DNA of 64,000 bases from Halorubrum halophilum (GTDB taxonomy: Archaea > Halobacteriota > Halobacteria > Halobacteriales > Haloferacaceae). The stretch is taken from positions 1 to 64,000 of the forward strand of contig NZ_BBJP01000002.1 in the NCBI RefSeq assembly GCF_000739595.1, read 5' to 3'. Numbering within the stretch: position 1 is the stretch's first letter; every line of letters starts with the position of its first letter. Both the position numbers and the translations under genes were made by a program. The notes beneath the pieces are model-generated. The model was not told the DNA's origin. It did not search any database and saw nothing but the letters and a program-made list of their open reading frames with translations. Positions 1-64,000 of this stretch are shown here, piece by piece.

Positions 1-228
1 ACAGCGATTCAACACAGCCGGACGAAGACAAATATTCAAACGATTATCGAACTTGTAACAATTGCAACTGTCAGTTTAGTAGTTATTAATAGTCTTGTCC
101 TGTCAGTAGACAGTTTCTCACCGACTACACCCACTTATGCCTCCTTCCTTGCAGGATTAGGAATTGTCATTACAAAACATTTTCTCGATACATATATCAC
201 GACTGTTGAAAATACGGCCGAGATGTAG
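1..228 (+). CDS. C-terminal part of a membrane protein (cut by window edge)
   Basis: Frame 1 is open from the first base to a TAG at 226-228, giving the last 75 residues of a protein whose start lies outside the window. Two hydrophobic stretches are visible: one around residues 18-38 (VTIATVSLVVINSLVLSV) and one around 51-66 (ASFLAGLGIVITKHF). The protein therefore probably ends in two membrane helices with a short cytoplasmic tail. The DNA is clearly AT-richer than the rest of the window and codon use is less GC-biased, which fits acquired DNA. The family is not recognisable from this tail. Confidence 0.5.
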   Translation, partial: TAIQHSRTKTNIQTIIELVTIATVSLVVINSLVLSVDSFSPTTPTYASFLAGLGIVITKHFLDTYITTVENTAEM

Positions 229-513
229 GCCTTGGATTCAAATATGTTGAATTAATGTTCTATTGAGATGGTGGTTGGAACCGCTGTACCGACCGTTTGA
301 GGATCGGGATACGAACTTTTGTATAAGTCTTCTGACACTAGAACTACCAACTACCCAAAGGACTTTACCCCGACTCCGTCACGTGTATTTCACGAACCGC
401 ACGAAGGCGACGACCCCCGTCACGCTGCGTGACGAACTCAAAATCGTCACTGGGGGTTCGGCTTATATACACCCGGCCGCCGTCCTGTCAATCCACCCCG
501 TCAGAAAATATGA
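229..513. other. intergenic, AT-richer, no supported gene
   Basis: Between the membrane-protein tail and the tRNA I see no convincing gene. An 89-codon plus-strand frame starting at 263 is basic and of low complexity, unlike the acidic proteins around it, and was not accepted. GC content rises gradually towards the tRNA. The stretch lies immediately beyond the 3' end of tRNA-Arg, the usual side for integrated elements. Confidence 0.5.
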
Positions 514-586
514 CGGGCGCGACGGGATTTGAACCCGCGGCATCTTGGTCCGGAACCAAGTGCTCTGTCCGCTGAGCTACGCGCCC
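514..586 (-). tRNA. tRNA-Arg (anticodon CCG)
   Basis: Read on the minus strand this is a 73-nt cloverleaf. The acceptor arm GGGCGCG (586-580) pairs with CGCGCCC (521-515), with discriminator G at 514. The D arm contains AGCTCAG, the anticodon stem CTTGG/CCAAG encloses the loop TTCCGGA, and the T arm contains GGTTCAAATCC. The anticodon is CCG, reading CGG arginine codons. No CCA is encoded, which is usual in archaea. No intron is visible. AT-rich DNA begins directly past the 3' end. Confidence 0.95.
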
Positions 587-935
587 TCACGACCGGATAT
601 CCGCGGCGAGCGTTTAACGCTTCTGACTGCGGTCGTCGGATCGATCGATGGCGGGGGATCGACGCGGCTCGAAGCGGCTTCCGCTCTTTAACCAGATCTT
701 CGATCAGGTGCGGGCTCCACTCGAAATCGCTCCCTTCGTCGACTTCGACGGTCCCACTGTCGGTACGCGCGGGGGTCGGCGGTGGTGGACGAGGAACTCT
801 GCTCGACGACCGAGAATTTCCGACTCGATGACTGGAAATCGCCCGTAGTCGTCCGATATCTTCTCTGATTATCTCTTGTGATATTTCTAGGGCGCAGCTT
901 TATCCGATCGCGTCCGAAAGGGAAACAGAATCAGC
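587..935. other. gene-poor stretch before the histidine kinase, with a possible relic reading frame on minus
   Basis: No start-bearing gene is supported here. On the minus strand a frame runs open from 899 down into the tRNA without any ATG or GTG. Its part around 670-790 reads like an acidic haloarchaeal protein (TVEVDEGSDFEWSPHLIEDLV). It could be a decayed gene fragment, but it lacks a start and runs through the tRNA. A TTTATC element at 899-904 may serve as the TATA box of the kinase that starts at 936. Confidence 0.4.
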
Positions 936-2546
936 GTGACCCTCCGTCCAACCGACCGCCCGTCGACCGCCCGCGGCGACGACGACCGACGGGAACCGAT
1001 CGACGAGGCCGGCGACGGCACCGGTCCCGGACCGAGGGACGAGGACGGCGAGTCGTGGACCGGCGGGCGGCCCGACGCGGGTGGATTGCCCGACTCCACT
1101 GCGTCGGCCGGCCCGTCGGTCCCGGGCGCCGACCGGTTCGTCTCGGCCGTCGCGGTCGACGGCGAGGTGCTCTTCGCCGGCCCCTCGGTGCCCGCGGTAC
1201 TCGGGGTCGAGCGGGCGTCCCTCGCCGGCGAGAACCTGTTGGACCGCGTCCATCCGAACGACCGCGAGCCCGTCTCCGACGCGCTCTCTGCGGTCGCGAC
1301 CGACCGCGTCGTCACCCACCGGCTCCGCCACGCCAACGGCGGGTTCGTCTGGGTCGAGTCCGTCGTCGACGAGGAGCTGGCCCCCGAGTTCGGGGGGCGC
1401 GTCGTTACCGCGCGCCGCGTCGACTCGGAATCGGCCTTCCCGGAGCGGTTCCGTGAGTTTCTGGAGTACGGCACGGATCTCGTCACCGTCGTCGACGGCG
1501 ACGGCCGGGTGCGCTACGAGAGCCCGTCGGTCGAGGAGGTGCTCGGGTACGAACAGGGGTCGACCGTGGGACGCTCGCCGCTCGGCTACGTCCACCCGGA
1601 CGACCGCGAGCGCGTGACGGAGCGGTTCTACCGCGCACTCAACGACTCCGACGCGACGCCTACGATGGAGTACCGCTACCGCACCGCCGACGGCGACTGG
1701 GTCTGGTTAGAGTCCCGGACGCGGTCGCTACCGGCCGACGCCGCGGTCGGGCGCCTGCTCATCAACTCGCGGGACGTGAGCGAGCGAAAGGCGCGGGAAC
1801 GCCGGCTCACGGACCGAAACGAACGGCTCGACCGCTTCGCCAGCATCGTCTCCCACGACCTCCGGAACCCGCTGTCGGTGATCCGGGCGTCGATGGAGAT
1901 GGCGCAGTTGAAAGGGGAGACCGAGCCCCTGGAGCGCGGCGAGCGCGCCGTCGACCGGATCGACCAGCTGGTCTCGGAGCTGCTGACGCTCGCCAGACAG
2001 GGTTCGGGGATCGACGAGCCGACCGAGTTCGCGCTCGGGGCCGTCGCCCGCGAGGCGTGGGACACCGCCGGGAGCGCGGATGCGAGACTCGTCGTGGGCG
2101 CCGACGCTCGGGTGCGCGGCGACCGCGGCCGGCTGCAACAGGCCTTCGAGAACCTGTTCCGGAACGCGACGGAACACGCCGCGCAAGGCGGTGCTGGCGG
2201 CGGGGACGCCCACGCGACCGACGGCGGCGAGGACGCGCCCCTCACCGTCGTCGTGACCGCGACCGACGAGGGGTTCCTCGTCGCCGACGACGGCCCGGGG
2301 ATCGACCCGGCACACCGCGAGGAGGTGTTCGACCCGGGCTTCACGACCCGCGAGGACGGGACCGGCTACGGGCTCGACATCGTCCGCGAGGTCGTCGAGT
2401 CGCACGGCTGGACGGTCGACCTCCGGGGAGACGACGCCGACCCGGCGAGTCCCGACGACGTGCGGGTCCCCGACGGGGCGTGCTTCGTGGTCCGCGCTCC
2501 CGACCCCGACGCGGCCGACACGGGCGAGCCCTGGATCGACGGGTGA
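936..2546 (+). CDS. PAS-domain sensor histidine kinase
   Basis: This 536-residue protein is a soluble two-component sensor kinase that autophosphorylates on histidine and passes phosphate to a response regulator not seen nearby. Two PAS folds can be followed: one at about residues 65-155 (degenerate, ending WVESVVDEEL) and one at about 168-285 (LGYEQGSTVGRSPLGYVHPDDRE and DGDWVWLESR). The H-box FASIVSHDLRNPLSVI puts the phospho-histidine near residue 307. The ATPase has the N-box FENLFRNATEHA and the G-box DDGPGIDPAHREEVF followed by GTGYGLDIVREVV. There is no membrane segment, so a cytosolic signal is likely. The GTG start follows a TTTATC box by about 32 bases. The first 50 residues are disordered and acidic, so the true start could be slightly downstream. 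Confidence 0.9.
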   Translation: MTLRPTDRPSTARGDDDRREPIDEAGDGTGPGPRDEDGESWTGGRPDAGGLPDSTASAGPSVPGADRFVSAVAVDGEVLFAGPSVPAVLGVERASLAGENLLDRVHPNDREPVSDALSAVATDRVVTHRLRHANGGFVWVESVVDEELAPEFGGRVVTARRVDSESAFPERFREFLEYGTDLVTVVDGDGRVRYESPSVEEVLGYEQGSTVGRSPLGYVHPDDRERVTERFYRALNDSDATPTMEYRYRTADGDWVWLESRTRSLPADAAVGRLLINSRDVSERKARERRLTDRNERLDRFASIVSHDLRNPLSVIRASMEMAQLKGETEPLERGERAVDRIDQLVSELLTLARQGSGIDEPTEFALGAVAREAWDTAGSADARLVVGADARVRGDRGRLQQAFENLFRNATEHAAQGGAGGGDAHATDGGEDAPLTVVVTATDEGFLVADDGPGIDPAHREEVFDPGFTTREDGTGYGLDIVREVVESHGWTVDLRGDDADPASPDDVRVPDGACFVVRAPDPDAADTGEPWIDG

Positions 2547-2620
2547 CCGCTGTCGGCGCGGCGGCGTTCCGTCGCTGAGTCCGGGCCGCCCCCTCGTCGA
2601 CGCCGCGCCGTCCCGTCGCG

Positions 2621-2628
2621 TTTATTTC
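2621..2628 (+). promoter_or_regulatory. TATA box for the rimI-like gene
   Basis: TTTATTTC lies 22-29 bases before the GTG at 2650, the spacing expected for leaderless transcription in haloarchaea. It supports this start over others. Confidence 0.6.
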
Positions 2629-2649
2629 TCTCGCGGGCCAATCCGACCC

Positions 2650-3123
2650 GTGACCCCCGTCGACGCGACCGTCCGGCCGGTCGAGCGCGCCGACCTACTC
2701 GCCGTGGTGCGGATCGAGCGCGCGTGCTTCTCGGACCCGTGGCCGTACGACGCCTTCGAGCGGCTGCTCGACGAGCCCGCGTTCCTCGTCGCGGAGCGGG
2801 AGGGGGCGGTCGTCGGCTACGTCGTCGCGGACTCCACCCCGAACCACGGGCGCGACATCGGCCACGTGAAGGACCTCGCGGTCCACCCAGAGGCGCGCGA
2901 GGAAGGGATCGGCCGGACGCTGCTGCGGTCCGCACTCGCGCGGCTCCACGCCGTCGGCGTCGCCGTCGTGCGGCTGGAGGTCCGCGAGAGCAACGCGGCG
3001 GCGCGCTCCCTGTACGCGGACGAGGGGTTCGACCCGATCCGCCGCGTCTCGAACTACTACCGGGACGGCGAGGACGCGCTCGTGCTCGTCGTCGACCTCG
3101 CGGAGTGGACGGCGGGGGAGTGA
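2650..3123 (+). CDS. rimI: RimI-like GNAT N-acetyltransferase
   Basis: A 157-residue GNAT-fold acetyltransferase that moves an acetyl group from acetyl-CoA to a protein N-terminus. It resembles the RimI/archaeal Nat group: the start VERADLLAVVRIERACFSDPWPYDAFERLL is the classical RimI N-terminus. The acetyl-CoA site is visible as VKDLAVHPEAREEGIGRTLL (R/Q-x-x-G-x-G/A type). The end has SNAAARSLYADEGF and the tyrosine-rich VSNYYRDGEDALVLV. In archaea this enzyme is usually the general N-terminal acetyltransferase rather than S18-specific. The GTG start lies 22-29 bases after a TTTATTTC TATA box (2621-2628), consistent with a leaderless mRNA. Confidence 0.88.
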   Translation: MTPVDATVRPVERADLLAVVRIERACFSDPWPYDAFERLLDEPAFLVAEREGAVVGYVVADSTPNHGRDIGHVKDLAVHPEAREEGIGRTLLRSALARLHAVGVAVVRLEVRESNAAARSLYADEGFDPIRRVSNYYRDGEDALVLVVDLAEWTAGE

Positions 3124-3205
3124 CCGGCGGGGGAGACGGCCGACGCCCCTCACGCGAACTTCCGCGTTTGACAAGCCTTAGTGCCCCGGCGGCGAATCTC
3201 GTAGT

Positions 3206-5005
3206 ATGAGTTCGGTTCCCGAGCGGGCAGAGATCGACGAGGCGTACAAGTGGGACCTCCAGAGCATCTACGCCGACGACGAGGCGTGGGAAGAGGCGTA
3301 CGAGGCAGTCTCGGAACGGATCGACGAGCTGGCGGCCTACGAGGGACGCGTCACAGACGACGCCGCGACCCTCCTCGAACTGCTGGAGCTGCGCGAGGAG
3401 ATCTTCCGCGACCTCCAGCGGGTGACGACGTACGCCCGGCTCCGCAGCGCCGAGGACACCCGGAACCAGGAGTATCAGGCGATGTCCGCGAAGGCGTCGT
3501 CGCTCGGCTCCGAGGCGTCGAGCGCGATCTCCTACCTCGAACCGGAGCTCCAGTCGCTCACCGAGGAAGAGGTGGAGTCCTTTGTCGACGCCGAGCCCGC
3601 CCTCGCCGAGTACGAGCACTACCTCGACGACGTGTTGCGGATGAAAGCACACACGCGCTCGGCCGAGGTCGAGGAGGTGCTCGCCGACCTGTCGGAGGTC
3701 ACCGACGCGCCGAGCGAGATCTACTCGATGCTGACGAACGCCGACATGACCTACGGCGTCGTCGAGGACCCCGACGGCGAGGAGGTGGAGATCACGCAGG
3801 CGAACTTCACGAAGCTCCAGAAGAACCCGGACCGCGAGTTCCGCGAGCGCGTCCACGAGACGTTCTACGACGAGTGGGCGAGCGTCCGCAACACGGTCGG
3901 CACCTCTCTCGAAAAGGCCGTCAGAGAGCACGCGACGAGCGCCGAGATCCGCGGATACGACTCGGCGCGCGAGGCCGCGCTTGACGGCTCGAACGTCCCG
4001 GTCGAGGTGTACGACACCCTCGTCGACAGCGTCGACGACAACCTCGACGTGCTCCACCGCCACGCCGAGCTGAAGGAGGAGGCGCTCGGCGTCGACGGGC
4101 TGCAGAGCCACGACCTCTACATGTCGCTGACGGGCGATCAGGGCCCCGACGTGGAGTACGAGCAGGCCCGCGAGTGGGTGATCGAGGCGGTCGCGCCGCT
4201 CGGCGAGGCGTATCAGGACCGGATGGCCGAGGGGCTCGACTCGCGGTGGGTCGACGTGTACGAGAACCGCGGGAAGCGCTCGGGCGCGTTCTCGTCGGGC
4301 ACCTACGACACCCAGCCGTTCATCCTGCTGAACTACCAGGACGACATCGCCTCGATGTTCACGCTCGCGCACGAGCTGGGCCACTCGATGCACTCGGAGC
4401 TGGCCGGCGACGCCCAGCCGTGGCACGACGCGAGCTACGAGATCTTCGTCGCCGAGATCGCCTCCACCGTCAACGAGACGCTGCTCACCCACCACCTGCT
4501 CGACACCGTCGAGGACGACGAACTCCGCACCCACGTGCTCGACGAGTACCTCGAACGCTTCCGCTCGACCCTCTTCCGGCAGACGATGTTCGCGGCGTTC
4601 GAACAGCGGATTCACGAGCGCGTCGAGGCGGGTGAGGCGCTCACCCCCGACGCCTTCGACGAGATCTACGCTGACCTCAAGGGCGACTACTACGCGCCCG
4701 CGGAGCTGACCGGCGGCATCGAGCGCGAGTGGGAGCGGATTCCGCACTTCTACTACAACTTCTACGTCTACCAGTACGCGACCGGCATCTCCGCGGCCGC
4801 CGCCATCGTTGAGCGCGTCCTCGACGAGGGCGAGTCCGCGGCCGCCGACTACCGCGAGATGCTGAAGGCGGGCGGCTCCGACTACCCCCTCGACGTCGTC
4901 GAACTCGCGGGGATCGACATGGCCTCGCCCGACCCGATCGAGTCGGCCGTCGGGATCTACGACGACTACCTCGACGAGGTCGCGGCGCTGCTGGATCTGG
5001 AGTAA
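3206..5005 (+). CDS. pepF: oligoendopeptidase F (M3B zinc metallopeptidase)
   Basis: A 599-residue M3-family zinc peptidase that degrades medium-length oligopeptides in the cytosol, with no signal peptide. The zinc site is TLAHELGHSMHSELAG (HExxH) near residue 393, with the third ligand glutamate downstream in YEIFVAEIASTVNE. Further family signatures are PAELTGGIEREWERIPHFYYNFYVYQYATG and the C-terminal GGSDYPLDVVELAGIDM. The length matches PepF (about 600). A CCTTAGTG box at 3176-3183 stands about 25 bases before the ATG. The gene is monocistronic in appearance, with the next gene 88 bases away carrying its own TATA-like element. Confidence 0.95.
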   Translation: MSSVPERAEIDEAYKWDLQSIYADDEAWEEAYEAVSERIDELAAYEGRVTDDAATLLELLELREEIFRDLQRVTTYARLRSAEDTRNQEYQAMSAKASSLGSEASSAISYLEPELQSLTEEEVESFVDAEPALAEYEHYLDDVLRMKAHTRSAEVEEVLADLSEVTDAPSEIYSMLTNADMTYGVVEDPDGEEVEITQANFTKLQKNPDREFRERVHETFYDEWASVRNTVGTSLEKAVREHATSAEIRGYDSAREAALDGSNVPVEVYDTLVDSVDDNLDVLHRHAELKEEALGVDGLQSHDLYMSLTGDQGPDVEYEQAREWVIEAVAPLGEAYQDRMAEGLDSRWVDVYENRGKRSGAFSSGTYDTQPFILLNYQDDIASMFTLAHELGHSMHSELAGDAQPWHDASYEIFVAEIASTVNETLLTHHLLDTVEDDELRTHVLDEYLERFRSTLFRQTMFAAFEQRIHERVEAGEALTPDAFDEIYADLKGDYYAPAELTGGIEREWERIPHFYYNFYVYQYATGISAAAAIVERVLDEGESAAADYREMLKAGGSDYPLDVVELAGIDMASPDPIESAVGIYDDYLDEVAALLDLE

Positions 5006-5093
5006 TCGGGCGAGGTGACGGACGCGGCGGGCGCATCCTCACCGCGACGCTCCGACGCAACCCTTACGCGTCGTGACCGTCAAAACCGGGTAT

Positions 5094-5993
5094 ATGACCG
5101 ACGAACGCGACGACGACCGCCACGAGTTCTCCGCCGGGCAGGGCGTCGACGCCGGCTACGAGGAGTTCACCCTCGACCCCGAGGAGATCGACGCCGACCC
5201 GAACACGGTCGACCCCGTCGACTCCCGCGTCCTCACCGACATCATGGACAAGCGCAACGTCGAGAGCGACGCCGTCGACGTCGAGCGCCTGGTCGACGTG
5301 GGGCTGTCGTACATGGGGATCAACCGCTTCGAGGAGGCGACGGAGACGTTCGAGCGCGCCGCCAGCTTCGCCGAGGAGGACTCGCTGGACGCCCAGGAGG
5401 CGTGGGTGAACAAGGGCGCGGCCCACGCGGAGCTCGAGGAGTACGATCAGGCGATCGGGGCGTATCAAGAGGCGCTGCGCATCGACGGCGACTCCGAACA
5501 CGCCGCGACCGCCGAGACCAACCTCGCGTACGCACTCTGGGAGTCGGGGCAGGGCGAGCAGGCCCTCGAACACGCCGAGCGCGCCGTCGAGACCGACCCG
5601 CGCTTCGCGGAAGCGTGGTACAACCGCGGGTTCCTGCTGGTCGAGCGCGGGCTCGCCGAGGACGCCGTCAGCTGCTTCGACAACGCGATCCGCCTCGGCT
5701 ACCGGAGCGCGGGCGTCTTAGAGGAGAAGGCCCGCGCGCTCGAAGAGGCCGGCGAGCACGAGCAGGCCGAGGAGGTCGCTGACCGCGCCGACGAGATCCG
5801 CCGCGAGGCGGAAGAGCAGATGGTCGAGGAACAGACCGGCCAGGCACCCGGTCCCGGCGGGGCCCGTCAGGGCGGTCGCCCCGGAGCCGGCGGACAGCCC
5901 GGTGCAGGGGGTCGCGGCGGTCGCGGCGGGCAGGGCGGCGGCCGCGAGGAGCCGGAGCGAGAGCTCCAGGGCGAGGGGCCTGAGGGCTTCTGA
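5094..5993 (+). CDS. tetratricopeptide (TPR) repeat protein
   Basis: About 299 residues. The middle part (roughly residues 60-230) is a run of TPR helical pairs such as MGINRFEEATETFERAASFAEED, AHAELEEYDQAIGAYQEALRI and AEAWYNRGFLLVERGLAEDAVSCFDNAI. The protein should act as a scaffold for protein-protein contacts. The tail is a low-complexity Gly/Gln/Arg/Pro stretch (GGRPGAGGQPGAGGRGGRGG), probably disordered. A GTG seven codons upstream (5073) is in frame, but a CCCTTACG box near 5058-5066 better fits a leaderless start at the ATG 5094. The stop codon directly touches the ATG of the next gene, so the two are probably translationally coupled. Confidence 0.85.
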   Translation: MTDERDDDRHEFSAGQGVDAGYEEFTLDPEEIDADPNTVDPVDSRVLTDIMDKRNVESDAVDVERLVDVGLSYMGINRFEEATETFERAASFAEEDSLDAQEAWVNKGAAHAELEEYDQAIGAYQEALRIDGDSEHAATAETNLAYALWESGQGEQALEHAERAVETDPRFAEAWYNRGFLLVERGLAEDAVSCFDNAIRLGYRSAGVLEEKARALEEAGEHEQAEEVADRADEIRREAEEQMVEEQTGQAPGPGGARQGGRPGAGGQPGAGGRGGRGGQGGGREEPERELQGEGPEGF

Positions 5994-6293
5994 ATGCTCC
6001 TCCGCGAGCGCGAGACCGCCGAGGGGCGGCTCGTCTCCGTCTGCGACGCCGACTGCCTCGGCGAGACGTACGACAACGGGCGCGCGACGATCACCGTCAG
6101 CGAGGAGTTCTACGGCGGCGACGACGCGGTCGAGGCGACCGCCGAGGAGGTCGTCGCGGGGCTCCACCGCGCGCAGGTCGCGAACATCGTCGGCACCGAG
6201 GCCGTCGGCGTCGCGGTCGAGGCCGGGCTCGTCGACGAGGAGACCGTCTTGGAGTTCGAGGAGACTCGACACGCACAACTGCTCTGGCTGTGA
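5994..6293 (+). CDS. DUF424-family protein
   Basis: A 99-residue protein matching the archaeal DUF424 family by its pattern. The start (LLRERETAEGRLVSVCDADCLGETYDNG) is followed by a strand-helix run ending in HRAQVANIVGTEAVGVAVEAGLVDEETVLEF. The family is conserved in archaea and its function is unknown to me. The ATG follows the TPR-protein stop without a gap (TGAATG), and an uncharacterised gene starts 18 bases after its end, so these three probably form one operon. The family assignment is from memory of the consensus and not from a search. Confidence 0.75.
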   Translation: MLLRERETAEGRLVSVCDADCLGETYDNGRATITVSEEFYGGDDAVEATAEEVVAGLHRAQVANIVGTEAVGVAVEAGLVDEETVLEFEETRHAQLLWL

Positions 6294-6311
6294 TCGATCG
6301 GCGGTGACACG

Positions 6312-6623
6312 ATGAAGCGACTGACGAGAGCCGAATTGGCCGAGCGCGTGGGGCCGCAACCGCCCTCGGACGCGTTCTGGAATCGCGTGATCGCGGCCGA
6401 GAGCGGGACGATCAGCGTCGGACCCGAGGTCGTCGGCGACACCGACCGCCGCGCGCGGGAGAACCGACGGCGACGCGGCGAGTCCGGCGACGACGGCCCC
6501 CTCTCGCCGGGCGACATGATCGACGTGGGCGAGAAGTCGTTCGTCGTCGTCGGGGTCGAGGAAACGGAGCCGGGCGGTCGGCGGTACCGGATCGATCTGG
6601 TCGAACCGCGGCGGGACGACTGA
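6312..6623 (+). CDS. uncharacterised small protein (103 aa)
   Basis: The family is not recognised. The N-terminus is basic-helical (MKRLTRAELAERVG). It is followed by a charged linker rich in arginine and aspartate, and then a compact beta-rich end (GDMIDVGEKSFVVVGVEETEPGGRRYRIDLVEP) that could be a small barrel. There is no membrane segment and there are no cysteines. It is the last gene of the TPR-DUF424 run, 18 bases after DUF424. It converges on the aminotransferase gene, with 26 bases between the ends. Confidence 0.65.
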   Translation: MKRLTRAELAERVGPQPPSDAFWNRVIAAESGTISVGPEVVGDTDRRARENRRRRGESGDDGPLSPGDMIDVGEKSFVVVGVEETEPGGRRYRIDLVEPRRDD

Positions 6624-6649
6624 AAGAGGGCTCCGACTGGTCGGCCGCG

Positions 6650-7762
6650 CTACAGGTCCGCGACGTCTTCGATCGCGTCGGTGAGCTCCTTCACGCTCGC
6701 GACGGTGTGTTCGCCCATGTGGCCGATCCGGAACGTCTCCTCGCCGAGCTGCGAGCCGTAGCCGTTCGAGAACGCCATGTCGTACTCCTCGCTCACTTCC
6801 TCGATGGTCGCGGCGACGTCGATGCCCTGCGTGTTCTCGATGCAGGCGACCGTCTGCGACTCGTAGCCCGCCTCGGGGAACATCGCGAAGTGCTCGTCGG
6901 CCCAGTCGTGGACGTACTCCATCATCTCGCGGTGGCGCCCGTCGCGGGCGCGGTGGCCCTCGTCGAGCATGTGTTTCATCTGCTTGCGGTACGCTAACAT
7001 GACCGGGATGGCCGGCGTCGAGTGGGTCTGGCCCTTCCGGTCGTAGTAGTCGATGGTGCGGCGGAAGCCGCCGTACCACGAGGAGTCGCCCTTCTCGACC
7101 TCGCGGTCGTAGGCGTCGTCGCTGACGACGCAGACCGCGAGCCCCGGCGGCATCGCGAACGCCTTCTGGGTGGACGCGAAGATCACGTCGATGTCGTGGT
7201 CGTCGATGTCGACGTGGTCGCCGCCCAAGGCGGAGACGGCGTCGACGACGAAGTAGGTGTCCGGGTAGTCGCTGATCACGTCGCCGATCTCCTCGATGGG
7301 GTTGCGGACGCCGGTCGACGACTCGTTCATCACGGTCGCGACCACGTCGTACTGTTTATCGGTCGATTCGAGGTGCTCGCGGATGTCCTCGGGCTTGACG
7401 GCCTCGCCCCACTCGTACTCCAGTCGGTCGACATCCTTACCGAGCCGCTCGGCGACGTTGGCGTGGCGCTCGCTGAAGCTCCCGCAGGTCGGCACGAGGA
7501 TGTTCTCGTCGACGAGGTTGAGCGTCGACGCCTCCCAGAACTCGGTGCCGGAGGCGGTGAGGATGACGACCTCGTTGTCGGTGCCGAGGAACGTCTTCGT
7601 GTCCTCGACGATGGTGGTGTAGAGGTCGGTCATCCGGTCCATCCGGTGACCGAACATCGGCTCCGCCATGGCCTCGATCACGTCGTCGCGGACCTCGGTC
7701 GGACCGGGGATGTACAGCGTCTTGTCGTCGTAGTCGTCGCGGTATTCGCGTTTCTTCGTCAC
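6650..7762 (-). CDS. class V aminotransferase, alanine-glyoxylate / serine-pyruvate type
   Basis: A 370-residue PLP-dependent enzyme of the SPT/AGT branch, moving an amino group between alanine or serine and glyoxylate or pyruvate. The N-terminal motif LYIPGPTEVRDDVIEAM is typical. The glycine/threonine turn is VVILTASGTEFWEAS, the PLP aspartate is in YFVVDAVSALGGDHVDID, and the Schiff-base lysine is in VIFASTQKAFAMPPGLAV. A longer frame extends to 7960, but the extra 66 residues are basic and unlike the family. GTG 7762 has an AGGTGG sequence a few bases upstream and gives the normal length. The exact substrate cannot be read from sequence; roles in serine-glyoxylate or methionine-linked metabolism are possible. 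Confidence 0.9.
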   Translation of the reverse strand: MTKKREYRDDYDDKTLYIPGPTEVRDDVIEAMAEPMFGHRMDRMTDLYTTIVEDTKTFLGTDNEVVILTASGTEFWEASTLNLVDENILVPTCGSFSERHANVAERLGKDVDRLEYEWGEAVKPEDIREHLESTDKQYDVVATVMNESSTGVRNPIEEIGDVISDYPDTYFVVDAVSALGGDHVDIDDHDIDVIFASTQKAFAMPPGLAVCVVSDDAYDREVEKGDSSWYGGFRRTIDYYDRKGQTHSTPAIPVMLAYRKQMKHMLDEGHRARDGRHREMMEYVHDWADEHFAMFPEAGYESQTVACIENTQGIDVAATIEEVSEEYDMAFSNGYGSQLGEETFRIGHMGEHTVASVKELTDAIEDVADL

Positions 7763-7995
7763 GGGATCCACCTGATGGATCGTATCGCGTCGCGCTGGGG
7801 TATGTTCCTTGTGATACGTTCGAAAGTCGCGGTCGTCGCGGCCGCGTCCGCGGTCGGAGCGACGGTCGGTACGGATCGCCGCGCTCCTTCCGGAGACGGC
7901 GCCGTTGCCCGGATTAGTCGGGTTTATACGAACAGGGACAAGAGAGACGGTATGACACACGCCCGAAGAGTTACAACCGTCCGAGGTGGTCCGCC

Positions 7996-10380
7996 GTGAG
8001 CGGCGACGAGGAGCTCGCGAAGGACCTCGGCCCGCTTGCGGCGCTCACGATCGGGATCGGGACGATGATCGGCGCCGGGATCTTCGTGCTTCCCGGCACC
8101 GCGGTCGCCCGTGCCGGGCCGCTCGCGGCGGCTACGTTCGTTCTCGGCGGCGTGATCGCCTTATTCACCGCGCTGTCCGCCTCCGAATTGGGGACCGCGA
8201 TGCCGAAGTCCGGCGGGGCGTACTTCTACGTCAACCGCGCGCTCGGGCCTATGTTCGGCTCGATCGCGGGGTGGGCGAACTGGCTCGGGCTCGCGTTCGC
8301 GTCCGCCTTCTACATGTACGGGTTCGGCGAGTACGTCAACGCGCTCGTCGGGCTCGAACCGGTCGGACTCGGGATCGTGACGCTGGAGGCGGCGCAGGTG
8401 ATCGGGCTCGCCGGCGCGCTGCTGTTCATCGCGGTCAACTACTTCGGCGCGAAGGAGACGGGCGGACTCCAGATCGTCATCGTGATGTCGCTGCTCGGCA
8501 TCCTCGCCGTCTTCACCGTCGTCGGCCTTCTCAATGCCGAGATGTCGTCGCTACGACCCTTCACGACGCCGGAGACGGTGAGCGAGATACTGCCGGTGAC
8601 GGGGGTCATCTTCGTCTCGTATCTCGGCTTCGTCCAGATCACCTCTGTCGCCGAGGAGATCAAAAACCCCGGCCGGAACCTCCCGCTCGCGGTCCTCGGC
8701 TCGGTCGTCATCGTCACGGTCGTGTACGCGCTGTTCCTGCTGGTGCTGCTCGCGGCGGTGCCGAACGAGCTCGTCGCGAACAACGAGACCGCGGTCGTCG
8801 ACGCAGCGAGGCTGCTGTTCGGTCAGTACGAGGTGTTCGGCTACTCTCTCGGCGCGGTCGGCGCCGGGATGCTCCTGATCGGCGGGCTGCTCGCGACCGC
8901 CTCCTCGGCGAACGCGTCGATCCTCTCGTCGTCACGGATCAACTTCGCGATGGGCCGCGAGAAGATCGTCACCCCGAAGCTCAACGAGATCCACGAGCGG
9001 TTCGGCACCCCCTACAAGTCGATCGCGCTCACCGGCGCGCTCATCCTCGTGTTCCTCGTCGCCGGCGGCGTGGAGTCGCTGTCGACGATGGGCTCCGTCC
9101 TCCACCTCATCGTCTACGGGCTGCTCAACCTCGCGCTGATCGTGATGCGCGAGTCGGAGGTCGAGGGGTACGACCCCGACTTCGAGGTCCCCTTTTACCC
9201 CGCCGTCCCGATAATCGGGACGCTGTCATCGTTCGCGCTGATCGCGTACATCGAGCCGCGGATCATCGCGCTGTCGGCCGGGCTCGTCGCCTTCGCAGTC
9301 CTCTGGTACCTGCTGTACGCCCGCGGGAAGGTGGAGGCGCGCGGCGTGTTGGGGACGTGGATCCTCGATCGGTCCGACGAACTCCCGAAGGCCGCCGTGT
9401 CCGCGGCCACGTCGGTCCAGCCGAGCGGCGACGACTACCGGGTGATGGTGCCGCTGGCGAACCCCAAGACCGAGGAGCACCTGATCACGCTCGCGTCCGC
9501 CATCGCCAAGCAGCGGAACGGGACGGTCGTCGCGGTCAACATCGCGAACGTCCCCGACCAGACCTCGCTGGAGGCGGCTCGCGACCGCGGCGCCCACGAG
9601 GCGGCCCACGACCTGTTAGCGCAGGCCCGCGAGGACGCCGAGACGTTCGGCGTCGACGTGGAGACGCACGTCGTCCTCTCGCACCGCGTGTTTGAGGAGG
9701 TGTTCGACGCCGCGCGCACCTACGGCGCTGACATGACCGTGATGGGCTGGGGCGAGGACTCCCACGGGGCGCCGGGGCGCGCCGAGTCCGCCGTCGACGA
9801 GCTGGCGCACTCGCTGCCCTCCGACTTCCTCGTGTTCCGCGACCGCGGCTTCGACGCCTCCCGAATCCTCGTGCCGACCGCCGGCGGCCCGGCCTCGGAC
9901 CTGTCCGGCGCGGTCGCGAAGATGTTGCAGGCCGAGTTCGGCAGCGAGGTCACGCTGCTGCACGTCGCCGACGACGAGGCCGAGGGGCGGCGGTTCCTCT
10001 CCGCGTGGGCCGACGAACACGGCCTCTCGGACGCGACGCTGCGCATCGAGAGCGGCGACGTCGAGGCGTCCATCGAGCGCGCCGCACGCGACGCGACGAT
10101 GCTCATCATCGGCGCAACGCAGAAGGGCCTGCTCTCGCGGCTGGTCCGCGGATCGCTCGTGTTGGACGTGCTCGGCGACGTGGAGTGCTCCGTACTGCTC
10201 GCGGAGAAGCGTAGCGACCGCGGCGTCTTCGCCCGGCTGTTCGGCAGCGGCGCGGGGGCGAACGACATCGTCGAGACGAGCGAGACGCCCGCCGAGACCG
10301 GGGTCGAACCGGAGCCGTCGACGCCGGAGATCGACGACTCCGGGGACGACTCGACGGGCGATTCGAAGGACGGCGCCTGA
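7996..10380 (+). CDS. APC-superfamily amino-acid permease with two C-terminal UspA domains
   Basis: A 794-residue fusion. Residues 1-440 form a 12-helix APC permease starting with [21 protein letters not shown], the substrate-loop signature of the family. Other permease motifs are [16 protein letters not shown] and [23 protein letters not shown]. From about residue 475 two universal-stress-protein domains follow ([17 protein letters not shown] and [16 protein letters not shown], the second with [17 protein letters not shown]). These domains bind nucleotides in related proteins and may adjust uptake to energy state. The last 40 residues are an acidic tail. Substrate is most likely an amino acid, though cationic versus neutral is not decidable. 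A second permease with a separate Usp gene lies at 21002-23300. Confidence 0.92.
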
Positions 10381-10421
10381 CCGACGAGGCGGGGTCCGAA
10401 GCCGCGTCCCTCACGCCTCCG

Positions 10422-11975
10422 TCAGGCGGAGCGGTCGAACCGTCGGATGATCGCTCCGAGCAACACCGCGACCGGGATGATTTCGAGCCGACCGACCCAC
10501 ATGTTGACGATCAGCATCGCCTTCCCCGTCTCGGGCATGGTCGGCCCGGTGACCCCCGAGTCGAGGCCGACGTTGCTCTGCGCGCTCATCACGTCGAAGA
10601 TCACGTACTCCAGCGGGTACGTCGGGGGGAGGACCCGAAGCAGGACGGCGACGCCGATCACGAGGAACGCGATCCACAGCAGGAACACGACGGTCGCCTC
10701 GGTGTACTCCCGCTGCGCCTGCGCCTCGCTGAGGCGCCGGTCGCCGATCCGGAGGTAGCGAATCGCCGCCTGCGGTCGGAACACGTCCTGTATCTGCCAG
10801 ACCGTCCCCTTGATCAGCGTGATGACGCGGATGAGCTTGAGGCCGCTCACCGTCGACCCGGCCGCCGCGCCGGTTAACATTCCGAGGCAGGCGAACAGCG
10901 TCGGGCCCGCGGTCCAGACGCGTTCGGTTCCCCCGCCGATCGACGTGCTCCCGAAGCCGGTGTTCGACGTCGCGGAGACGAACTGGAACAGGCTCACTCG
11001 GAACGTCTCCTCCAGCGTGGCGTACTGGCCGTTCGCGTAGAGGATCGCGGTCAACACGAGCGACCCGACGGTGAACCAGATGAACACCCACCGCGTCTGG
11101 AGGTCGGCGTAGAAGTTCCGGAGCTCCCCTTTGAAGATCAGGTAGTGAATCGGGAACGCGATGCTCCCCGCCACCATGATCGGGACCGTGGCGTACTCGA
11201 TCAGCGGGCTGCCGTAGTGGCCGATCGAGTCCGCGTGGACGGAGAACCCGCCGGTCGCGATGCCGGTCATCCCGTGGTTGATCGCGTCCCACAGGGGCAT
11301 CCCGGCGAGTAGGAACAGGGCGATCGAACCGAGCGTGAGGCCGACGAAGATCTTCCAGATCTCGCGGACGGTCGTCACGATACTGGGGTGGATCTTCTCG
11401 GAGCGCGCCTCGCTCTCGTACAGCGTGTACGAACCGCTGCTCCCGCCGGAACGACGGAGGATCGCGACCGTCAAGACGATCACGCCGACGCCTCCGACCC
11501 ACTCGATGAACGACCGCCACCAGTGGATCGCCCGGGGGAGCTCCTCCTCGACGGCCGCCATCGTGAGCCCGGTCCCGGTGAAGCCGCTCATGCTCTCGAA
11601 CACCGCGTCGAGAGGGTCGAGGAACACCACGGTCGTTGAGTCCATCGGCGGCGTGTTCATCCAGACGGGAAACGGGTTCACCTGGATCGTCCACGCGATC
11701 AGGACGAACGGGAGCCCGCCGAGGACGCCGACAAACGCCCACGCCGTGGCGGCAGTGACCATCGCCTCGCGTTTCTCCGGCGGATCGGCGCCGCGGTACC
11801 GCCGGACCAATCCAGTGCCGATCCCCGCCATGACGACCGCGGAGACCACGAACGCGGGGACCGTGTAGAACTCCCCGTTGACCGCCGCCACAACGAGCGA
11901 TATCAGCATCATCAGCGAGACGGCCTGGACGATGCGACCCACGTCGCGTCCGACGGTGTCCGTCTTGACTCTCAT
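10422..11975 (-). CDS. trkH: TrkH-type potassium uptake channel subunit
   Basis: A 517-residue membrane protein with the four pore-loop repeats of TrkH/KtrB. The filter regions are seen as DAVFESMSGFTGTGLT, GMTGIATGGFSVHADSIGHY, TSNTGFGSTSIGG and SAQSNVGLDSGVTGP, each with the conserved glycine. It conducts K+ inward and needs the cytosolic TrkA ring for gating, and trkA lies just upstream in the same direction (46 bases between genes). High potassium accumulation is central to salt-in osmoadaptation. Length and start (MRVKTDTVGRD, a short cytosolic N-terminus before helix 1) are normal. Confidence 0.95.
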   Translation of the reverse strand: MRVKTDTVGRDVGRIVQAVSLMMLISLVVAAVNGEFYTVPAFVVSAVVMAGIGTGLVRRYRGADPPEKREAMVTAATAWAFVGVLGGLPFVLIAWTIQVNPFPVWMNTPPMDSTTVVFLDPLDAVFESMSGFTGTGLTMAAVEEELPRAIHWWRSFIEWVGGVGVIVLTVAILRRSGGSSGSYTLYESEARSEKIHPSIVTTVREIWKIFVGLTLGSIALFLLAGMPLWDAINHGMTGIATGGFSVHADSIGHYGSPLIEYATVPIMVAGSIAFPIHYLIFKGELRNFYADLQTRWVFIWFTVGSLVLTAILYANGQYATLEETFRVSLFQFVSATSNTGFGSTSIGGGTERVWTAGPTLFACLGMLTGAAAGSTVSGLKLIRVITLIKGTVWQIQDVFRPQAAIRYLRIGDRRLSEAQAQREYTEATVVFLLWIAFLVIGVAVLLRVLPPTYPLEYVIFDVMSAQSNVGLDSGVTGPTMPETGKAMLIVNMWVGRLEIIPVAVLLGAIIRRFDRSA

Positions 11976-12021
11976 GAGTCACCCGCGTTGGATCGATCGA
12001 CCCACGAGACCGGACTGACGG

Positions 12022-12729
12022 TCACAGTCGCACCCCGTTCGAGCCGTTCTCCTGATCCTCGTAGTGACCGAAGATGTCTGTCACGTCCGGCGTCGCGCCG
12101 GTCCCGGAGTAGACGGTCAGCAGGTCGCCCGTTTCGATTCGAGTCCGTCCACGCGGCGTGATCGGCGAGTCTACGTCGTCCCGTTCGATGGCCACGACGA
12201 GCGTCTCGTCGCCGAGGAGCCCCTCCTCGTCGGCCTCAATCAGGGTCTTCCCGGCGATCGGCGCCTCGTCGGCGACCGTGATCTCGAACACCTCTGCGAC
12301 CTCGCCGACCCGCATGTAGTCGACGATAGAGGGGCGATCGACCGACCGGAAGAGCGACTCCGCGATGAGCCGCTGCGGGTTCTGCATGGTGTTCACGCCG
12401 ATCTGGCGGAACAGGTTCATGTGCTCGGGGTTGTGGACGACCGAGACGACGTTGGGAACGTCGAGTTCCTGTGCTAGCAGCGAGACCATCACGTTGGTCG
12501 CGTCCTGATCGGTCGTCGTGATGATCGCGTCCGCGCGGTCGCTTCCGGCGTCGACGAGGTTCTCCTTGACCGTTGCGTCGGCGTTGAGGACCATACAGTC
12601 GTAGTCGCTCGCGGCCGCGTCGGCCCTTTCCGAGTTGGACTCGATGACGACGACCTCGTACCCGGCGCGTGTTGCGATTTCGATGAGCGGCGTACCGATG
12701 TCGCCGGCTCCGACGATGATGATGTACAT
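12022..12729 (-). CDS. trkA: TrkA potassium channel regulator (RCK domain)
   Basis: A 235-residue regulator. The N-terminal RCK/Rossmann domain (MYIIIVGAGDIGTPLIEIATRAGYEVVVIE) has the GxGxxG dinucleotide-binding loop, followed by DADATVKENLVDAGSDRADAIITTTDQDATNVM. The second half (about 145-225) is a TrkA-C domain (VFEITVADEAPIAGKTLIEADEEG). It forms rings that gate TrkH in response to NAD(H), ATP or ADP. It has a single RCK unit, whereas the E. coli protein has two. It probably shares an operon with trkH downstream. The regulator at 13459 carries the same TrkA-C domain type. Confidence 0.93.
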   Translation of the reverse strand: MYIIIVGAGDIGTPLIEIATRAGYEVVVIESNSERADAAASDYDCMVLNADATVKENLVDAGSDRADAIITTTDQDATNVMVSLLAQELDVPNVVSVVHNPEHMNLFRQIGVNTMQNPQRLIAESLFRSVDRPSIVDYMRVGEVAEVFEITVADEAPIAGKTLIEADEEGLLGDETLVVAIERDDVDSPITPRGRTRIETGDLLTVYSGTGATPDVTDIFGHYEDQENGSNGVRL

Positions 12730-12860
12730 GGGTTGTGTTCGTGTCTGTGATCGATCGGTTTCTCAGGCGATTCCCGGTCCGAGTCGCGGGCTCGCGTCCC
12801 GGTCGCTCGGCCGGCAGTCACGGTCGGGTACCGGACCGCCGATTCGGTGGGAGCACTCAC

Positions 12861-13217
12861 TCATCGTCCCTCCCCGTCGGGCTCACCGTGGAGCTTTCCG
12901 AGGTAGTGCCACCGGTACTGACCGTCCCCGTCATCCTTTGTGGGCTCCCAGTTGACCCTGTACGCGAACGGGCCGCGCGTCCAGCCGGTCTCTGTCGGAC
13001 GCTCCACGACGGCGATCGTGTACGCGCCGTGGTCCTCCGTGTAGACAAGTTCCTCGTCGCCTCTAGATTCGATCGCGTCCGTCAGCGACGGATGGTCTCG
13101 GAGGAGCCGTTGGGCGTAATGGATGATCTCCCTGAGTTGCGTGTCACTGCAGTCTTCGAGGGCAGCGATCACGTCGTCCGAGACGCCGTCAGGGGGATCG
13201 ATGTCGGATGAAGTCAT
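12861..13217 (-). CDS. uncharacterised haloarchaeal protein (118 aa)
   Basis: The family is not recognised. The start is taken at ATG 13217 (MTSSDIDPPDGVSDDVIAAL); the 39 residues of frame upstream are basic and cross the AT-rich promoter, so they were dropped. The first 65 residues are helical and include LREIIHYAQRLLRDHPSL. The rest looks like a beta sheet (ELVYTEDHGAYTIAVVERPTETG, then PFAYRVNWEP and YRWHYLGKLHGEP). It is oriented with trkA and trkH and sits between them and the divergent Lrp-type regulator, so it may belong to the same regulon. Confidence 0.65.
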   Translation of the reverse strand: MTSSDIDPPDGVSDDVIAALEDCSDTQLREIIHYAQRLLRDHPSLTDAIESRGDEELVYTEDHGAYTIAVVERPTETGWTRGPFAYRVNWEPTKDDGDGQYRWHYLGKLHGEPDGEGR

Positions 13218-13458
13218 GGTGTGAGTGTGTGACGGCTGGTTCGATTCCGGCCGAGATGGTCCCGGAGATCGACCGGGAATCATCGTGTGTTTCCGTTTCG
13301 GAACCTGTTCTGCCTCAAATTTTCGCTTAAGCATAAATATTGCTTTTTGATTTTTCTTCTCCTAATCTAGAGAGTGCGTAGATTTCTTTTGGAAAAGTAA
13401 TATTCCCAGAGAGAACAGTTATGGGAAATCCTTTGTGGCGTCCGATCGTTGTTCAAGT
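13218..13458. promoter_or_regulatory. AT-rich divergent control region of the potassium locus
   Basis: This gap between the minus-strand small protein and the plus-strand regulator is the most AT-rich stretch in the first half of the window. A/T tracts cluster at about 13317-13360 and 13380-13420. It contains TATA-like elements on both strands (AAATATT near 13336 and GTTATGG near 13409). It must hold both promoters and is the obvious place for operators of the Lrp-type protein. I could not define a clear palindrome. Confidence 0.45.
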
Positions 13459-14208
13459 ATGGAACACCGCATCGACGAAATAGACAAGCGAATCCTCTAC
13501 TATTTCGGGGTGGACGCGCGGAACACGGCGACATCGGAGGTCGCCGAGGAGATGGGGGTGACGCCGGCGACGATCCGAAACCGGATCGACCAACTCGAAG
13601 AGCAGGGCATCCTCCGCGGCTATCTCGCCGACATCGACTACAAGTCGATCGGCGGGTACATCACCTACCTGTTCAGGTGTACGGCCCCGATTCCGGAGCG
13701 GACGCAGCTCGCGCAGTCGGCGTTGGACGTATCAGGGGTCGTGGGCGTCCAAGAACTGATGTCCGGTTCGGGCAACCTCCTCGTAACCGTAGTCGGTGCG
13801 GACACCGACGACATCAACCACGTCGCCGGCGAGCTCTCTGATCTCGGGCTGACGATCGAAGACGAGAGCGTGATGCAGGGGGAGTACCACAGGCCGTACG
13901 ACCCGTTCGGTCCCGAGACTGTCCCGAAGGGACCGTCGCTGACCGACTTCATGAGCCTGGCGGGCGACGCCGAAGTCGCCGAGTTCTCCGTCTCGGAGGA
14001 CGCCGAAATCGCGGGCAACACCATCGAGCAAGCGGTCGCGTCCGGACAGATCTCGCGAGAGGCCCACGTTGTCGGCATCGAACGCGACGGCGACGTGCTC
14101 ACGCCGAAGGGTGACACGGCGTTTCAGACGGGCGATGTCGTCTCGCTGCTCTCGACGGCGCCGTTCAAGAAGGACTCGCTGAAGGCGTTCGGGACGCAGC
14201 GGGAGTGA
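13459..14208 (+). CDS. Lrp/AsnC-family regulator fused to a TrkA-C domain
   Basis: A 249-residue transcription factor. Residues 1-60 are an AsnC-type winged helix (MEHRIDEIDKRILYYFGVDARNTATSEVAEEMGVTPATIRNRIDQLEEQG). Residues 65-140 are an Lrp effector/oligomer domain (VVGVQELMSGSGNLLVTVVGADTDD). The end (about 170-245) is a TrkA-C/RCK-C ligand-binding domain (AEFSVSEDAEIAGNTIEQAVASGQISREAHVVGIERDGDVLTPKGDTAFQTGD). Such fusions are known in haloarchaea and are thought to sense a small ligand linked to ion transport. An in-frame ATG at 13435 exists, but MEHRIDE is the conserved start. The position facing trkA/trkH suggests control of potassium uptake (inference). Confidence 0.88.
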   Translation: MEHRIDEIDKRILYYFGVDARNTATSEVAEEMGVTPATIRNRIDQLEEQGILRGYLADIDYKSIGGYITYLFRCTAPIPERTQLAQSALDVSGVVGVQELMSGSGNLLVTVVGADTDDINHVAGELSDLGLTIEDESVMQGEYHRPYDPFGPETVPKGPSLTDFMSLAGDAEVAEFSVSEDAEIAGNTIEQAVASGQISREAHVVGIERDGDVLTPKGDTAFQTGDVVSLLSTAPFKKDSLKAFGTQRE

Positions 14209-14247
14209 GTCGTCGCTCGGCCGTACCTCTACCGCCGGCGATCGAGT

Positions 14248-14505
14248 CTACCCCCAGTGCCAGAAGTCGTTCCCGTCCTCCTCGACGGGGTCGGTGCGCT
14301 CGCGAAGGGCGTCGACATCCGCTTCGGTTGGTTCGTGATCGTCCGGCAGCTGCTCCATGCACTCGAAACAGAGGAAGAATTCGGAGCCGTCCGTCAGTTC
14401 GAGGGTCATTCCCTGTGTCGACTCGAACGCGAAGTTCCACAGGTCGCCGATCCCGCCGGCGATCCTGACGGACCGCTCGCAGACGAAACAGGACTCCGAG
14501 GCCAT
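14248..14505 (-). CDS. small zinc-ribbon-like protein (85 aa)
   Basis: This small acidic protein has two CxxC knuckles, CFVC near residues 6-9 and CFEC near residues 46-49, which could bind one zinc ion. Between them is a beta-rich stretch (GMTLELTDGSEFFL). The C-terminus is acidic and ends in DFWHWG. It resembles many haloarchaeal orphan zinc proteins, and no function is known to me. Its upstream side faces the end of repeat copy A and the duplicated repeat remnant. Confidence 0.7.
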   Translation of the reverse strand: MASESCFVCERSVRIAGGIGDLWNFAFESTQGMTLELTDGSEFFLCFECMEQLPDDHEPTEADVDALRERTDPVEEDGNDFWHWG

Positions 14506-14567
14506 ACGCAGGGTAGCGGCTCGGAGCGGTAATGCGTGTCGCCCTCGATCGATGTCGTGACCGTGTA

Positions 14568-14598
14568 TCGGTTGTGAACGACTTCAAAGGCCCAGCCG
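14568..14598 (-). repeat. truncated 3'-end remnant of the dispersed element next to copy A
   Basis: On the minus strand this reads GGCTGGGCCTTTGAAGTCG followed by TTCACAACCG. That matches the 3'-end block of the element (CTGGGGCTTTGGAGGTG, TTCACCG) seen inside the complete copies. It lies just outside the TTATAA boundary of copy A, so two element ends are in tandem here. Confidence 0.6.
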
Positions 14599-14602
14599 CT
14601 CG

Positions 14603-14890
14603 CTTATAAATGATTGCTATCGGCGGATCGACGGTGAACTCCTCCAAAGCCCTACGGGAGGGCGGCGCACACTCGTTGCGGTCCCCAGTCGGTCGCTTCG
14701 CTCCCTCGTTGCGGTGTCGCCGGCGGCTGCCCCTTTGAGTCCCACCCCGCACCGCACAGCACCGCAGCCTCACGCCTCCCCAGCCTCGTCGGTCGCCCGT
14801 CGCTTCGCTCGGGCGACCGACTCCCTCACGGGCTCCTCGCGGGCCGATGGCCCGCTCGGAGGCGCGCCACCGCCTCGTTCAGTTATAAAT
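14603..14890 (-). repeat. dispersed structured non-coding element, copy A (shortest, partly degenerate)
   Basis: Copy A is bounded by TTATAAA boxes at 14604 and 14883. On the minus strand the order is: TTTATAA; GGTGGCGCGCCTCCGAG; hairpin 1 (GCGGGCC/GGCCCGC, 14855-14839); hairpin 2 (GTCGGTCGCCCG/CGGGCGACCGAC, 14821-14788); GAGGCTGGGGAGG; GGGTGGGACTCAAAGGGGCAG; then GGGCTTTGGAGG and TTCACCG. The large closing stem that is perfect in the other copies is weak here. There is no conserved reading frame. It fills the gap between thiQ and the zinc-ribbon gene. Confidence 0.8.
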
Positions 14891-14898
14891 CGTCGCAC

Positions 14899-16011
14899 TC
14901 ACTCCTCGCCAATCCCGATCACGTGCGCGTCTTCGGGATCGAAGCCGACGACGACCTCGCCGGAGAGGGGGTCGCGCGTCCGGACCACGAGGTCGCGGCC
15001 GCCCCAGTCGAGGGTCACCCGAGTCGTCTCGCCGAGGAACTCCGCGCTTGCGACGGTCGCCGTGAGTCGGCTCTCTCCCTCGTCGATCCGGAGGTACTCG
15101 GGCCGGACGCAGAAGGTGAGGTGGTCGCCAACAGTCACCTCAACCCCTTCGTCCACCCCCACCCGGAGCGTCTCGCCGCCGACATCGACGACGGCGATTC
15201 GGAGCTCTCTCCCCACCTCATCACCCTCGACGTCCACCACCCGCCCAGCGAACACGTTGTTGTCGCCGACGAACTCCGCGACGAACCGGCTCGACGGCTC
15301 CCGGTACACCGTCCGCGGGGGCGCGATCTGCTCGGGCCGCCCGTCGCGCATCACCGCGATGCGGTCGGAGATCGCCAGCGCCTCCTCCTGATCGTGGGTG
15401 ACGTAGACGGTGGTGATCCCGAGCTCCGACTGGATGCGCCGGACCTGCACCCGGAGGCGCTCGCGGAGCTGCGCGTCGAGCGCACTCATCGGCTCGTCCA
15501 GCAGGAGGAGGTCGGGACCCGGCGCGAGCGCGCGGGCCATCGCGACGCGCTGCTGTTGCCCGCCCGAGAGGCTCTCCGGGTCGCGGTCGGCGGCGTCGGG
15601 GAGGTCCACCAGTTCGAGCAGTTCGTCGACGCGCTCCGAGCGGCTCATTCCTTTGGGCGGATCGGCGAAGTTGAGTCCGTAGCCGACGTTCTCGCCGACG
15701 GTCATATGCGGGAACAGCGCGTAGTTCTGGAAGACGACGCCCACGTCGCGGTCCTCGGGCGGTACCCCCGCGACCGACTCGCCCGAGAAGCGGATCGCCC
15801 CCGCGGTCGGCTCCTCGAACCCCGCGATCAGCCGGAGCGTGGTCGTCTTCCCGCAGCCGGAGGGGCCGACCAGCGTGAAGAACTCCCCCTCGCGCACCCG
15901 GAGGGTCACGTCGTCGACGGCGGCGGTGTCGCCGTATCGCTTCGTCACGCCGTCGAGCTCGACGGCGGGATCAGCCCCCTCGCCTCCCGACTCAGAACCC
16001 ACGGTGTTCAC
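14899..16011 (-). CDS. thiQ: thiamine-type ABC transporter ATP-binding protein
   Basis: A 370-residue ABC ATPase that powers the importer encoded by the two upstream genes. Walker A is LVGPSGCGKTTTLRLIAG, the signature is LSGGQQQRVAMARAL, Walker B is LLLLDEPMSALD, and the H-loop is YVTHDQEEALAISD. After about residue 240 a TOBE-like regulatory domain follows (FAGRVVDVEGDEVGRELRI, FCVRPEYLRIDEG), making it longer than the E. coli ThiQ. By itself it could equally be annotated PotA- or AfuC-like. The thiamine call rests on the binding protein. The start overlaps the end of thiP by 20 bases, so the operon is tightly coupled. Confidence 0.8.
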   Translation of the reverse strand: MNTVGSESGGEGADPAVELDGVTKRYGDTAAVDDVTLRVREGEFFTLVGPSGCGKTTTLRLIAGFEEPTAGAIRFSGESVAGVPPEDRDVGVVFQNYALFPHMTVGENVGYGLNFADPPKGMSRSERVDELLELVDLPDAADRDPESLSGGQQQRVAMARALAPGPDLLLLDEPMSALDAQLRERLRVQVRRIQSELGITTVYVTHDQEEALAISDRIAVMRDGRPEQIAPPRTVYREPSSRFVAEFVGDNNVFAGRVVDVEGDEVGRELRIAVVDVGGETLRVGVDEGVEVTVGDHLTFCVRPEYLRIDEGESRLTATVASAEFLGETTRVTLDWGGRDLVVRTRDPLSGEVVVGFDPEDAHVIGIGEE

Positions 16012-17836
16012 CTCCGAGCCGCTCGATCACCACGAAGCTGAGCCCGGTGACCACGAGGAGGACGACGCCCATTGCGGTCGCCGGTCCGAGCCGGCGCCCG
16101 ATGAAGCGTTCGATGGCGACCGGCATCGTGTACGCGTCGGCGCCGGTTGCGAGCACGACGGTCGCCGTGAACTCCCCGATCGAGATGGCGAACGCGAACG
16201 CCGCGCCCGCGACGACACCCGGCCACACGAGGGGGAGTTCCACGTCGCGGATCACCCGCGCCCGCGACGCGCCGAGCGCCCGCGCCGACTCGATCAGCGA
16301 GCGGTCGAGCCCCTCGAGCCCGGGCGCGACCGTCCGGACGACGAAGGGGTAGCCCGCGACTGCGTGCGCGACGACGATGGCGACCGCGCCGGTCGCCGCG
16401 AACCGCCAGCCCGCGATCTCGACGCCGAAGACGAGCCCCCGGAGGAGCCCGAGGCCGACGATGATCCCGGAGACCGCGAGGGGGGCCATCGCGGCCGCGT
16501 CGACCAGCTTCCGCCCGCGGTACCGCCGGGTCGTCAGCACCGCGACGACGACGCCCATCGGGAGGGCAAGCAGGGTCGCGGCGCTCGCGAACGTCAGCGA
16601 GTTGCGAATTGCGGGCCACGGCCGCACCTGGAACGCCGCCCCCGTCTGCTGGCGGTCAAGGAGGAACCGGTAGTGGTCGAGCGTGAGCGCGCCGTCCCCG
16701 CCCATGACGCTCGCGAGGACCATCGAGGCGATCGGCGCGACGAAGACGAGCCCCGCGACGACGGCGTAGGCGGCGAGTCCGAGTCGGGGGACGACCTCCC
16801 GGAGGGACGGCGCCGAAGGAGTCAGAGACTTACGCGGGAGGGGCCGAACGCCCCGCGAGCTGACCGTGTTTTTCGCCTCGTACCGCAGGTACGCGAGCAG
16901 CACGCCGAGCGATATCACGAGTTCGACGATCGCCAGCGCGGCGGCCTCGGCGTAGCTCAGGTCGCGCACCAGCCGGTAGACGAACACCTCGACGGTCGCC
17001 AACTGGAACCCGCCGAGCGCGAGGACGATGGGGAAGGTGCCGAAGGTGAACACGAACGTCAGCGCCGCGCCGGTCAGCACGGCGGGGTACACCTGCGGCG
17101 CGACCACGTCGAAGAACGCCCGGACCGGCCCCGCGCCGAGGCTCCGGGCGGTCTCGACCGCACTCGCGTCGACCGACTCCCACGCCGCGGTCGTCACCCG
17201 AGCGACGAGCGGCGCGTTGTAAAAGGCGTGGGCGATCACGATCGCCTCCAGCGTGAACATGAGGTCGACGGGCGGGAGCCCGACGGCGGCCAAGACCGCG
17301 TTCAGCGTCCCGTTGGTGCCGAACGTGGCGACGAAGCCGACGGCGACCATGATCGACGGGAGCACGAACGGGACGATCGTCAGCGACCGCAGGGTGCGCC
17401 GCCCCGGGAACTCGAAGCGCGCGAGCAGGTAGGCGGCCGGGAGCCCCAGGGCGACGCTGGCGACCGTCGACAGCGCGGCCTGATACGCGGTGAACCCGAC
17501 GATCCCGAGCCGGCGGTCCGGCGAGAGGAGGGCGCGCGCGACCGCCACCGGCGACTCGCCCGCGAACAGCCGGGCGAACTCCCCGAAGTAGAACGGGTCG
17601 CGGAGCAGCTCGGCAAAGACGGCGAGGGTAGGGGCGCCGTCGACGACGACCGCCTCGATCAGGACCGTCCCGACCGGGTAGTAGAACGCAGCGACGAGCA
17701 CGGCGCTCGTGACGACCGCGAGCGCGGTCAGGAGGCGACCGCGGAGGCGTCGCGCGAGGCGGTCGCGGAGGGAGCGGCCTCGGCGGGGGTCGGCGGCGTC
17801 GCCGCCCTCGCCGGCACCGGGGCTGGCGTCGGACAC
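15992..17836 (-). CDS. thiP: thiamine-type ABC transporter permease (fused two-module)
   Basis: About 614 residues containing two binding-protein-dependent permease modules, each with about six helices and an EAA loop. These are visible as ESVDASAVETARSLGAGPVRAFFDVVAPQVYPAV in the first half and EGLDRSLIESARALGASRARVIRDVELPLVWPGV in the second. This fused layout is that of ThiP/AfuB. A GTG at 17887 would overlap thiB by 44 bases. The GTG at 17836, seven bases after the thiB stop, is a more usual start and loses only a disordered stretch. The sequence gives no direct clue to substrate. Confidence 0.85.
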   Translation of the reverse strand: MSDASPGAGEGGDAADPRRGRSLRDRLARRLRGRLLTALAVVTSAVLVAAFYYPVGTVLIEAVVVDGAPTLAVFAELLRDPFYFGEFARLFAGESPVAVARALLSPDRRLGIVGFTAYQAALSTVASVALGLPAAYLLARFEFPGRRTLRSLTIVPFVLPSIMVAVGFVATFGTNGTLNAVLAAVGLPPVDLMFTLEAIVIAHAFYNAPLVARVTTAAWESVDASAVETARSLGAGPVRAFFDVVAPQVYPAVLTGAALTFVFTFGTFPIVLALGGFQLATVEVFVYRLVRDLSYAEAAALAIVELVISLGVLLAYLRYEAKNTVSSRGVRPLPRKSLTPSAPSLREVVPRLGLAAYAVVAGLVFVAPIASMVLASVMGGDGALTLDHYRFLLDRQQTGAAFQVRPWPAIRNSLTFASAATLLALPMGVVVAVLTTRRYRGRKLVDAAAMAPLAVSGIIVGLGLLRGLVFGVEIAGWRFAATGAVAIVVAHAVAGYPFVVRTVAPGLEGLDRSLIESARALGASRARVIRDVELPLVWPGVVAGAAFAFAISIGEFTATVVLATGADAYTMPVAIERFIGRRLGPATAMGVVLLVVTGLSFVVIERLGGEHRGF

Positions 17837-17843
17837 GCTGCCG

Positions 17844-19151
17844 TCAGTTCCCGGCGAACTGCCGCTCCCAGTCTTCGACCCACTCACTGACCGAGCCTTG
17901 GAGCTCGTCGTACGTGAACGTCACCGGTTCGGAGGGCTCCTGCGCCAGCTCGGCGTAGTCGTCGGGGAGCTCGGCCGTGTCAGTCGCGGGGAAGGCGACG
18001 TTGCGCTCGGCGATCTGCCCCTGCACGTCCGGCTCCAGCATGAACGACATGAACTCGCGGGCGAGCGCCGGCTCGTCGGCGTCGGCGAAGACCGCCATCC
18101 CCTCCGGGTTGGCGTACGCCTGATCGTTCAGGAAGCGGACCTGGTGTTTCTCCAGGTCCTGTCCCTCCATGTTCGCGAATACCTGATCGGTCGAGTAGGA
18201 GACGACCATCGGGGCCTCGCCCCCGCTCCAGGCGCTGTAGGCGTCGTCCCACGACCCGAGCACGCGCACGTCGTTGTCCTGCAGCTCCGCCCAGTAGTCG
18301 AGGTAGTCGTAGTCGGGGTCGCCGTCGCCGCCCTCGACCGACCCGTCCGACCCGTCGCCGAACCGGTGGACCGTGTGGAGCAGGAACGACCGCCCCGTCG
18401 ACGACGCACCGGGGTTCTGCGCGATGAGTGCGCCCGCGTGCTCGTCGTCGAGCAGGCCGTCGAACGTCTCCGGCGCCTCGATCGCGGTGCCGTCGTACAC
18501 GAGGCTCACGTAGCCGGTATCGAAGGGGACGGCGCGGTCGAACGGGTCGAACAGCAGTCCCTCCCGCACGTCGTCGAACCCCTCGACCTCGCCGCGCTCG
18601 ACGAACAGGTCGTCGTCGAGCGTCTCGTCGACGCGCACGAGGTCCTCGGTGGTGAGCCCGACGTAGAGGTCCGCGTCGATCGAGACTCCCGAACCGGCGC
18701 GCTCGACGTAGTAGTTCACCTCGTTGTCCGGGGTCGCCCATTCGAGTTCGGCGTCGACCCGCGACTCGAACTCTTCTTTGAGCCACTCGCCGGGGCTCAC
18801 CGACGGCGCGTCGATGAAGCTGCTGTAGGTCGCGACCGTGAGGGTCGGGGTCTCGTCGTCGCCGTCGGAGCCGCCCTCGCCGTCCTCCCCGTCCTCGCCG
18901 TCGCTTCCGTTCGCTTCGTCGTCGCCGTCAGTCCCGTCTGAGCCGCCACTCGCGTCTCCGCCGTCCGTCGGCTCGGCGCTACACCCCGCGAGCGCGACGG
19001 CTCCCGCCGCGCCGCCGAGCGCGAGGAACCGGCGGCGGGTGGGCCGATCGGCACGTCTCGCGGTGCGTCCGGCCGTACCGCCGCGGGAGCCCGCCCGCCG
19101 GTCGTCGGGGGCGTCACGCCGGTTCGTCTCGGTCGCGTCGTCGTTGGTCAT
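17844..19151 (-). CDS. thiB: thiamine ABC transporter substrate-binding lipoprotein (Tat-exported)
   Basis: A 435-residue binding protein. The N-terminus has a twin-arginine signal RPTRRRFLALGGAAGAVALAGC with a lipobox cysteine, so it is exported folded and lipid-anchored. A Ser/Gly/Asp/Glu-rich linker follows. The mature domain follows ThiB/TbpA closely: LTVATYSSFIDAPSVSPGEWLKEEF, DADLYVGLTTEDL, VPFDTGYVSLVYDGTAIEAP, VVSYSTDQVF and FMLEPDVQGQIAERNVAFPATD, ending TFTYDELQGSVSEWVEDWERQF. This C-terminal pattern is why thiamine is preferred over iron or polyamines. It heads the thiB-thiP-thiQ operon. A TTATGTAA TATA box (19182-19175) lies 24-31 bases upstream. Confidence 0.85.
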   Translation of the reverse strand: MTNDDATETNRRDAPDDRRAGSRGGTAGRTARRADRPTRRRFLALGGAAGAVALAGCSAEPTDGGDASGGSDGTDGDDEANGSDGEDGEDGEGGSDGDDETPTLTVATYSSFIDAPSVSPGEWLKEEFESRVDAELEWATPDNEVNYYVERAGSGVSIDADLYVGLTTEDLVRVDETLDDDLFVERGEVEGFDDVREGLLFDPFDRAVPFDTGYVSLVYDGTAIEAPETFDGLLDDEHAGALIAQNPGASSTGRSFLLHTVHRFGDGSDGSVEGGDGDPDYDYLDYWAELQDNDVRVLGSWDDAYSAWSGGEAPMVVSYSTDQVFANMEGQDLEKHQVRFLNDQAYANPEGMAVFADADEPALAREFMSFMLEPDVQGQIAERNVAFPATDTAELPDDYAELAQEPSEPVTFTYDELQGSVSEWVEDWERQFAGN

Positions 19152-19174
19152 TACCGGGTTGTTACACTCAGTGG

Positions 19175-19182
19175 TTACATAA
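19175..19182 (-). promoter_or_regulatory. TATA box of the thiBPQ operon
   Basis: TTATGTAA on the minus strand, 24-31 bases before the ATG of thiB, implies a leaderless message. With practically no leader there is no room for a thiamine riboswitch, so any thiamine control must act at the promoter. Confidence 0.55.
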
Positions 19183-19319
19183 GGGATTCGTGTCGCGGGC
19201 GACGGGAGCAGAGGCGGTGAGACGGGAGAGACACGGAGCGAAACGCGCGAGCGATGGAGCGTATCAACTTCGATAGCGCCGCCGACATCGATTTACCGCG
19301 TCACGGCTTTCTCATCTTC

Positions 19320-20165
19320 ATGAACGAGGGACCGGCCGGGCGCGAGGCCGAGAGATCGATCCGGGAGGCGGCCGGCGTCACGCGACGACGCCTGCTCGCG
19401 GGCGGCGCGGCCGTCGCCGCCGCGGGGCTGGCGGGCTGTCTCGGCGGGCGCGACGGGCCGTTGCCGGAGCCGACGGTGACGAGCGACCGGATCGACGACG
19501 GCTGGCGGCTCCTCGACGAGTCGGAGAGCACGGTGTTCGAGCAGTCGTACGGCCCGGTGACGGTGACGGCGCTCGAACACACGCGGATCTACGAGTACGT
19601 CTCGGTCGCCGAGGCGCTGTCGGAGACGTTCGGCGCGAGCGGGTCGCCGGTCGTCTTCTTTGCCACCCGGATCGACGTCCGGCCGGCGATCGACAGCCTC
19701 CCGGCCGGGGTCGGGCGGGACCGGCTGATGGCAGAGGTGGAGACCGCCGCGGTCGACGCGTTCCGGTCGCAGCTGAGCGCGAGCGGGATCGAGAACGTCG
19801 AGATCGTCGACGAGGGGACGAGCACCGTGCGGAGCGGTCACACCGCGACGACGTGGCAACTGGAGGGCGAGTTCGCCGTCGACGGCGAACTCCCGCTTCC
19901 CGACGGGTCGACGAGAGATCTCGCCGAGACCGTCGAGATCGAATCGCGGCTGGGCGTCTGGCACGACGGCACCGACGTGTTGGTTGCGGGGGGCGCGCAC
20001 CCGGCGGAGCCGCTCACGGGAGTGATAGACGACGCCCTCCCGAGCCTGATCGACGCCGAGACCTTCCTCGAAGAGACGGCGGACGAGGAGACGAGGGACG
20101 CGCTCGCGACCGAGCCCGGAACCTTCGACGAGGAGATCTCGGCGCTGCTCATCTCGGTGGAGTGA
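19320..20165 (+). CDS. Tat-exported lipoprotein of unknown function
   Basis: About 281 residues. The N-terminus carries VTRRRLLAGGAAVAAAGLAGCLGG, a twin-arginine signal ending in a lipobox (LAGC), so the protein is exported and membrane-anchored. The mature part is a mixed alpha/beta domain beginning SYGPVTVTALEHTRIYEY and ending in a helical acidic tail. It resembles a haloarchaeal family called DUF6517 in some annotations, from memory. An in-frame ATG lies at 19254, but an ATTTACCG box at 19288-19295 places transcription close to ATG 19320. The gene is divergent from thiB, yet no shared function is evident. Confidence 0.75.
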   Translation: MNEGPAGREAERSIREAAGVTRRRLLAGGAAVAAAGLAGCLGGRDGPLPEPTVTSDRIDDGWRLLDESESTVFEQSYGPVTVTALEHTRIYEYVSVAEALSETFGASGSPVVFFATRIDVRPAIDSLPAGVGRDRLMAEVETAAVDAFRSQLSASGIENVEIVDEGTSTVRSGHTATTWQLEGEFAVDGELPLPDGSTRDLAETVEIESRLGVWHDGTDVLVAGGAHPAEPLTGVIDDALPSLIDAETFLEETADEETRDALATEPGTFDEEISALLISVE

Positions 20166-20208
20166 GCGGCTGCGGGCCACGGGCTTCCGGCCCCGCCGAA
20201 CCGACCCG

Positions 20209-20214
20209 TTTAAT
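20209..20214 (+). promoter_or_regulatory. TATA box of hisA
   Basis: TTTAAT, 25-30 bases before the hisA ATG, implies a leaderless transcript and independent transcription from the lipoprotein gene. Confidence 0.55.
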
Positions 20215-20238
20215 CCGCGCCCGCGACTCCGTCCCGGT

Positions 20239-20979
20239 ATGAGCGGTTTCCCTTCCTTCGAGGTGATCCCCGCCGTCGACGTGCAGGACGGCGAGGTCGT
20301 CCAGCTGGTCGGCGGCGAGCGCGGCACGGGCAAGCGCTACGGCGACCCGGTCGAGGCCGCCAGGCGCTGGATCGAGGCGGGCGCGGAGACGCTCCACCTC
20401 GTCGACCTCGACGGCGCGTTCGAGGGCGAGCGCGTCAACGCCGACGCGATCGAGGCGGTCGTCGAGAGCGTCCCGGACGAGATCGGTCTCCAGCTCGGCG
20501 GCGGCATCCGGGCCGCCGAGGGCGCGCGAGAGCTCCTCGATCTGGGACTCGACCGAGTGATACTGGGGACCGCGGCGGTCGAGACCCCCGAGATCGTCGC
20601 CGAGATCGACGAGACGCATCCGGGAAGCGTCGTGGTCAGCCTCGACGCGAAGGACGGCGAGGTTGTCGTGTCGGGCTGGACCGAGGGGACCGGGCTGGAC
20701 CCCGCCGAGGCGGCCGCGCGCTACGAGGAACTTGGCGCGGGCGCGATCCTCTTCACGAACGTCGACGTCGAGGGACAGTTGGAGGGGATCGATCGGGAAG
20801 CAGTGGAGAGCGTGGTCGACGCGGTCGACATCCCGGTGATCGCCTCCGGCGGCGTGGCAGCGATTGACGACGTGGTCGCGCTGAAGGAGGCGGGCGCGGC
20901 CGCGGTCGTCGTGGGGACCGCACTGTACGAGGGCAAGTTCACGCTTCGGGAGGCGCAGAGAGCGGCCGACGGGGTTTGA
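20239..20979 (+). CDS. hisA: phosphoribosylformimino-AICAR-phosphate isomerase (histidine synthesis)
   Basis: A 246-residue TIM barrel that performs the fourth step of histidine synthesis, the Amadori isomerisation of ProFAR to PRFAR. The N-terminal strand FEVIPAVDVQDGEVVQLVGGERGTG holds the catalytic aspartate. The second phosphate-binding half includes GGIRAAEGARELLDLGLDRVILGTAAVE and IPVIASGGVAAIDDVVALKEAGAAAVVVGTALYEGKFTL. Length is typical (240-250). The gene stands alone, and hisB is 2.4 kb away on the same strand, showing the scattered his genes usual in haloarchaea. Confidence 0.95.
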   Translation: MSGFPSFEVIPAVDVQDGEVVQLVGGERGTGKRYGDPVEAARRWIEAGAETLHLVDLDGAFEGERVNADAIEAVVESVPDEIGLQLGGGIRAAEGARELLDLGLDRVILGTAAVETPEIVAEIDETHPGSVVVSLDAKDGEVVVSGWTEGTGLDPAEAAARYEELGAGAILFTNVDVEGQLEGIDREAVESVVDAVDIPVIASGGVAAIDDVVALKEAGAAAVVVGTALYEGKFTLREAQRAADGV

Positions 20980-21001
20980 ACCGCACGAGTCGAGTCGGTG
21001 G

Positions 21002-21850
21002 TTACTCCTCCGACTCCTCGTCGGCGTCCGTACGCTCCCGCTGAACGACGAGCACCGGGCCGAGGAACCGCTCCGCGACCTGTTCCGACGGCATTCCGAA
21101 GACGAACGTGGTGACCGAGGGGTCCGTCTCTCCCATGACGACCGCGTCATGCGTCTCGCCGAGCTCCGCGATCGCGTCGATGGGAGTCTGTTCAGACGGG
21201 GTTTCGACGAGAACGTCGATGGCGCCCGGCTCCATCCCGCGCTCGACGAGTTCGCTCCGCACCCCGTTCAACAGCGTCTCCGCGTCGTCTTCGGGCTCGC
21301 CTTCGCCGAGGATGTGGTACAGGGTGACACCGATATCAGTGCCGGCGAACAGCCCGGCGACAAGCCGCGTGTTTCGGCCGATACCGACGGTTCCGCGCAC
21401 GGCGACGAGGACGGATTCGAGGCTCTCGACGCTATTCGGCACAAGCACCGCGAGAGAGTCGTACTCGTAGATGAGGCGGTCGATCGTGGTCTGTTCGTCG
21501 TGGGTAAAGACGAGCCGCGTCTCGACGGTCGCCCCCGTCTCGGTGAGCGTATCGGCGAAGCCGTTGAGCTTCGACATCGCTTTATCCCCGAACTGCTCGC
21601 GGGCCTGTTCGGTCGCCGTCTGATCGGGGAGCACGTGGTAGCCGAGCAGCACGACGTGCGCGTTCGCGAGGAGGTCCGGGACCCCAGCCGGGAGCGAGTC
21701 GCCCTCCAGCACTTCCAGCGGAACGAGGACCGTTGGGCGTTCGGGGGGCCGCTCCGAGTCGTCGCGCCCCGAAGTCCCGCTCTCGTCCGTGGGTCGTCCG
21801 CCGTCAGTCGTCGGCTGTTCGTCCGTCGTCGGCGTGTGTGTCAGTGTCAT
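21002..21850 (-). CDS. UspA-type protein coupled to the APC permease
   Basis: About 282 residues. After a disordered, charged N-terminus the protein has two UspA-like folds: RPTVLVPLEVLEGDSLPAGVPDLLANAHVVLLGYHVL with IDRLIYEYDSLAVLVPNSVESL, then ETHDAVVMGETDPSVTTFVFGMPSEQVAERFLGPVLVVQRE. The classical ATP loop (G-x2-G-x9-G-S/T) is not clear, so nucleotide binding is uncertain. The ATG at 21850 follows the permease stop by one base (TGAGATG), which implies translational coupling. An earlier in-frame start at 21874 would overlap the permease. It probably regulates the permease in trans, as the fused UspA domains do in the 7996 gene. Confidence 0.85.
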   Translation of the reverse strand: MTLTHTPTTDEQPTTDGGRPTDESGTSGRDDSERPPERPTVLVPLEVLEGDSLPAGVPDLLANAHVVLLGYHVLPDQTATEQAREQFGDKAMSKLNGFADTLTETGATVETRLVFTHDEQTTIDRLIYEYDSLAVLVPNSVESLESVLVAVRGTVGIGRNTRLVAGLFAGTDIGVTLYHILGEGEPEDDAETLLNGVRSELVERGMEPGAIDVLVETPSEQTPIDAIAELGETHDAVVMGETDPSVTTFVFGMPSEQVAERFLGPVLVVQRERTDADEESEE

Positions 21851-21851
21851 C

Positions 21852-23300
21852 TCAGAACTCACCCTTGAGATCAACGCCGGTCGCGTAGTAGCGGTACCAC
21901 GCGTAGCTCAGCGCCATCACCACGAATCCGATAGCGATCGAGGCCGGCTGCATGAACGCGATGAGCGCGAAGCTCGCGAGCCCGCCGACCCCCGCGACGG
22001 CGAATCCGGCCGGACAGCGGAACGTCGGGGTGTACCAGTCGGGCCGCTCGCGGCGGAGCTGGATCAGGGCGACGCAGATCAGCCCGTACATCACGAGGTG
22101 GAGGAAGGAGGCGACCTCCGCGAGCAGTTCCACCTGCCCCGTCGCGGAGAGCACCACGATCGGGCCGCCCGCGAGCCCCAAGGCGACGTGCGGAGTGCCG
22201 TACTTGAGGTTGAGCCGGCTCGCCGCCTCGGGGATGAGTCCGTCGCGACTCACCGCGTACACCGCCCGCGAGGCGCTGAGGATCGAGGCGTTCGCGCTGG
22301 AGAAGGTCGCCAACAGCCCCGCGATGACGATGGCGAGCGCGCCGGGGAACCCGGCGAACTCGCGGGCGACCTCGACCATCGCCGTCTCGCCGAACTCGCC
22401 GAGGCGAGCGCTCCCGAACGCGCTCGTCGCGACGAAGATGGTGACGACGTAGAAGACGCCGACGACGATCACCGAGCCGACCATCGCCAGCGGGAGATTC
22501 CGGGAGGGCTCTTTGATGTCGCCGGCGACCGTCGCGACCTGCGCGAAGCCGAGGTAGGAGGTGAACACGAGCGCGGCGGTCTGCAGCACCGGAAGCGCCC
22601 CACCGGGCGGGAAGAAGCGTTCCGGCACGCTCTCGGACCCGAACACGCCGAGCGCGTCGAGGCTCCCGTAGCTCAAAAACAACGTGAGGATGACCAGAAG
22701 CACGATCACGATGCCGTTCTGCAGCGACGCCGTGTTCTCTGTCCCGAAGAGGCTGAGGACGGTCAGCCCGATTCCGAACGCGACGCCGAGCGGGACCGCC
22801 GGGTTAACCGGGAGGGCGATCCCGGCTTCGAGAAACACCTGCCCGGCGTAGCTGCCGAGCCCGACGAGGTAGAATGCGGCCGCGAACACGAGCCCGAGCC
22901 ACAGCCCGAGCCCGACGATGGCGCCCGGGCCGGTTCCGAGCCCGCGCGAGATGAAGAAGTAGCCGCCGCCGCTGCGCGGCATCGCCGTGGCGAGTTCGGA
23001 GGTCGGCAGCGCGACCAACAGCGCGACCACCGCGCCGATCGCGAACGACAGCGCGGCCGCCGGGCCGGCGTTCTCGGCCGCGAGGCCCGGGAACACGAAG
23101 ATCCCCGCGCCGATCATCGTCCCGATGCCGATCGCGAGGCCGCCGACGAGCCCGATCGTCCGTTCGAGCTCCCCCTCGCCGGTGTCGGCGTCGACGATGT
23201 CGCCGAGAGCGTCGGAGACCTCGACGCCGCCGGGCGACGGGTCCGGCTCGGGACCCGCCGGTGACGGGCCGGACCCGTCGGAGGGTTCTGTATCATCCAT
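21852..23300 (-). CDS. APC-superfamily amino-acid permease
   Basis: A 482-residue permease. After about 50 disordered acidic residues come twelve helices starting [31 protein letters not shown], the conserved APC substrate loop. [18 protein letters not shown] and [30 protein letters not shown] follow. The reading frame stays open upstream to 24383, but that extension is basic, antisense to hisB, and lacks family similarity. ATG 23300 ([10 protein letters not shown]) is chosen. It is the first gene of a two-gene operon with the UspA-type protein. Substrate is probably an amino acid, not specified by sequence. Confidence 0.92.
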
Positions 23301-23402
23301 GCCGGGGGAGACGACTCGCGGAAGGGGCAAATATCCACCGGCGGTCGGGGCGCGGTCCGCCACACCCGCAATCCACTTACGAATCGCCCGCGACGGGCCG
23401 GT

Positions 23403-23999
23403 ATGAGCGAGCACGACCGGACCGCGGCCGTCACCCGCGAGACGAGCGAGACGACGATCGAACTCACACTCGCGATCGACGGCGACGGCGACAGTGAGGT
23501 CGACACCGGGATCGGCTTCTACGACCACATGCTGGCGTCGTTCGCCAAACACGGCCTCTTCGACCTGACGGTCAACTGCAACGGCGACCTCGACATCGAC
23601 GACCACCACACGGTCGAGGACGTGGCGATCTGCCTCGGCGAGGCGTTCGACGAGGCGCTCGGCGACAAGCGCGGCATCCGGCGGTACGCCGACCGACGGG
23701 TCCCCCTCGACGAGGCGGTCGCGAGCGTCGTCGTCGACGTCGCAGGCCGGCCCTACTACGAGTTCTCCGGAGAGTTCTCTCAGGAGTCGGTCGGGGAGTT
23801 CACCAGCGTCATGGCCGACCACTTCGCGCTGTCGTTGGCACAGAACGCCGGCCTGACGCTCCACGCCGAGATCGAGCGGGGCGACAACGCGCACCACGAG
23901 GTCGAGGCCCTTTTTAAGTCGCTCGCGCGGACGCTCGACGACGCAACGCGGCTCGACGAGCGTCGCAGCGACACGCCGAGCACGAAGGGCGAGCTGTAG
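23403..23999 (+). CDS. hisB: imidazoleglycerol-phosphate dehydratase
   Basis: A 198-residue metal-dependent dehydratase for the sixth step of histidine synthesis. Family motifs are [20 protein letters not shown], the metal ligands in [32 protein letters not shown] and the second HHE cluster [21 protein letters not shown]. Manganese is the usual cofactor, bound by the His-rich motifs. It has the stand-alone monofunctional form, as in other archaea. A CACTTACGAA promoter element lies 20-29 bases before the ATG. Confidence 0.96.
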
Positions 24000-24072
24000 C
24001 GGGGAGCGGCTGCCGAGGCGCACACGACGGCGTTCCGACGGTTTAAATCGGGTCGGGACCCACCCTCCGGTA

Positions 24073-26550
24073 ATGCAACCGAGTTCGCTCTCCGGGCTCC
24101 CCGCGGGCGTCGGCGAGGCGCTCGAAGCGGAGGGCGTCGCAGAGCTGTACCCCCCACAGGAGGCCGCGGTCGAGGCCGGCGTCGTCGACGGCGAGAGCCT
24201 CGTCGCCGCGGTCCCGACCGCCTCCGGGAAGACCCTGATCGCCGAGCTCGCCATGCTCTCGTCGGTCGAGCGCGGCGGGAAGGCCTTATATATCGTCCCC
24301 CTGCGCGCGCTCGCCAGCGAGAAGAAGACCGAGTTCGAGCGCTGGGAGGAGTTCGGCGTCACGGTGGGCGTCTCCACCGGCAACTACGAGTCCGACGGCG
24401 AGTGGCTCGCCACGCGCGACATCATCGTCGCCACCTCGGAGAAGGTCGACTCGCTGATCCGCAACGGCGCGCCGTGGATCGACGACCTCACCTGCGTCGT
24501 GAGCGACGAAGTCCACCTCGTCGACGATCCGAACCGCGGCCCCACCCTCGAAGTGACCCTCGCGAAGCTCCGCAAGGTGAACCCCGGACTCCAGACGGTC
24601 GCGCTCTCGGCGACCGTCGGCAACGCCGACGTGATCGCCGAGTGGCTCGACGCAGAACTCGTCGAGTCCGACTGGCGGCCCATCGACCTCCGGATGGGCG
24701 TCCACTTCGGTAACGCCATCGACTTCGCAGACGGGAGCAAGTGCGAGGTGCCCGTCGAGCGCGGCGAGGACCAGACCGCCCGGCTCGTCGCCGACGCGCT
24801 CGACACCGAGGAGGACGGGCAAGGGGGCTCCTCGCTCGTCTTCGTCAACTCCCGGCGCAACGCCGAGTCCTCGGCCCGGAATCTCACCGACGTGACCGGG
24901 CCCAGACTCACCGACGACGAGCGCGATAAGCTCCGCGAGCTCGCCGACGAGATCCGGTCCGGCTCCGACACCGACACCGCGTCCGACCTCGCGGACGCGG
25001 TCGAGCAGGGGTCCGCCTTCCACCACGCGGGGCTCCGGAGCGAGGACCGCGCCCGCGTCGAGGACGCCTTCCGCGACCGGCTGATCAAGTGCATCTCGGC
25101 GACGCCGACGCTGGCCGCCGGCGTCAACACCCCTGCCCGCCGAGTGATCGTCCGCGACTGGCGCCGCTACGACGGTGAGTTCGGCGGGATGAAACCCCTC
25201 GACGTGCTCGAGGTCCACCAGATGTGCGGGCGCGCCGGCCGACCCGGACTAGACCCGTACGGGGAGGCGGTCCTACTCGCGAACGACGCCGACACGAAGG
25301 AGGAGCTGTTCGAGCGGTACCTCTGGGCCGATCCCGAGCCGGTCCGGTCGAAGCTCGCCGCCGAGCCCGCGCTCCGGACCCACGTGCTGGCCACCGTCGC
25401 CTCCGGCTTCGCCTCCACGCGCGACGGGTTGCTCTCCTTCCTCGACAACACCCTCTACGCGACTCAGACCGACGACGAGGGACGGCTCGCGGCCGTCACC
25501 GACACCGTCCTCGACTACCTCGCCGTCAATGACTTCATCGAGCGCGACCGCGACGGCGGGAGCGAGAGCCTGACCGCGACCGGCATCGGGCATACCGTCT
25601 CGCGGCTCTACCTCGACCCGATGAGCGCGGCCGAGATGATCGACGGGCTGCGGTCGGTCGCCGGGGACGCCGACGCCGCAAGTGCGGGCGCCGAGGGGGA
25701 GACCGGCGAGTTCGTCAGGACCGGGGACGACGACGGCGACGAGCCCGGATTCGGGACGTACGCGCGGCCGGGGGAGGAGGAGTCGGCCGAGGGCAAGAGA
25801 GAGGCGGACGAAGGGGAGACGGAGACGCCCGACGACTCCGACGCCTCAGTCCTCGAAGTCACCGCTCTCGGCCTCTATCACCTTATCAGCCGCACCCCCG
25901 ACATGTACGAACTCTACCTGAAGTCGGGGGACCGCGAGGAGTACACCGAGCTCTGTTACGAGCGCGAGACCGAGTTCCTCGGCGACGTGCCCTCCGAGTA
26001 CGAGGACGTGCGCTTCGAGGACTGGCTCGCGTCGCTGAAGACCGCCCGACTGCTGGAGGACTGGGCCGACGAGGTCGACGAGGACCGGATCACCGAGCGG
26101 TACGGTGTCGGTCCCGGCGACATCCGCGGGAAGGTCGACACCGCCGAGTGGCTCCTGCGCGCGGCCGAGACCCTCGCGCGCGACGTTGAGGGCGTCGACG
26201 GCGACGTCGTCGTCGCGGTCCGCGAGGCCCGGAAGCGCATCGAGTACGGCGTCCGCGAGGAGCTGCTCGATCTGGCCGGCGTCCGCAACGTCGGCCGGAA
26301 GCGCGCCCGGCGGCTGTTCGAGGCCGGGATCGAGACCCGCGCCGACCTCCGCGAGGCCGACAAGGCGGTCGTCCTCGGCGCGCTCCGCGGCCGCGAGCGC
26401 ACCGCCGAGCGGATCCTCGAACACGCGGGTCGCGAGGACCCCTCGATGGACGACGTGCGGCCGGACAAGTCGGCCTCCGCGGCCGCGACCGCCGGCTCCG
26501 CGAGCGACGAGGACGGCGACGGTCAGGCGAGCCTGGGTGATTTCCGATGA
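24073..26550 (+). CDS. hel308: Hel308-type superfamily 2 DNA helicase
   Basis: An 825-residue Ski2-like 3'-5' helicase that acts at stalled replication forks. The Q-like motif [12 protein letters not shown] precedes motif [19 protein letters not shown]. Then come motif [11 protein letters not shown], motif [11 protein letters not shown], the HHAGL motif and motif [20 protein letters not shown] winged helix and ratchet domain follow. Near the end a helix-hairpin-helix ([23 protein letters not shown]) binds DNA. An acidic low-complexity insert at about residues 535-595 separates the ratchet region from the remainder. The stop overlaps the start of cgi121 (ATGA), coupling the two. Confidence 0.95.
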
Positions 26551-27125
26551 GTGGTGAGTCCCACCCGACCCCGTTCCACCGCCTCGTCGCGGGCACCGCC
26601 GTCATCGACGACCTCGACGCGTTCCTCGCGTCGCTCGACGAGATCGCGGCAGAGACTGGCGCGGTCGTGCAGGCGTTCGACGCCGATTTCGTCGTCTCCG
26701 CCGCCCACCTCCGGGAGGCGACCCGCCTCGCCGCCCGCGCGATCGCCCGGGACGAGGCCGTCGCCCGCGATCCGGGCGTCGAGATCATGCTGTACGCGGC
26801 CGGTAGACGGCAGATCGATCGCGCGTTCGCGCTCGGCGTCGAGGAGGGCGAGGGGCGCGCGGTCGTCCTCGTCGCCGACTTCGGCGGGGTTCCGGGGGCG
26901 GACCGCCCCGACGCGGACCTCGACGCCGCCGTCGCGTCAGTGGAGGACCTGCTCGCGTCGCCGACGGGGTCCAACGGTGCCATCAACGAGGGGTCCGATC
27001 CCGCCTTCGACGCGAAACGCGTCCGAGAGTTCTACGACATCGGCGACCGCGAGATCGCGGCGACCGCCGGCGATCTCTCCGACATCGTCCGCGAACGCGT
27101 CGCGCTCCTCGACGTCGAAAAGTAG
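26547..27125 (+). CDS. cgi121: KEOPS complex subunit Cgi121
   Basis: A 192-residue protein matching the archaeal Cgi121/TPRKB fold. Motifs are [54 protein letters not shown], with the [12 protein letters not shown] strand, and a C-terminal helix [31 protein letters not shown]. In KEOPS it binds the CCA tail of tRNA and recruits it for t6A synthesis by the Kae1 enzyme. The four-base overlap with hel308 ties it to that helicase gene. Other KEOPS genes are not in the window. Confidence 0.9.
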
Positions 27126-27298
27126 AATCCGAACCCCCTTGCTTCGATTGGAAAACGCCGTACGTGGCGGCGATATCGTTCCAGTAGAAATTCTGACTCC
27201 AACCGAAACGAAGGGTGACAGCGAGGGAGCGGGACGCGGCTCCGACGGCGGACAGATCGACGAGTCGGACGAGAATTGACCGGAGCGAACCGCGAGAA

Positions 27299-27371
27299 TA
27301 GTCCATCCTGGATTCGAACCAGGGTCGTTGCCCCCAGAAGGCAACAGGATTGGCCACTACCCCAATGGACT
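27299..27371 (-). tRNA. tRNA-Gln (anticodon CTG)
   Basis: Read on minus, 73 nt. The acceptor AGTCCAT (27371-27365) pairs with ATGGACT (27306-27300), with discriminator A at 27299. The anticodon arm TTGCC/GGCAA encloses the loop TTCTGGG, giving CTG, which reads CAG. The T arm contains GGTTCGAATCC. No CCA is encoded and no intron is visible. Confidence 0.95.
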
Positions 27372-27562
27372 GTGCGCACTCACCGATAGCCAGTGGGTCT
27401 TTGTAAGCGTTGCGCGTCGCCGGCCCTCTGTCACGAGTTCACAGGCGTTCGGGGAGGAAGCGGGGGCAGCCGAGGGGACGGACGCGGAGGAATCCCGCGA
27501 TACCGATCGCCGAACGTGCGTATATCGATGCGCTTTAGCCGGTCGGATAGCCACGAGCCTGT

Positions 27563-28171
27563 ATGTACGTCGGACGATTCGTCGTCGTCGCGCCCGGTAT
27601 CGGCGCCTACCGCGTCTCCTCGCGCTCGTTCCCGAACCGCCGAGTGACCGACAGGGACGGAACGCTCACCGTCGGGCCCACCCCAGACGCGCCCGAGACG
27701 GACAACCCCTACGTCTCGTACAACTGCGCGCGCGCGGTCCACACACCGACCGACGAGCCGCTGGCCGTCGTCGGCAACGGCTCCCACGTCGACCCGATCG
27801 CGGAGAAGCTCGAACTGGGGTACCCCGCCCGCGACGCGCTGGCGACGCCCCTACTCGCGCTCGACTTCGAGAAGGACGACTACGACACCCCCCGTATCGC
27901 CGGCGTTGTCGGGAGCGAGACCGCGACGATCGGGGTCGTCCGCCGCGACGGGCTCGTCGTCGAGGCCGTCGAGGAGCCGACGATCGTGGCCACCTACGAG
28001 ACGGACAGCCCCGAGCCGTACGCCCTCGCGGCCGCGGACGCCGAGACGTCCGACGCCGCGGCGGCCGCGACGGAAGTTCTCGACGCCGACTTCGAGCACC
28101 CGGTGTGCGCCGCGGGCGCGACCGTCGACGGCGACGGCGTGACGCTGGCGTTCGACAACGACGCGGAGTAG
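27563..28171 (+). CDS. purO: archaeal IMP cyclohydrolase
   Basis: A 202-residue archaeal-type IMP cyclohydrolase (PurO), which closes the ring of FAICAR to give IMP, the last step of purine synthesis. The start [27 protein letters not shown] is diagnostic, followed by [41 protein letters not shown]. It has the ntn-hydrolase-like fold typical of the family and no similarity to bacterial PurH. Length fits. A GCTTTAGCC box at 27532-27540 is placed for a leaderless start. The next gene converges from the other strand with four bases between ends. Confidence 0.95.
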
Positions 28172-28175
28172 CGCG

Positions 28176-28553
28176 TTACTCCCGTTCGTCCGGGTCGAAC
28201 GCGTCGATCGCGGCGTGAACGCCCTCCACCCACTCGTCCAAGGCGCCGTGGAGGCGCTCCTTCGCTTCCGGGACCGATATCGCGGTGTACTGGTAGACGT
28301 AGCCGCCCGAGTCGAGCAGCCGGCGGCGGCGCTCGACGAGCCCCTTCTCGCGCAGCGTCGACAGCGACCGATTCACGTTCGACCGGTCCCGGTCGAGGGT
28401 CTCGGCGAGCTCGGCGACGGTGCTCCCCGGATGATCGAGCAGCGTCAGGTACGTGCGGCTCTCGTGGTCCCGGACGCCGAACACGCAGGAGAGCACGTGA
28501 TCGAAGGAGGGAGACACGTCGCCGACGAGGTCCTCGATCTCGGGGTCGCTCAT
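28176..28553 (-). CDS. TrmB/MarR-like winged-helix transcriptional regulator
   Basis: A 125-residue DNA-binding protein. The winged-helix core is visible in RTYLTLLDHPGSTVAELAETLDRDRSNVNRSLSTLREKGLVERRRRLLDSGGYVYQYTAI. A C-terminal helix follows (EAKERLHGALDEWVEGVHAAIDAF), likely for dimerisation. The type is common in haloarchaea and is often described as predicted transcriptional regulator. No ligand domain is present. Its target is unknown. It converges on purO and is read away from the small gene at 28624. Confidence 0.8.
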   Translation of the reverse strand: MSDPEIEDLVGDVSPSFDHVLSCVFGVRDHESRTYLTLLDHPGSTVAELAETLDRDRSNVNRSLSTLREKGLVERRRRLLDSGGYVYQYTAISVPEAKERLHGALDEWVEGVHAAIDAFDPDERE

Positions 28554-28623
28554 GGGCGCCGTTCGGCGGCGGTCGGGTTAAAAGTCGCCATCCGCTCGGC
28601 GCTCGATCGGCGGCCGCCGACGC

Positions 28624-28866
28624 TCAGTCGTCGCCTGCGGCGTATCCCATCCGGCGAACGCAGCCGCGCATCCCCGACTCGTCGCTGTGGCGGTGGAGGT
28701 TCGTCGGCGTGTCGCAGTGGTAGGTCTCCCCGTCGTACCGGAGCACGACCTCGTGGTCGCCGCCGGCGACTTCGACGTCGACGAGGATCCGTTGCCCGTC
28801 GTTGAGGGCGTCGATGATCTCGTCGACCGACAGCTCGCCGGCCGCCACTCGGAGTACCTCGGCCAT
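28624..28866 (-). CDS. uncharacterised small protein (80 aa)
   Basis: The family is not recognised. Start at ATG 28866 gives MAEVLRVAAGELSVDEIIDALNDGQRILVDVEVAGGDHEVVLRYDGETYHCDTPTNLHRHSDESGMRGCVRRMGYAAGDD. The N-terminal half looks helical and the remainder beta-rich. There is a His/Cys group (YHC, HRH, C) that might bind metal. A frame extending to 29034 is basic and was not used. It is co-oriented with the neighbouring 228-aa gene, but an independent promoter is likely. Confidence 0.65.
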   Translation of the reverse strand: MAEVLRVAAGELSVDEIIDALNDGQRILVDVEVAGGDHEVVLRYDGETYHCDTPTNLHRHSDESGMRGCVRRMGYAAGDD

Positions 28867-28934
28867 TGTCGTGCGTTCGGGGCTCCGCGAGTTAAGTTCG
28901 ACGTGTTCGCGTCGGCGGTGGAGCGAAATCGGAG

Positions 28935-29621
28935 TCAGGTCATCGTTGAGTCCGGACCGCCCTCCTTCTCCGGCGGCTCGATCCCCTCGGCGGCGGCCAC
29001 GTCCTCGGTCCGTTTCTCGGCCTCGACGTGCCAACGGTCAATCTCCGACTCGTAGTCGGCGAGGATGTCGCTCACCTCGGCTTTCAGCTCGTCGTCGTTG
29101 ACGTTCACCTCGAAGACGAACGTCTCGCCGTCCTCGCCGCGGCCGACCTCTTGGATGTTGGCGCTGACGAGCTCGTTGTCGAAGTAGTACGGCGCCATCT
29201 GCGTCATCACCTTCCGGTACACCGTGTCCTCGACCTTCCGGAGCGCCTTGCGGCTCGCGGAGTCGGCCGCGCGGGCGACGTGACCGATCGACTCGCCCCA
29301 GCTCTCCATCGCGCTCTCCGTGTCGTTCTCCTCGACTTTCTCGTAGGACTCGGTGAGCTTCTCGCCGGCCGTCTGGAGGTCCTCGCCGGGCGACTGCCCG
29401 GCCTGTTCGCCCTCCCCCTCGCCGACGGACGCCTGCTCGGCGGTCTTCTCTGACACGTCCTCGTCGATGCGCTCGTGAGACTTCGGGCGCCAGTCGTCGA
29501 ACTCGTGGAACGCGTCGCCGTCGGCGCCGGTCTCTCGAAGGGCCAGAGCGATCCGTTCGCCGTGTTCGACCGCGTCGCCCCAGTCCCCGCGCACCTTGAA
29601 GCCGGAGATGCTCTCTTCCAT
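28935..29621 (-). CDS. uncharacterised haloarchaeal protein (228 aa)
   Basis: This is an acidic protein with no membrane segment. Roughly the first 50 residues (MEESISGFKVRGDWGDAVEHGERI) are followed by a disordered Glu/Gly/Gln linker. A long helical region comes next (about 80-150, with TAGEKLTESYEKVEENDTESAMESWGESIGHVARAADSASRKALRKVEDTVYRKVM). The end is an alpha/beta stretch (SANIQEVGRGEDGETFVFEVNVNDDELKAEVSDILADYESEIDRWHVEAEK). It may be the family called DUF5828, from memory only. Function unknown. Confidence 0.65.
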   Translation of the reverse strand: MEESISGFKVRGDWGDAVEHGERIALALRETGADGDAFHEFDDWRPKSHERIDEDVSEKTAEQASVGEGEGEQAGQSPGEDLQTAGEKLTESYEKVEENDTESAMESWGESIGHVARAADSASRKALRKVEDTVYRKVMTQMAPYYFDNELVSANIQEVGRGEDGETFVFEVNVNDDELKAEVSDILADYESEIDRWHVEAEKRTEDVAAAEGIEPPEKEGGPDSTMT

Positions 29622-29718
29622 CGTGTTGCACCCTATAAGAAACGAACGCGTATAAGTCTCTCCGACTTGACGTAAGCCGGCGCACGCCCCGATCGTTTCA
29701 TGGGCGGCGAGCCTCGGC

Positions 29719-29952
29719 CTATTTCCCGTACGCGAGCCGGCGACCGAGCGCGTCGATCCGGTCTTTGAGGTCGCTGAGAAATCCCCCCGGCGAGACCCGG
29801 CGGAACGACGACTCGTCGACCTCGATTCGCTCGCCGGCGAAGGGGTCGTGATCGGTGCGCTCCTCGGAGTCCTTGTCGCCGTTCACCGCGCCGACGACGG
29901 TCGACATCGAGCACCGACCGCACGCCTCCGCTTGGATCTCTTCGTCAGTCAT
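29719..29952 (-). CDS. uncharacterised small protein with a CxxC motif (77 aa)
   Basis: The family is not recognised. An N-terminal EACGRC pair could bind zinc or act in redox, but a second pair is absent. The middle is charged and disordered. The C-terminus is an amphipathic helix (GGFLSDLKDRIDALGRRLAYGK) that might dock to a protein or membrane. The ATG 29952 is the only good start. The gene is separated from both neighbours. Confidence 0.55.
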   Translation of the reverse strand: MTDEEIQAEACGRCSMSTVVGAVNGDKDSEERTDHDPFAGERIEVDESSFRRVSPGGFLSDLKDRIDALGRRLAYGK

Positions 29953-30100
29953 AGACGTATTCTTCCCGGACGTTCGTGTCTGATCGTCTTAAAACCCGGG
30001 CTCGGAGCCGTTACGGTGGATTCTCGGGAGCGACCACGGTGCGGAAACCGGCCGACACCGGCCCGATGCGCTTTTCAATCGGACCATGGAATGAGTTCAC

Positions 30101-30481
30101 ATGGGATACCGCGTCGTCGACACGGACTCGGTGGAGCCGAAGCCCGACCGCCCCTGCGAGTGCCGGAAGCTCTCCAAGCCGGGCGGGCTCGATGCCGCGG
30201 CGATCAACCGATTCCGCGCCGAGCCGGGCGAGCAGCTCCCGCTCGCGTATCACTACCACGAGACTCAACAGGAGGCGTTCTACGTGCTCAGCGGGACGCT
30301 CTCGGTGGAGACGCCGGACGAGACCTACGAGGTCCCCGCGGACGACCTGTTCGTCGTCGATCCCGAGAGCCCGCAGCGAGCGTACAACCCGGCCGACGCC
30401 GACGGTCCCGTGACCGCGCTCGCGATCGGCGCGCCGCCGGCCGACGACGACGCGGTCGCCTACGACCCGGACGATGAGTGA
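30101..30481 (+). CDS. cupin-domain protein
   Basis: A 126-residue single cupin barrel. The first metal motif is YHYHETQQEAFYVLSGTLSVETPD (HxH with E), and the second is the PESPQRAYNP region, where the usual histidine is replaced. Small cupins of this type can be dioxygenases, isomerases or binding proteins, and the sequence does not decide which. The N-terminus carries CECRKLSKPGG. The stop codon overlaps the start of the next gene by eight bases, so the two are coupled and may act together. Confidence 0.82.
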   Translation: MGYRVVDTDSVEPKPDRPCECRKLSKPGGLDAAAINRFRAEPGEQLPLAYHYHETQQEAFYVLSGTLSVETPDETYEVPADDLFVVDPESPQRAYNPADADGPVTALAIGAPPADDDAVAYDPDDE

Positions 30482-31106
30482 CGCCGCCGGCGGCGGGGGC
30501 GACGGCCGCCGCGACCCCGAGGAGCTGCCGTCCGAGATTCGCGAGGCGGTCCCCGACTACGACGACGAGTACCTCGACCGCGTCTCCGACCGACTGATGT
30601 ACAGCTACGACCTCGACGCCGACGTCGTCGTCGACGGCGAACGCTTCGATCTCACCGCCGAGATGCGGATGCGCAACCAGAAGCAGTTCCTCCACCCCGC
30701 GCTGAGCTACGCGGACCACGACGTGATGGAGTACGTCTTCGCTCGTCGGGTGTCGACGCCGAGCGTCGGCGAGTTAGAGCGGCTCGCGGAGTTCGCCCAC
30801 GGCGTCGCCGACGACCGGGTCGAGGGGAACGAACAGCACTACGGCACCGACATCACGGTCGTGCTCGTCGGCGACCGGATCCCGGAGGCCGTCGCCGAGT
30901 TCGTCGACGGGTTCCGGGACCGGACGCTGCTGAAGTTCGGCTACTACGGCCACTACGAGGTGAACCTCATCGTCGTCGCGCCCGACGAAGAGCGGCTCGT
31001 CGCCAGCGAGGCCGCGGACAGCGCCGAAGCCCTCCGGCTGTGGGAGCCGGTCGAGAAGCCGGACGAGGGGATCTTCTCGAAGTTCGCGAAGCGGTTCTGG
31101 CGCTGA
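30474..31106 (+). CDS. uncharacterised protein coupled to the cupin (210 aa)
   Basis: The family is not recognised. After a glycine-rich start it has a helical portion (EIREAVPDYDDEYLDRVSDRLMYSYDLDADVVVDGERFDLTAEMRMRNQKQFL). An alpha/beta core follows (GTDITVVLVGDRIPEAVAEFVDGFRDRTLLKFGYYGHYEVNLIVVAPDEERLVAS), and then a basic C-terminal helix (IFSKFAKRFWR). No membrane helix is evident. The eight-base overlap with the cupin gene suggests joint translation. The gene converges on cstA with 53 bases between ends. Confidence 0.65.
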   Translation: MSDAAGGGGDGRRDPEELPSEIREAVPDYDDEYLDRVSDRLMYSYDLDADVVVDGERFDLTAEMRMRNQKQFLHPALSYADHDVMEYVFARRVSTPSVGELERLAEFAHGVADDRVEGNEQHYGTDITVVLVGDRIPEAVAEFVDGFRDRTLLKFGYYGHYEVNLIVVAPDEERLVASEAADSAEALRLWEPVEKPDEGIFSKFAKRFWR

Positions 31107-31159
31107 TCGAGGCGAAAATAGTTGTTAAAACGAAGCGGTGCCGCGGAGCGGCGTCGCCG

Positions 31160-33013
31160 TCAGTCGTCGCTCGGCTCCGCCGCGGGCGCGTCGCCGCCGC
31201 GGACCGTTCTGAGGTTCCCGACCCCGATCCGGACGAGCGACAGGGCGATGTAGATCAGCGCCAGTCCGAGGAGCATCTGCGCCACGGACGAGAGCTGCGC
31301 GCCGAGCGTCCCGGCGCCGCCCTGTATCAGGTTGACGTAGAGGTTGTTGTACAGCGCGACCCACGTCAGCCCGAGCACAGTGATGGTCACCATGACCGCC
31401 ATCGGGACGCCGGTGGAGACGAGCTGCTTGGACTCGTCCCAGTTGGCGAGCCACACGGTCGCCGTCAGCAGCGCGAGCGCCGCAAGCAGCTGGTTCGCGC
31501 CGCCGAACAGCCCCCAGAGCGTCTGCCACTGCCCCGAGATGACGAGCACGTACGCGATACCGATCTGGATGACCGGGTTCGTGTACCGGCCGCGGGCGGC
31601 CGCCCCGATCCCCCCCGAGAGCCCGGAGACGGTCATACCGTCGTCCATGCCGACGATCTCCTCCATCATGTACCGACCCAGTCGCACGGCGGTGTCGGTG
31701 GAGGTGAGCAGGAAGCTCACCAGGACGAGCGCCATGAACACACTCCCGATGGCCTCCGGGATCCCGAAGCTGGTGAGGATGATCCCGCCGCCGGTCGCGA
31801 AGTTCGGCAGCGCGCCGCCGATGCCGCCGCCGGCGGCGTCACCGGCGAAACCGGCGACCGCGAGCGTCGACAGCGCGAGGGCGCCGAGCAGCCCCTCGCC
31901 GAGCATCCCGCCGTAGCCGATCAGGCGGGCGTCGCTCTCCTTGTTGAGCTGTTTCGAGGTCGTCCCCGAGGAGACGAGCGAGTGGAACCCGCTGATCGTC
32001 CCGCAGGCGATAGTGATGAAGAGCAGCGGGAACAGCGGGAACAGCCCCGCCGCCTCGATGCCCCAGAAGCCCTCGAAGACGCCGATCGAGGAGTCGATAA
32101 CGAGCGGCTGGCTCGATGTGGAGAAGATCGTACCCACGATGATCGCCAGCACGCCACCGCCGACCCCGGTGTACAGCAGGAACGACGAGAGGTAGTCGCG
32201 CGGCTGGAGCAGCACCCAGACGGGGAGCGCGCTCGCGATACCGGCGTACACCATCACGATCGGGATCCAGGCGGCGGTGTTGCCGCCGAGCGCCGCCGCG
32301 CCGGGGACCCAACTGCCCGTGCTCCCGCTGAACAGCACGAACGTCCCCGCGTCGTGACTCCCCTCAGCGAGTGCGAACAGCGCGAACGGGTACTGGATGC
32401 CGACCCAGACGCCGGCGAACACGCCGGCGACGAACAGGATCGTCCCCGGGACGAACGGGCCGTTGAGCTGGTAGAGGTAGACCCCGAAGACGAGCGCGAG
32501 CGCCACGTACACGGTGCTTGCGGTCGTGACCTCCGGGAACGCGTTGAACACGATCCCGACGACCAGTGCGAACACCGCGACGACGAGGATGATCGTGAGG
32601 AACGCGAACCACAGCAGCAGGTTCTTCCCCCGTTCCCCGACGTACTGCCCCACGATGTACCCGATCGAGCGACCCTCGTGGCGGATCGAACTCGACAGCG
32701 AGATGAAGTCGTGGACGGCGCCCATCAGCGGGTTTCCGATCGCGATCCACAGCATCGCCGGGACCCACCCCCAGATGGCCCCCGCGGTGATCGGACCGAC
32801 GATCGGCGCGCCGCCTGCGATGCTCGAGAAGTGATGCCCCAGCAGTACCGGTTTCTTCGACGGTACGTACTCCTGACCGTCCTCGTACTTGTGCGCCGGC
32901 GTCTCGCGCTCGTCGTCGAGTTCGACGAACCGCGAGAGGTACCGCGAGTACCCCATGTATCCGACGGTGAACGTTCCGAGAACGGCGACCATAATCCAAA
33001 TTACACTTGTCAT
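31160..33013 (-). CDS. cstA: CstA-family peptide/pyruvate transporter
   Basis: A 617-residue membrane protein of the carbon-starvation CstA family, with many helices. Signatures are YVPSKKPVLLGHHFSSIAGGAPIVGPITAGAIWGWVPAMLWI, ISLSSSIRHEGRSIGYIVGQYVG and ISGFHSLVSSGTTSKQLNKESDARLIGYGGMLGEGLLGALA. Relatives import peptides or pyruvate when carbon is short. Start ATG 33013 lies downstream of an AT-rich TATTAAATA element (33052-33060). Length is close to the shorter archaeal and Gram-positive CstA forms and less than the E. coli 701. Confidence 0.92.
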   Translation of the reverse strand: MTSVIWIMVAVLGTFTVGYMGYSRYLSRFVELDDERETPAHKYEDGQEYVPSKKPVLLGHHFSSIAGGAPIVGPITAGAIWGWVPAMLWIAIGNPLMGAVHDFISLSSSIRHEGRSIGYIVGQYVGERGKNLLLWFAFLTIILVVAVFALVVGIVFNAFPEVTTASTVYVALALVFGVYLYQLNGPFVPGTILFVAGVFAGVWVGIQYPFALFALAEGSHDAGTFVLFSGSTGSWVPGAAALGGNTAAWIPIVMVYAGIASALPVWVLLQPRDYLSSFLLYTGVGGGVLAIIVGTIFSTSSQPLVIDSSIGVFEGFWGIEAAGLFPLFPLLFITIACGTISGFHSLVSSGTTSKQLNKESDARLIGYGGMLGEGLLGALALSTLAVAGFAGDAAGGGIGGALPNFATGGGIILTSFGIPEAIGSVFMALVLVSFLLTSTDTAVRLGRYMMEEIVGMDDGMTVSGLSGGIGAAARGRYTNPVIQIGIAYVLVISGQWQTLWGLFGGANQLLAALALLTATVWLANWDESKQLVSTGVPMAVMVTITVLGLTWVALYNNLYVNLIQGGAGTLGAQLSSVAQMLLGLALIYIALSLVRIGVGNLRTVRGGDAPAAEPSDD

Positions 33014-33175
33014 GAGTTCCCCTGCCTCACGAGACCGGTTCGGAAAGAGCGTATTAAATATTGGCTTCGACCGTGATAGATAGGCGATCGATCCGATCGA
33101 ATCACCCGACTGGAAGCCGTACGTCGATTAGTTTCTCCAGCTCGCGTGTTGATTTCGCTGTTCGGATTTCGGTTC

Positions 33176-34153
33176 TTACTCGCGCGCACTCACGGGTTCC
33201 CCCGTCTCGACGTCGAGCGCGGCCGCGACATCGGAGAGCACGTCTCCGCGAACCTCTCGCGTTCGCGACTCGATCTCGGCGACCAGCGGCGGGTCGAACT
33301 CCTCGCGGACCTGATCGAGCCGCTCGCGTTCGGTCGCGATTTTCTCACGGAGATAGGTGGCCCCGCGTCCCTCCTCGTCGTCGTCCGGCGACGGGGTGAG
33401 CTTGTTCGCGACGAGCCCGCGGACGCGCAGGTCGCGCTCGGTGAACCCCTCGATCGCCCGACCAGTCTCGTTGACCGACAGCTGATCGGGGTTCAACACG
33501 AGGAAGAAGGCGGCGTCGTTCCGCATCGTGTCGCCGGCGAACTCGAAGAACTCCTTGCGGCGGTGGAGCCGCTCCAAGACGGGGTCGCCGTCCATCAGGC
33601 GCCGCGGCTCCATGTCGCCGATCGCGGCCTTCTCGAACAGGTCGATCGACTGCTTGCGCTTGTACAGCAGGCGGTCGATCCAGTCGCCGAGAAAGTCGGG
33701 GAGCCCGAGCAGCCGCAGCGTCGACCCGGTCGGCGCGGTGTCGAAGACGACGCGGTCGTACGGCTCGCTCTCCTCGCGCATCACGCCCACGAACGCGTCG
33801 AAGAGGGCGGCCTCGTACGCGCCCGGCGTCCCGTGCGACATCTCCAGCTGCCGGTTGATCTCCGAGACCATCGCCGCCGACACCTGCTCGGAGAGCCCCT
33901 CGCGGATCTCCTGGAGGTGCCGCTGCATCTCGTCTTCGGGGTCGATCTCCATCGCGTCGAGCCCGTCGACGCCGTCGACCGACTCGGGGTCGTCGCCAAA
34001 CTGTTGGTCGAACACGTCGGATACGGAGTGCGCCGGATCGGTCGAGACGACGAGCGTGCGAAGCCCCGCGTCGGCGCAACGATACGCGTACGCACAGGAG
34101 ACGGTCGTTTTGCCGACTCCGCCCTTCCCGCCGAAGAAGACGAACTGCTCCAT
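33176..34153 (-). CDS. GET3/ArsA-family ATPase (TRC40-like)
   Basis: A 325-residue ATPase with a deviant Walker A, FFGGKGGVGKTTVSCAYAYRCADAGL. Switch I is STDPAHSVSDVFDQQFG and switch II/A-motif is VFDTAPTGSTLRLLGLPDFLGDWIDRLL. An N-L/ATP adenine motif is VLNPDQLSVNETGRAIEGFTERDLRVRGLVANKL. Archaeal members are related to Get3, which delivers tail-anchored proteins, and not to arsenite pumps. ATG 34153 fits the family start (MEQFVFFGGKGG), and the upstream in-frame extension belongs to the neighbouring frame. It overlaps the end of the 98-aa gene (TGATG), so the pair is translationally coupled. Confidence 0.9.
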   Translation of the reverse strand: MEQFVFFGGKGGVGKTTVSCAYAYRCADAGLRTLVVSTDPAHSVSDVFDQQFGDDPESVDGVDGLDAMEIDPEDEMQRHLQEIREGLSEQVSAAMVSEINRQLEMSHGTPGAYEAALFDAFVGVMREESEPYDRVVFDTAPTGSTLRLLGLPDFLGDWIDRLLYKRKQSIDLFEKAAIGDMEPRRLMDGDPVLERLHRRKEFFEFAGDTMRNDAAFFLVLNPDQLSVNETGRAIEGFTERDLRVRGLVANKLTPSPDDDEEGRGATYLREKIATERERLDQVREEFDPPLVAEIESRTREVRGDVLSDVAAALDVETGEPVSARE

Positions 34154-34449
34154 CAGAAGTGGTACTGCTGGCCTTTCCGCTCGATCAGGCTCTCGCGGTC
34201 CCACAGCCGACGTTCCCACGCCTCGAACTCGTCTTCGAGGTAGGGGAGCAGCTCGGCGGTGTAGTACGAGACCGGCGAAGGGATCCCGAAGGCGTCGGGG
34301 AAACACGCGAGCATGAACTCGTCTTCCGCGTCCTCGGCCTCCTTCTCGATCTTCTCGTAGGCCGGATGAGTTATCATCCCGTGGTACAGCCCCCGGAGCC
34401 ACTCCTCAAACGCGGCCCGAAAGGCGGCGATCCGATCGGCTACTGTCAT
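34153..34449 (-). CDS. small partner protein coupled to the GET3-like ATPase (98 aa)
   Basis: The family is not recognised. It is helical throughout (ADRIAAFRAAFEEWLRGLYHGMITHPAYEKIEKEAEDAEDEFMLACFPDAFGIPSPVSYYTAELLPYLEDEFEAWERRLWDRESLIERKGQQYHF) with a proline-marked turn in the middle. There is no signal or membrane helix. The stop and the ATPase start share bases (TGATG on minus), so ribosomes can pass straight on. Tight coupling suggests a regulatory or substrate-handling partner of the ATPase (inference). Confidence 0.7.
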   Translation of the reverse strand: MTVADRIAAFRAAFEEWLRGLYHGMITHPAYEKIEKEAEDAEDEFMLACFPDAFGIPSPVSYYTAELLPYLEDEFEAWERRLWDRESLIERKGQQYHF

Positions 34450-34509
34450 GATTCATCGTGATACGCGGGCGCGGTAAAAGCTGTCGCGGAGCCGCGACCG
34501 CCGCGCCGA

Positions 34510-34719
34510 TTAGGCCGAGTTGCCGTCCGCGGCGAGCTCGCCCTGCGGCTCCTCGGCGTCGTTGCCCTCGTCCTCGCCGAGCTCCGGCCGATCGTCGCCG
34601 GGACTCGGCGTGTGGACGCTGTTACCGAGCGCGCCCCAGACGAGATACAGCATCGCGATGACCATGAGCAGTGTCATGACCGTCGCGACGATCCCCACTA
34701 CCGACACGTACTGGAACAT
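34510..34719 (-). CDS. small single-helix membrane protein (69 aa)
   Basis: Start at ATG 34719 gives [35 protein letters not shown], a single membrane helix at about residues 5-30. An acidic, disordered cytosolic or outside tail follows ([28 protein letters not shown]). A short extension to 34749 is basic and was left out. The family is not recognised. It lies 60 bases from the 98-aa gene on the same strand and may be cotranscribed with the GET3 pair. GET3-type proteins handle such single-helix proteins, though this one has an N-terminal helix and is not a tail-anchored client. Confidence 0.6.
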
Positions 34720-34874
34720 GGTGCGCGGTCCGCGGGCGCGACGTATCAACGTATCGGCTTCTAGCGGACGAGAGGCGCGACGGTCGCCGACGCGGACGGA
34801 GCGGTCGGCGCGGCACCGGCGACCGCGACCGCTTCCGCCGCCGACTTGAAGGGAACCGCCGACCGAGCGACCCC

Positions 34875-36137
34875 ATGGACGACCGGATCCCGGTGACCGT
34901 GCTCTCGGGGAGCCTCGGCGCGGGCAAGACGACCCTGTTGAATCACCTCCTGCGGAACGCCGGCGACCGCGACATCGCGGTACTCGTCAACGACATGGGC
35001 GACGTGAACGTCGACGCGGAGCTGATCGCCGAGGAGTCCGAGGTCGACGTCGACGGCGTCACGGAGCTGTCGAACGGCTGTATCTGCTGTGAGCTGCAAG
35101 ACGACCTCGAAACGGCGGTGGTGCGGCTCGCGAACGAGCGCTCCTTCGACGCCCTGGTCGTCGAGTCCTCGGGGATCTCCGAGCCCGCGCCGGTCGCGCG
35201 GCTGTTCACGACCGAGTCGCGCGCGGCGGCCCGATACCGGGTCGACGCGCTGGTGACCGTGATCGACACGCGGCAGTTCCTCGACGCCTTCGCGGGCGAC
35301 GACGTCCCCGAACGCCGCGTCGATCCAAACGATGACGAGGAGGACGCCCGCCCTCTCTCGGACCTCCTCGTCGAGCAGATCGAGGTGTCGAACCTCGTGG
35401 TGTGCAACAAGGCGGACCTCTGTACCGACACGGAGATGGACGAGGCGCTCGATCTCGTGGGCGCGCTCCAGCCCGACGCGGAGACGGTGGTCACGGAGTT
35501 CTCCGCGGTCGACCCGGACCGGATCTTCGGCGTCGGACTGTTCGACGCGAGCGAGCTCGGCGACCTGCCGGGGTGGAAGCGGGCGCTGGCCGAGGGGCGC
35601 GAAGACCACGCACACGAGACCGACGGGGACGACCACGGCCACGACGGCCACGCCGACCACGCCCACCGCCACCCCGACGAGGTGTACGGCGTCACCTCCT
35701 TCACCTACCGCCGCCGGCGACCATTCCATCCGGACCGGCTCGCCGCCGTCCTCCGCGACCTCCCGGACGACGTGGTCCGCTCGAAGGGGGCGCTGTGGGT
35801 CGCGGGCACGGACCAGCGCCAGCAGGTCGGGCAGGCCGGGCGGTCGGTCCGCGTCGAGGCGCTCGGCCCGTGGATCGCGAGCCTCCCGGCCGTCGAGCGC
35901 GACATGCTGCGCTCGAACCGCCCGGACCTCGACTGGGACGACGAGCACGGCGACCGCCTGACGGAGTACGTCGTCATCGGGACCGGCATCGACGAGGCGG
36001 CGATCCGCAGGGAGCTCGACGGCGCGCTCGTCACCGACGAGGAGTGGGAAGCCCTCGAGGCCGACGACGCCGAGATCGACGGGAACCTCTCCTTCCCGAC
36101 CGAGCAGGGCGAGGAGCTTACGCTCCGCGAACCTTAA
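34875..36137 (+). CDS. CobW/COG0523-family GTPase (metal chaperone)
   Basis: A 420-residue G3E GTPase. Walker A is [20 protein letters not shown], and the metal-binding CxCC motif is [16 protein letters not shown]. Walker B is [16 protein letters not shown], and the guanine-specific motif is [10 protein letters not shown] histidine-rich loop ([25 protein letters not shown], about residues 240-265) precedes the C-terminal CobW domain ([15 protein letters not shown]). Such proteins deliver zinc, cobalt or other metals to apo-enzymes. Neighbouring genes do not fix the metal, and no zinc-regulated promoter was recognised. The tail YTVRE-like region ends with an acidic segment. Confidence 0.9.
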
Positions 36138-36255
36138 AAATGGGTCGAGAGCCGTGTAAGAGGGAGTCGAAGGGACGGGCCGGCGTCGAGGGACGGTGCG
36201 CGGCGGACGAGCCGCACGGACAAGAGCTAAGTGCCGGTCTCCCGCGGGCTTCCCT

Positions 36256-36471
36256 ATGAGCGAGGAGTCGAAGGGGATCCGCGAGGGCGTCGAGGAGTCG
36301 AAGGGCGACCCGCGGCTGGTCCTCCTGTTGAACGCGGTCCTGTCCGCGTGGTTCGCGTGGGTCGTCGTCTGGGGGCTCGACCGCCTCGGCGTGACCGCGC
36401 TCAACACGGCGAACGTCGGGACGCTCGCGCTGATCATCTTCGGGGTGACGTACCTCGCCGTGTTGCGGTGA
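36256..36471 (+). CDS. small two-helix membrane protein (71 aa)
   Basis: Start at ATG 36256 gives MSEESKGIREGVEESKGDPRLVLLLNAVLSAWFAWVVVWGLDRLG and then TALNTANVGTLALIIFGVTYLAVLR. The N-terminal 20 residues are charged, and two hydrophobic stretches follow (about 22-40 and 49-69). An upstream in-frame start at 36196 adds a basic segment and is less likely. The family is not recognised. It sits between the CobW gene and upp. Confidence 0.6.
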   Translation: MSEESKGIREGVEESKGDPRLVLLLNAVLSAWFAWVVVWGLDRLGVTALNTANVGTLALIIFGVTYLAVLR

Positions 36472-36549
36472 GTCGGTCGCCGGCGACGGACGACGCCGAA
36501 CCGGCGAGTTTCGCCATCTTTTAACTCGAACGCGGCTCTTCTCTCGACA

Positions 36550-37227
36550 ATGACGATCGAAGACCGCGACGACGCGCACCTCATCACGCACGCGCTGGCA
36601 AAGGACACCCTCTCGCGGCTCCGCGACGTCGAGACCGAACAGGTCGCGTTCCGGAAGGGACTCGTGAAGCTCGGTCGGATCTGCGGCTACGAGGTCATCG
36701 ACGGCGCGATGGAGACGGAGTACGTCCCCGTCCAGACGCCGCTCCAGGAGACCACCGGCGAGCGCGTGAAGGGCCTCGACGACGTGGTCATCATCAACGT
36801 CCTCCGGGCGGCCACCCCGTTCGTCGAGGGGCTCCTCAAGGCGTTCCCGCGGGCGAAGCAGGGCGTCATCTCCGCCGGCCGCGACGAGGAGGCCGGGATG
36901 ACCGACGAGGGGGAGTTCCCGATCACCATCGACTACGTGAAGCTGCCCGAGATCCGGCCCGACGACACCGTGATCGTCGCGGACCCGATGCTCGCCACCG
37001 GGTCGACGATGTGCGCCGTCCTCGACCACGTCCTCGACGAGGCCGACGACTTCGAGGACCTGTTCGTCCTCTCGGCGGTCTCCGCGCCCGAAGGGCTCGT
37101 CCGCGTGAGCGAGTCGGTGCCCGAGGCCGACCTGCTGACGGTCGCTATCGACGACCGCCTCGACGACGACGGGTTCATCCTCCCCGGACTCGGGGACGCC
37201 GGCGACCGCGCGTTCCGAACGGTCTGA
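36550..37227 (+). CDS. upp: uracil phosphoribosyltransferase
   Basis: A 225-residue enzyme that salvages uracil to UMP using PRPP. The PRPP-binding motif is seen as [21 protein letters not shown]. The substrate-binding region includes [33 protein letters not shown] and the C-terminal [24 protein letters not shown], the usual uracil loop. A TTTTAACT TATA box at 36519-36526 lies 24-31 bases before the ATG. Length is standard. The gene looks monocistronic. Confidence 0.96.
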
Positions 37228-37330
37228 GGCGAACCGGGCACCGACCACCGCGATCGACCGCGCGGACGCCCCGCTCGCCGTCGACGCGCCGCCGACGTAC
37301 TTTTAAGAGCCGCCAGCGCGACCGATCCGT

Positions 37331-37549
37331 ATGAGCGACGCGCCGACGACCGAGCCCTGCGACGGCTGCGGCGACCCCACCACGGACGCGCTCGCGCGCA
37401 CCGTCCGGTTGAGCGTCGACCGGGCGAACATCGACACCCAGCGACTCTGTCCCGACTGTTTCGCCGATTGGATCCAGCGCTACCAGGACCGGTTCGGCTC
37501 CGGCCCCGACGGCGGCGACAGCGGTAGCTCCGAGATCATCGTGGACTGA
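37331..37549 (+). CDS. small zinc-finger-like protein (72 aa)
   Basis: This small acidic protein has two CxxC pairs, CDGC (residues 10-13) and CPDC (near 40-43), enough for one zinc site. Between them is a beta strand-rich stretch (LARTVRLSVDRANIDTQRL). The end is disordered and negatively charged (GSGPDGGDSGSSEIIVD). TATA element TTTTAAGA at 37301-37308 is placed for a leaderless ATG. The type is common in haloarchaea; no function is known to me. Confidence 0.68.
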   Translation: MSDAPTTEPCDGCGDPTTDALARTVRLSVDRANIDTQRLCPDCFADWIQRYQDRFGSGPDGGDSGSSEIIVD

Positions 37550-37639
37550 GCGGTCGGGGGCCGCTGGCCCTCTCGATCCACACGGCAACGTCCGTCCCGA
37601 CCGCCCGTCTTAAGCCGCGGCGGGACGGACAATGACGTA

Positions 37640-38923
37640 ATGGATCTCGCCATCGACGCCCCGGCCCCGGCGGCGCCCGACTGCGCCGACGACGGGACGT
37701 GGCTCGCCTGCATCGCGTGCGACGAGACGTTCGCTCCCTTCGAGGCGGTCCGGTACACCTGCGACGAATGCGACGGCCTGCTGGAGGTGCGCTACGCCGA
37801 CCCGCCGACCTTCGAGGAGTTCGGCGCGGGCGCGCCCTCCGAGGGGCCCGACCGCGGCGTCTGGCGCTACCGCGAGGCGCTCCCCTTCGACCTCGGCGTG
37901 ACGCTCCCCGAGGGCGACACCCCGCTCCACCGCGTCCCCCGGATCGAGGAGTCGGTCGGCGTCGACGCGCTCCGGATCAAACACGAGGGGATGAACCCCA
38001 CCGGCTCGTTCAAGGACCGCGGGATGACGGTGGGCGTCCGGGTCGCCGAGGAGCTGGGCGTCGGCGCGCTCGCCTGCGCCTCCACCGGCAACACCTCCGC
38101 CGCGCTCGCGGCCTACGGCGGCCGCGGCGGGATGGAGACGCTCGTGCTCCTCCCGGAGGGGAAGGTCGCCGCGGGGAAGATCGCGCAGGCGAGCCTCCAC
38201 GGCGCCCGCATCCTCGAAGTCGACGGCAACTTCGACGCCTGCCTCGACATCGTCCAAGAACTCGCCGCCCGCGGCGAGGCGTACCTGCTCAACTCGCTGA
38301 ACCCGTTCCGCTTAGAGGGACAGAAGACGATCGGCTTCGAGATACTGGAGGAGTTCCGCGACGACTACGGCGCCTTCCCGGACCGGATCGTCCTCCCCGT
38401 CGGCAACGCGGGCAACACCTCGGCGCTTTATAAAGCGTTCCGCGAACTGGTCCAATCGGGCGCGCTCGCTGTCGACGAGGTCCCCAAGCTGACCGGCGTG
38501 CAGGCCGCGGGCGCCGCGCCGATGGTCGAGGCGATCGAGGAGGGGAACGACGAGGTGCGGCGCTGGGAGGAGGTGGAGACGCGCGCGACCGCGATCCGGA
38601 TCGGCAACCCGGTCAACGCGCCGAAGGCGCTCCCCGGCATCCGGAACACCGGCGGCACCGCCGTCGCCGTCAGCGACGACGAGATCACCGACGCGCAGCG
38701 CGACCTCGCCGAGGAGGGCGTCGGCGTCGAGCCGGCGTCCGCCGCGAGCCTCGCCGGGCTCAGGAAGCTCCGTCGCGAGGGCGTCGTCGAGGACGACGAG
38801 CAGGTCGTCTGCCTGACGACGGGCCACCTCTTAAAGGACCCCGACGCCGCCTACGAGGCCGGCGGCGACCCCGAACCGGTCCCGAACGACGTGGACGCAG
38901 TCGTCGAGCACCTGCGCGACTGA
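37640..38923 (+). CDS. thrC: threonine synthase
   Basis: A 427-residue PLP enzyme that converts O-phosphohomoserine to threonine. An N-terminal zinc ribbon (WLACIACDETFAPFEAVRYTCDECDGLLEVRY) has two CxxC pairs, as in archaeal ThrC. The PLP lysine is in HEGMNPTGSFKDRGMTVGV, with the serine-rich phosphate-binding ASTGNTSAALAAYGGR and the glycine turn LPVGNAGNTSALYKAF. The C-terminus (DEQVVCLTTGHLLKDPD) is diagnostic. A TCTTAAGCC element at 37608-37616 gives a leaderless start at 37640. Confidence 0.96.
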   Translation: MDLAIDAPAPAAPDCADDGTWLACIACDETFAPFEAVRYTCDECDGLLEVRYADPPTFEEFGAGAPSEGPDRGVWRYREALPFDLGVTLPEGDTPLHRVPRIEESVGVDALRIKHEGMNPTGSFKDRGMTVGVRVAEELGVGALACASTGNTSAALAAYGGRGGMETLVLLPEGKVAAGKIAQASLHGARILEVDGNFDACLDIVQELAARGEAYLLNSLNPFRLEGQKTIGFEILEEFRDDYGAFPDRIVLPVGNAGNTSALYKAFRELVQSGALAVDEVPKLTGVQAAGAAPMVEAIEEGNDEVRRWEEVETRATAIRIGNPVNAPKALPGIRNTGGTAVAVSDDEITDAQRDLAEEGVGVEPASAASLAGLRKLRREGVVEDDEQVVCLTTGHLLKDPDAAYEAGGDPEPVPNDVDAVVEHLRD

Positions 38924-39034
38924 TCGGTCGTCCGCGCGGGCGTTTCTCCTCTCACGTTTCTCTCTACTCGCGTCACTCTCCCTCCTTCCGTCGCCGCTAC
39001 TCTTTACATACGCAAACACGTACACAAGCCCGAG

Positions 39035-39373
39035 ATGCCCACCAAGACGATCGGGGTTCGCGAGGAGGTGTACGAGCGGCTCCGCGCTCGGAAGCGCGAC
39101 GACGAGAGCTTTACCGATCTCATCGATCGCCTGATCGACGAGAGCGAGGGCGACTGGCGCGACGGATTCGGATCGCTGTCGACCGAGGAGGCTGACTCGC
39201 TTCGAGAGGCCGCGGCCGCCTCGCGGGAGCGCTTCGACGAGTCGGCGGGAGACCGACAGACCGCAGCGATCGATCGGTTGGCGGGCTCCTCCGGCGACGA
39301 CCAGTCGGGCGACGAGGGTCGGACGGACGACGGCGCTGACACCGACGACGCCGACGGCGGGAGGTCGGCGTGA
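39035..39373 (+). CDS. vapB: VapB-type antitoxin
   Basis: A 112-residue antitoxin. The first half (KTIGVREEVYERLRARKRDDESFTDLIDRLIDE) matches the archaeal UPF0330/VapB pattern, a ribbon-helix-helix-like DNA-binding region. The second half is acidic, with a run of serines and aspartates (SGDDQSGDEGRTDDGADTDDADGG), longer than usual, and probably wraps the toxin. It overlaps vapC by four bases (GTGA). A TCTTTACATA box at 39001-39010 precedes a leaderless ATG, and autoregulation by the complex would be typical. Confidence 0.85.
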   Translation: MPTKTIGVREEVYERLRARKRDDESFTDLIDRLIDESEGDWRDGFGSLSTEEADSLREAAAASRERFDESAGDRQTAAIDRLAGSSGDDQSGDEGRTDDGADTDDADGGRSA

Positions 39374-39771
39374 CGCGGTACCTGCTCGACACCACGTTTC
39401 TCATCGACTACTTAGACGGCTCCGACGGTGTCCGACGGTTCCTCGAAGCACACGAGGACGGCGAGTTCGCGACGACCGCGATGAACTACAAAGAAGTCGC
39501 CGTCGGCCTCCGTCTCGACGACTCGTTCGACCCGGAGCGGCTCGCGTCCGCGTTCGGGTGGCTCGACGTGGTCCCGGTCGGGAGCGACCACGCCCTCGCG
39601 GCGAGCGCCTTCGAGGCGGAGCTGTACCGCTCCGACAACCACACGCGACGGGCAGTCGACGCGGCGGCCGCCGATCTGCTCATCGCCGGGGTCGCCGACG
39701 CCGAGGGCATGACCGTCGTCACCCGGAACGTCGACGACTTCGAGCGGTTCGTCCCGGTCACCGAGTACTGA
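39370..39771 (+). CDS. vapC: VapC-type PIN-domain ribonuclease toxin
   Basis: A 133-residue PIN domain. The acidic triad of the metal site is visible: RYLLDTTFLIDYLDG (first aspartate), NYKEVAVGL (glutamate) and AAAADLLIAGVAD (aspartate). RNVDDFERF near the end adds another acid. Such toxins cut RNA, often tRNA or rRNA, when the antitoxin is lost. The GTG start lies inside the last codons of vapB. Function as an active toxin pair is inferred from complete motifs. Confidence 0.9.
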   Translation: MTRYLLDTTFLIDYLDGSDGVRRFLEAHEDGEFATTAMNYKEVAVGLRLDDSFDPERLASAFGWLDVVPVGSDHALAASAFEAELYRSDNHTRRAVDAAAADLLIAGVADAEGMTVVTRNVDDFERFVPVTEY

Positions 39772-39842
39772 GCGCCGCGTGCCGATCGACGTATACCGAT
39801 CGCCGCGTCCCGATCACCCGCGCTCGATCGGTCCGAGATTCG

Positions 39843-41156
39843 TCACTCCCAGTTGTGCAGCGCGTCCTGGAACACCTCCTCCACGTCCTCCTTCGTCACG
39901 GGCCGCGGGTTACACCGGAGCAGCCGCTGCTGACTCTCGACGGTGCTCTGGGCGAGCGCGCCGGTGTCGTCGACGGTGACCCCCGCGAGTTCGTTGAGCC
40001 CGCTCGGGAGCACGTTGAGGTCGCGCTGGAGCCGCACGAACTCCTCGCGGGCCTCGTCGGCGGCCTCGCGGGTGCTCATCCCGGAGGTGTCGGCGCCGAG
40101 CATCTCCGCCACCTTCGCGAACCGCGGCGGGTCGCTCGCGACGTTGTAGCCGAGGGTGCTGGCGGGCGTGAGCGCCGCGATCGTCTCCCCGTGGTACGTG
40201 TGGTAGTTGTTGCCGACGGGATACGCCATGGCGTGCGCGAGGCTCGCGCCCGCGGTGAGGCCCGCGATCGCGCCGAACAGCGCGCCCTTCAGCATCGCGC
40301 CGCGCGCCTCGATGTCGTCGCCGTTGTTGACGACGCGGCGCACGTTCGACGAGAGGAGGTCGATCGCCTTCTCGCTGAACATCTCGGTGAAGCCGGTCCG
40401 CCCGGCGTAGACGGGGCGGTCGGCGGGGTTCTCGGGGCGCAGCAGATCGTCGTAGCGGTGGGTGGTGTACCCCTCGATCGCGTGGCCGAGCGCGTCCATC
40501 GCGGTCTTCGCCGTGAGGTCCGGCGGCAGCGTGGTGGTGAGCGTCGGGTCGAGCACCGCGGCGTCGGCGCGGACGTGCGGGCTGGAGATCCCCTCCTTGA
40601 TGTTCTTCTCCGGCACTGAGAGGATCGCCACCGGCGAGATCTCCGACCCCGTGCCCGCGGTCGTCGGGAGCAGGATCAGCGGCGCGCCGGACTCGGTGAG
40701 GTCCTCGCCCGCGCCCGTCGGCGCGGCCACGTAGTCGAGCACGTCGCCGCCGTTCGCGATGACGGCGCGGGTCGCCTTCGCGGTGTCCATGCAGCTTCCG
40801 CCGCCCAGCCCGAGGTAGAAGTCGTACCCGTCGTCGCCCATCTCCTCGCGGACGAACGCGATGCACTCCCCGACCGCCTCGACGCTCGGCTCGCGCTCGA
40901 CGCCGTCGTACACGTCGACGTCGAGGCCGTCCGCCGCCAGTTCGTCCGCGACGCGGTCGGCGTGGCCCAGCGAGACGAGGTCCGGGTCGGTGACGATCAG
41001 CCCGCGCTCGTCGCCGTCGAGCCCGAGTTGCCCGAGCTGGTAACCCAGTTCGTCGGCCGCGCCCGCGCCGACGCGGACCGCCGGCATCTGGACCTCCCAG
41101 ACGGTCTCGGGCGAGAGCTCGTGCGGCTCGGCGGAGACGGAGCGCTCGTAGCTCAC
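39843..41156 (-). CDS. iron-containing alcohol dehydrogenase, hydroxyacid-oxoacid transhydrogenase type
   Basis: A 437-residue type III (Fe-dependent) alcohol dehydrogenase. The nucleotide site is YLGLGGGSCMDTAKA, the hinge is LILLPTTAGTGSEISPVAIL, and the iron ligands fall in DALGHAIEGYTTHRYDD and ASLAHAMAYPVGNNYHTYHGE. The insert DDLLRPENPADRPVYAGRTGFTEMFSEKAI resembles that of HOT/ADHFE1 enzymes, which oxidise 4-hydroxybutyrate to succinate semialdehyde. GTG 41156 overlaps the lactonase stop (GTGA on minus), so it is the second gene of a two-gene operon. A longer frame to 41828 is antisense-like and rejected. Confidence 0.88.
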   Translation of the reverse strand: MSYERSVSAEPHELSPETVWEVQMPAVRVGAGAADELGYQLGQLGLDGDERGLIVTDPDLVSLGHADRVADELAADGLDVDVYDGVEREPSVEAVGECIAFVREEMGDDGYDFYLGLGGGSCMDTAKATRAVIANGGDVLDYVAAPTGAGEDLTESGAPLILLPTTAGTGSEISPVAILSVPEKNIKEGISSPHVRADAAVLDPTLTTTLPPDLTAKTAMDALGHAIEGYTTHRYDDLLRPENPADRPVYAGRTGFTEMFSEKAIDLLSSNVRRVVNNGDDIEARGAMLKGALFGAIAGLTAGASLAHAMAYPVGNNYHTYHGETIAALTPASTLGYNVASDPPRFAKVAEMLGADTSGMSTREAADEAREEFVRLQRDLNVLPSGLNELAGVTVDDTGALAQSTVESQQRLLRCNPRPVTKEDVEEVFQDALHNWE

Positions 41157-41971
41157 ACCCCCCACCCCGGCTGGATCGCCTCGAACTGCTCGGGGTCGTG
41201 CCCGAACACGACCTCGGCGTCGTGGCGGCGCTCCAGCTCGCGGATCCGGCTCATGCTCTCGGCCCACTCGGTTTTCCCCCACACGAGGGGCCCGCCGAGC
41301 GGCGTCCCCGCCTCGTAGTTCTCGTCCATGTACACCTGATCGCCGGTGAACACGACGGTGCCCTCGGCGTCGAGGTGGATCACGGAGCCGGTGAGTCCGG
41401 GGGTGTGTCCGGGGAACCGGACGAACTCCAGGTCGGTGAAGTGTTCCTCGCGGTCGCGGTGAAGAATCTGCCAGTTCAGGTCGTGATCGAAATCCTCGAG
41501 GACGTACGCGCCGCTCCCCTCGTCTGTCTTCGCGCTGTAGTAGGCGAACTTGAACTCCTCCTCGTGGACGTAGACCGGCGTGTCGGTGCCCGCGAAGAAC
41601 TCCAGCCCGCCGGCGTGGTCGAGGTGGAGGTGGCTCTGGAACACCGCGTCGATGTCGTCGATGGAGTAGCCCGCCGCCTCCAGGTCGTCGTCGAGGCGGT
41701 GCTCGCTCGCGTCGTGCGGGTAGAAGGCCTGCACGAGCCCCTCGGGCCAGTGGCCGTCGGCGGCGTCGTGGTGCGAGCCCGTGTCCCAGAGGACCGTCGC
41801 CTCGGGATGGTCGATGATGAGATTCCACACCGGGATCTCGTCGTACTCGGTGTCGGGGTTCGGCTCGTCGTGACTCCCGATCGTGTTCGCCTCCATCATG
41901 TAGTTCATGTCGCAGTACAACCCGCCGCGATCGATGACGTGGACCTCAGCGTCTACCATACGGCCGGACAT
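41153..41971 (-). CDS. metallo-beta-lactamase-fold lactonase (AHL lactonase / AttM-BlcC type)
   Basis: A 272-residue MBL-fold hydrolase with the dinuclear zinc site FQSHLHLDHAGGLEFF (HxHxDH), a histidine in RFPGHTPGLTGSVIHL, an aspartate in VVFTGDQVYMDENYE, and the terminal histidine in EVVFGHDPEQF. The N-terminal HVIDRGGLYCDMNYMM and NLIIDHPEATVLWDTG are typical of N-acyl-homoserine and gamma-butyrolactone lactonases. First gene of the operon with the Fe-ADH. The start could be ATG 41971 or, four codons on, ATG 41959. A 12-bp palindrome lies six to seventeen bases upstream. Confidence 0.85.
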   Translation of the reverse strand: MSGRMVDAEVHVIDRGGLYCDMNYMMEANTIGSHDEPNPDTEYDEIPVWNLIIDHPEATVLWDTGSHHDAADGHWPEGLVQAFYPHDASEHRLDDDLEAAGYSIDDIDAVFQSHLHLDHAGGLEFFAGTDTPVYVHEEEFKFAYYSAKTDEGSGAYVLEDFDHDLNWQILHRDREEHFTDLEFVRFPGHTPGLTGSVIHLDAEGTVVFTGDQVYMDENYEAGTPLGGPLVWGKTEWAESMSRIRELERRHDAEVVFGHDPEQFEAIQPGWGV

Positions 41972-41976
41972 CCATC

Positions 41977-41988
41977 ATGAATATTCAT
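41977..41988. promoter_or_regulatory. perfect 12-bp palindrome upstream of the lactonase operon
   Basis: ATGAATATTCAT is fully self-complementary, just upstream of the lactonase start and overlapping the TTTATGAATA promoter sequence on the minus strand. A repressor bound here would block the start site. This is inferred from position. Confidence 0.5.
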
Positions 41989-42148
41989 AAACATGATCCC
42001 GGAACGGATTTCCGTCTCTCCGGCGCGCCGAGCGATATCGCGGCGCCGGGGCTCCGCGTTTCCGTCGAATCGTCGATTCGAGAAGGGCTTTGACTCCGGT
42101 CGTTCGGGCCGCGACACGCTCAGCGCGGGCCGCAGTGCGAGGAGGTCG

Positions 42149-43753
42149 CTACTCCGCCGGCCGCTCGTCGGCCTCGTCCAGCGTGATCTCGGTGACCTCG
42201 ACGATCCGGTCGTCGGCGAGCAGGTCCTCGACGACCTCGTCGGGCACGTCCTGATCGAGGTTGTAGACGGTGAGCGCCTCGCCACCCTGCGTCTCGCGGG
42301 CGTTGTACATCCCGGCGATGTTCACGTCGTGGTCGCCGAGGACGGTCCCGATGAGCCCGATGACGCCCGGCTCGTCGGTGTTGCGCGCGACGAGCATGTG
42401 ACCGTACGGGACCGCGTCGACGCGGAACCCGTCGATCCGGACGATCCGCGGGTCCTCGCCCGCGAACAGGGTCCCCTCGACCGCGATCGAGTCCTCGCCG
42501 TTGTGGACGGTGACGCGCACCAAGCTCTGGAAGTCGTCGGTCTGACGGGTCTTCGACTCGGTCACCTCGATGCCGCGCTCCTCGGCGAGCCGGGGCGCGT
42601 TCACCGCGTTCACCTGCCACTCCAGCGGCTCGAAGACGCCCTTCAGTGCGCTCGCGGTGACGAGCTCCACGTCCTCCTCGGCGATGTCGCCCTCGTAGGT
42701 CGCCTCCACCTCCGTGATCCGGCCGTCGAGCAGCTGCGCGGCGACCTTGCCGGCGGTCTCCGCCACGGCGATGTACGGCTTGATCCGGGGGAACGCCGTC
42801 TCGTCGACCGAGGGCGCGTTGAGCGCCGTCAGGACGGGCTCGTCGTCGAACGCCGCGAGCACCGCCTCCGCGGTGTCGACCGCGACGTTCTCCTGTGCGG
42901 CCTCCGTCGAGGCGCCGAGGTGCGGCGTCACGACGATCTCATCGACGTCGAGCAGCGGCGAGTCCCGCGAGAGCGGCTCCTCGGCGAACGAGTCGAGCGC
43001 GGCGCCCGCAAGGACGCCGTCGTCGACGGCCTCCGCGAGCGCGTCCTCGTCGACGATGCCGCCGCGGGCGCAGTTGATGAGGTAGCCCCCCTCGAGCTGC
43101 GCCAGTTCGTCCTCGCCGATCATCCCCTCGGTCTCGGGGAGGAGGGGCGTGTGGATCGTCGCGAAGTCGCCGCGCGCGAGCGCCTCGTGGAGGTCCTCGA
43201 CGAGCTCGGCACCGAGCCGGTCCGCGCGCTCCTCGGAGATGTACGGGTCGTAGACGACCAGATCCATCCCGAGCGAGTCGAGTCGCTTGGCGACCTCTTG
43301 GCCGACGCGACCGAGGCCGACGATGGTGAGCGTCTTGTTGTTGACCTCGGTGCCGAGGAACTCGCCCTTCGCCCACTCGCCGCCGACGAGGCGCCCGTGC
43401 GCCTGCGGGATCGAGCGCGCGACGGCGAACGTCATGGCGACCGTGTGCTCGGCGGCGGCCCGGACGTTCCCGTCCGGCGCGTTGGCGACGATGACGCCGT
43501 GGTCGGTGGCGGCCTCGATGTCGATGTTGTCGACGCCGATGCCGGCGCGCCCGACGATGACGAGATCGGAGGCGGCCTCGAAGACCGCCTCGTTCACGTC
43601 GGTCCCGGAGCGAACGATCAGCGCGTTGGCGTCGCTCACCGCGTCGAGCAGGGCGTCGCCCTCGACGTCGTAGTCCGTTTCGACCTCGTGGCCGGCGTCT
43701 CGGAGTCGGTCCAACCCCGCGTCCGCGATGGGGTCGGTCACGAGTACCTTCAT
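42149..43753 (-). CDS. serA: D-3-phosphoglycerate dehydrogenase
   Basis: A 534-residue enzyme for the first step of the phosphorylated serine pathway. The substrate and NAD domains run MKVLVTDPIADAGLDRL, RAGIGVDNIDIEAATDHGVIVANAP, TLTIVGLGRVGQEVAKRLDSLGMDLVVYDPY, CARGGIVDEDALAEAV and VVTPHLGASTEAAQEN (catalytic His with Glu). An intervening ASB domain leads to a C-terminal ACT domain (DEPGVIGLIGTVLGDHDVNIAGMYNARE), where serine feeds back. The frame to 43864 adds 37 foreign residues and was dropped. TATA GGTTAACC (43778-43785) suits the ATG. It works with serB at 55408. Confidence 0.96.
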   Translation of the reverse strand: MKVLVTDPIADAGLDRLRDAGHEVETDYDVEGDALLDAVSDANALIVRSGTDVNEAVFEAASDLVIVGRAGIGVDNIDIEAATDHGVIVANAPDGNVRAAAEHTVAMTFAVARSIPQAHGRLVGGEWAKGEFLGTEVNNKTLTIVGLGRVGQEVAKRLDSLGMDLVVYDPYISEERADRLGAELVEDLHEALARGDFATIHTPLLPETEGMIGEDELAQLEGGYLINCARGGIVDEDALAEAVDDGVLAGAALDSFAEEPLSRDSPLLDVDEIVVTPHLGASTEAAQENVAVDTAEAVLAAFDDEPVLTALNAPSVDETAFPRIKPYIAVAETAGKVAAQLLDGRITEVEATYEGDIAEEDVELVTASALKGVFEPLEWQVNAVNAPRLAEERGIEVTESKTRQTDDFQSLVRVTVHNGEDSIAVEGTLFAGEDPRIVRIDGFRVDAVPYGHMLVARNTDEPGVIGLIGTVLGDHDVNIAGMYNARETQGGEALTVYNLDQDVPDEVVEDLLADDRIVEVTEITLDEADERPAE

Positions 43754-43977
43754 GGGCGGTTTCACCGGCGGCGTGAGGTTAACCCTTTCCTCATCGCTCC
43801 GTTTTGCCGCCCCTAGCGATCCTCGATCTCGGATTATATCTCTTTTATTTCGAGTGAAAACCACTCGTTCGTGGGTACCGATCGTCCGGTTCGAATATCA
43901 CCGTTCTTCGGGGTCGAGAATAGTCCGGACCGCGCCGCCGGCGGTACTGCCTTTTATATCCGGACGCTTGGTCGGGT

Positions 43978-45309
43978 ATGGACATCACGGTCGCGCTCGC
44001 CGGCGTGGGCGCAATCCTCGTGTTGACGGGGATAAGCGCCTTCTTCTCCAGCTCGGAACTCGCCGTCTTCTCGGTTCCGACCCACCGCGTCGACTCGTTG
44101 CTCGCCGCCGACGTTCCCGGCGCGCGGGCGCTGTCGACGCTTCGGGAGGACTCGCATCGCTTCCTCGTCACCGCCCTCGTGAGCAACAACGTCGCCAACA
44201 TCGCGGCCGCGTCGGTCGCGACCGCGGTGTTCGTGCGGTTCGGCTTCTCGGGGGGCGAGGCGGCCACGGGGTCGACAGTCGTCACGAGCGTGTTCGTCAT
44301 CGTCTTCGGCGAGATCGCCCCGAAGTCGTACGCGGTGGCGAACGCCGAGAAGCACGCCCTCCGCGTCTCCCGTCCCGTGGTCGCGCTCCAGCGCGTCATG
44401 CGGCCCGTGCTGTACGTGTTCGAGGCGCTCTCCGGCGTCGTCAACCGGTTCACCGGCGGCGAGTCCGACATCGAGTCGTACCTCACGCGCGAGGAGATCG
44501 AGACGCTCGTGCTCTCGGGCGAGGCGGCGGGCGCGCTCGACGCGGACGAGGGCGCGATGATCCGCGGCGTCCTCGACTTGGAGTCGACCCGCGTGTCCGC
44601 GGTGATGGTCCCCCGGACCGACATGGTCGCGCTGCCCGACACCGCCACGCCCGCCGAGGCGGTCTCGACCGCCGCCGCGGAGGGCGTCACGCGCATGCCG
44701 GTGTACGGCGAGAACCGCGACGACGTGGTCGGCGTCGTCGACCTGCGCGACGCGGTCACCGCCGACGAGCGGGGAGAGCCCCTCGCGAGCGCGCTCCGCG
44801 AGCCGATCTTCGTCCCGGAGACGCAGGCCGTCGACGAGCTGTTCGCGGCGATGCGGTCGAGCGACCTCCGGCTGGCCGTCGTCGTCGACGAGTTCGGCGC
44901 GGTGGCGGGGATCGTGACCTTGGAGGACGTGGTCGAGGAGGTCGTCGGCGAGCTGGTCGGACGGTGGGAGACCGACCACGTCGACGTGGTCGCGCCCGAC
45001 GCCGCGGTCGCGCGGGGATGGACCACCGTCGCGCACCTCAACGAGACACTCGGGCTGGCGCTCCCGATCGACGGGGGCGCAGAGACCGTCGCGGGGCTGA
45101 TCACGCAGCACCTCGGGCGGGTCCCGGCCGAAGGCGATCAGATCGAGATCGGCGACGTGACGCTCGCGGTCACGGGCGCGACCGCGACGCGGGTGACCCG
45201 GGTGCGGGTCGAGCATCCGGGAGCCGGAGCCGGAAGCGACGCTGAGTCGGAGACCGGAGCCGGAAGCGACGCTGAGTCGGAGACCGGAGTCGGCGGCGAC
45301 GGCGAGTGA
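43978..45309 (+). CDS. CNNM/CorC-HlyC family membrane protein with CBS domains
   Basis: A 443-residue protein. The DUF21/CNNM membrane domain (about residues 1-185) has LVLTGISAFFSSSELAVFSVPTHRVDSLL and VSNNVANIAAASVATAVFVRFGF. A CBS pair follows (about 205-335, RVSAVMVPRTDMVALPD, GVTRMPVYGENRDDVVGVVDLRDAV, LRLAVVVDEFGAVAGIVTLEDVVEEVVGELVGRWE). A CorC/HlyC C-terminal domain comes next. Homologues export magnesium or sodium. The last residues are a repeat-built tail (GAGSDAESET twice). TATA CTTTTATATC at 43951-43960 places a leaderless start. Confidence 0.92.
   Translation: MDITVALAGVGAILVLTGISAFFSSSELAVFSVPTHRVDSLLAADVPGARALSTLREDSHRFLVTALVSNNVANIAAASVATAVFVRFGFSGGEAATGSTVVTSVFVIVFGEIAPKSYAVANAEKHALRVSRPVVALQRVMRPVLYVFEALSGVVNRFTGGESDIESYLTREEIETLVLSGEAAGALDADEGAMIRGVLDLESTRVSAVMVPRTDMVALPDTATPAEAVSTAAAEGVTRMPVYGENRDDVVGVVDLRDAVTADERGEPLASALREPIFVPETQAVDELFAAMRSSDLRLAVVVDEFGAVAGIVTLEDVVEEVVGELVGRWETDHVDVVAPDAAVARGWTTVAHLNETLGLALPIDGGAETVAGLITQHLGRVPAEGDQIEIGDVTLAVTGATATRVTRVRVEHPGAGAGSDAESETGAGSDAESETGVGGDGE
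45224..45306 (+). repeat. 30-bp tandem repeat in the CNNM gene tail
   Basis: Two exact 30-base copies (45224-45253 and 45254-45283, beginning CCGGAGCCGGAAGCGACGC) and a degenerate third code for GAGSDAESET-like decapeptides. The number may vary between strains by slippage. Confidence 0.8.
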
Positions 45310-45386
45310 GCCGACCGAGTCGTCGGTTTCTCGTAACACAACATACATATCTGTCCGACTGAATCTGACAGTATACGTTCTCGATC

Positions 45387-46217
45387 ATGATGGCTCGATG
45401 GGGGTGCGACCGGTGTGGGTTCGTCGCGTGGACGCCGGACCGGGCGTCGATGCGCGAGGTCACCGGCTCGCACCTGCTGGCGCATCACTCGGAGGCCGTC
45501 AGTCGCTCCGACTTCCGAACGACGTGGGACTGCCCGTACTGCGCGACCGCGAAGACCGCCTACGACACCGACGACGCGGTCGAGGAGTTCAAGACGCACC
45601 TCCACGAGCACGTCGCCGACCGGATCGAGGAGGGCGTTCACGTCGGCGAGCGCGTCTCGTGGGACGGGACGGTCCAGGTCGCCGCACCGGTCGACAGCGC
45701 GGACGCGGACGCGCTCCGCGCGCACTTCCACGACGGCGGCGACCTGGTGATCGCGGTCACGGCGAGTCCGGAGCGCACCGTCCGGCTGCTCCACGACGAG
45801 CTGGAGGCGTGGCCGCGCCGAACCGTCGTCGTCAGCACGGAGGCGTACCCGTTCGAGAAGGCGCCGGACCTCGACTTCTCCGAGATCCCCATCGAGGTCG
45901 TCGAACTGGACCCCCGCCTCGGGCCGGACGAACTCGGCGAGACGGTGTCGCGGATCATCGACGCCAACCGGGTCGCGGGCGACGTGATCTCGCTGGAGGT
46001 GAGCGTGTTCCACGAGATCGTGCGCTCGTTCGACCTCCAGACCGCCTGCGACTTCGTCCGAATGCTCTCGGCCCGGCTCGACGACGACGGCGGCGTCCTC
46101 CAGCTGTACGTCGACGCCGACGCGGACCCGAACGTCTCGACGGTGCTGAACTTCCTCGACGACGAGATCGATCTGAAGGTCGCGGCGGAGGACGGGCGGT
46201 TCGTGCGCCGCGGGTGA
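45387..46217 (+). CDS. zinc-finger protein with a degenerate RecA/KaiC-like domain
   Basis: A 276-residue protein. The N-terminus has cysteine/histidine pairs CDRC, HLLAHH, CPYC and HLHEH within residues 7-75, suggesting one or two zinc fingers. After about residue 95 the fold looks like a RecA/KaiC-type core: LVIAVTASPERTVRLLHDELEAWPRRTVVVSTE, VVELDPRLGPDELGETVSRIIDA and FDLQTACDFVRMLSARLDDDGGVLQLYVDADAD. No Walker A lysine loop is present, so it should not bind ATP in the usual way. Similar haloarchaeal proteins are annotated as HTR-like. Function unknown. The start could equally be the second ATG at 45390. Confidence 0.7.
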   Translation: MMARWGCDRCGFVAWTPDRASMREVTGSHLLAHHSEAVSRSDFRTTWDCPYCATAKTAYDTDDAVEEFKTHLHEHVADRIEEGVHVGERVSWDGTVQVAAPVDSADADALRAHFHDGGDLVIAVTASPERTVRLLHDELEAWPRRTVVVSTEAYPFEKAPDLDFSEIPIEVVELDPRLGPDELGETVSRIIDANRVAGDVISLEVSVFHEIVRSFDLQTACDFVRMLSARLDDDGGVLQLYVDADADPNVSTVLNFLDDEIDLKVAAEDGRFVRRG

Positions 46218-46247
46218 GGGAACCGTCCGCCCGACCGGTCGGCCCCG

Positions 46248-47579
46248 CTACTTCGCGTGTTTCTCCGTGTAGTCCGCCGGCCGCCGCACGTAGACGTACT
46301 CGATGGACCGGTCCGCGGCCGACGCCGCCGTCTGTCGCTTGAGCCGTTTGAGGACCGACCGCGCGCGCTCTCTCGCGTCCGGGTCGGCCTCGTCGTCGCC
46401 GGCGAGCGCGCGGACCGCCCCTGCGAGGTCCGGCGCGTCGAGCCGCGGCAGGTAGGCGGCGGCGATGTCGGCGGCGTGCGGGTCGTCGTGTGCGAGCGCG
46501 TCGAGCAGCCACGGAACGGCCTCATCTCCCGGGCCAGACCCCGCCTCCCCGTGCTCGACGAGCTCGCAGCACAGCCACATCGCGTGTCGCTCGGTCGGCG
46601 GGGTGACGCGGTCCGACGGCTCGCCCGACGCGACCTCGTAGAACAGTCGCGTGACCGTGCGGTCGTCGCCTCTGTCGCTTCCCGCGTCGCTCCGGGCGGC
46701 GCGGTCAGCGAGCAGCCGCTCGCGGACGTCTCGGCCCCGAACGGCGTCGCCCTCCGCGACGAGTCGCGCCAGCGACGCCGCGGCGGCGCGTCGCACCGCG
46801 GGCGAGGGGTCCCGAACCGCGTCGAGGAGGATCTCCGCCGACTCGGGGCGGTCCAGTCGGTGAAGGCGTTCGACGACGGTCCTCCGGAGCCGGTTCCCGC
46901 CGTCGTCGGCCGCGGTCGCCAGCAGGTCCGTCGCGTCGGGCGTGCCGATCGACACCAAGGCGTCGACGGCGGCACGCCGGACGAGGGCGTTGGGGGTTCC
47001 CAACAGCGGTCGGAGCGGAGCGATCTGTTTGCCGCCGAGAGCCGCGTACGACCGCACCGCCCGGGCTCGCACCCGCGCGTCGGTGTCATCGAACGCGTCG
47101 CGGAGCCGGGCCGTCGCGTCCGGGGTCTCCGCATTCGACGGCGCCGACGCGGACGACGCCGCGTCAGAGCCGCCCCGCGTGTCCGAGGGGTCAACCGCAC
47201 CCAGTCCGGTCGCGCCGACCATCCGGTAGGCCGCGTTGTCGCTCGTCAACCACCGGACAAAGACGGTTCGGGGGTCGGAAGCGCTGTCGCGACGCCGAAC
47301 CGCGGCCGCGATCCGCGAAACGAGCTCCTCGACGTACCGGTCGCCGTGGAAGTACAGCGCGTCGATCGCCTCCGCGCGCACCCTCGGGTCGTCGTCGGTG
47401 AGCACGACGCGGAGCAGCCGATCGACGATCCGGCGCTCGCTACCCCGCATCGAACTCGACGGGTTCCCGAGCGCCTCGACGCCTTCCAGTCGAGTGGCCG
47501 CGTCGTTGCTCTCGTCGAGCAGCGCGAACGCCTGCGGGCGCTCGCCGCCGCTCGGGTCCGAACGCGAGTCGTCAGCCAT
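46248..47579 (-). CDS. HEAT-repeat protein
   Basis: A 443-residue acidic solenoid of HEAT-like repeats covering nearly the whole length. Units read like VLTDDDPRVRAEAIDALYFHGDRYVEELVSRI, DDTDARVRARAVRSYAALGGKQIAPLRPLLGTPNALVRRAAVDALVSIG and VRDPSPAVRRAAAASLARLVAEGD. It probably binds proteins as a scaffold. The C-terminal stretch (DADPDARERARSVLKRLKRQTAASAADRSIEYVYVRRP) has a basic helix. No catalytic motifs are seen. It converges on the RecA-like gene with 30 bases between ends. Confidence 0.82.
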   Translation of the reverse strand: MADDSRSDPSGGERPQAFALLDESNDAATRLEGVEALGNPSSSMRGSERRIVDRLLRVVLTDDDPRVRAEAIDALYFHGDRYVEELVSRIAAAVRRRDSASDPRTVFVRWLTSDNAAYRMVGATGLGAVDPSDTRGGSDAASSASAPSNAETPDATARLRDAFDDTDARVRARAVRSYAALGGKQIAPLRPLLGTPNALVRRAAVDALVSIGTPDATDLLATAADDGGNRLRRTVVERLHRLDRPESAEILLDAVRDPSPAVRRAAAASLARLVAEGDAVRGRDVRERLLADRAARSDAGSDRGDDRTVTRLFYEVASGEPSDRVTPPTERHAMWLCCELVEHGEAGSGPGDEAVPWLLDALAHDDPHAADIAAAYLPRLDAPDLAGAVRALAGDDEADPDARERARSVLKRLKRQTAASAADRSIEYVYVRRPADYTEKHAK

Positions 47580-47730
47580 CTGTCACCGGCTCGGTCGCCC
47601 CCCGGATTAAACGTGCCCCCGTAAGTATCACGGGCGAGAACGCCGGGGGCGCCGCCGTGGCCGCGGTCGGTCTCGCGCCGGTCGCCGTGATAGTCGCGGT
47701 CGGTCTCGTCACGGTCGCCGGCGTCGATTC

Positions 47731-48321
47731 CTAGAGGCCGAACGACGTGACTGTCTCGTACACCGGCCCGTCGCTCGTCAGCGTCGACTGCACGAGCCGG
47801 ACCTCGTCGACCTCGAACCGACCGATCTCGGGGTCGCGCTCGCGGACGACCTCCTGCACCAGTTTCTTCCCGCGAGCGTCGTCCATCCGGGCGAGCGTGA
47901 CGTGCGGCGTGAAGTCGTGGTCCGCGGGATCGACGCCGAGCGCGGTCGTCTCCGCCTCCAGCGCCTCGTGGAGCGCGGTCAGTTCCGCGCTCCCGGCGTC
48001 GACGCCCGCCCAGACGACGGAGATGTAGTCGAGGCTCGGGAAGACGCCGAACCCCTCGACGCCGCACTCGAAGGGACCGACGCCGGCGCTCTCGACCGCG
48101 CGCTCGCCGGCCGCGATCACGTCGGCGAGCGCGGGTGCGGTGTCGTCGGCGGCCTCGCCGCGGTCGTCGCCGGCGCCGATCTCGCCGAGGAACTTCAGCG
48201 TCACGTGCGCCTGTTCGGGGTCGACGAGCGTCAGTCCCGCCGGGTTCCCGAACGCGGCCTGTGCGTCCGCGACGGAGTCGACGAGGTCGTCCGAGAGGTC
48301 GACGGCGAAGAACGCGCGCAT
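47731..48321 (-). CDS. thpR: RNA 2',3'-cyclic phosphodiesterase
   Basis: A 196-residue 2H phosphoesterase (LigT/ThpR) that opens 2',3'-cyclic phosphate ends of RNA. Two catalytic HxT motifs are intact: HVTLKFLGEIG near residue 44 and HVTLARMDDARGKK near residue 145. The start MRAFFAVDLSDDLVDSVADAQ is typical. The ATG 48321 lies 28-35 bases after the TTTATAA box that forms the end of repeat copy B, so the repeat supplies the TATA box of this gene. Confidence 0.92.
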   Translation of the reverse strand: MRAFFAVDLSDDLVDSVADAQAAFGNPAGLTLVDPEQAHVTLKFLGEIGAGDDRGEAADDTAPALADVIAAGERAVESAGVGPFECGVEGFGVFPSLDYISVVWAGVDAGSAELTALHEALEAETTALGVDPADHDFTPHVTLARMDDARGKKLVQEVVRERDPEIGRFEVDEVRLVQSTLTSDGPVYETVTSFGL

Positions 48322-48348
48322 TATCGAGTACGGATCGAACGCGTTCGC

Positions 48349-48356
48349 TTATAAAT
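48349..48356 (-). promoter_or_regulatory. TATA box of thpR inside repeat copy B's end
   Basis: ATTTATAA on minus lies 28-35 bases before the thpR ATG. It is also the conserved 3' boundary of the dispersed element, so element end and promoter coincide. Confidence 0.55.
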
Positions 48357-48825
48357 CGTTGATGACGTGGGGAACGATCTCGCGGCGAACACCTTCAAAG
48401 CCCCAGTCGGCTCCGGTCGATGGGCTCGCTGTCGTTCGAAAGGCGCTTCGCGCCTTTCGTGATGTCGTCAGAACGCAAAGCGTTCTGACTGCTAGCCAGA
48501 AATCTCTGATTTCTGGCGATGACGAGACGCCGAAGGCGTCTCGAACCACGCTCCTCAGTCGCTCGTTTCACTCGCTCCTTGCGGTGTCGCCGGCGGCGAA
48601 GCCGCCGGCTGCCCGTGGCGCGTAGCGCCACGCTGCTTGCGTCGCCCGTCTTCCCGGAGCCGACTGCCCCTTTGAGTCCCGCCCGACCGCACCGCACAGC
48701 CTCACGCCTCCCCAGCCTCGCGGTACGCGCTCTCTGAGCGCTCACCGCGTCCCTCGCACGCGCTCCTCGCGGCCGCCAGAGGCGGCCACTCGGAGGCGCG
48801 CGCCACCGCACGGTTCCTTTATAAA
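48349..48825 (-). repeat. dispersed structured non-coding element, copy B (longest, extra hairpins)
   Basis: Copy B runs from TTTATAAA at 48825 to the box at 48349. On minus it has GGTGGCGCGCGCCTCCGAG, hairpin 1 (GGCCGCC/GGCGGCC, 48787-48771), hairpin 2 (48748-48719, 11 of 13 pairs), GAGGCTGGGGAGG and GGGACTCAAAGGGGCAG. The closing stem is a perfect 13 bp (48666-48654 with 48416-48404). Inside this stem are several GAA/AAA-loop hairpins (48469-48487, 48524-48542, 48589-48609) and one at 48496-48516. The uvrC stop codon lies in the left boundary box. Confidence 0.82.
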
Positions 48826-50612
48826 CGCTCCCGCAAGGTCTCGGCGGTCGCGTCGCCGACACCGTCGACGTCGGTGAGGTCGTCGCGGGAGGCGTCGCGA
48901 ACGCTCTCGACCGATCCGAATCGGCGCAGGAGCCGGCGGCGGGTCTGGGGGCCGACGCCGGGCACGTCGTCGAGGACCGTCTTGACCTCGTCGCGGACGG
49001 TCTGGTGGTAGGAGACGGCGAAGCGGTGCGCCTCGTCGCGCACGCGCTGGAGCAGGTGGAGTTCGGGGGCGTCGTCGGGCCATTTTCGGGTGCCAGTCGG
49101 CGTGACGACCAGCTCCTCGGCCTTGGCGAGGGCGACGACGGGGGCGTCCCAGCCGGTCTCCGCGAGCGCGTCGCGGGCGGCCCCGAGCTGGCCCTCGCCG
49201 CCGTCGATCAGGAGGAGGTCCGGGTCGGGGCGGTCGTCCTCGCCGGCGACCGCGCGCTCGGCGCGCCACCGGACCAGCTCGCGCATGTTCGCGTAGTCGT
49301 CGTTGCGGTCGGTGAGCTTCTTCCGGCGGTAGTCGGCGGTCTCCGCGCTCCCGTCGACGAAGCACACGTCGGAGCCGACCACCGCGGTGCCCTGCGCGTG
49401 GCTCACGTCGAACCCCTCGATCCGGGCGGGGCGGTCGATCCCGAGGCGCTCGCCGAGCGCGCCGACGGGGTCCTCGCGACCGCCGCGCTTGCGGGCGTTT
49501 TTGAGGGCGAGTTCGACGAGCTTCGCCTCCCGCCCCGCGCCGGGGACGCGGACCGAGACGCCCTCCGCCTCCAGCCAGTCGACCACGTCGGAGTCGGCGG
49601 GGCGCTCGGCGAGGAGGACCGCATCCGGGAACTCCCGCTCGGCGTAGTACTGCGCGAGGAACGCGGACAGCACCGCGGCGGGGGTGTTGGCGTCCTCCCC
49701 GGCAACGTCCTCCCCGACATCGTCTCCGTCGCCTACCTCCTCGTCGTCCCCAACCGCCGCCGCGTCCAGCCGGTGTCGACTGCGGTCGACCAGCTGGCCG
49801 CGCTCGCTGTGGAGCCGGGCGACGCGGGCGGTGTCACCCTCGACGGCGGCCGCGAGCACGTCGACGGTGCGGTCGTCGGTGCGGTCGCTGACGGCCTCGC
49901 CGCCCTCGCCGTGGAACGCCTCGACCGCTTCGAGCCGGTCCCGGAGGTTCGCGGCGCGCTCGAACTCCGCGTTCTCGGCGGCGGCCTCCATCCGCCGGCG
50001 CAGGGGGTCGGCGAGGACGCCCGTCTCGCCCTCGAAGAACCGGCGGGCGGCCGCCACGTCCTCGGCGTAGCTCTCGGGGTCGATCTCGCCGGTGCAGGGG
50101 GCCGAGCAGATCCCCATCTCGTAGTCGAGGCAGGGCCGGTCGCGGTTCGCGTACTTGTGGTCGGAGCAGCCGCGAAGGAGGTACTCGTCCCGGATCGCCT
50201 TCAGGACCGTGTCCACGCGTTGCTTGTCCGTGAACGGGCCGTACGCGACCGCGCCCTCCTCGGGGTCGCGAGTCACCTCAATCCGCGGGATCGGGTGGTC
50301 CGTGATCGCGACCAGCGGGTACGACTTGTCGTCTTTCAGTCGGACGTTGTACCGCGGCCGGAGCCGCTTGATGAGGTTCGCCTCCAACAGGAGCGCCTGC
50401 GTCTCCGTGTCGGTGACCGCGAACTCGATCCGTTCGGCGCGGCCGACCATCCCCCGAATGCGCCCCGAGCGCGGGTCGGCGTACGACCTGACGCGGTCGC
50501 GGAGGTCGACCGCCTTGCCAACGTACAGCGTCGTCTCTCCCGCTCGGAACTGGTAGACGCCGGGCTCGGTCGGGAGGTCCGCGGCCCGCTCGCGCACGGC
50601 GTCGGCGTCCAT
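48819..50612 (-). CDS. uvrC: UvrABC excision nuclease subunit C
   Basis: A 597-residue dual-incision nuclease of nucleotide excision repair. The GIY-YIG domain opens the protein ([29 protein letters not shown]). A cysteine cluster ([25 protein letters not shown]) is placed like the UvrC iron-sulfur site. The UVR helix [20 protein letters not shown] and the RNase H-like endonuclease follow ([44 protein letters not shown]). Two HhH motifs end it ([35 protein letters not shown]). An acidic insert of about 35 residues sits in the middle. The TAA stop is within the TTTATAA edge of repeat copy B. Confidence 0.96.
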
Positions 50613-50720
50613 CGGATCTCCGTAGCCGCCGCGCGCGTTTGAACGCTACGGGCGGATCGCGTGGCGTCTTGTCGCCTCTCGAATCATATGATTATCAATC
50701 GTGAATAACGGAGGGGACCG

Positions 50721-50728
50721 TTTATGCG
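50721..50728 (+). promoter_or_regulatory. TATA box of the transducer gene
   Basis: TTTATGCG at this spacing (27-34 bases before ATG 50755) indicates a leaderless message and decides the start against the upstream in-frame ATG at 50701. Confidence 0.5.
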
Positions 50729-50754
50729 GGCGCTTGGGAGAGCCCCACGTAGAA

Positions 50755-52365
50755 ATGACGGGACTTCGAGAGCTGCTCCGACGCGCGTTCGGTCGGGATC
50801 GGGACTCGCGGTCGGTCCCGGACGGCGGGGTCGTCGTGGAGGGTTCGGATGACGCGACCGGAGCGAGCGCGAGCGAGGGGGACGGGTACGACACCGCGGG
50901 AGGTGACGGGGGCAACTACGCCGAGACGCTCTCCGCCGCCGGTCTCGAACAGGTGTTCAACTCGACCGGCGTCCCGACGTTCATCCTCGATAGCGAGGGG
51001 AACGTCGCCGAGTGGAACGAGTCCATCGCGTCGCTCACCGGGAACGACCGCGAGGACGCCATCGGTCACGCGCACGTCTCGGAACTGTTCTACCCCGACG
51101 GGCGGCGGGCCGACACCCTCGCCGACAAAGTGCTCGACGCGCCGGAGACCGCCGACGAGGTGTACGGCGTCGAGCGCTGCGACTCGGCGCAGACCCGCTA
51201 CCGCGACACCAGCACGATGGTCGACCGCCACGGCGACGAGAAGCACATCGAGTTCACGGCGACGCCCCTCTACGACGGTGACGAGGTCGTCGGCGTCACC
51301 GAGGTCGTCATCGACCGGACGGAGAACATCAACCAGCGGAACGCGACCGAGACGCTGGTCACGGAGATCCGCGAGACGGCCGAGTCGATCGGCGAGGGGA
51401 ACCTCGAGGCGCGGGCCGTGCGTCACGAGGAGTGCGAGATCCTCGACGAGGAGCTGTTGAGCGTTATTGGCGTCGTCAACGAGATGGCGGAGAACCTCCA
51501 GGACCTCTCCGAGAGCGTCCACGAGCAGGCCCGCCAGATCGACCAGACGGTCCAGAAGGCCAGCACCGCGGCCGCGGACATCGCCGAGAACGTCGACGAG
51601 CAGAACGAACTCCTCGAAGAGAGCGTCTCCGAGATGCAGTCCTTCTCGGCCGGCATGGAGGAGGTTGCCGCGACGGCAGACCAGGTCGACTCCGCCGCGG
51701 TCGCGGCCAGCGAGGCCGCCGACGAGGGGCTCGACGCCAGCGAGGACGCCCGCGAGGCGACCGAGGACGTCGTCGAGATCGGCGACGAGCTCGTCGAGAG
51801 CGTCGGCGCGCTCTCCGAGCGCATGGACGACATCGAGGAGGTCATCGAGGTCATCTCCGACGTGGCCGAGCAGACGAACCTGCTCGCGCTCAACGCCAAC
51901 ATCGAGGCCGCCCGCGCCGGCGAGGGCGGGGACGGCTTCGCGGTCGTCGCCGAGGAGGTGAAGAAGCTCGCCGACGAGACCCGCGGCTACACCGAGGAGA
52001 TCACGGAGAGCCTCGCGGAGCTGCAGGCGCAGTCCGACGAGACGAGCACCGCCGTCGAGCGCTCGCACGACCGCATCGAGGACGCGGGCACCGAGATCGA
52101 GACGGTGCTCGACTCCCTCGAAGATATCGCGGACGCGGTCGACGAGGCCGCCGCCGGCGTCGCCGAGGTCGCGCGAACCACGGACGATCAGGCCGCCACC
52201 GTCGAGGAACTCACCTCGTCGCTGGAGGCGGTCCGGGAGCGCTCCGACCGCACCGAGGAGGCGACCGACCGCATCGTCGACGCCACCGACGACCAGGAGA
52301 TCGCCGTCGACGAGCTGATCACCCGCGTCGAGCGGCTCGACGCGAAGCGGGACCGACGGGAGTAA
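50755..52365 (+). CDS. soluble halobacterial transducer (methyl-accepting chemotaxis type)
   Basis: A 536-residue cytosolic transducer. An N-terminal amphipathic region is followed by a PAS domain (about residues 60-190: VPTFILDSEGNVAEWNESIASLTGNDREDAIG and HIEFTATPLYDGDEVVGVTEVVIDRTEN). A HAMP-like linker comes next, then a long coiled coil with the signalling tip DVAEQTNLLALNANIEAARAGEGGDGFAVVAEEVKKLADETRGYTEEI, which docks CheA and CheW. No membrane helix exists, so the signal is intracellular, perhaps redox or metabolic through the PAS domain. Start ATG 50755 is chosen over 50701 because TTTATGCG lies 27-34 bases upstream. Confidence 0.94.
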   Translation: MTGLRELLRRAFGRDRDSRSVPDGGVVVEGSDDATGASASEGDGYDTAGGDGGNYAETLSAAGLEQVFNSTGVPTFILDSEGNVAEWNESIASLTGNDREDAIGHAHVSELFYPDGRRADTLADKVLDAPETADEVYGVERCDSAQTRYRDTSTMVDRHGDEKHIEFTATPLYDGDEVVGVTEVVIDRTENINQRNATETLVTEIRETAESIGEGNLEARAVRHEECEILDEELLSVIGVVNEMAENLQDLSESVHEQARQIDQTVQKASTAAADIAENVDEQNELLEESVSEMQSFSAGMEEVAATADQVDSAAVAASEAADEGLDASEDAREATEDVVEIGDELVESVGALSERMDDIEEVIEVISDVAEQTNLLALNANIEAARAGEGGDGFAVVAEEVKKLADETRGYTEEITESLAELQAQSDETSTAVERSHDRIEDAGTEIETVLDSLEDIADAVDEAAAGVAEVARTTDDQAATVEELTSSLEAVRERSDRTEEATDRIVDATDDQEIAVDELITRVERLDAKRDRRE

Positions 52366-52390
52366 CGCCCCGCCGGCCCCGGCTCACCCG

Positions 52391-52398
52391 TTTTTTTT
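52391..52398 (+). terminator. T-tract terminator after the transducer gene
   Basis: Eight consecutive T residues follow the GC-rich CACCCG, 26 bases past the stop codon. Oligo-T tracts end transcription in archaea. It separates this gene from the P450 promoter. Confidence 0.6.
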
Positions 52399-52457
52399 AG
52401 TTGGTCCCGTTCTCCCCGCCGCCGAACGTTTAACCCCGACGAGACCCTATTTCTCGT

Positions 52458-53867
52458 ATGTCCGCTACGCCGCCCGGACCGCACGGCGACCCCGTCTTCG
52501 GCAACGGTCGCCGGTACGCTAGCGACCCGTTCTCGTTCATGCGCGCCTGCGCCGACAGCTACGGAGACGTGGTTCGTTTCGACCTCGGCCCGCGCGAGAC
52601 GTACCTCCTGACGAACCCCGCCGACATTGAGCGCGTGCTCGTCGCCGACGCGGAGCGATACCGGAAGCCGCAGTTCGGCGACGACGCGATGGATCGACTG
52701 CTCGGGAACGGCCTTCTCATGAGCGAGGGGGAGACGTGGCAACGCCAGCGCAAACTGGCGAACCCCTCGTTCCACAACCAGCGGATCGGGGCGCTCGCGG
52801 GGACGATGGTCGACCACACCGAGTCGCAGCTCGCGGACTGGGACGACGGCGAGGTCGTCGATATCCAACTGGAGGTCGCCCGGCTCACCGTCAAGATCAT
52901 CGTCTCGGCGATGTTCGGCGCCGACATCACCGACGAGGAGGTCCGGACGGTCCAGGAGAAGCTGGAGCCGCTCGGCGCCCGGTTCGAGCCCGACCCGCGG
53001 CGCTTCCTGATCCCGGACTGGGCGCCGACCCGCGAGAACCGCGAGTTCGCCGCCGCGGTCGACACCCTCGAATCCGTGATCGACGGGATCGTCGAGCGCC
53101 GACAGGGGACCCAGCGCGACCCGAGCGTCGACCCGGCCGGCCCGGAAGGCGTCTCGGTGCGCGGCCCTGCAGGGGACGGCCAGGGTGGGGACGGGAGCGA
53201 CGACCTCCCGATGGACCTCCTCTCGGTCCTGCTCCGCGCCCGCGACCGCGGCGAGCAGACGGACGAGAACCTCCGCGACGAGCTGGTGACGATGCTACTC
53301 GCGGGCCACGACACCACCGCGCTCGCGTTGACGTACACCTTCTACCTGCTCTCGAACCACCCCGAGGCGCGGGAGCGCGTCGCAAGCGAGGCCATCGAGG
53401 CGACTTCCGGCGGCCCGCCGACTGCTACTGACGCCCGAGAGATGCGGTACACCGAACGCGTGCTCAACGAGTCGATGCGACTGTACCCGCCCGTCTACAC
53501 CCTGTTCCGCGAGCCGAAGCTCGACGTGAAGCTGGGGGGGTACCGGATCCCCGAGGGCTCCGCGCTCATGTGCTCGCAGTGGGTGGTCCACCGGTCGCCG
53601 CGCTGGTACGACGATCCCGACGCGTTCGACCCGGGTCGGTGGAAACCCGAGCGGCGGAGTCAGCGTCCGCGATTCGCCTACTTCCCGTTCGGCGGCGGCC
53701 CGCGCCACTGCATCGGGAAGTCGTTCTCGCTGCTCGAAGCGAAGCTGATCCTCGCGAAGGTCTGCTCGCAGTACGACTTGGAGTACGAGGGACCGGATCT
53801 CTCGCTGCGGGGCTCGCTGACGATGCATCCCGACCATCCGGTGCCGATGCGCATCCACGAGCGCTGA
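52458..53867 (+). CDS. cytochrome P450
   Basis: A 469-residue soluble P450. The heme loop is FAYFPFGGGPRHCIGKSFSLLEAKLILA with the cysteine thiolate near residue 418. The oxygen-activating I-helix is MLLAGHDTTALALTYTF, and the K-helix ExxR is NESMRLYPPVY. The N-terminus lacks a membrane anchor. An acidic, glycine-rich insert (PAGPEGVSVRGPAGDGQGGDGSDD) lies before the I-helix. It resembles the CYP174/CYP109-like group reported in haloarchaea; substrate unknown. Its redox partner is not in the window unless the next small Cys-rich protein helps. TATA CGTTTAACC lies at 52428-52436. Confidence 0.93.
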   Translation: MSATPPGPHGDPVFGNGRRYASDPFSFMRACADSYGDVVRFDLGPRETYLLTNPADIERVLVADAERYRKPQFGDDAMDRLLGNGLLMSEGETWQRQRKLANPSFHNQRIGALAGTMVDHTESQLADWDDGEVVDIQLEVARLTVKIIVSAMFGADITDEEVRTVQEKLEPLGARFEPDPRRFLIPDWAPTRENREFAAAVDTLESVIDGIVERRQGTQRDPSVDPAGPEGVSVRGPAGDGQGGDGSDDLPMDLLSVLLRARDRGEQTDENLRDELVTMLLAGHDTTALALTYTFYLLSNHPEARERVASEAIEATSGGPPTATDAREMRYTERVLNESMRLYPPVYTLFREPKLDVKLGGYRIPEGSALMCSQWVVHRSPRWYDDPDAFDPGRWKPERRSQRPRFAYFPFGGGPRHCIGKSFSLLEAKLILAKVCSQYDLEYEGPDLSLRGSLTMHPDHPVPMRIHER

Positions 53868-53872
53868 TCGGG

Positions 53873-54085
53873 ATGGCGGATGACGAACCGGCGTCGTACT
53901 GCCGGCGCTGCGGCGAGCGCCTCTCCCGAGGGGCCATCGCGAGCCGCCAGCGCGCCTGCTGTCTCAACGCGACCCCGATCGCCGGCGTCTGCCCGACGCA
54001 CGGACCGGTCGGGCCGCATCACGCGGTCGACGAGCCGGGTGAGAGCAACGGCGAGAGAGCGGACGAGGACCTCGATCGAGCGTAA
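53873..54085 (+). CDS. small cysteine-rich protein following the P450 (70 aa)
   Basis: Starts at ATG 53873, five bases after the P450 stop, so probably cotranscribed. CRRC (near residues 10-13), then CC and C in ACCLNATPIAGVCPTHG, could hold one zinc or an iron. The remainder is acidic and disordered. The family is not recognised. A role as a helper of the P450 is only suggested by position. It ends 15 bases before repeat copy C. Confidence 0.6.
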   Translation: MADDEPASYCRRCGERLSRGAIASRQRACCLNATPIAGVCPTHGPVGPHHAVDEPGESNGERADEDLDRA

Positions 54086-54100
54086 TCGTTTTCGAGCGTG

Positions 54101-54456
54101 TTTATAAAGGCCGTGCGGTGGCGCGCCCCGGTGAGCGGCCGTCAGGCCGCGAACCGCCGGTGCGGGGGAGTCGGTTGCCCGAAGCAACGCGGAGGGCGAC
54201 CGACGAGGCTGGGGAGGCGTGAGGTGCGGTTGCGGGCGGGTGGGACTCAAAGGGGCAGTCGCCGAGGACGCCGCAGGCGTTCACGAGAGCGGAGCTCTCG
54301 TGAGCCAATCAGAACGCGAAGCGTTCTGATGACGACGCAAGCACCGCAACGAGGGAGCGGTAGCGACCGAGTGAGGAGCGCAGCGAGCGTGCGGCGTCCT
54401 CGGCGACTGGGGCTTTGGAGGTGTTCACCGGCGATCTGCCACCAGCCATTTATAAA
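54101..54456 (+). repeat. dispersed structured non-coding element, copy C
   Basis: Copy C runs on plus from TTTATAAA (54101) to TTTATAAA (54449). Order: GGTGGCGCGCC; hairpin 1 (GCGGCC/GGCCGC, 54135-54150); hairpin 2 (54170-54180 with 54194-54204, one G-T pair); GAGGCTGGGGAGG (54205); GGGTGGGACTCAAAGGGGCAG; closing stem of 20 perfect pairs (54256-54275 with 54390-54409). Inner hairpins CACGAGAGC/GCTCTCGTG and CAGAACGC/GCGTTCTG follow, then GGGGCTTTGGAGG and TTCACCG. A second box CATTTATAAG at 54503-54512 touches the next gene's stop. Confidence 0.85.
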
Positions 54457-54506
54457 TGATCACCAGGACCTTCAGACGTATCTACCGACCACCCACCACG
54501 AACCAT

Positions 54507-55103
54507 TTATAAGTCGATCGACGCAGCGACCTCGCGGAACTCCGGGTCGTACAGGTCGAGCGCGTGGACGCGCCACCGGATCGGGTCGAACTCGGCGGCC
54601 ACGAGGTCGGCGACGACGCCCGACTCGGGACTGCCACCGCGAGCCACGGTGACGTGCGGCACGTAGTCTTCGCCCTCGATCCCCTCAATCGCGCCGTACG
54701 CGGCGCAGAGCCGGCGGTGGATCCGGACGAGCGCGTCGCTCTCGACGGTCAGATAGAGCACGGGTCCCGACCCCGACGCGGGCGCGTCGAAGACGTCGAG
54801 TCCCGTCACGGCGACCGGGAAGGGGTCGGTTCCCGCGAGCAGCGGGCGGAGGTCGTCGCGCAGGGCGTCGAGCGCGTCGGGTTTGGGCGGTGACGGTCCG
54901 CGGGTGGGAGAGCCGGGCGACGCGTCCGCGCCGCCCCCGCCCCTCTCGTCGCTCGCGACGCGGTCCGGTACGTCCTCGACGCCGAACCGCTTGCAGACGA
55001 GCGTGCGTCGATCGCGGACCCGATCGAACCCCGAGGGTTTCGACTGGAGATCCGCTGCGAGACGGTCAACGGCGGGCGCGATCGGGACGTTCAGGCTGAA
55101 CAC
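54507..55103 (-). CDS. 2H-phosphoesterase (LigT-like) with one catalytic motif altered
   Basis: A 198-residue member of the 2'-5' RNA ligase-like family. The second HxT motif is intact (HVTVARGGSPESGVV near residue 150). At the place of the first, the sequence is RRTLVCKRFG, with arginine where a histidine would be expected. If real, this removes one of the two catalytic histidines. Between them is an acidic, proline-rich insert (ERGGGGADASPGSPTRGPSPPKP). The start MFSLNVPIAPAVDRLAADLQ is good. The TAA stop is within a TTATAA box at the end of repeat copy C's region. Activity is therefore uncertain. Confidence 0.78.
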   Translation of the reverse strand: MFSLNVPIAPAVDRLAADLQSKPSGFDRVRDRRTLVCKRFGVEDVPDRVASDERGGGGADASPGSPTRGPSPPKPDALDALRDDLRPLLAGTDPFPVAVTGLDVFDAPASGSGPVLYLTVESDALVRIHRRLCAAYGAIEGIEGEDYVPHVTVARGGSPESGVVADLVAAEFDPIRWRVHALDLYDPEFREVAASIDL

Positions 55104-55106
55104 GCC

Positions 55107-55310
55107 TCAGATCCGATCGGTGAGCCGTAACGCGATCAGTACGACGATCACGACGGCGATCAACGTTGGGATGGCGTCTAAGAGCGCGAACGTGAGATCG
55201 AGTACCGCTCCGAAGATCTCCACGAGAAGCCACACGACCGCGAGTACGAGGATCAGCTTCAGGAGGTCGTCGACGTCTACGTCGGCCCGGTCCGCGTCTG
55301 TTCGGTCCAT
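55107..55310 (-). CDS. small two-helix membrane protein (67 aa)
   Basis: From ATG 55310, MDRTDADRADVDVDDLLKLILVLAVVWLLVEIFGAVLDLTFALLDAIPTLIAVVIVVLIALRLTDRI. A short acidic head leads into two long hydrophobic segments (about residues 17-38 and 44-63). It lies four bases upstream of the 2H-phosphoesterase start, so one operon is likely. The family is not recognised with certainty. Confidence 0.68.
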   Translation of the reverse strand: MDRTDADRADVDVDDLLKLILVLAVVWLLVEIFGAVLDLTFALLDAIPTLIAVVIVVLIALRLTDRI

Positions 55311-55376
55311 ACCGAGAGCGACGACCGCGACGGGCAAAAAGACCACCGGGGGAGCGTCACGTTGCGCGATCAGATG

Positions 55377-55384
55377 TTTAAAAA
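55377..55384 (+). promoter_or_regulatory. TATA box of serB
   Basis: TTTAAAAA lies 24-31 bases before the serB ATG at 55408, giving a leaderless transcript. Confidence 0.55.
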
Positions 55385-55407
55385 CCTCTCCACGTCGAAC
55401 GAACTCC

Positions 55408-56052
55408 ATGAGCCTCATCGCGTTCGACTTCGACGGCACGCTCTCCGACTCCGAGATGACGGTCCTGCTCGCCCGGCGCGCGGGCGTCGCCGACGAGGTG
55501 GCCGAGATCACGGAGCGGGCGATGAACGACGAACTCAGCTACGCCGAGAGCCTCTATCAGCGCGCGGCGCTGCTCGACGGGCTCGACGAGGACGAGGTCG
55601 CGGCCGCGTTCGGCGAGGTGGCGCTCCGGCCGGGCGCCGGCGAGCTGATCGAGCGCCTGCAGGCCGAGGGCCACCACGTCGCCGTGCTCACGGGCGGGTT
55701 CGAGCGCGGCGTCGAGCGCGCGCTCGCGAAGCAGGGCGTCGAGGCCGACACGATCGTCGCCAACCGCCTCCCGATGGCCGGCGGAGCGCTCACTGGCGAG
55801 GCCGAGGGCCCCCTCATCGAGGGGACGAAAGACGACGCGCTGGCCGAACTCGCCGACGACCTCGGGATTCCGATGAGCGAGACGGTCGCGATCGGCGACG
55901 GCGCGAACGACCTCCCGATGTTAGAGGTCGCGGGGCTCGCCGTCGGATTCGTCCCCAAGGACGCGGTCCGGCCGGTGTGCGACGCCGTCGTCGCTTCGAT
56001 GTTCCGGCTCGGGAAGGTGTTAGAGGGGTACGACGTGCTCCCCGCGGAGTAG
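55408..56052 (+). CDS. serB: phosphoserine phosphatase
   Basis: A 214-residue HAD-fold phosphatase, last step of the serine pathway begun by SerA at 42149. Motif I is IAFDFDGTLSDSE (DxDGT with the nucleophile Asp7), motif II is VAVLTGGFERGVERAL, and motif III/IV is VAIGDGANDLPMLEVAGLAVGF. The cap region has RRAGVADEVAEITERAMNDELSYAESLYQRAALLDG, which fits SerB (R-E-like cap glutamate). Length is right for SerB without an ACT domain. An upstream frame to 54883 is non-coding in character. Confidence 0.92.
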   Translation: MSLIAFDFDGTLSDSEMTVLLARRAGVADEVAEITERAMNDELSYAESLYQRAALLDGLDEDEVAAAFGEVALRPGAGELIERLQAEGHHVAVLTGGFERGVERALAKQGVEADTIVANRLPMAGGALTGEAEGPLIEGTKDDALAELADDLGIPMSETVAIGDGANDLPMLEVAGLAVGFVPKDAVRPVCDAVVASMFRLGKVLEGYDVLPAE

Positions 56053-56188
56053 TCGGCGACCGACTGTGGGGAGAGGGGCAACGAGTGCGATCCCACCGAC
56101 CGGCGGACACGGGCACACTGTTTGGATGGACCCTTAATAAGCGCCGGAGCGAAGATCGGTTTATGAACGGCATTGTTGGGGTGATCCG

Positions 56189-57025
56189 ATGCTGCCGACG
56201 CTGACGTATCTGCAGTTTCACCTCGTGTTCAGCCTCCCCGTACTCGCGGCCCTGTGGTACGTCGCGCCGCGGTACGACGCCGTCCGCCGGCGACGCGCGA
56301 CGGCCGGGATCGCGATCCTCGTCGCGATCGCGTACGCGTACACGACGCCGTGGATCAGCTACATGATCCGGCAGGGCGCGTGGTCGTACGCCGACGGCGC
56401 GGTGCTCGTCCGGGCGCTGTCGATCCCGCTCGGCGAGTACCTCTTTTTCACCGTGCAGACCGTCGTCACCGCGTTCGCGCTCCATCTGATCGGTTTCGAC
56501 CCGACGTTCCGTGACGGGGACTTCGACCGAGGACCCCGGATCGCCGGCGTCGTCGTCGGGGTCGCGATGGTTCCGGTTGGGCTCTGGCTCCTCTTTCGTG
56601 ACCCGTCGTTCCTCTACCTCGGCGGGCTGATCGCGTGGGTCGGGCCCGTGCTCGCGCTCCAGTGGGCCGTCGGCGGCGGCTACCTCGTCCGCACTCCCCG
56701 AATGTGGCTCACTGCGACGCTTCTGCCGGCGGCGTACTTCTGGATCGCGGACCGGATCGCGATCGGGATGGGGACGTGGCACCTCTCTGCCGAGCTCACA
56801 ACCGGCGTCGCCGTTCTCGGGCTCCCGATCGAGGAGATGCTCTTCTTCCTCTCAGCCGGCGTGATGACCGTCAACGGGCTCGTGCTGTTCGAATGGGTTC
56901 TCGACTGGAACGACCGCCGGAAGGTGGCCGACGCGCCCGCGGAGGCGGGCGATGAGACCGGCTCCGACGGCACCGACATCGACGACGCCGAAACCGATCA
57001 CGCTCTCGAACCGAGCGATGACTGA
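56189..57025 (+). CDS. crtY: lycopene cyclase (CrtYcd type)
   Basis: A 278-residue membrane enzyme that closes the ends of lycopene to beta-carotene. It is a fused CrtYc-CrtYd heterodimer-type cyclase: YLQFHLVFSLPVLAALWYVA and PLGEYLFFTVQTVVTAFALHL in the first half, and WHLSAELTTGVAVLGLPIEEMLFFLSAGVMTVNGLVLFE in the second. The PxE(E)xxFF motif occurs twice. Seven membrane helices are expected, and the last 40 residues are an acidic tail. It overlaps the next gene by eight bases (ATGACTGA). TATA GTTTATGA (56159-56166) suits the ATG. Confidence 0.93.
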   Translation: MLPTLTYLQFHLVFSLPVLAALWYVAPRYDAVRRRRATAGIAILVAIAYAYTTPWISYMIRQGAWSYADGAVLVRALSIPLGEYLFFTVQTVVTAFALHLIGFDPTFRDGDFDRGPRIAGVVVGVAMVPVGLWLLFRDPSFLYLGGLIAWVGPVLALQWAVGGGYLVRTPRMWLTATLLPAAYFWIADRIAIGMGTWHLSAELTTGVAVLGLPIEEMLFFLSAGVMTVNGLVLFEWVLDWNDRRKVADAPAEAGDETGSDGTDIDDAETDHALEPSDD

Positions 57026-58067
57026 GGCGACGGCACAAGCGGATCGGCTCTTCGCGCTGTACCCGGCGCTGGCGCTCGCCGCACTGCTGCCGATCGGCGC
57101 CGCAACCCCTCTGTTTCCGGTCGAACTCGGCGTCGCGGCGTTCGCGCTGGGGACGCTCGTCGTCGGGATGGCGCACGGCGCGGTGGATCACCTCGTCCCG
57201 CTGCGGGCGGCGCCAGGGGTCTCGCTCCGCCGGTCGATCGCGGTCGTCTCGGTCGCCTACGCGGTCCTCGGCGGGGCGGTCGTCGCCGCGTTCTTCGTCG
57301 CACCGGTCGCCGCGTTCGCCGGGTTCGTCGCGCTCACGTGGCTCCACTGGGGGCAGGGAGACGTGGCCGCGCTCGCGCTCGCGGGCGTCGAACACCTCCC
57401 GACCTCGGCGGAGCGCTGGCTGGCCCTCGTCGTCCGCGGCGGGCTTCCGATGGGCGTCCCGCTCCTCTCCCACCCGGAGGAGTATCGGCTGGTCGCGGAG
57501 TGGGTCGTGGGGCTGTTCCTCGTCGAGCCGGGCGCGGCGCCGGCCGCGACCGCGGTCGACCCCCTGTTCGTCCCGGCGACGCGGCTGGCGGTCGGCGGGA
57601 TCGTGATCGCGGCGACGCTCGCGTCGGTCGGACTGGGGTACGCGCGGGTCCGCAGGGGCGCCTCACGGCGCGGATGGCTCCGCGACGCCGGCGAGGTGGG
57701 GGTGCTGTGGGCGTGGTTCCTGCTCGCGGCGCCCGTCTTCGCGATCGGGGTGTACTTTGCGCTCTGGCATTCGCTCCGGCACGTGGGGCGGCTGGTTCTC
57801 GTCGATCCGGACGCGGCGGCCGCGCTCGGGGAGGGTGACACTCGGCGGGCACTGGGGCGGTTCGCCCGCGACGCGGCCCCGCTCACGCTCGGGGGGTTCG
57901 TCGCGCTCGCCGGCGTCGGGATCGCGGCCCCGGCCGGGATCGCCGCGCCGGGCGACCTGCTCGCGGCGTCGCTTGTCGGCATCGCGGCGCTGACGCTCCC
58001 GCACGTCGTCGTCACCGCGTGGCTCGACCGGCGGCAGGGGGTGTGGCGGCCGGATTCGGCGGCGTGA
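57018..58067 (+). CDS. blh: Brp/Blh-type beta-carotene 15,15'-dioxygenase
   Basis: A 349-residue membrane protein that cleaves beta-carotene to two retinals for opsins. Histidine motifs of the family are present: MAHGAVDHLVPL (HGAxDH), FVALTWLHWGQGD, FALWHSLRHVGRL and LPHVVVTAWLDRR. Several hydrophobic helices span the protein. ATG 57018 is inside the last codons of crtY, so the pair is translationally coupled, the standard Brp/CrtY layout. It implies rhodopsin genes elsewhere on this genome. Confidence 0.92.
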   Translation: MTEATAQADRLFALYPALALAALLPIGAATPLFPVELGVAAFALGTLVVGMAHGAVDHLVPLRAAPGVSLRRSIAVVSVAYAVLGGAVVAAFFVAPVAAFAGFVALTWLHWGQGDVAALALAGVEHLPTSAERWLALVVRGGLPMGVPLLSHPEEYRLVAEWVVGLFLVEPGAAPAATAVDPLFVPATRLAVGGIVIAATLASVGLGYARVRRGASRRGWLRDAGEVGVLWAWFLLAAPVFAIGVYFALWHSLRHVGRLVLVDPDAAAALGEGDTRRALGRFARDAAPLTLGGFVALAGVGIAAPAGIAAPGDLLAASLVGIAALTLPHVVVTAWLDRRQGVWRPDSAA

Positions 58068-58089
58068 GCGTGCCGGCGAGAACGAGCCG

Positions 58090-58989
58090 TCACTCCCACC
58101 CCGGCGTCCCGGGCGCACCCGCGTCGTCCTCCAGTTCGCGGACCAGCCGCTCGCGGTCGTCCGAGTCGATCGCGACCGGGTCGCCGTCGCCCGCGGCCCG
58201 CTCGCTCCACGCCCGGATCGCGCGTCCGGCCCACGAGTCGGCGTCTCGGGCGCGGGCGCGAGCCGCGGCCATCCGGTCGCGATCGACGGAGAGCGAGCCG
58301 GGACTGGAGCCGACCGCCGCCCCGACGAACCGGGCGCGGTCGTCCGTGGTGAGTCGCTCGGCTCGGAGCCGGTCGATCACGCCGTCGAGGTCGCCGGGAG
58401 CGGGATACGCGAAGACCGTCGCGCCGGCGGCGCGGGGACCGAACGGGAGCGGCGGAGTGTCGTCGGGCACCGCGTCGTCGAGGAGGCGGTCGCCGCCGCC
58501 GGCGGCCTCGACGCGCTCGCACTCGGTCTCGGCGTCGAGTTCGAGGCTGTGAGCGGGGTACGTCGAGCAGGTCCGCGGGTAGCGCTCGTCGCCGTGGATC
58601 CGGCACTGAAGCGTGATCGGATCGAGAAAGACGCAGGCGCCGAGCCAGCGGTGCTCGTCGGTGCCGATCGGCGCGACCGGCTTCGGGGGCTTTCGCAGAC
58701 CGACCGCGAAGACCGGACGGTCGCCCGCGGCGGCGGCGACCTCGACGCCGTCGATTCGGACCGAACCGTCGCCCTCGGCGGGTTCGAACAGTCGGGGGAC
58801 TAACACGTCGCCGAGACCGTCGTCGAGGAACCCAGCGATCTCGTCGCGCGTGAGCGGCACGAGGTCGTAGGCGTCGTCGAGCGGCGGGCGGCTACCGGTG
58901 CGGTCGGAGCCGGCCGCGTCGGGCGCGAGCGGTCGCCAGTCGACGCAGCAGCCGGCACAACCCTCGCAACGGAGTTCCATCGTGATCAC
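58090..58989 (-). CDS. YkgJ-family cysteine-cluster protein
   Basis: A 299-residue protein of the CxxCxxCC zinc/iron cluster family. The N-terminal MELRCEGCAGCCVDWRPL has C-x2-C-x2-CC, with the other ligands in GACVFLDPITLQCRIHGDERYPRTCSTYPAHS. The remainder is helical and acidic with no catalytic motif. Family members are thought to bind metal clusters; function not known. GTG 58989 or ATG 58980 are both possible; CTTTTAAG at 59010-59017 suits either. Its promoter side borders repeat copy D. Confidence 0.82.
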   Translation of the reverse strand: MITMELRCEGCAGCCVDWRPLAPDAAGSDRTGSRPPLDDAYDLVPLTRDEIAGFLDDGLGDVLVPRLFEPAEGDGSVRIDGVEVAAAAGDRPVFAVGLRKPPKPVAPIGTDEHRWLGACVFLDPITLQCRIHGDERYPRTCSTYPAHSLELDAETECERVEAAGGGDRLLDDAVPDDTPPLPFGPRAAGATVFAYPAPGDLDGVIDRLRAERLTTDDRARFVGAAVGSSPGSLSVDRDRMAAARARARDADSWAGRAIRAWSERAAGDGDPVAIDSDDRERLVRELEDDAGAPGTPGWE

Positions 58990-59041
58990 CCGTGAGAACG
59001 ATTCGCACGCTTAAAAGGGATCGCCAGGGGTGAGAGGATAC

Positions 59042-59392
59042 TTATAAATGAACGAGGCGGTGGCGCGCCTCCGAGCGCCCCAAGGGCGCGAGGAGCCCGC
59101 GAGGGAGTCGGACCGGCGCAGATGCGCCGGTCCGACGAGGCTGGGGAGGTGTGAGGTGCTGTGTGGTTGCGCGTGGGTGGGACTCAAACGGGCAGCCGGT
59201 GAGGCGGGCGCAGGCGTTCACGAGAGCAGAGCTCTCGTGAGCCAATCAGAACGCGAAGCGTTCTGATGACGACGGAAGCACTGGAAGGAGCGAACGGGGT
59301 GAGCGACTGAAACGCGCAACGAACGTGCGCCCGCCTCACCGGCTGGGGATTTGGAAGTTCTCACCGTCGATCTATAGTCAGCCATTTATAAG
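59042..59392 (+). repeat. dispersed structured non-coding element, copy D
   Basis: Copy D is on plus from TTATAAATGA (59042) to TTTATAAG (59385). Hairpin 1 GCGCCC/GGGCGC (59075-59089); hairpin 2 GTCGGACCGGCGCA/TGCGCCGGTCCGAC, 14 perfect pairs (59107-59136); GAGGCTGGGGAGG (59137); GGGTGGGACTCAAACGGGCAG. The closing stem is 20 perfect pairs of wholly different sequence from copy C (59193-59212 with 59326-59345). Inner hairpins at 59219-59239 and 59247-59265 are nearly the same as in C. Ends in GGGGATTTGGAAG and CTCACCG. Confidence 0.85.
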
Positions 59393-59417
59393 CGATCAAC
59401 AATGGCTTTCGAGGCCG

Positions 59418-59939
59418 TCACGAGATCTTGGATGTGAGCTTCGAGTTCTGATTTGTTGTTGCGATATCCGAATCAATCAGTTGTTCGCACGCGTGAACGA
59501 ACTCCGTATCGTCAACCGATCCGCAGACGACGTGGGCCTCATCGGCAGTGCGGATATACAAGTCGATGACGTCGTGGTTTCCGACGCTGAGGTAGTCATA
59601 CGCTGTGGACCAAGCCCCGATAGCGAAAAGGTAGACGAATCCGAGAATCAGCACCTCAGTTTGAGTTGCGGGAAGACCGTTTAGATATATACTGGCAGTC
59701 GGTATGCCCGTGAGAATGAACGCGACGACTACAGAGCACACTCCGAGGAATCTCATATGGTGGAGGGTTGTGTTTCGTTCAAACTGGATCGTCTTGATCT
59801 CCGTCAGAGGAATAGACGTCGGAGACTCATCTTCCGGTTGAGCGTACGTGAGACGCTCGTCAGATGCTGTGAACGTTCCTACATCATCTCTCTCAAGCAC
59901 GTACTCATCGATATGAGCCTTCGTGTGGAACTCTTCCAT
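59418..59939 (-). CDS. membrane protein in low-GC DNA (173 aa)
   Basis: The family is not recognised. The first 65 residues look like a soluble beta-rich module (VLERDDVGTFTASDERLTYAQPEDESPTSIPLTEIKTIQFERN), which could be a PH-like domain. Two membrane helices follow (FLGVCSVVVAFILTGIPTASIYL and VLILGFVYLFAIGAWSTAYDYL), then a cytosolic tail with IDLYIRTADEAHVVCGSV. GC content and codon use are clearly lower than in the neighbours, a sign of acquisition. A TATAGT element (59964-59969) suits ATG 59939. Its end lies 25 bases beyond repeat copy D. Confidence 0.72.
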   Translation of the reverse strand: MEEFHTKAHIDEYVLERDDVGTFTASDERLTYAQPEDESPTSIPLTEIKTIQFERNTTLHHMRFLGVCSVVVAFILTGIPTASIYLNGLPATQTEVLILGFVYLFAIGAWSTAYDYLSVGNHDVIDLYIRTADEAHVVCGSVDDTEFVHACEQLIDSDIATTNQNSKLTSKIS

Positions 59940-60090
59940 CAGGTTCTGGTATTCTCGAGTATGTATAGTTGGCTGCTTTCATATTAGTGTTTCATCAGCA
60001 CGACTAAACGAACAGCTGTCAAATCCGAACTGACCGCCGCCGCTCCGCCGACAGCGACGATCACGTATTACTTATAAAGAACCGATCGAG
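59940..60090. other. intergenic with a lone TTATAAA box
   Basis: Apart from the promoter of the minus-strand membrane protein, this stretch holds the sequence ACTTATAAAGAACCG near 60069-60083, like the 5' edge of the dispersed element (TTTATAAAGGAACCG in copy B). No further element sequence follows it, so it may be only a convergent TATA box or a relic edge. Confidence 0.35.
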
Positions 60091-60768
60091 TCAGGGCGCG
60101 ACGCCGACGGTCAGAAGCGTCCCCCACGTCCGATACCGATCGACCATCGCCTCGCGGGAGTCCCAGTCGTCGGTCGGGAACGCCGAGGCGCCCGGAATCT
60201 CGATCTCCCGGTCCGGGACGGCGTCCTGTGCGGCGACGTACAGCCCCGCCTCCTGGAACGCCTCGCGGTACTCCGCGCGGCTCCACAGCGTCATGTCGAC
60301 CGAGATGTTGTCCTGCCACGCGTGGGTCTCTTCGCTCTCCGCGAAGTAGTTGACCGCGCAGTAGAAGGTGCCCCCGGGCTTCAGCACGCGCCGAATCTCT
60401 CGGAGCGTGTTGTGCGGGTCGGCCGCGTAGTAGAACGCCTCCATCGAGAAGACGTGGTCGAGCGAGTCGTCGGCGAAGGGGAGCGCGTCGAAGTCGCCGA
60501 CGAGGAAGCCGACCGCGTCGTCGTCGGTGTAGCTCCGGGCGTTGCGCGCCATCTCCGGCGCGCCGTCGAGCCCGTAGGCCCGGCCGATCCCCCGCTCGCG
60601 GAGCGCGCGGAGCGCGTAGCCGGAGCCGGTGCCCAGATCGAGGACGGCGTCGCCTTCCTCGACCGGCATCCGCGCGAGGACGTGTTTGGCGGTGTGCCAG
60701 TGTCGGTCCTCCATGCCGCGGTCCTTCCCCGCCGCCGCCCACTCGTCGAACTCCTCGCGAACGCTCAT
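60091..60768 (-). CDS. SAM-dependent methyltransferase
   Basis: A 225-residue class I methyltransferase. The SAM loop is VLDLGTGSGYALRALRERG (motif I), and motif II aspartate is in YGLDGAPEMARNA. Motif post-I/III is VGDFDALPFADDSLDHVFSMEAFYYAADPHNTLREIRRVLKPGGTFYCAVNYF, a standard UbiE/COQ5-like small-molecule type. Substrate not evident. Start ATG 60768 is the conserved one (MSVREEFDEWAAAGKDRGMEDRHW). Longer frames upstream have no family similarity. Confidence 0.87.
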   Translation of the reverse strand: MSVREEFDEWAAAGKDRGMEDRHWHTAKHVLARMPVEEGDAVLDLGTGSGYALRALRERGIGRAYGLDGAPEMARNARSYTDDDAVGFLVGDFDALPFADDSLDHVFSMEAFYYAADPHNTLREIRRVLKPGGTFYCAVNYFAESEETHAWQDNISVDMTLWSRAEYREAFQEAGLYVAAQDAVPDREIEIPGASAFPTDDWDSREAMVDRYRTWGTLLTVGVAP

Positions 60769-60835
60769 ACGCGGGCGAACGGCCCGGCGGGTGAAAAGCG
60801 TCGCCGTTATATCGGCCGGTACCGCTTCGGGGAGT

Positions 60836-61279
60836 ATGAAGCGACCGCGGAGCCTCCGTCGCCCGAAGTTCCGGATCGCGGACTCCGCGCAGCAGGCGGT
60901 CGGCGGGTTCCTCCTCGCGGGCCCGTTCGTCGTCACCGAGGAGGTGTGGGTGCTGGCGGCCAGCATGAGCTGGCTGCAGGCGGTTCTGACCGCCGGCGTC
61001 GTCGGGCTGATCGGCTACGCGGCGCTCTACCGAGCGGACACCGATCGCGACCCGGACGACGAGCGGGAGGTCGCCGGGATCCCGGTCCGATTCGTCTCGC
61101 TGATGATCGTCGCGTTCGGCTCCGTGGCCGTCCTCGCGCTGCTTTTCGACGCGCCCGGCACCTTCCTGGTCGAGGCGGGCGTGGTCGGCGCCGAGCTGTG
61201 GGGGACGACGTTTAAGGCGATCTCCGTCGGCGCGGTGTTCAGCGTGGTCGGCGCCGCGACCGCCGACAGCGTGTTCTGA
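60836..61279 (+). CDS. DUF2391-family membrane protein
   Basis: A 147-residue membrane protein. A basic N-terminus MKRPRSLRRPKFRIADSAQQAVGGFLLAGPFVVTEEVWVLAASMSWLQAVLTAGVVGLIGYAALY is followed by two further helices (FVSLMIVAFGSVAVLALLF and VGAELWGTTFKAISVGAVFSVVGAATAD). The pattern matches the DUF2391/TIGR02587-type integral membrane family, from memory. Function unknown. GTTATATC at 60806-60813 places a leaderless ATG 60836. Confidence 0.75.
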   Translation: MKRPRSLRRPKFRIADSAQQAVGGFLLAGPFVVTEEVWVLAASMSWLQAVLTAGVVGLIGYAALYRADTDRDPDDEREVAGIPVRFVSLMIVAFGSVAVLALLFDAPGTFLVEAGVVGAELWGTTFKAISVGAVFSVVGAATADSVF

Positions 61280-61319
61280 GGGCGTCGGCCGTCGCAAACG
61301 CGAACTGAGAACGGCCGGC

Positions 61320-61925
61320 TCAAACGACCACCGAGACGACCGCAAAGAGGATGAGCACGCCGGCGACGTCACAGAGGTTCGTGACGACAGGGATGGTCGT
61401 GTCGTCGGGGTTGAGCCCGACGCGGTACGACACCTCGACCGCGGCGACGCTGGCGACGACGACGAGGACGGCGAGCAGCATCCCCGAGACGAGCGAGACG
61501 AGCAGCACCCGCCCGAGACCGAGGCTCCCCCCGAGCGCGACGCCGATCCCCCACGCGGCGACGCCGACCGCCCCGAAGACGGTCCCCGCGAGCGCGAACA
61601 CCGCGCCGACGTTGGCGCGGAGGTCCGGGTTGGACGGGTCCAGCTCGTACGTCCCGAGGTAGAGCTGGGTGGTGAGCCGCGAGCAGGTGATCGACGCGAG
61701 GTTGCCCGCGGTCCCGATCTGGACCGGCACCAACACGAGGAGCGCGGGATTCGCCACGAGCGTCTCCTCGTACGTTTCGAGGACGCTTCCGGAGACGAGC
61801 TGGAGCACCGACAGCGCGGCCAACAGCGGGATCATCGTCCTGACGATCCGGCGGATCGACCACTCGTCGACGTACTCGCCGTCACGGTTCCCGCCGTGCT
61901 CGCCTCCGGATCCGTTGGAACTCAC
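61320..61925 (-). CDS. half-size MgtE-like transporter, second gene
   Basis: A 201-residue membrane protein equivalent to the transmembrane domain of MgtE without its N-domain or CBS pair. Motifs include IPLLAALSVLQLVSGSVLETYEETLVANPALLVLVPVQIGTAGNLASITCSRLTTQLYLG and VSYRVGLNPDDTTIPVVTNLCDVAGVLILFAVVS, the cation-site segment of MgtE (NPDD...P). Its start overlaps the end of the upstream half-gene by four bases. The two halves are distinct sequences and probably form a heterodimer. Likely magnesium or another divalent cation. Confidence 0.8.
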   Translation of the reverse strand: MSSNGSGGEHGGNRDGEYVDEWSIRRIVRTMIPLLAALSVLQLVSGSVLETYEETLVANPALLVLVPVQIGTAGNLASITCSRLTTQLYLGTYELDPSNPDLRANVGAVFALAGTVFGAVGVAAWGIGVALGGSLGLGRVLLVSLVSGMLLAVLVVVASVAAVEVSYRVGLNPDDTTIPVVTNLCDVAGVLILFAVVSVVV

Positions 61926-62494
61926 AGTACGGCCCCCACGACGTAGATTCCCACGAGGAGGAAGAAGATCCCGAACACGTCGCCGAGCGTCGTCACGACG
62001 GGGCCGATCACGTTGTCGGGGTCGAGCCCGCGCCGGTAGCCGACGAAGATGACCGCGATCAGCACCGAGATCATGAGCACCGCCGAGAGGAAGCCGGCGA
62101 CGACCATGATCCCGACCAGTTCGAACAGGTTCCCCTCGTTCCCGAAGAGGCGCAGCCAGAGGAACGTGATCACCGCGATGAACACCGAGACGGTCATCCC
62201 GTTGATGAAGGAGGCGAGGATCGCGTTGGTGAGCCGGCGATCAAGTCGAAAACGCGGCTCGATGAGCCCCTGGTGGAGTCCCGTCGAGAGGCGGGCGCCG
62301 AGGGAGCCGTAGACGCCCCCGCGAGTAGCGAGAAACGCCGGGAGGAGGAGAAGGAGGCCGGGGACCTCCGAGATACCGGCCCGCATCGTCTCCGATCCGA
62401 GGATCGTCCCGGAGAACAGCCCCGCGACCAGACTGACGAGGATCACCGGGAGCGCCTGCCGGTAGACGTCGCGGGCGGTGTCGTGGCCGGGCAT
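61922..62494 (-). CDS. half-size MgtE-like transporter, first gene
   Basis: A 190-residue membrane protein from ATG 62494. ARDVYRQALPVILVSLVAGLFSGTILGSETM leads into GLLLLLPAFLATRGGVYGSLGARLSTGLHQGLIEPRF and the cation-site motif YRRGLDPDNVIGPVVTTLGDVFGIFFLLVGI. This mirrors the MgtE membrane domain, with five helices and no regulatory parts. The upstream frame to 63478 is unrelated. It is coupled to the second half-gene by ATGA overlap. Lacking the CBS gate, regulation must come from elsewhere, possibly the divergent RecA-like protein. Confidence 0.82.
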   Translation of the reverse strand: MPGHDTARDVYRQALPVILVSLVAGLFSGTILGSETMRAGISEVPGLLLLLPAFLATRGGVYGSLGARLSTGLHQGLIEPRFRLDRRLTNAILASFINGMTVSVFIAVITFLWLRLFGNEGNLFELVGIMVVAGFLSAVLMISVLIAVIFVGYRRGLDPDNVIGPVVTTLGDVFGIFFLLVGIYVVGAVL

Positions 62495-62635
62495 CGACCG
62501 TGTCGACGGAGGGGACGGTGAAAAAACCGGCCGGGAGAGCGCCGGTCGGTGGAAGTGGACGGCGTCCGACCGCCGTTTCCCGCTTCGACCGCCGTTGCCC
62601 GCATCGTTAAGTCGGTCGGGCGGTTTCTCGATCCC

Positions 62636-63214
62636 ATGGACTACTCGCTCGCCATCGAGAACGGGCCGGAAACGATCCCCGGCGGAACCGGGCTCCTCCT
62701 CGTTCACCCGAGCATCGGCGAGACCGACCGGATCGACACTGACTTCCTGAAGACCGACACCGACGCGTTCCTCGTCGTCTCCACCCGAACCACCGCGCGC
62801 GAGGTCGAGCAGAAGCTGGAGTACTACGACGTCGACGAGACGAAGGCGACCATCCTCGACACGCTCTCCGTCGAACGTGGGTACTCCCGCCGAACCTCCG
62901 ACGACGTGTACTACGTCTCCGCGCCGGACGACCTCGACGGGGTCGTCGACCGAGTGGAGCGGTTCCTCACCGAACACGAGGGGAAGCGCCGCGTCTCCGT
63001 GGACTCGCTCACGGAGATGGCGTACTACGCCGACGACGACGCGGTGTACGAGGCCGCCGCGGACATCCTCGACCTCCTCGACGAGCACGACGCGGTCGGC
63101 ATCTTCCACCTCTCCGAGGAGGTCCACGAGGTCGCGACGCTGGACCGGTTCCGAGACCTGTTCGAGGGCGTCATCGAACTCGACGGCGACGGGAACGTGA
63201 CCGTCGACGTGTGA
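62636..63214 (+). CDS. RecA/KaiC-fold protein without P-loop (192 aa)
   Basis: From ATG 62636, MDYSLAIENGPETIPGGTGLLLVHPSIGETDRIDTDFLKTDTDAFLVVSTRTTAREVEQKLEYYDV. It has the strand-helix order of a KaiC/RadA-like core. The place of Walker A reads GGTGLLLVHPSIGETDRI, with no lysine of GKT, so nucleotide hydrolysis is unlikely. A helical C-terminal portion follows (VERFLTEHEGKRRVSVDSLTEMAYYADDDAVYEAAADILDLLDEHDAVGIFHL). Similar proteins are common in haloarchaea with no assigned role. It is divergent from the two MgtE halves. TATA TCGTTAAG is at 62602-62609. Confidence 0.72.
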   Translation: MDYSLAIENGPETIPGGTGLLLVHPSIGETDRIDTDFLKTDTDAFLVVSTRTTAREVEQKLEYYDVDETKATILDTLSVERGYSRRTSDDVYYVSAPDDLDGVVDRVERFLTEHEGKRRVSVDSLTEMAYYADDDAVYEAAADILDLLDEHDAVGIFHLSEEVHEVATLDRFRDLFEGVIELDGDGNVTVDV

Positions 63215-63251
63215 GGAAGGCCTTTCCGACCGCCGACTACCGGCTACCCGA

Positions 63252-64000
63252 CTACTCCGCGGCGTCGACCATCGACGCCACCGTCTTCTCCGCCCACGCC
63301 ACCGCGTAGGGAGCGCCGCGGTCGCGGTACGCCGCGGTGTCGAGCGCGGCGAACGGCGCGGGCAGGTCGAGCCCGTGACGGACTGCCGAACAGGCATACT
63401 CGGTCGCGCTCGCGAAGTCGGTCTCGCCGCGAGCGACCTCGCCCGCGAGCTCGCCGAGCCGCCCTTCGAGGCTGTCACCGGCGTCGGCCCACGCGTCGAA
63501 CAGCCGGGGGTGAGTCCCCTCCCACGACGCGAAGGTGTTGCGGGTGTACAGCCCGACCCACGCGTCGAACAACGCGGCCGCGATCTGGAAGACGTCGCTG
63601 GGGCCCAGCCCGGTCGTGGACGCGCCCGTGTCGGGGTCGGGGTGTCGGATCGCGGCGTCGAGGTCGCGGTAGCGCTCGCCGAAAAAGGGGAGGAAGCTCT
63701 CGGGGAGGGTCGAGTCCGGAACCCCCTCGGGTAGCGATCCCGGCGTCGGCTCGACGCCGATCTGGACCAGCCGGTCCGCGATCAGGAACGCGAGGAAATC
63801 GTCGGGCGTCCCCTCCGCCCGGTGTTTGACGAGGACCGTCTGGGGATCGGTCTGGGTCGTTCTGACGACGGTGCCGTCTCCCGGGAGCCCCACCGTGAAG
63901 GTCGGGCCGGCGTACTTGCGGAGCAGATCTGGGACCTCGTCGGGGAGCCACTCGACCGGAAACGACGCGGGCGAGAGCCCGTCGGCGAACAGTCCGAGGT
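63252..64000 (-). CDS. uncharacterised protein, N-terminus beyond the window
   Basis: At least 249 residues are visible to the right edge without an upstream stop, so the start lies outside. The frame reads LGLFADGLSPASFPVEWLPDEVPDLLRKYAGPTFTVGLPGDGTVVRTTQTDPQTVLVKHRAEGTPDDFLAFLIADRLVQIG and ends in AWAEKTVASMVDAAE. It is alpha-rich, acidic and soluble, with no motifs. The short internal start at 63893 is not the true one because the coding character continues upstream. A haloarchaeal orphan family is likely; function unknown. Confidence 0.65.
   Translation of the reverse strand, partial: LGLFADGLSPASFPVEWLPDEVPDLLRKYAGPTFTVGLPGDGTVVRTTQTDPQTVLVKHRAEGTPDDFLAFLIADRLVQIGVEPTPGSLPEGVPDSTLPESFLPFFGERYRDLDAAIRHPDPDTGASTTGLGPSDVFQIAAALFDAWVGLYTRNTFASWEGTHPRLFDAWADAGDSLEGRLGELAGEVARGETDFASATEYACSAVRHGLDLPAPFAALDTAAYRDRGAPYAVAWAEKTVASMVDAAE

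Follow-up and report, generated by a model that had tools for sequence, protein, structure and literature searches.

The gene pair and its probable promoter region

The window, by which we mean the whole analysed stretch of 64,000 nucleotides from Halorubrum halophilum, carries on its minus strand a lactonase gene followed by a gene for an iron-containing alcohol dehydrogenase (ADH) which resembles the hydroxyacid-oxoacid transhydrogenases (HOT). The features of the locus are:

41974-41997, minus strand: likely promoter/operator, AT-rich and palindromic, ATCATGTTTATGAATATTCATGAT, with a perfect inverted repeat ATCATG-N12-CATGAT and an AATATT centre
41153-41959, minus strand: lactonase gene, AhlS/GcL-like metallo-beta-lactamase fold, 268 aa, first gene of the pair
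39843-41156, minus strand: iron-containing (type III) ADH, HOT-like, 437 aa, second gene of the pair (PF00465/PF25137)
39035-39771, plus strand: overlapping genes for a VapB-like antitoxin (PF02697) and a PIN-domain VapC toxin, downstream of the ADH gene and convergent with it

Both open reading frames of the pair were confirmed on the minus strand, and the GTG start codon of the ADH at 41156 overlaps the lactonase stop codon as GTGA. This is the arrangement given in the first-pass annotation, whose upper limit of 41988 falls in the promoter region just outside the lactonase gene. A phosphoglycerate dehydrogenase gene on the same strand (42149-43750 region) ends about 190 nt upstream of the pair.

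Although the lactonase reading frame has its first ATG at 41971, we prefer 41959 as the start (MVDAEV..., 268 aa), because the methionine at this position is kept in at least 97% of 75 lactonase homologues and a TATA-like TTTATG (41991-41986) lies 27-32 nt before it. This spacing would fit a leaderless transcript of the pair. The TTTATG is retained in most relatives of the same genus. The palindromic stretch occurs once in the window and not at all in shuffled sequence; a similar stretch is found at the same-genus loci L064-L070 and L031, and the repeat is partly conserved in the genus. Since this palindromic and TATA-like stretch lies directly before the start codon and recurs in these relatives, the pair is probably transcribed from a promoter of its own. 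The inverted repeat is a possible operator for some regulator; when the neighbourhoods of the pair loci were compared across haloarchaea no regulator gene conserved next to the pair was seen.

Identity of the two enzymes

The lactonase matches Lactamase_B (PF00753, 6e-22) and contains the complete residue set of lactonases of the metallo-beta-lactamase fold (HxHxDH, a histidine, the bridging aspartate, the last histidine and a tyrosine close to the metals). Numbered from 41971 the residues are H114-x-H116-x-D118-H119, H189, D211, Y214 and H258, and they are kept in at least 97% of the 75 homologues. Among solved structures, AaL and GcL, both of them quorum-quenching lactonases, and also AiiB come closest in sequence and in fold; the predicted structure fits the GcL fold with a TM score of 0.85 (pLDDT 92). 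The best of all NCBIfam models is AhlS (163.1 bits), followed by AiiA (110.4) and AttM (109.9). The protein is far short of every curated cut-off for these models, the cut-off being 475 bits for AhlS (NF047976) and 390 bits for AttM/BlcC (NF045700), a model against which Agrobacterium AttM itself scores 486 bits. By these scores the window's lactonase is nearer to AhlS and GcL than to AttM/BlcC. Of the earlier designation "AHL/AttM type" the lactonase part thus stands, while the AttM label is loose.

The ADH has Pfam matches to Fe-ADH (2.5e-41) and ADH_Fe_C (7.6e-34). The metal-ligand positions D221, H225, H308 and H322 and a GGGS motif are conserved, and structure prediction gives, with confidence, an Fe-ADH-like fold. 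It passes no curated NCBIfam model; the best is the choline dehydrogenase GbsB with 256 of the 550 bits required, and 4-hydroxybutyrate dehydrogenase reaches 169 of 500. Its orthologues in the databases carry the name hydroxyacid-oxoacid transhydrogenase.

In the tree, the rooting of which is arbitrary, the haloarchaeal ADHs group with HOT and are separated by a 99/98 branch from BlcB, FucO and other Fe-ADHs; a Pelagibacteraceae relative of BlcB stands with BlcB on the far side. According to a survey of iron ADHs from 2016 two inserts are the mark of HOT, and all HOT proteins are said to have the second one (PMC5125639). Insert 1 (about 19 residues located between helices 5 and 6 and bearing a motif of the R-P-x-Y-x-G type) is found in the window's ADH and its haloarchaeal homologues and is absent from BlcB and FucO. 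Insert 2 (13 residues between helices 8 and 9) is absent from all haloarchaeal ADHs aligned, whereas all nine aligned bacterial HOTs of the clade carry it and have both inserts. Compared with HOT proper (cd08190; human ADHFE1), the window's ADH thus shares the position in the tree and the first insert and differs in lacking the second. The assignment to the hydroxyacid-oxoacid transhydrogenase type made in the first pass is right as to the side of the tree, with one of the two defining inserts missing. On these grounds the ADH is best called HOT-like: it falls short of the published definition of a HOT and is no BlcB either. R411 of a conserved RLL motif is common to BlcB and most of the aligned HOTs and is not found in FucO; it may be taken as only a lead for carboxylate binding.

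A second, shorter subfamily of haloarchaeal HOT-like ADHs, about 45% identical, was seen at L124 (152-1390), L125 (4992-6224), L047 and L048. These genes have no lactonase beside them; IclR-family regulators are adjacent on two plasmids and a sodium:solute symporter is nearby in one case.

Conservation and gene neighbours in haloarchaea

The pair was followed in 391 genomes of the class, counting proteins of at least 65% identity as the lactonase subtype and of at least 63% identity as the ADH. The lactonase was present in 68 genomes and the ADH in 77. In 64 of the 68 genomes with the lactonase the ADH gene is directly downstream, always in the same order and on the same strand, with an intergenic gap between -1 and +11 nt (the -1 overlap occurs in 18 of the 64). 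These adjacent pairs span 7 families and about 30 genera. The adjacency exceeds chance, so the objection foreseen in the first pass, that the genes might rarely be adjacent in other genomes, falls away. The chromosomal surroundings vary with the lineage: a ribosomal-protein region in family f4, AglF in f8 and f9, and serA/thrC in the window's genus. The pair thus persists or moves as a unit, and the close spacing, the taxonomic spread and the varied surroundings together indicate that a lactonase and an ADH activity are kept together. In the literature searched, most subscription journals lying outside its coverage, we found no published description of such a pair.

Several of the exceptions look like losses or truncations. 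In G304 an intact ADH gene follows a lactonase gene that has lost an internal part (L214, about 5456-5690), the N-terminal stretch of about 20 aa being fused to the C-terminal part; this looks like a loss in progress. In G310 the pair is interrupted by the end of the contig, and G308 has the lactonase alone at a serA/vapBC site (L086), where the VapBC-like pair adjoining it resembles the one at 39035-39771 of the window. Twelve genomes retain the ADH without an intact lactonase gene next to it, which suggests that the ADH is useful to some extent on its own.

A second AhlS-like lactonase subtype is widespread in haloarchaea (L015-L030), with about 45-60% identity to the window's protein; no ADH or other dehydrogenase neighbour was seen for this subtype (at most 60% identity). 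A topology test of the monophyly of the pair-type versus the solo-type lactonases gave a p-AU of 0.30.

A third enzyme is sometimes part of the operon. A gene for an SSADH-like (succinate-semialdehyde dehydrogenase-like) aldehyde dehydrogenase lies about 20 nt 3' of the ADH gene and on the same strand in Halobacterium hubeiense (pSTJ001), G030 and G077, that is, in two genera other than the window's (H. hubeiense and genus g3) and three sampled genomes in all; the SSADH may have joined the operon once. No such linkage is found in the window's genome. Elsewhere in it, where the first pass had proposed to look, are two SSADH-like genes (C91 and C96) encoding proteins 76% and 71% identical to the SSADH of the H. 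hubeiense operon.

Other neighbours were considered and set aside. TctA transporter, ribosomal L1/L10, BtpA and AglF genes are frequent at the pair loci, but reflect the local synteny of particular families. A minority of the loci have acyl-CoA ligase genes close by, mostly convergent with the pair and outside the operon. A class-III aminotransferase in g25, a conceivable GABA transaminase, fits best to the acetylornithine aminotransferase family; the GABA models score weaker and below their cut-offs.

A putative lactone pathway and its relation to known systems

We hypothesize that the pair is a catabolic module for small gamma-lactones which probably lets many haloarchaea feed on simple lactones, gamma-butyrolactone for example. 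The metal-dependent lactonase, judging from its fold and catalytic residues, would open a gamma-lactone, most likely gamma-butyrolactone, to the hydroxy acid 4-hydroxybutyrate. The HOT-like ADH would, according to its subfamily and gene context, convert 4-hydroxybutyrate to succinate semialdehyde. It could use free NAD(P)+ for this or work in the manner of animal HOT, where the cofactor stays bound and 2-oxoglutarate accepts the hydride. An SSADH-like enzyme would then yield succinate for the citric acid cycle, and with the SSADH-like genes of the window's genome the route from lactone to succinate is complete on paper. The genome also encodes homologues of a FAD/Fe-S protein that adjoins bacterial HOT genes, a weak hint that 2-hydroxyglutarate could be recycled. 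The first two steps were already proposed in the first-pass annotation; adjacency and SSADH genes support them, the substrates being what we infer.

Gamma-butyrolactone is the simplest fit for three reasons. Animal HOT converts 4-hydroxybutyrate to succinate semialdehyde (PMC5125639), BlcC acts on gamma-butyrolactone (PMC5924552), and Haloferax mediterranei given gamma-butyrolactone incorporates 4-hydroxybutyrate in its polyester (PMC3880725), so the ring of this lactone is opened in at least one member of the haloarchaea. The points against it are the weak model scores of the ADH, the SSADH being adjacent in three genomes only, the missing HOT insert 2, and the 12 genomes in which the ADH stands without an intact lactonase gene beside it. 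Taken together we hold gamma-butyrolactone/4-hydroxybutyrate to be the best guess, with somewhat more in its favour than against it. A polyhydroxybutyrate-derived source for the lactone route, also suggested in the first pass, found no support, as a PHA synthase III C model had no match in the window's genome, although the control is weak, since none of the control genomes scored over the cut-off. Moreover, polyhydroxybutyrate yields 3-hydroxybutyrate, not 4-hydroxybutyrate.

The most serious alternative, which we nevertheless think unlikely, is that the pair degrades the lactone of another hydroxy acid, such as gamma- or delta-valerolactone or a substituted butyrolactone, and that the ADH makes the matching aldehyde or keto acid. 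Lactonases of the metallo-beta-lactamase fold are promiscuous, the ADH scores weakly with the models for every named substrate, and the remaining neighbours vary with the lineage (the aminotransferase in g25, the acyl-CoA ligases in several). This is at variance with the SSADH-like enzyme being the sole co-oriented, abutting third enzyme in more than one genus, and with the grouping of the ADH with HOT.

It seems considerably less probable that the pair serves the catabolism of AHLs, the lactonase opening bacterial AHLs and the ADH oxidising the 4-OH of the N-acylhomoserine, for quorum quenching or scavenging. In sequence and fold the nearest characterised lactonases, GcL, AaL and AiiB, all belong to the AHL lactonases, and the acyl-CoA ligase genes near a minority of the pairs recall qsdA-qsdC of Rhodococcus (PMC6262395), but these ligase genes are mostly convergent with the operon rather than inside it, and quenching would make the dehydrogenase superfluous. 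The kinship with AHL lactonases says little, because BlcC cleaves AHLs too while the blc operon, which AHLs do not induce, serves the use of gamma-butyrolactone (PMC5924552).

Equally improbable in our view is a role in detoxification or housekeeping of lactones or semialdehydes that arise spontaneously, with the ADH reducing succinate semialdehyde to 4-hydroxybutyrate. The reactions of Fe-ADHs are reversible and the ADH survives without the lactonase in the 12 genomes mentioned above; the upstream lactonase and the downstream SSADH on the other hand indicate the oxidative direction. We give the least credence to a bolder version, in which an independently assembled archaeal blc counterpart with a one-insert, HOT-like, cofactor-recycling transhydrogenase would have ring-opened AHLs among its substrates and haloarchaea would eat bacterial signals.

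If the gamma-butyrolactone reading is true it adds the use of gamma-butyrolactone and 4-hydroxybutyrate to haloarchaeal metabolism and bears on the production of 4-hydroxybutyrate-containing polyesters. The pair also gives a direct and testable substrate prediction for the HOT branch outside animals, for which the activity was stated as unknown in the 2016 survey (PMC5125639).

Lactonase genes adjoin iron ADH genes in bacteria too. Among the matches listed by a nonspecific scan of genome contigs, few of which are haloarchaeal, a lactonase gene adjoins a HOT gene with both inserts (opposite gene order) at two loci:

L137, 2196-4302: lactonase-HOT neighbours of Actinomycetospora cinnamomea
L138, 1078-3185: lactonase-HOT neighbours of a Rubrobacter MAG

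The matches listed also include a Pelagibacteraceae genome (L181, 2956-4976) in which a BlcB-like ADH gene (48%) precedes the gene of a BlcC-like lactonase (56%), pointing to possible use of gamma-butyrolactone in marine SAR11. These pairs suggest that a lactonase and an Fe-ADH have been joined more than once. On plasmids of Mycobacterium dioxanotrophicus and Rhodococcus ruber YYL, bacterial HOT genes from the haloarchaeal side of the tree adjoin the gene of the FAD/Fe-S protein, presumed to be a D-2-hydroxyglutarate dehydrogenase, and have SSADH or monooxygenase genes nearby. Both strains degrade cyclic ethers via 4-hydroxybutyrate or similar acids. These neighbourhoods, like the lactonase-HOT pairs above, speak for the gamma-lactone reading.

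The AHL lactonases AhlS, GcL and AiiB are the best matches of the window's lactonase in sequence and fold, and the catalytic residues are retained, but the identity is only about 30% and the lactonase shares its operon with a dehydrogenase. The archaeal genes are named "N-acyl homoserine lactonase family protein" in the databases, which may mislead about their role. In qsdA-qsdC of Rhodococcus erythropolis a lactonase and another catabolic enzyme are likewise encoded in one operon; however, QsdA is phosphotriesterase-like and the partner is an acyl-CoA ligase, with no ADH mentioned (PMC6262395).

The closest parallel to the putative function is blcABC (attKLM) on pAtC58 of Agrobacterium fabrum, which takes gamma-butyrolactone via GHB to succinate semialdehyde (PMC5924552). 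The kinds of enzymes are the same, an SSADH, an iron ADH and a metallo-lactonase, and in Agrobacterium all three are in one operon. In haloarchaea the order is reversed to lactonase-ADH-(SSADH), the SSADH is usually unlinked, and no conserved regulator gene was seen beside the pair. The Agrobacterium operon is repressed by BlcR and induced by succinate semialdehyde/GHB; at the haloarchaeal pair only the palindromic promoter stretch was seen. A direct kinship with BlcC and BlcB, to which the first pass had likened the two proteins, was not borne out: identity to the Blc proteins is 26-29% for the lactonases (BlcC), 33% for the ADH (BlcB) and 37% for the SSADH, and BlcB is on the other side of the 99/98 branch. 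At identities of 37% or less and with this position of BlcB we found no orthology to blcA, blcB or blcC. In the tree as drawn BlcC does not group with the haloarchaeal lactonases, but forcing them together was not rejected (p-AU 0.26). With another ADH subfamily, a reversed order, low identity and no conserved regulator seen, the haloarchaeal pair would work like blc and yet not be a blc operon; as far as sequences tell, it would be a blc-like pathway assembled from different versions of the parts.

What the first reader, a model, noticed from the sequence alone, without database searches (positions are those of the whole stretch)
48349..59392. Four copies of a non-coding element whose stems covary: a candidate structured RNA or foldback element family
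Copies A (14603-14890), B (48349-48825), C (54101-54456) and D (59042-59392) share short conserved blocks: GGTGGCGCGCC(TCCGAG), GAGGCTGGGGAGG, GGGACTCAAA, and a CTTTGGAGG-like end. Between the blocks the sequences differ but always pair. The closing stem is CAGTCGCCGAGGACGCCGCA in C, CAGCCGGTGAGGCGGGCGCA in D and CAGTCGGCTCCGG in B, each with a perfect complement (54390-54409, 59326-59345, and on the other strand in B). Hairpin 1 has arms GCGGCC, GCGCCC, GGCCGCC and GCGGGCC in different copies. Hairpin 2 differs in all four and always sits directly before GAGGCTGGGGAGG. Kept pairing with changed bases is strong evidence that the fold is selected, whether as an RNA or as palindromic DNA. No reading frame is conserved. 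I do not recognise a named family. A relation to palindrome-associated elements (PATEs) of haloarchaea should be tested.
Basis: partly seen in the sequence, partly recalled or inferred. Interest (0 to 1): 0.88.

Follow-up and report, generated by a model that had tools for sequence, protein, structure and literature searches.

The report
Haloarchaeal repeat family with exchangeable hairpins
The four copies belong to a non-coding repeat, present more than a hundred times in some salt-loving archaea, that keeps a fixed folded core and swaps its hairpins between copies; it matches no RNA family in the library we searched, and whether it is transcribed, or serves the cell or only itself, is still open.

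Summary
A-D belong to a family with 95 distinct copies fetched from this genome and at least 150 on one complete chromosome. All 52 genomes of the genus (Halorubrum) match, as do 108 of 345 sampled genomes of the class outside it; Rfam does not match it. Constant parts: TTATAA flanks in Halorubrum; helix P1 with a tandem G.A/G.A mismatch; GAGGCTGGGGAGG; GGGACTCAAAGGGG pairing with GGGGCTTTG (C/G in Halorubrum, G/C elsewhere). Pairing across copies is far above controls. But "kept pairing = each fold selected base by base" does not follow: hairpins are replaced as whole cassettes, copies at orthologous sites are hardly more alike than unrelated ones, and hairpin types assort freely. Best reading: a non-autonomous, transposon-like structured repeat that sits at TTATAA, whose plus strand folds and whose hairpin cassettes recombine. 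A PATE relation is not supported (copy number does not follow Y1 transposases). RNA against DNA is open; transcription was not testable. New variant of a known kind.

The parts
14603..14890 (-). Copy A, TTATAA to TTATAA (14604-14609 and 14883-14888); closing stem P3 broken; an extra tail unit follows at about 14577-14603
   Evidence: (CM 14727-14874, 117 bits)
48349..48825 (-). Copy B, TTATAA to TTATAA (48349-48354 and 48819-48824), with several nested hairpins in P3; lies just after the 3' end of gene 48819-50612 (-)
   Evidence: (CM 48664-48810, 106 bits)
54101..54456 (+). Copy C, TTATAA to TTATAA (54102-54107 and 54450-54455), between convergent genes 52458-53867 (+) and 54507-55103 (-)
   Evidence: CM 54114-54258, 125 bits
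59042..59392 (+). Copy D, TTATAA to TTATAA (59042-59047 and 59386-59391); core boxes slightly decayed (AAACGGG, GGGGATTTGG)
   Evidence: (CM 59056-59195, 113 bits)
54205..54217 (+). Invariant G-rich box GAGGCTGGGGAGG of copy C
59137..59149 (+). Invariant G-rich box GAGGCTGGGGAGG of copy D
59107..59136 (+). Hairpin P2 of copy D, an exchangeable cassette; nearly the same hairpin sits at site C of L312
54256..54409 (+). P3 of copy C: closing stem CAGTCGCCGAGGACGCCGCA...TGCGGCGTCCTCGGCGACTG with a nested double hairpin
59193..59345 (+). P3 of copy D: closing stem CAGCCGGTGAGGCGGGCGCA...TGCGCCCGCCTCACCGGCTG with the same kind of nested double hairpin

Best explanation
It is a non-autonomous, transposon-like dispersed repeat of haloarchaea whose plus strand folds, as RNA or as single-stranded DNA. 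Anatomy in Halorubrum: TTATAA - about 8-12 nt - P1 (GGTGGCGYG..., tandem G.A/G.A inside) - CGAGGGA - P2 - GAGGCTGGGGAGGNGTGAGG - G/T-rich linker - GGGACTCAAAGGGG - P3 - GGGGCTTTGG - about 31 nt - TTATAA. Shown: copy number, class-wide distribution, conserved blocks, TTATAA at both ends of most copies, element-free sites with a single TTATAA, presence at the same intergenic sites in other species, and reassortment of hairpin cassettes between constant blocks. Inferred: (1) copies enter or leave at TTATAA by an enzyme I have not identified; (2) hairpins are broken at replication or cut, and repaired from other copies (resident or incoming) through the constant blocks, which swaps hairpins as units and keeps the blocks alike; (3) the folded strand is what the unknown mobilising or processing protein recognises. 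I do not think the family is essential to the host, because copy number varies strongly within the genus and single sites are lost.
For: 52 of 52 genus genomes match; 154 of 391 class genomes in 37 of 86 genera, 46 of them in the genus (many outside matches are single and weak). TTATAA within 80 nt upstream in 128 of 194 full genus copies, 97 of them starting 14-18 nt before GG(T)GGCG, and within 100 nt downstream in 133, of which 98 at 28/31/34 nt; background 0.034 per 100 nt. L369 is a copy of a surrounding MITE without the core, with one TTATAA at its place. L109 is an element-free orthologue of site C with one TTATAA. Same sites in 20 relatives, by CM: C in 15 of 20 (one partial), D in 8 of the 9 with both flanking genes, B in 7 of the 16 with both (one partial). 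Orthologous against non-orthologous copies, 27 of 32 parsed: P1 .739/.736, P2 .619/.603, P3 .575/.570, linker .630/.657, tail .665/.650; 51-956 of 1000 shuffles reach these differences. P1 and P2 types independent: 65 of 77 parsed own copies, 312 of 2000 shuffles reach the observed association; P2/P3 1401, P1/P3 630. Close pair L125/L127 (gene 95.4%): P2 .96, tail .78, but P1 .42 and outer P3 arms .65. That P3 matches another species at another site at 96%, the best other scored copy of its own genome at 88%. No orientation preference among co-directional genes, 23 against 19 (home-made gene finder); random strand (72/78) and spacing in G021.
Against: No partner found: among 467 predicted flanking proteins the largest group is in 5 loci, and Y1 transposases do not follow copy number. 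No target duplication clearly extends beyond TTATAA, and other genera lack TTATAA there (0 of 19), so TTATAA may be a lineage trait or a conserved end. L369 and L109 could be deletions between the flanking repeats (in the MITE these share about 13 bp). No match in viral contigs (exact pattern) or phage records (query D), one partial Halorubrum plasmid hit: odd for an active mobile element. Boxes at orthologous sites deviate from consensus by 1-5% per site while fourfold sites of flanking genes differ by 17-39% between species (model-detected copies only): this may be host selection instead of homogenisation. A stricter parse (20 of 32 copies, which dropped P2 of the tandem-G.A type) gave orthologous P2 slightly more alike.687/.649, 19 of 1000. 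Independence tests have few copies. Conversion tracts in Haloferax volcanii are long, 600 bp nearly always co-converted (PMC8223754, abstract), which sits badly with 50-nt swaps.
Confidence: 0.55

Rival explanations
1. A functional structured RNA family: each copy is transcribed and its RNA (P1 with sheared G.A pairs, G-rich core perhaps forming a quadruplex in molar KCl, P3) serves the host, in trans or as a local processing or termination signal.
For: Strand-specific tandem G.A/G.A in 141 of 188 Halorubrum copies and 5 of 18 of other genera, T.C/T.C 0; C-G to G-C switch next to AAAG/CTTT: 223 of 225 C/G in Halorubrum, 24 of 25 G/C elsewhere; G.U over A.C in P1, 25 to 6 distinct contexts, and a G.U share in P1 (96 of about 1450 cells) like that of tRNA stems in the same loci (15 of 221); boxes conserved across families by eye; slow box divergence.
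Against: No orientation bias to genes, no BRE-like run before TTATAA. Hairpin loops not purine-biased (358 of 682 loop bases, crude scan). G.U share in P3 about 2-3% (79 of 2547 outer pairs; 23 of 989 in a count that favours perfect arms). G.U = A.C in P2. Only 9-28 matches in seven genomes of the genus (60 candidates scored, two incomplete genomes) and sites are lost.
Confidence: 0.27
2. A DNA-level element only: palindromes act as cruciforms or protein sites in the chromosome (BIME/REP-like), and perfect arms are kept by template switching or inverted-repeat correction at replication, without any RNA.
For: P3 arms nearly all Watson-Crick (2395 of 2547 pairs); G.U = A.C in P2; 39 of 95 copies between convergent genes.
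Against: The tandem G.A is strand-specific and G.U exceeds A.C in P1; no chromosomal polarity or regular spacing.
Confidence: 0.12
3. A PATE: a remnant of IS200/IS605-type transposons mobilised by their Y1 transposase.
For: Haloarchaeal, non-coding, hairpins near the ends, terminal-only relics and nested small hairpin elements resemble what PMC3119063 describes (passages read).
Against: 11 of 52 genus genomes have no Y1 match, and 9 of these 11 still have at least 49 copies (the other two, G020 and G034, are low), while low-copy genomes G025, G029, G037, G041 and G049 have one or two Y1 matches. TTATAA at both ends. This tests present co-occurrence, not past mobilisation.
Confidence: 0.06

Closest known systems
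PATEs of Haloquadratum walsbyi (PMC3119063, passages)
   Same: Haloarchaeal, non-coding, high copy, palindromes near the ends, very heterogeneous sequence, terminal-only relics, targeted by small hairpin elements
   Different: TTATAA at both ends in Halorubrum; large constant G-rich core; class-wide; copy number does not follow Y1 transposases
Prokaryotic MITEs (review PMC10969869, passages)
   Same: Short, intergenic, non-coding, high copy, candidate target motif TTATAA
   Different: No good terminal inverted repeat of the core, no cognate transposon found, much richer fold; a separate true MITE of about 150 bp surrounds many copies in this genome (G-box within 700 nt of 26 of 30 MITE ends read)
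REP/BIME elements (PMC3733652, passages)
   Same: Dispersed extragenic palindromes with changing but complementary stems; possible RNA or DNA role
   Different: REPs are 20-40 bp with a GTAG or CGTC tag; here 288-477 bp in the window, with several helices and constant boxes
ERIC and similar structured intergenic repeats (recalled, not tested)
   Same: Dispersed, intergenic, whole-element fold
   Different: Not compared with any tool

Membership tests
PATE | Too short to code for a transposase | tested here: met
   288-477 bp in the window, no conserved frame
PATE | Palindromes close to the termini | tested here: met
   P1 starts about 10 nt inside the 5' TTATAA, the P3 arm ends about 45 nt before the 3' one
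PATE | No terminal inverted repeats, no target duplication | tested here: inconclusive
   TTATAA at both ends, no clear identity beyond it; may be a 6-bp duplication or a conserved end
PATE | Near-terminal palindromes related to IS605-type transposon ends | not tested
   No library of IS605 ends at hand
PATE | Link to IS200-type (Y1) transposase | tested here: inconclusive
   Present copy number does not follow Y1 (9 of 11 genomes without Y1 have at least 49 copies); past mobilisation not tested; the PATE paper notes disrupted tnpA genes too
MITE | Terminal inverted repeats shared with an autonomous transposon | tested here: inconclusive
   Only palindromic TTATAA plus a weak GCGGTG similarity by eye; flanking proteins show no common family; no search for a distant autonomous copy
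MITE | Target site duplication | tested here: inconclusive
   TTATAA once in L369 and L109, at both ends in filled sites
Known Rfam RNA family | Match above gathering score | tested here: not met
   (only sub-threshold hits, E 0.67, in 10 loci)
Structured RNA | Covariation beyond shuffled and slid controls | tested here: met
   but rows are related and cassettes are exchanged, so significance beyond phylogeny is not established
Structured RNA | A discrete transcript | not testable with these tools
   no expression data
REP/BIME | 20-40 bp palindrome with GTAG or CGTC tag | tested here: not met
   size of the copies; tag not seen as a constant end in the aligned boxes

The most novel reading that the evidence does not exclude
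A class-wide haloarchaeal RNA machine: every copy makes a structured RNA whose four conserved G-tracts (GCTGGGGAGG, GGTGGGACT, AAAGGGGC, TGGGGCTTT) meet in a quadruplex core braced by P1 (sheared G.A) and P3. The hairpins are replaceable arms, shuffled through a genus-wide pool by recombination, so that the family evolves like a sexual population of RNA genes.
Probability: 0.2. Interest if true: 0.92.

Novelty: new variant of a known kind. Interest (0 to 1): 0.68.

Why it matters
A structured element with one copy per about 20 kb in a complete chromosome, matched in 37 of 86 sampled genera of its class, is not in the RNA library searched, and seven paper searches found no description. It is a warning for covariation screens: strong between-copy covariation can come from exchange of whole hairpins rather than from compensatory mutation at fixed loci. 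It also offers a natural system for ectopic recombination of short cassettes in polyploid archaea, and a test case for RNA against DNA selection on folds.

Tried and rejected
Rejected or weakened: Rfam families; cis-regulatory UTR element (no orientation bias); promoter reading of TTTATAA; polar chromosome motif such as a segregation or Chi-like signal (strand and spacing random); partner gene in cis (proteins were only compared with each other); Y1 transposase dependence; donor from the same genome for the one swapped P3 tested (best other scored copy 88%). My first G.U 42 against A.C 7 on A1 was inflated by subfamily inheritance; counted as distinct events it is 25:6 in P1, 10:4 in P3, and 8:8, 4:4 or 0:2 in P2, and looser folds gave P1 64:28, P2 13:16, P3 70:62. 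The P1 count uses an alignment fitted to a model with G.U as a pair, which favours G.U; the P3 count keeps only arms with at most 2 non-Watson-Crick pairs, which lowers G.U.

Mended on checking: searches (orthologous against other copies; module association) used parsers that cut some hairpins wrongly. One search repeated both with a parse that was too strict (20 of 32 and 63 copies; P1/P2 association then reached by 134 of 2000 shuffles, orthologous P2 excess by 19 of 1000); one search is the version cited (27 of 32 and 77 of 95 copies; L313 at site D and the partial copies of L312 at B and L313 at C were left out beforehand). Conclusions and odds did not change.

Limits: 61 of 95 copies entered A1 (those without long inserts). 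One search counts 34 copies, among them L313 at D and the partial L312 copy at B. Independence tests use only types seen at least 3 times. The genus name is inferred: unnamed G030 has the same contig position and score as named Halorubrum sp. SD626R. Paper searches cover open-licence papers only.
Full report
The observation. The genome has many more: 62 blastn pieces match D, and 165 places match GAGGCTGGGGAGG with at most one mismatch against 29 for the reversed pattern. I kept 95 distinct copies of 96 G-box hits.

Anatomy. The alignment of 61 copies (A1) has invariant boxes GAGGCTGGGGAGG and CAAA.GGG.AG and near-invariant GCGGTGG and CGAGGGA, with hairpins between them. P1 is an outer helix, a short middle helix, a G.A/G.A step and an inner hairpin; P2 is a hairpin directly before the G-rich box; P3 is the long closing stem, often with nested hairpins. 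A last helix pairs AAAG with CTTT around P3: the adjoining bases are C/G in 223 of 225 Halorubrum copies and G/C in 24 of 25 copies of other genera, a two-sided change, though probably one event. In Halorubrum most copies carry TTATAA at fixed distances at their ends (128 of 194 upstream, 133 of 194 downstream). Tail units are repeated in tandem after several copies.

Spread. The model built from A1 (R1) hits 52 of 52 genomes of the genus, most of them at the 60-candidate limit, with seven low genomes: G037 17, G020 16, G025 13, G041 9, G029 11, G034 25, G049 28. At class level 154 of 391 genomes and 37 of 86 genera have a match, 46 of the genomes being of the genus; many of the others have one weak match. 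Eight genomes of other genera, chosen for strong matches, have 3-51, with the same order of boxes and hairpins in the 19 loci read by eye. One complete chromosome has at least 150 copies, on both strands (72/78) and randomly spaced. Viral contigs (exact pattern) and phage records (query D) gave none. With D, 23 plasmid records match, one a partial Halorubrum copy and the listed others short pieces mostly over the nested hairpins; queries from other genera found copies on plasmids of Haloarcula, Halobaculum, Natribaculum, Halorussus and others.

Structure statistics. On 112 copies of several genera, 17 of 18 pairs change on both sides; cells paired are 93.8% against 74.2% shuffled and 16-60% slid. 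This alignment is fitted to the model, and its rows are related. Signs of a plus-strand fold: tandem G.A/G.A in 141 of 188 P1 helices of Halorubrum and 5 of 18 of other genera, T.C/T.C in none; G.U over A.C 25 to 6 in P1 contexts; a G.U share in P1 of 96 in about 1450 cells, like the 15 of 221 in tRNA stems of the same loci. Signs against RNA selection: G.U equals A.C in P2 (8:8; 4:4 and 0:2) and is rarer in P3 (79 of 2547); loop bases are not purine-biased (358 of 682, crude scan). I leave RNA against single-stranded DNA open.

How the hairpins change. Twenty relatives gave the region orthologous to 44-64 kb. By CM the element is at site C in 15 of 20 (one partial), at D in 8 of the 9 with both flanking genes, and at B in 7 of the 16 with both (one partial). 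L109 is a site C without the element and with one TTATAA; L310 (site C), L309 (site B) and L315 (site D) show relics; L313 and L318 have other DNA at B, and L314, L315, L321 and L324 have no element at C. Yet copies at the same site are hardly more alike than copies at different sites of different species: P1 .739/.736, P2 .619/.603, P3 .575/.570, tail .665/.650, with 293, 91, 352 and 51 of 1000 label shuffles reaching the difference (27 of 32 copies parsed; a stricter parse of 20 gave a slight P2 excess, 19 of 1000). P2 of window site D and of site C in L312 are nearly the same, as are P2 of site B in L317 and site C in L318. In L125 and L127 (gene 95.4% identical) P2 is .96 and the tail .78 identical, but P1 .42 and the outer P3 arms .65, no better than between unrelated copies (.72). 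The P3 of L127 matches a copy elsewhere in another species at 96%, but the best other scored copy of its own genome at 88%. In this genome P1, P2 and P3 types combine without detectable association (312, 1401 and 630 of 2000 shuffles, 65, 32 and 28 copies). So whole hairpins are exchanged within a pool that is at least partly genus-wide; kept pairing between copies follows from that and is not proof of selection at each copy.

Mobility. Evidence for: TTATAA ends; one copy of a surrounding MITE (L369) without the core and with a single TTATAA at its place; strong copy-number differences within a genus (9 of 60 scored candidates in G041, 150 of 150 in G021). Evidence against: no common gene among 467 predicted flanking proteins (largest group in 5 loci); no dependence on Y1 transposases (9 of 11 genomes without Y1 keep at least 49 copies); no clear duplication beyond TTATAA; TTATAA absent in 19 of 19 copies of other genera; the element-free sites could be deletions.

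Selection. Against the consensus the boxes deviate by 1-5% per site at orthologous sites, while fourfold sites of flanking genes differ by 17-39% between species. Homogenisation by exchange and selection both explain this; only copies found by the model were counted.

Verdict. I hold it most likely to be a non-autonomous, transposon-like repeat with a folding plus strand and recombining hairpin cassettes (0.55), next a functional RNA family (0.27), then a DNA-only palindromic element (0.12) and a PATE (0.06). Papers: PMC3119063, PMC10969869, PMC3733652 and PMC6011602 were read in passages, PMC8223754 in abstract and outline.

Noticed in passing
G000 contigs, 53 places of GGGAGTRNGTRTTGCAG with at most 1 mismatch, control 1; L356-L385: A MITE of about 150 bp with inverted ends close to TTGATCGATAGCGGGAGTGGGTAT; of the 30 loci read, 26 have the G-box of the core within 700 nt, L369 is without core, L358 stops at a contig end, L366 and L368 hold relics.
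   Followed up: partly
window 54280-54338 and 59217-59273 (about): A nested double hairpin (TTCACGAGAGC..GCTCTCGTGAGCCAATCAGAACGC..GCGTTCTGATGAC) inside P3 of C and D; similar stretches at about 82-93% identity on plasmids of Natrinema, Haloterrigena, Haloferax and others (15 of 23 records listed).
   Followed up: partly
L166 and L105, downstream of the element: The P3 end with GGGGCTTT/GAGGGCTTT is repeated three to four times in tandem (period about 57 nt in L166, 21 nt in L105), also outside Halorubrum.
   Followed up: no
G037, G020, G025, G041, G029, G034, G049: Low-copy genomes of the genus (9-28 matches of 60 scored); a gene absent from these and present in the others would be a candidate mobilising factor. 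G029 and G034 are incomplete genomes.
   Followed up: no
window 10287-10357, 27299-27371, 38626-38718: Three ARAGORN tRNA calls lack Rfam support (one search finds only 514-586); two of them (10287-10357, 38626-38718) lie inside predicted genes; probably false.
   Followed up: no
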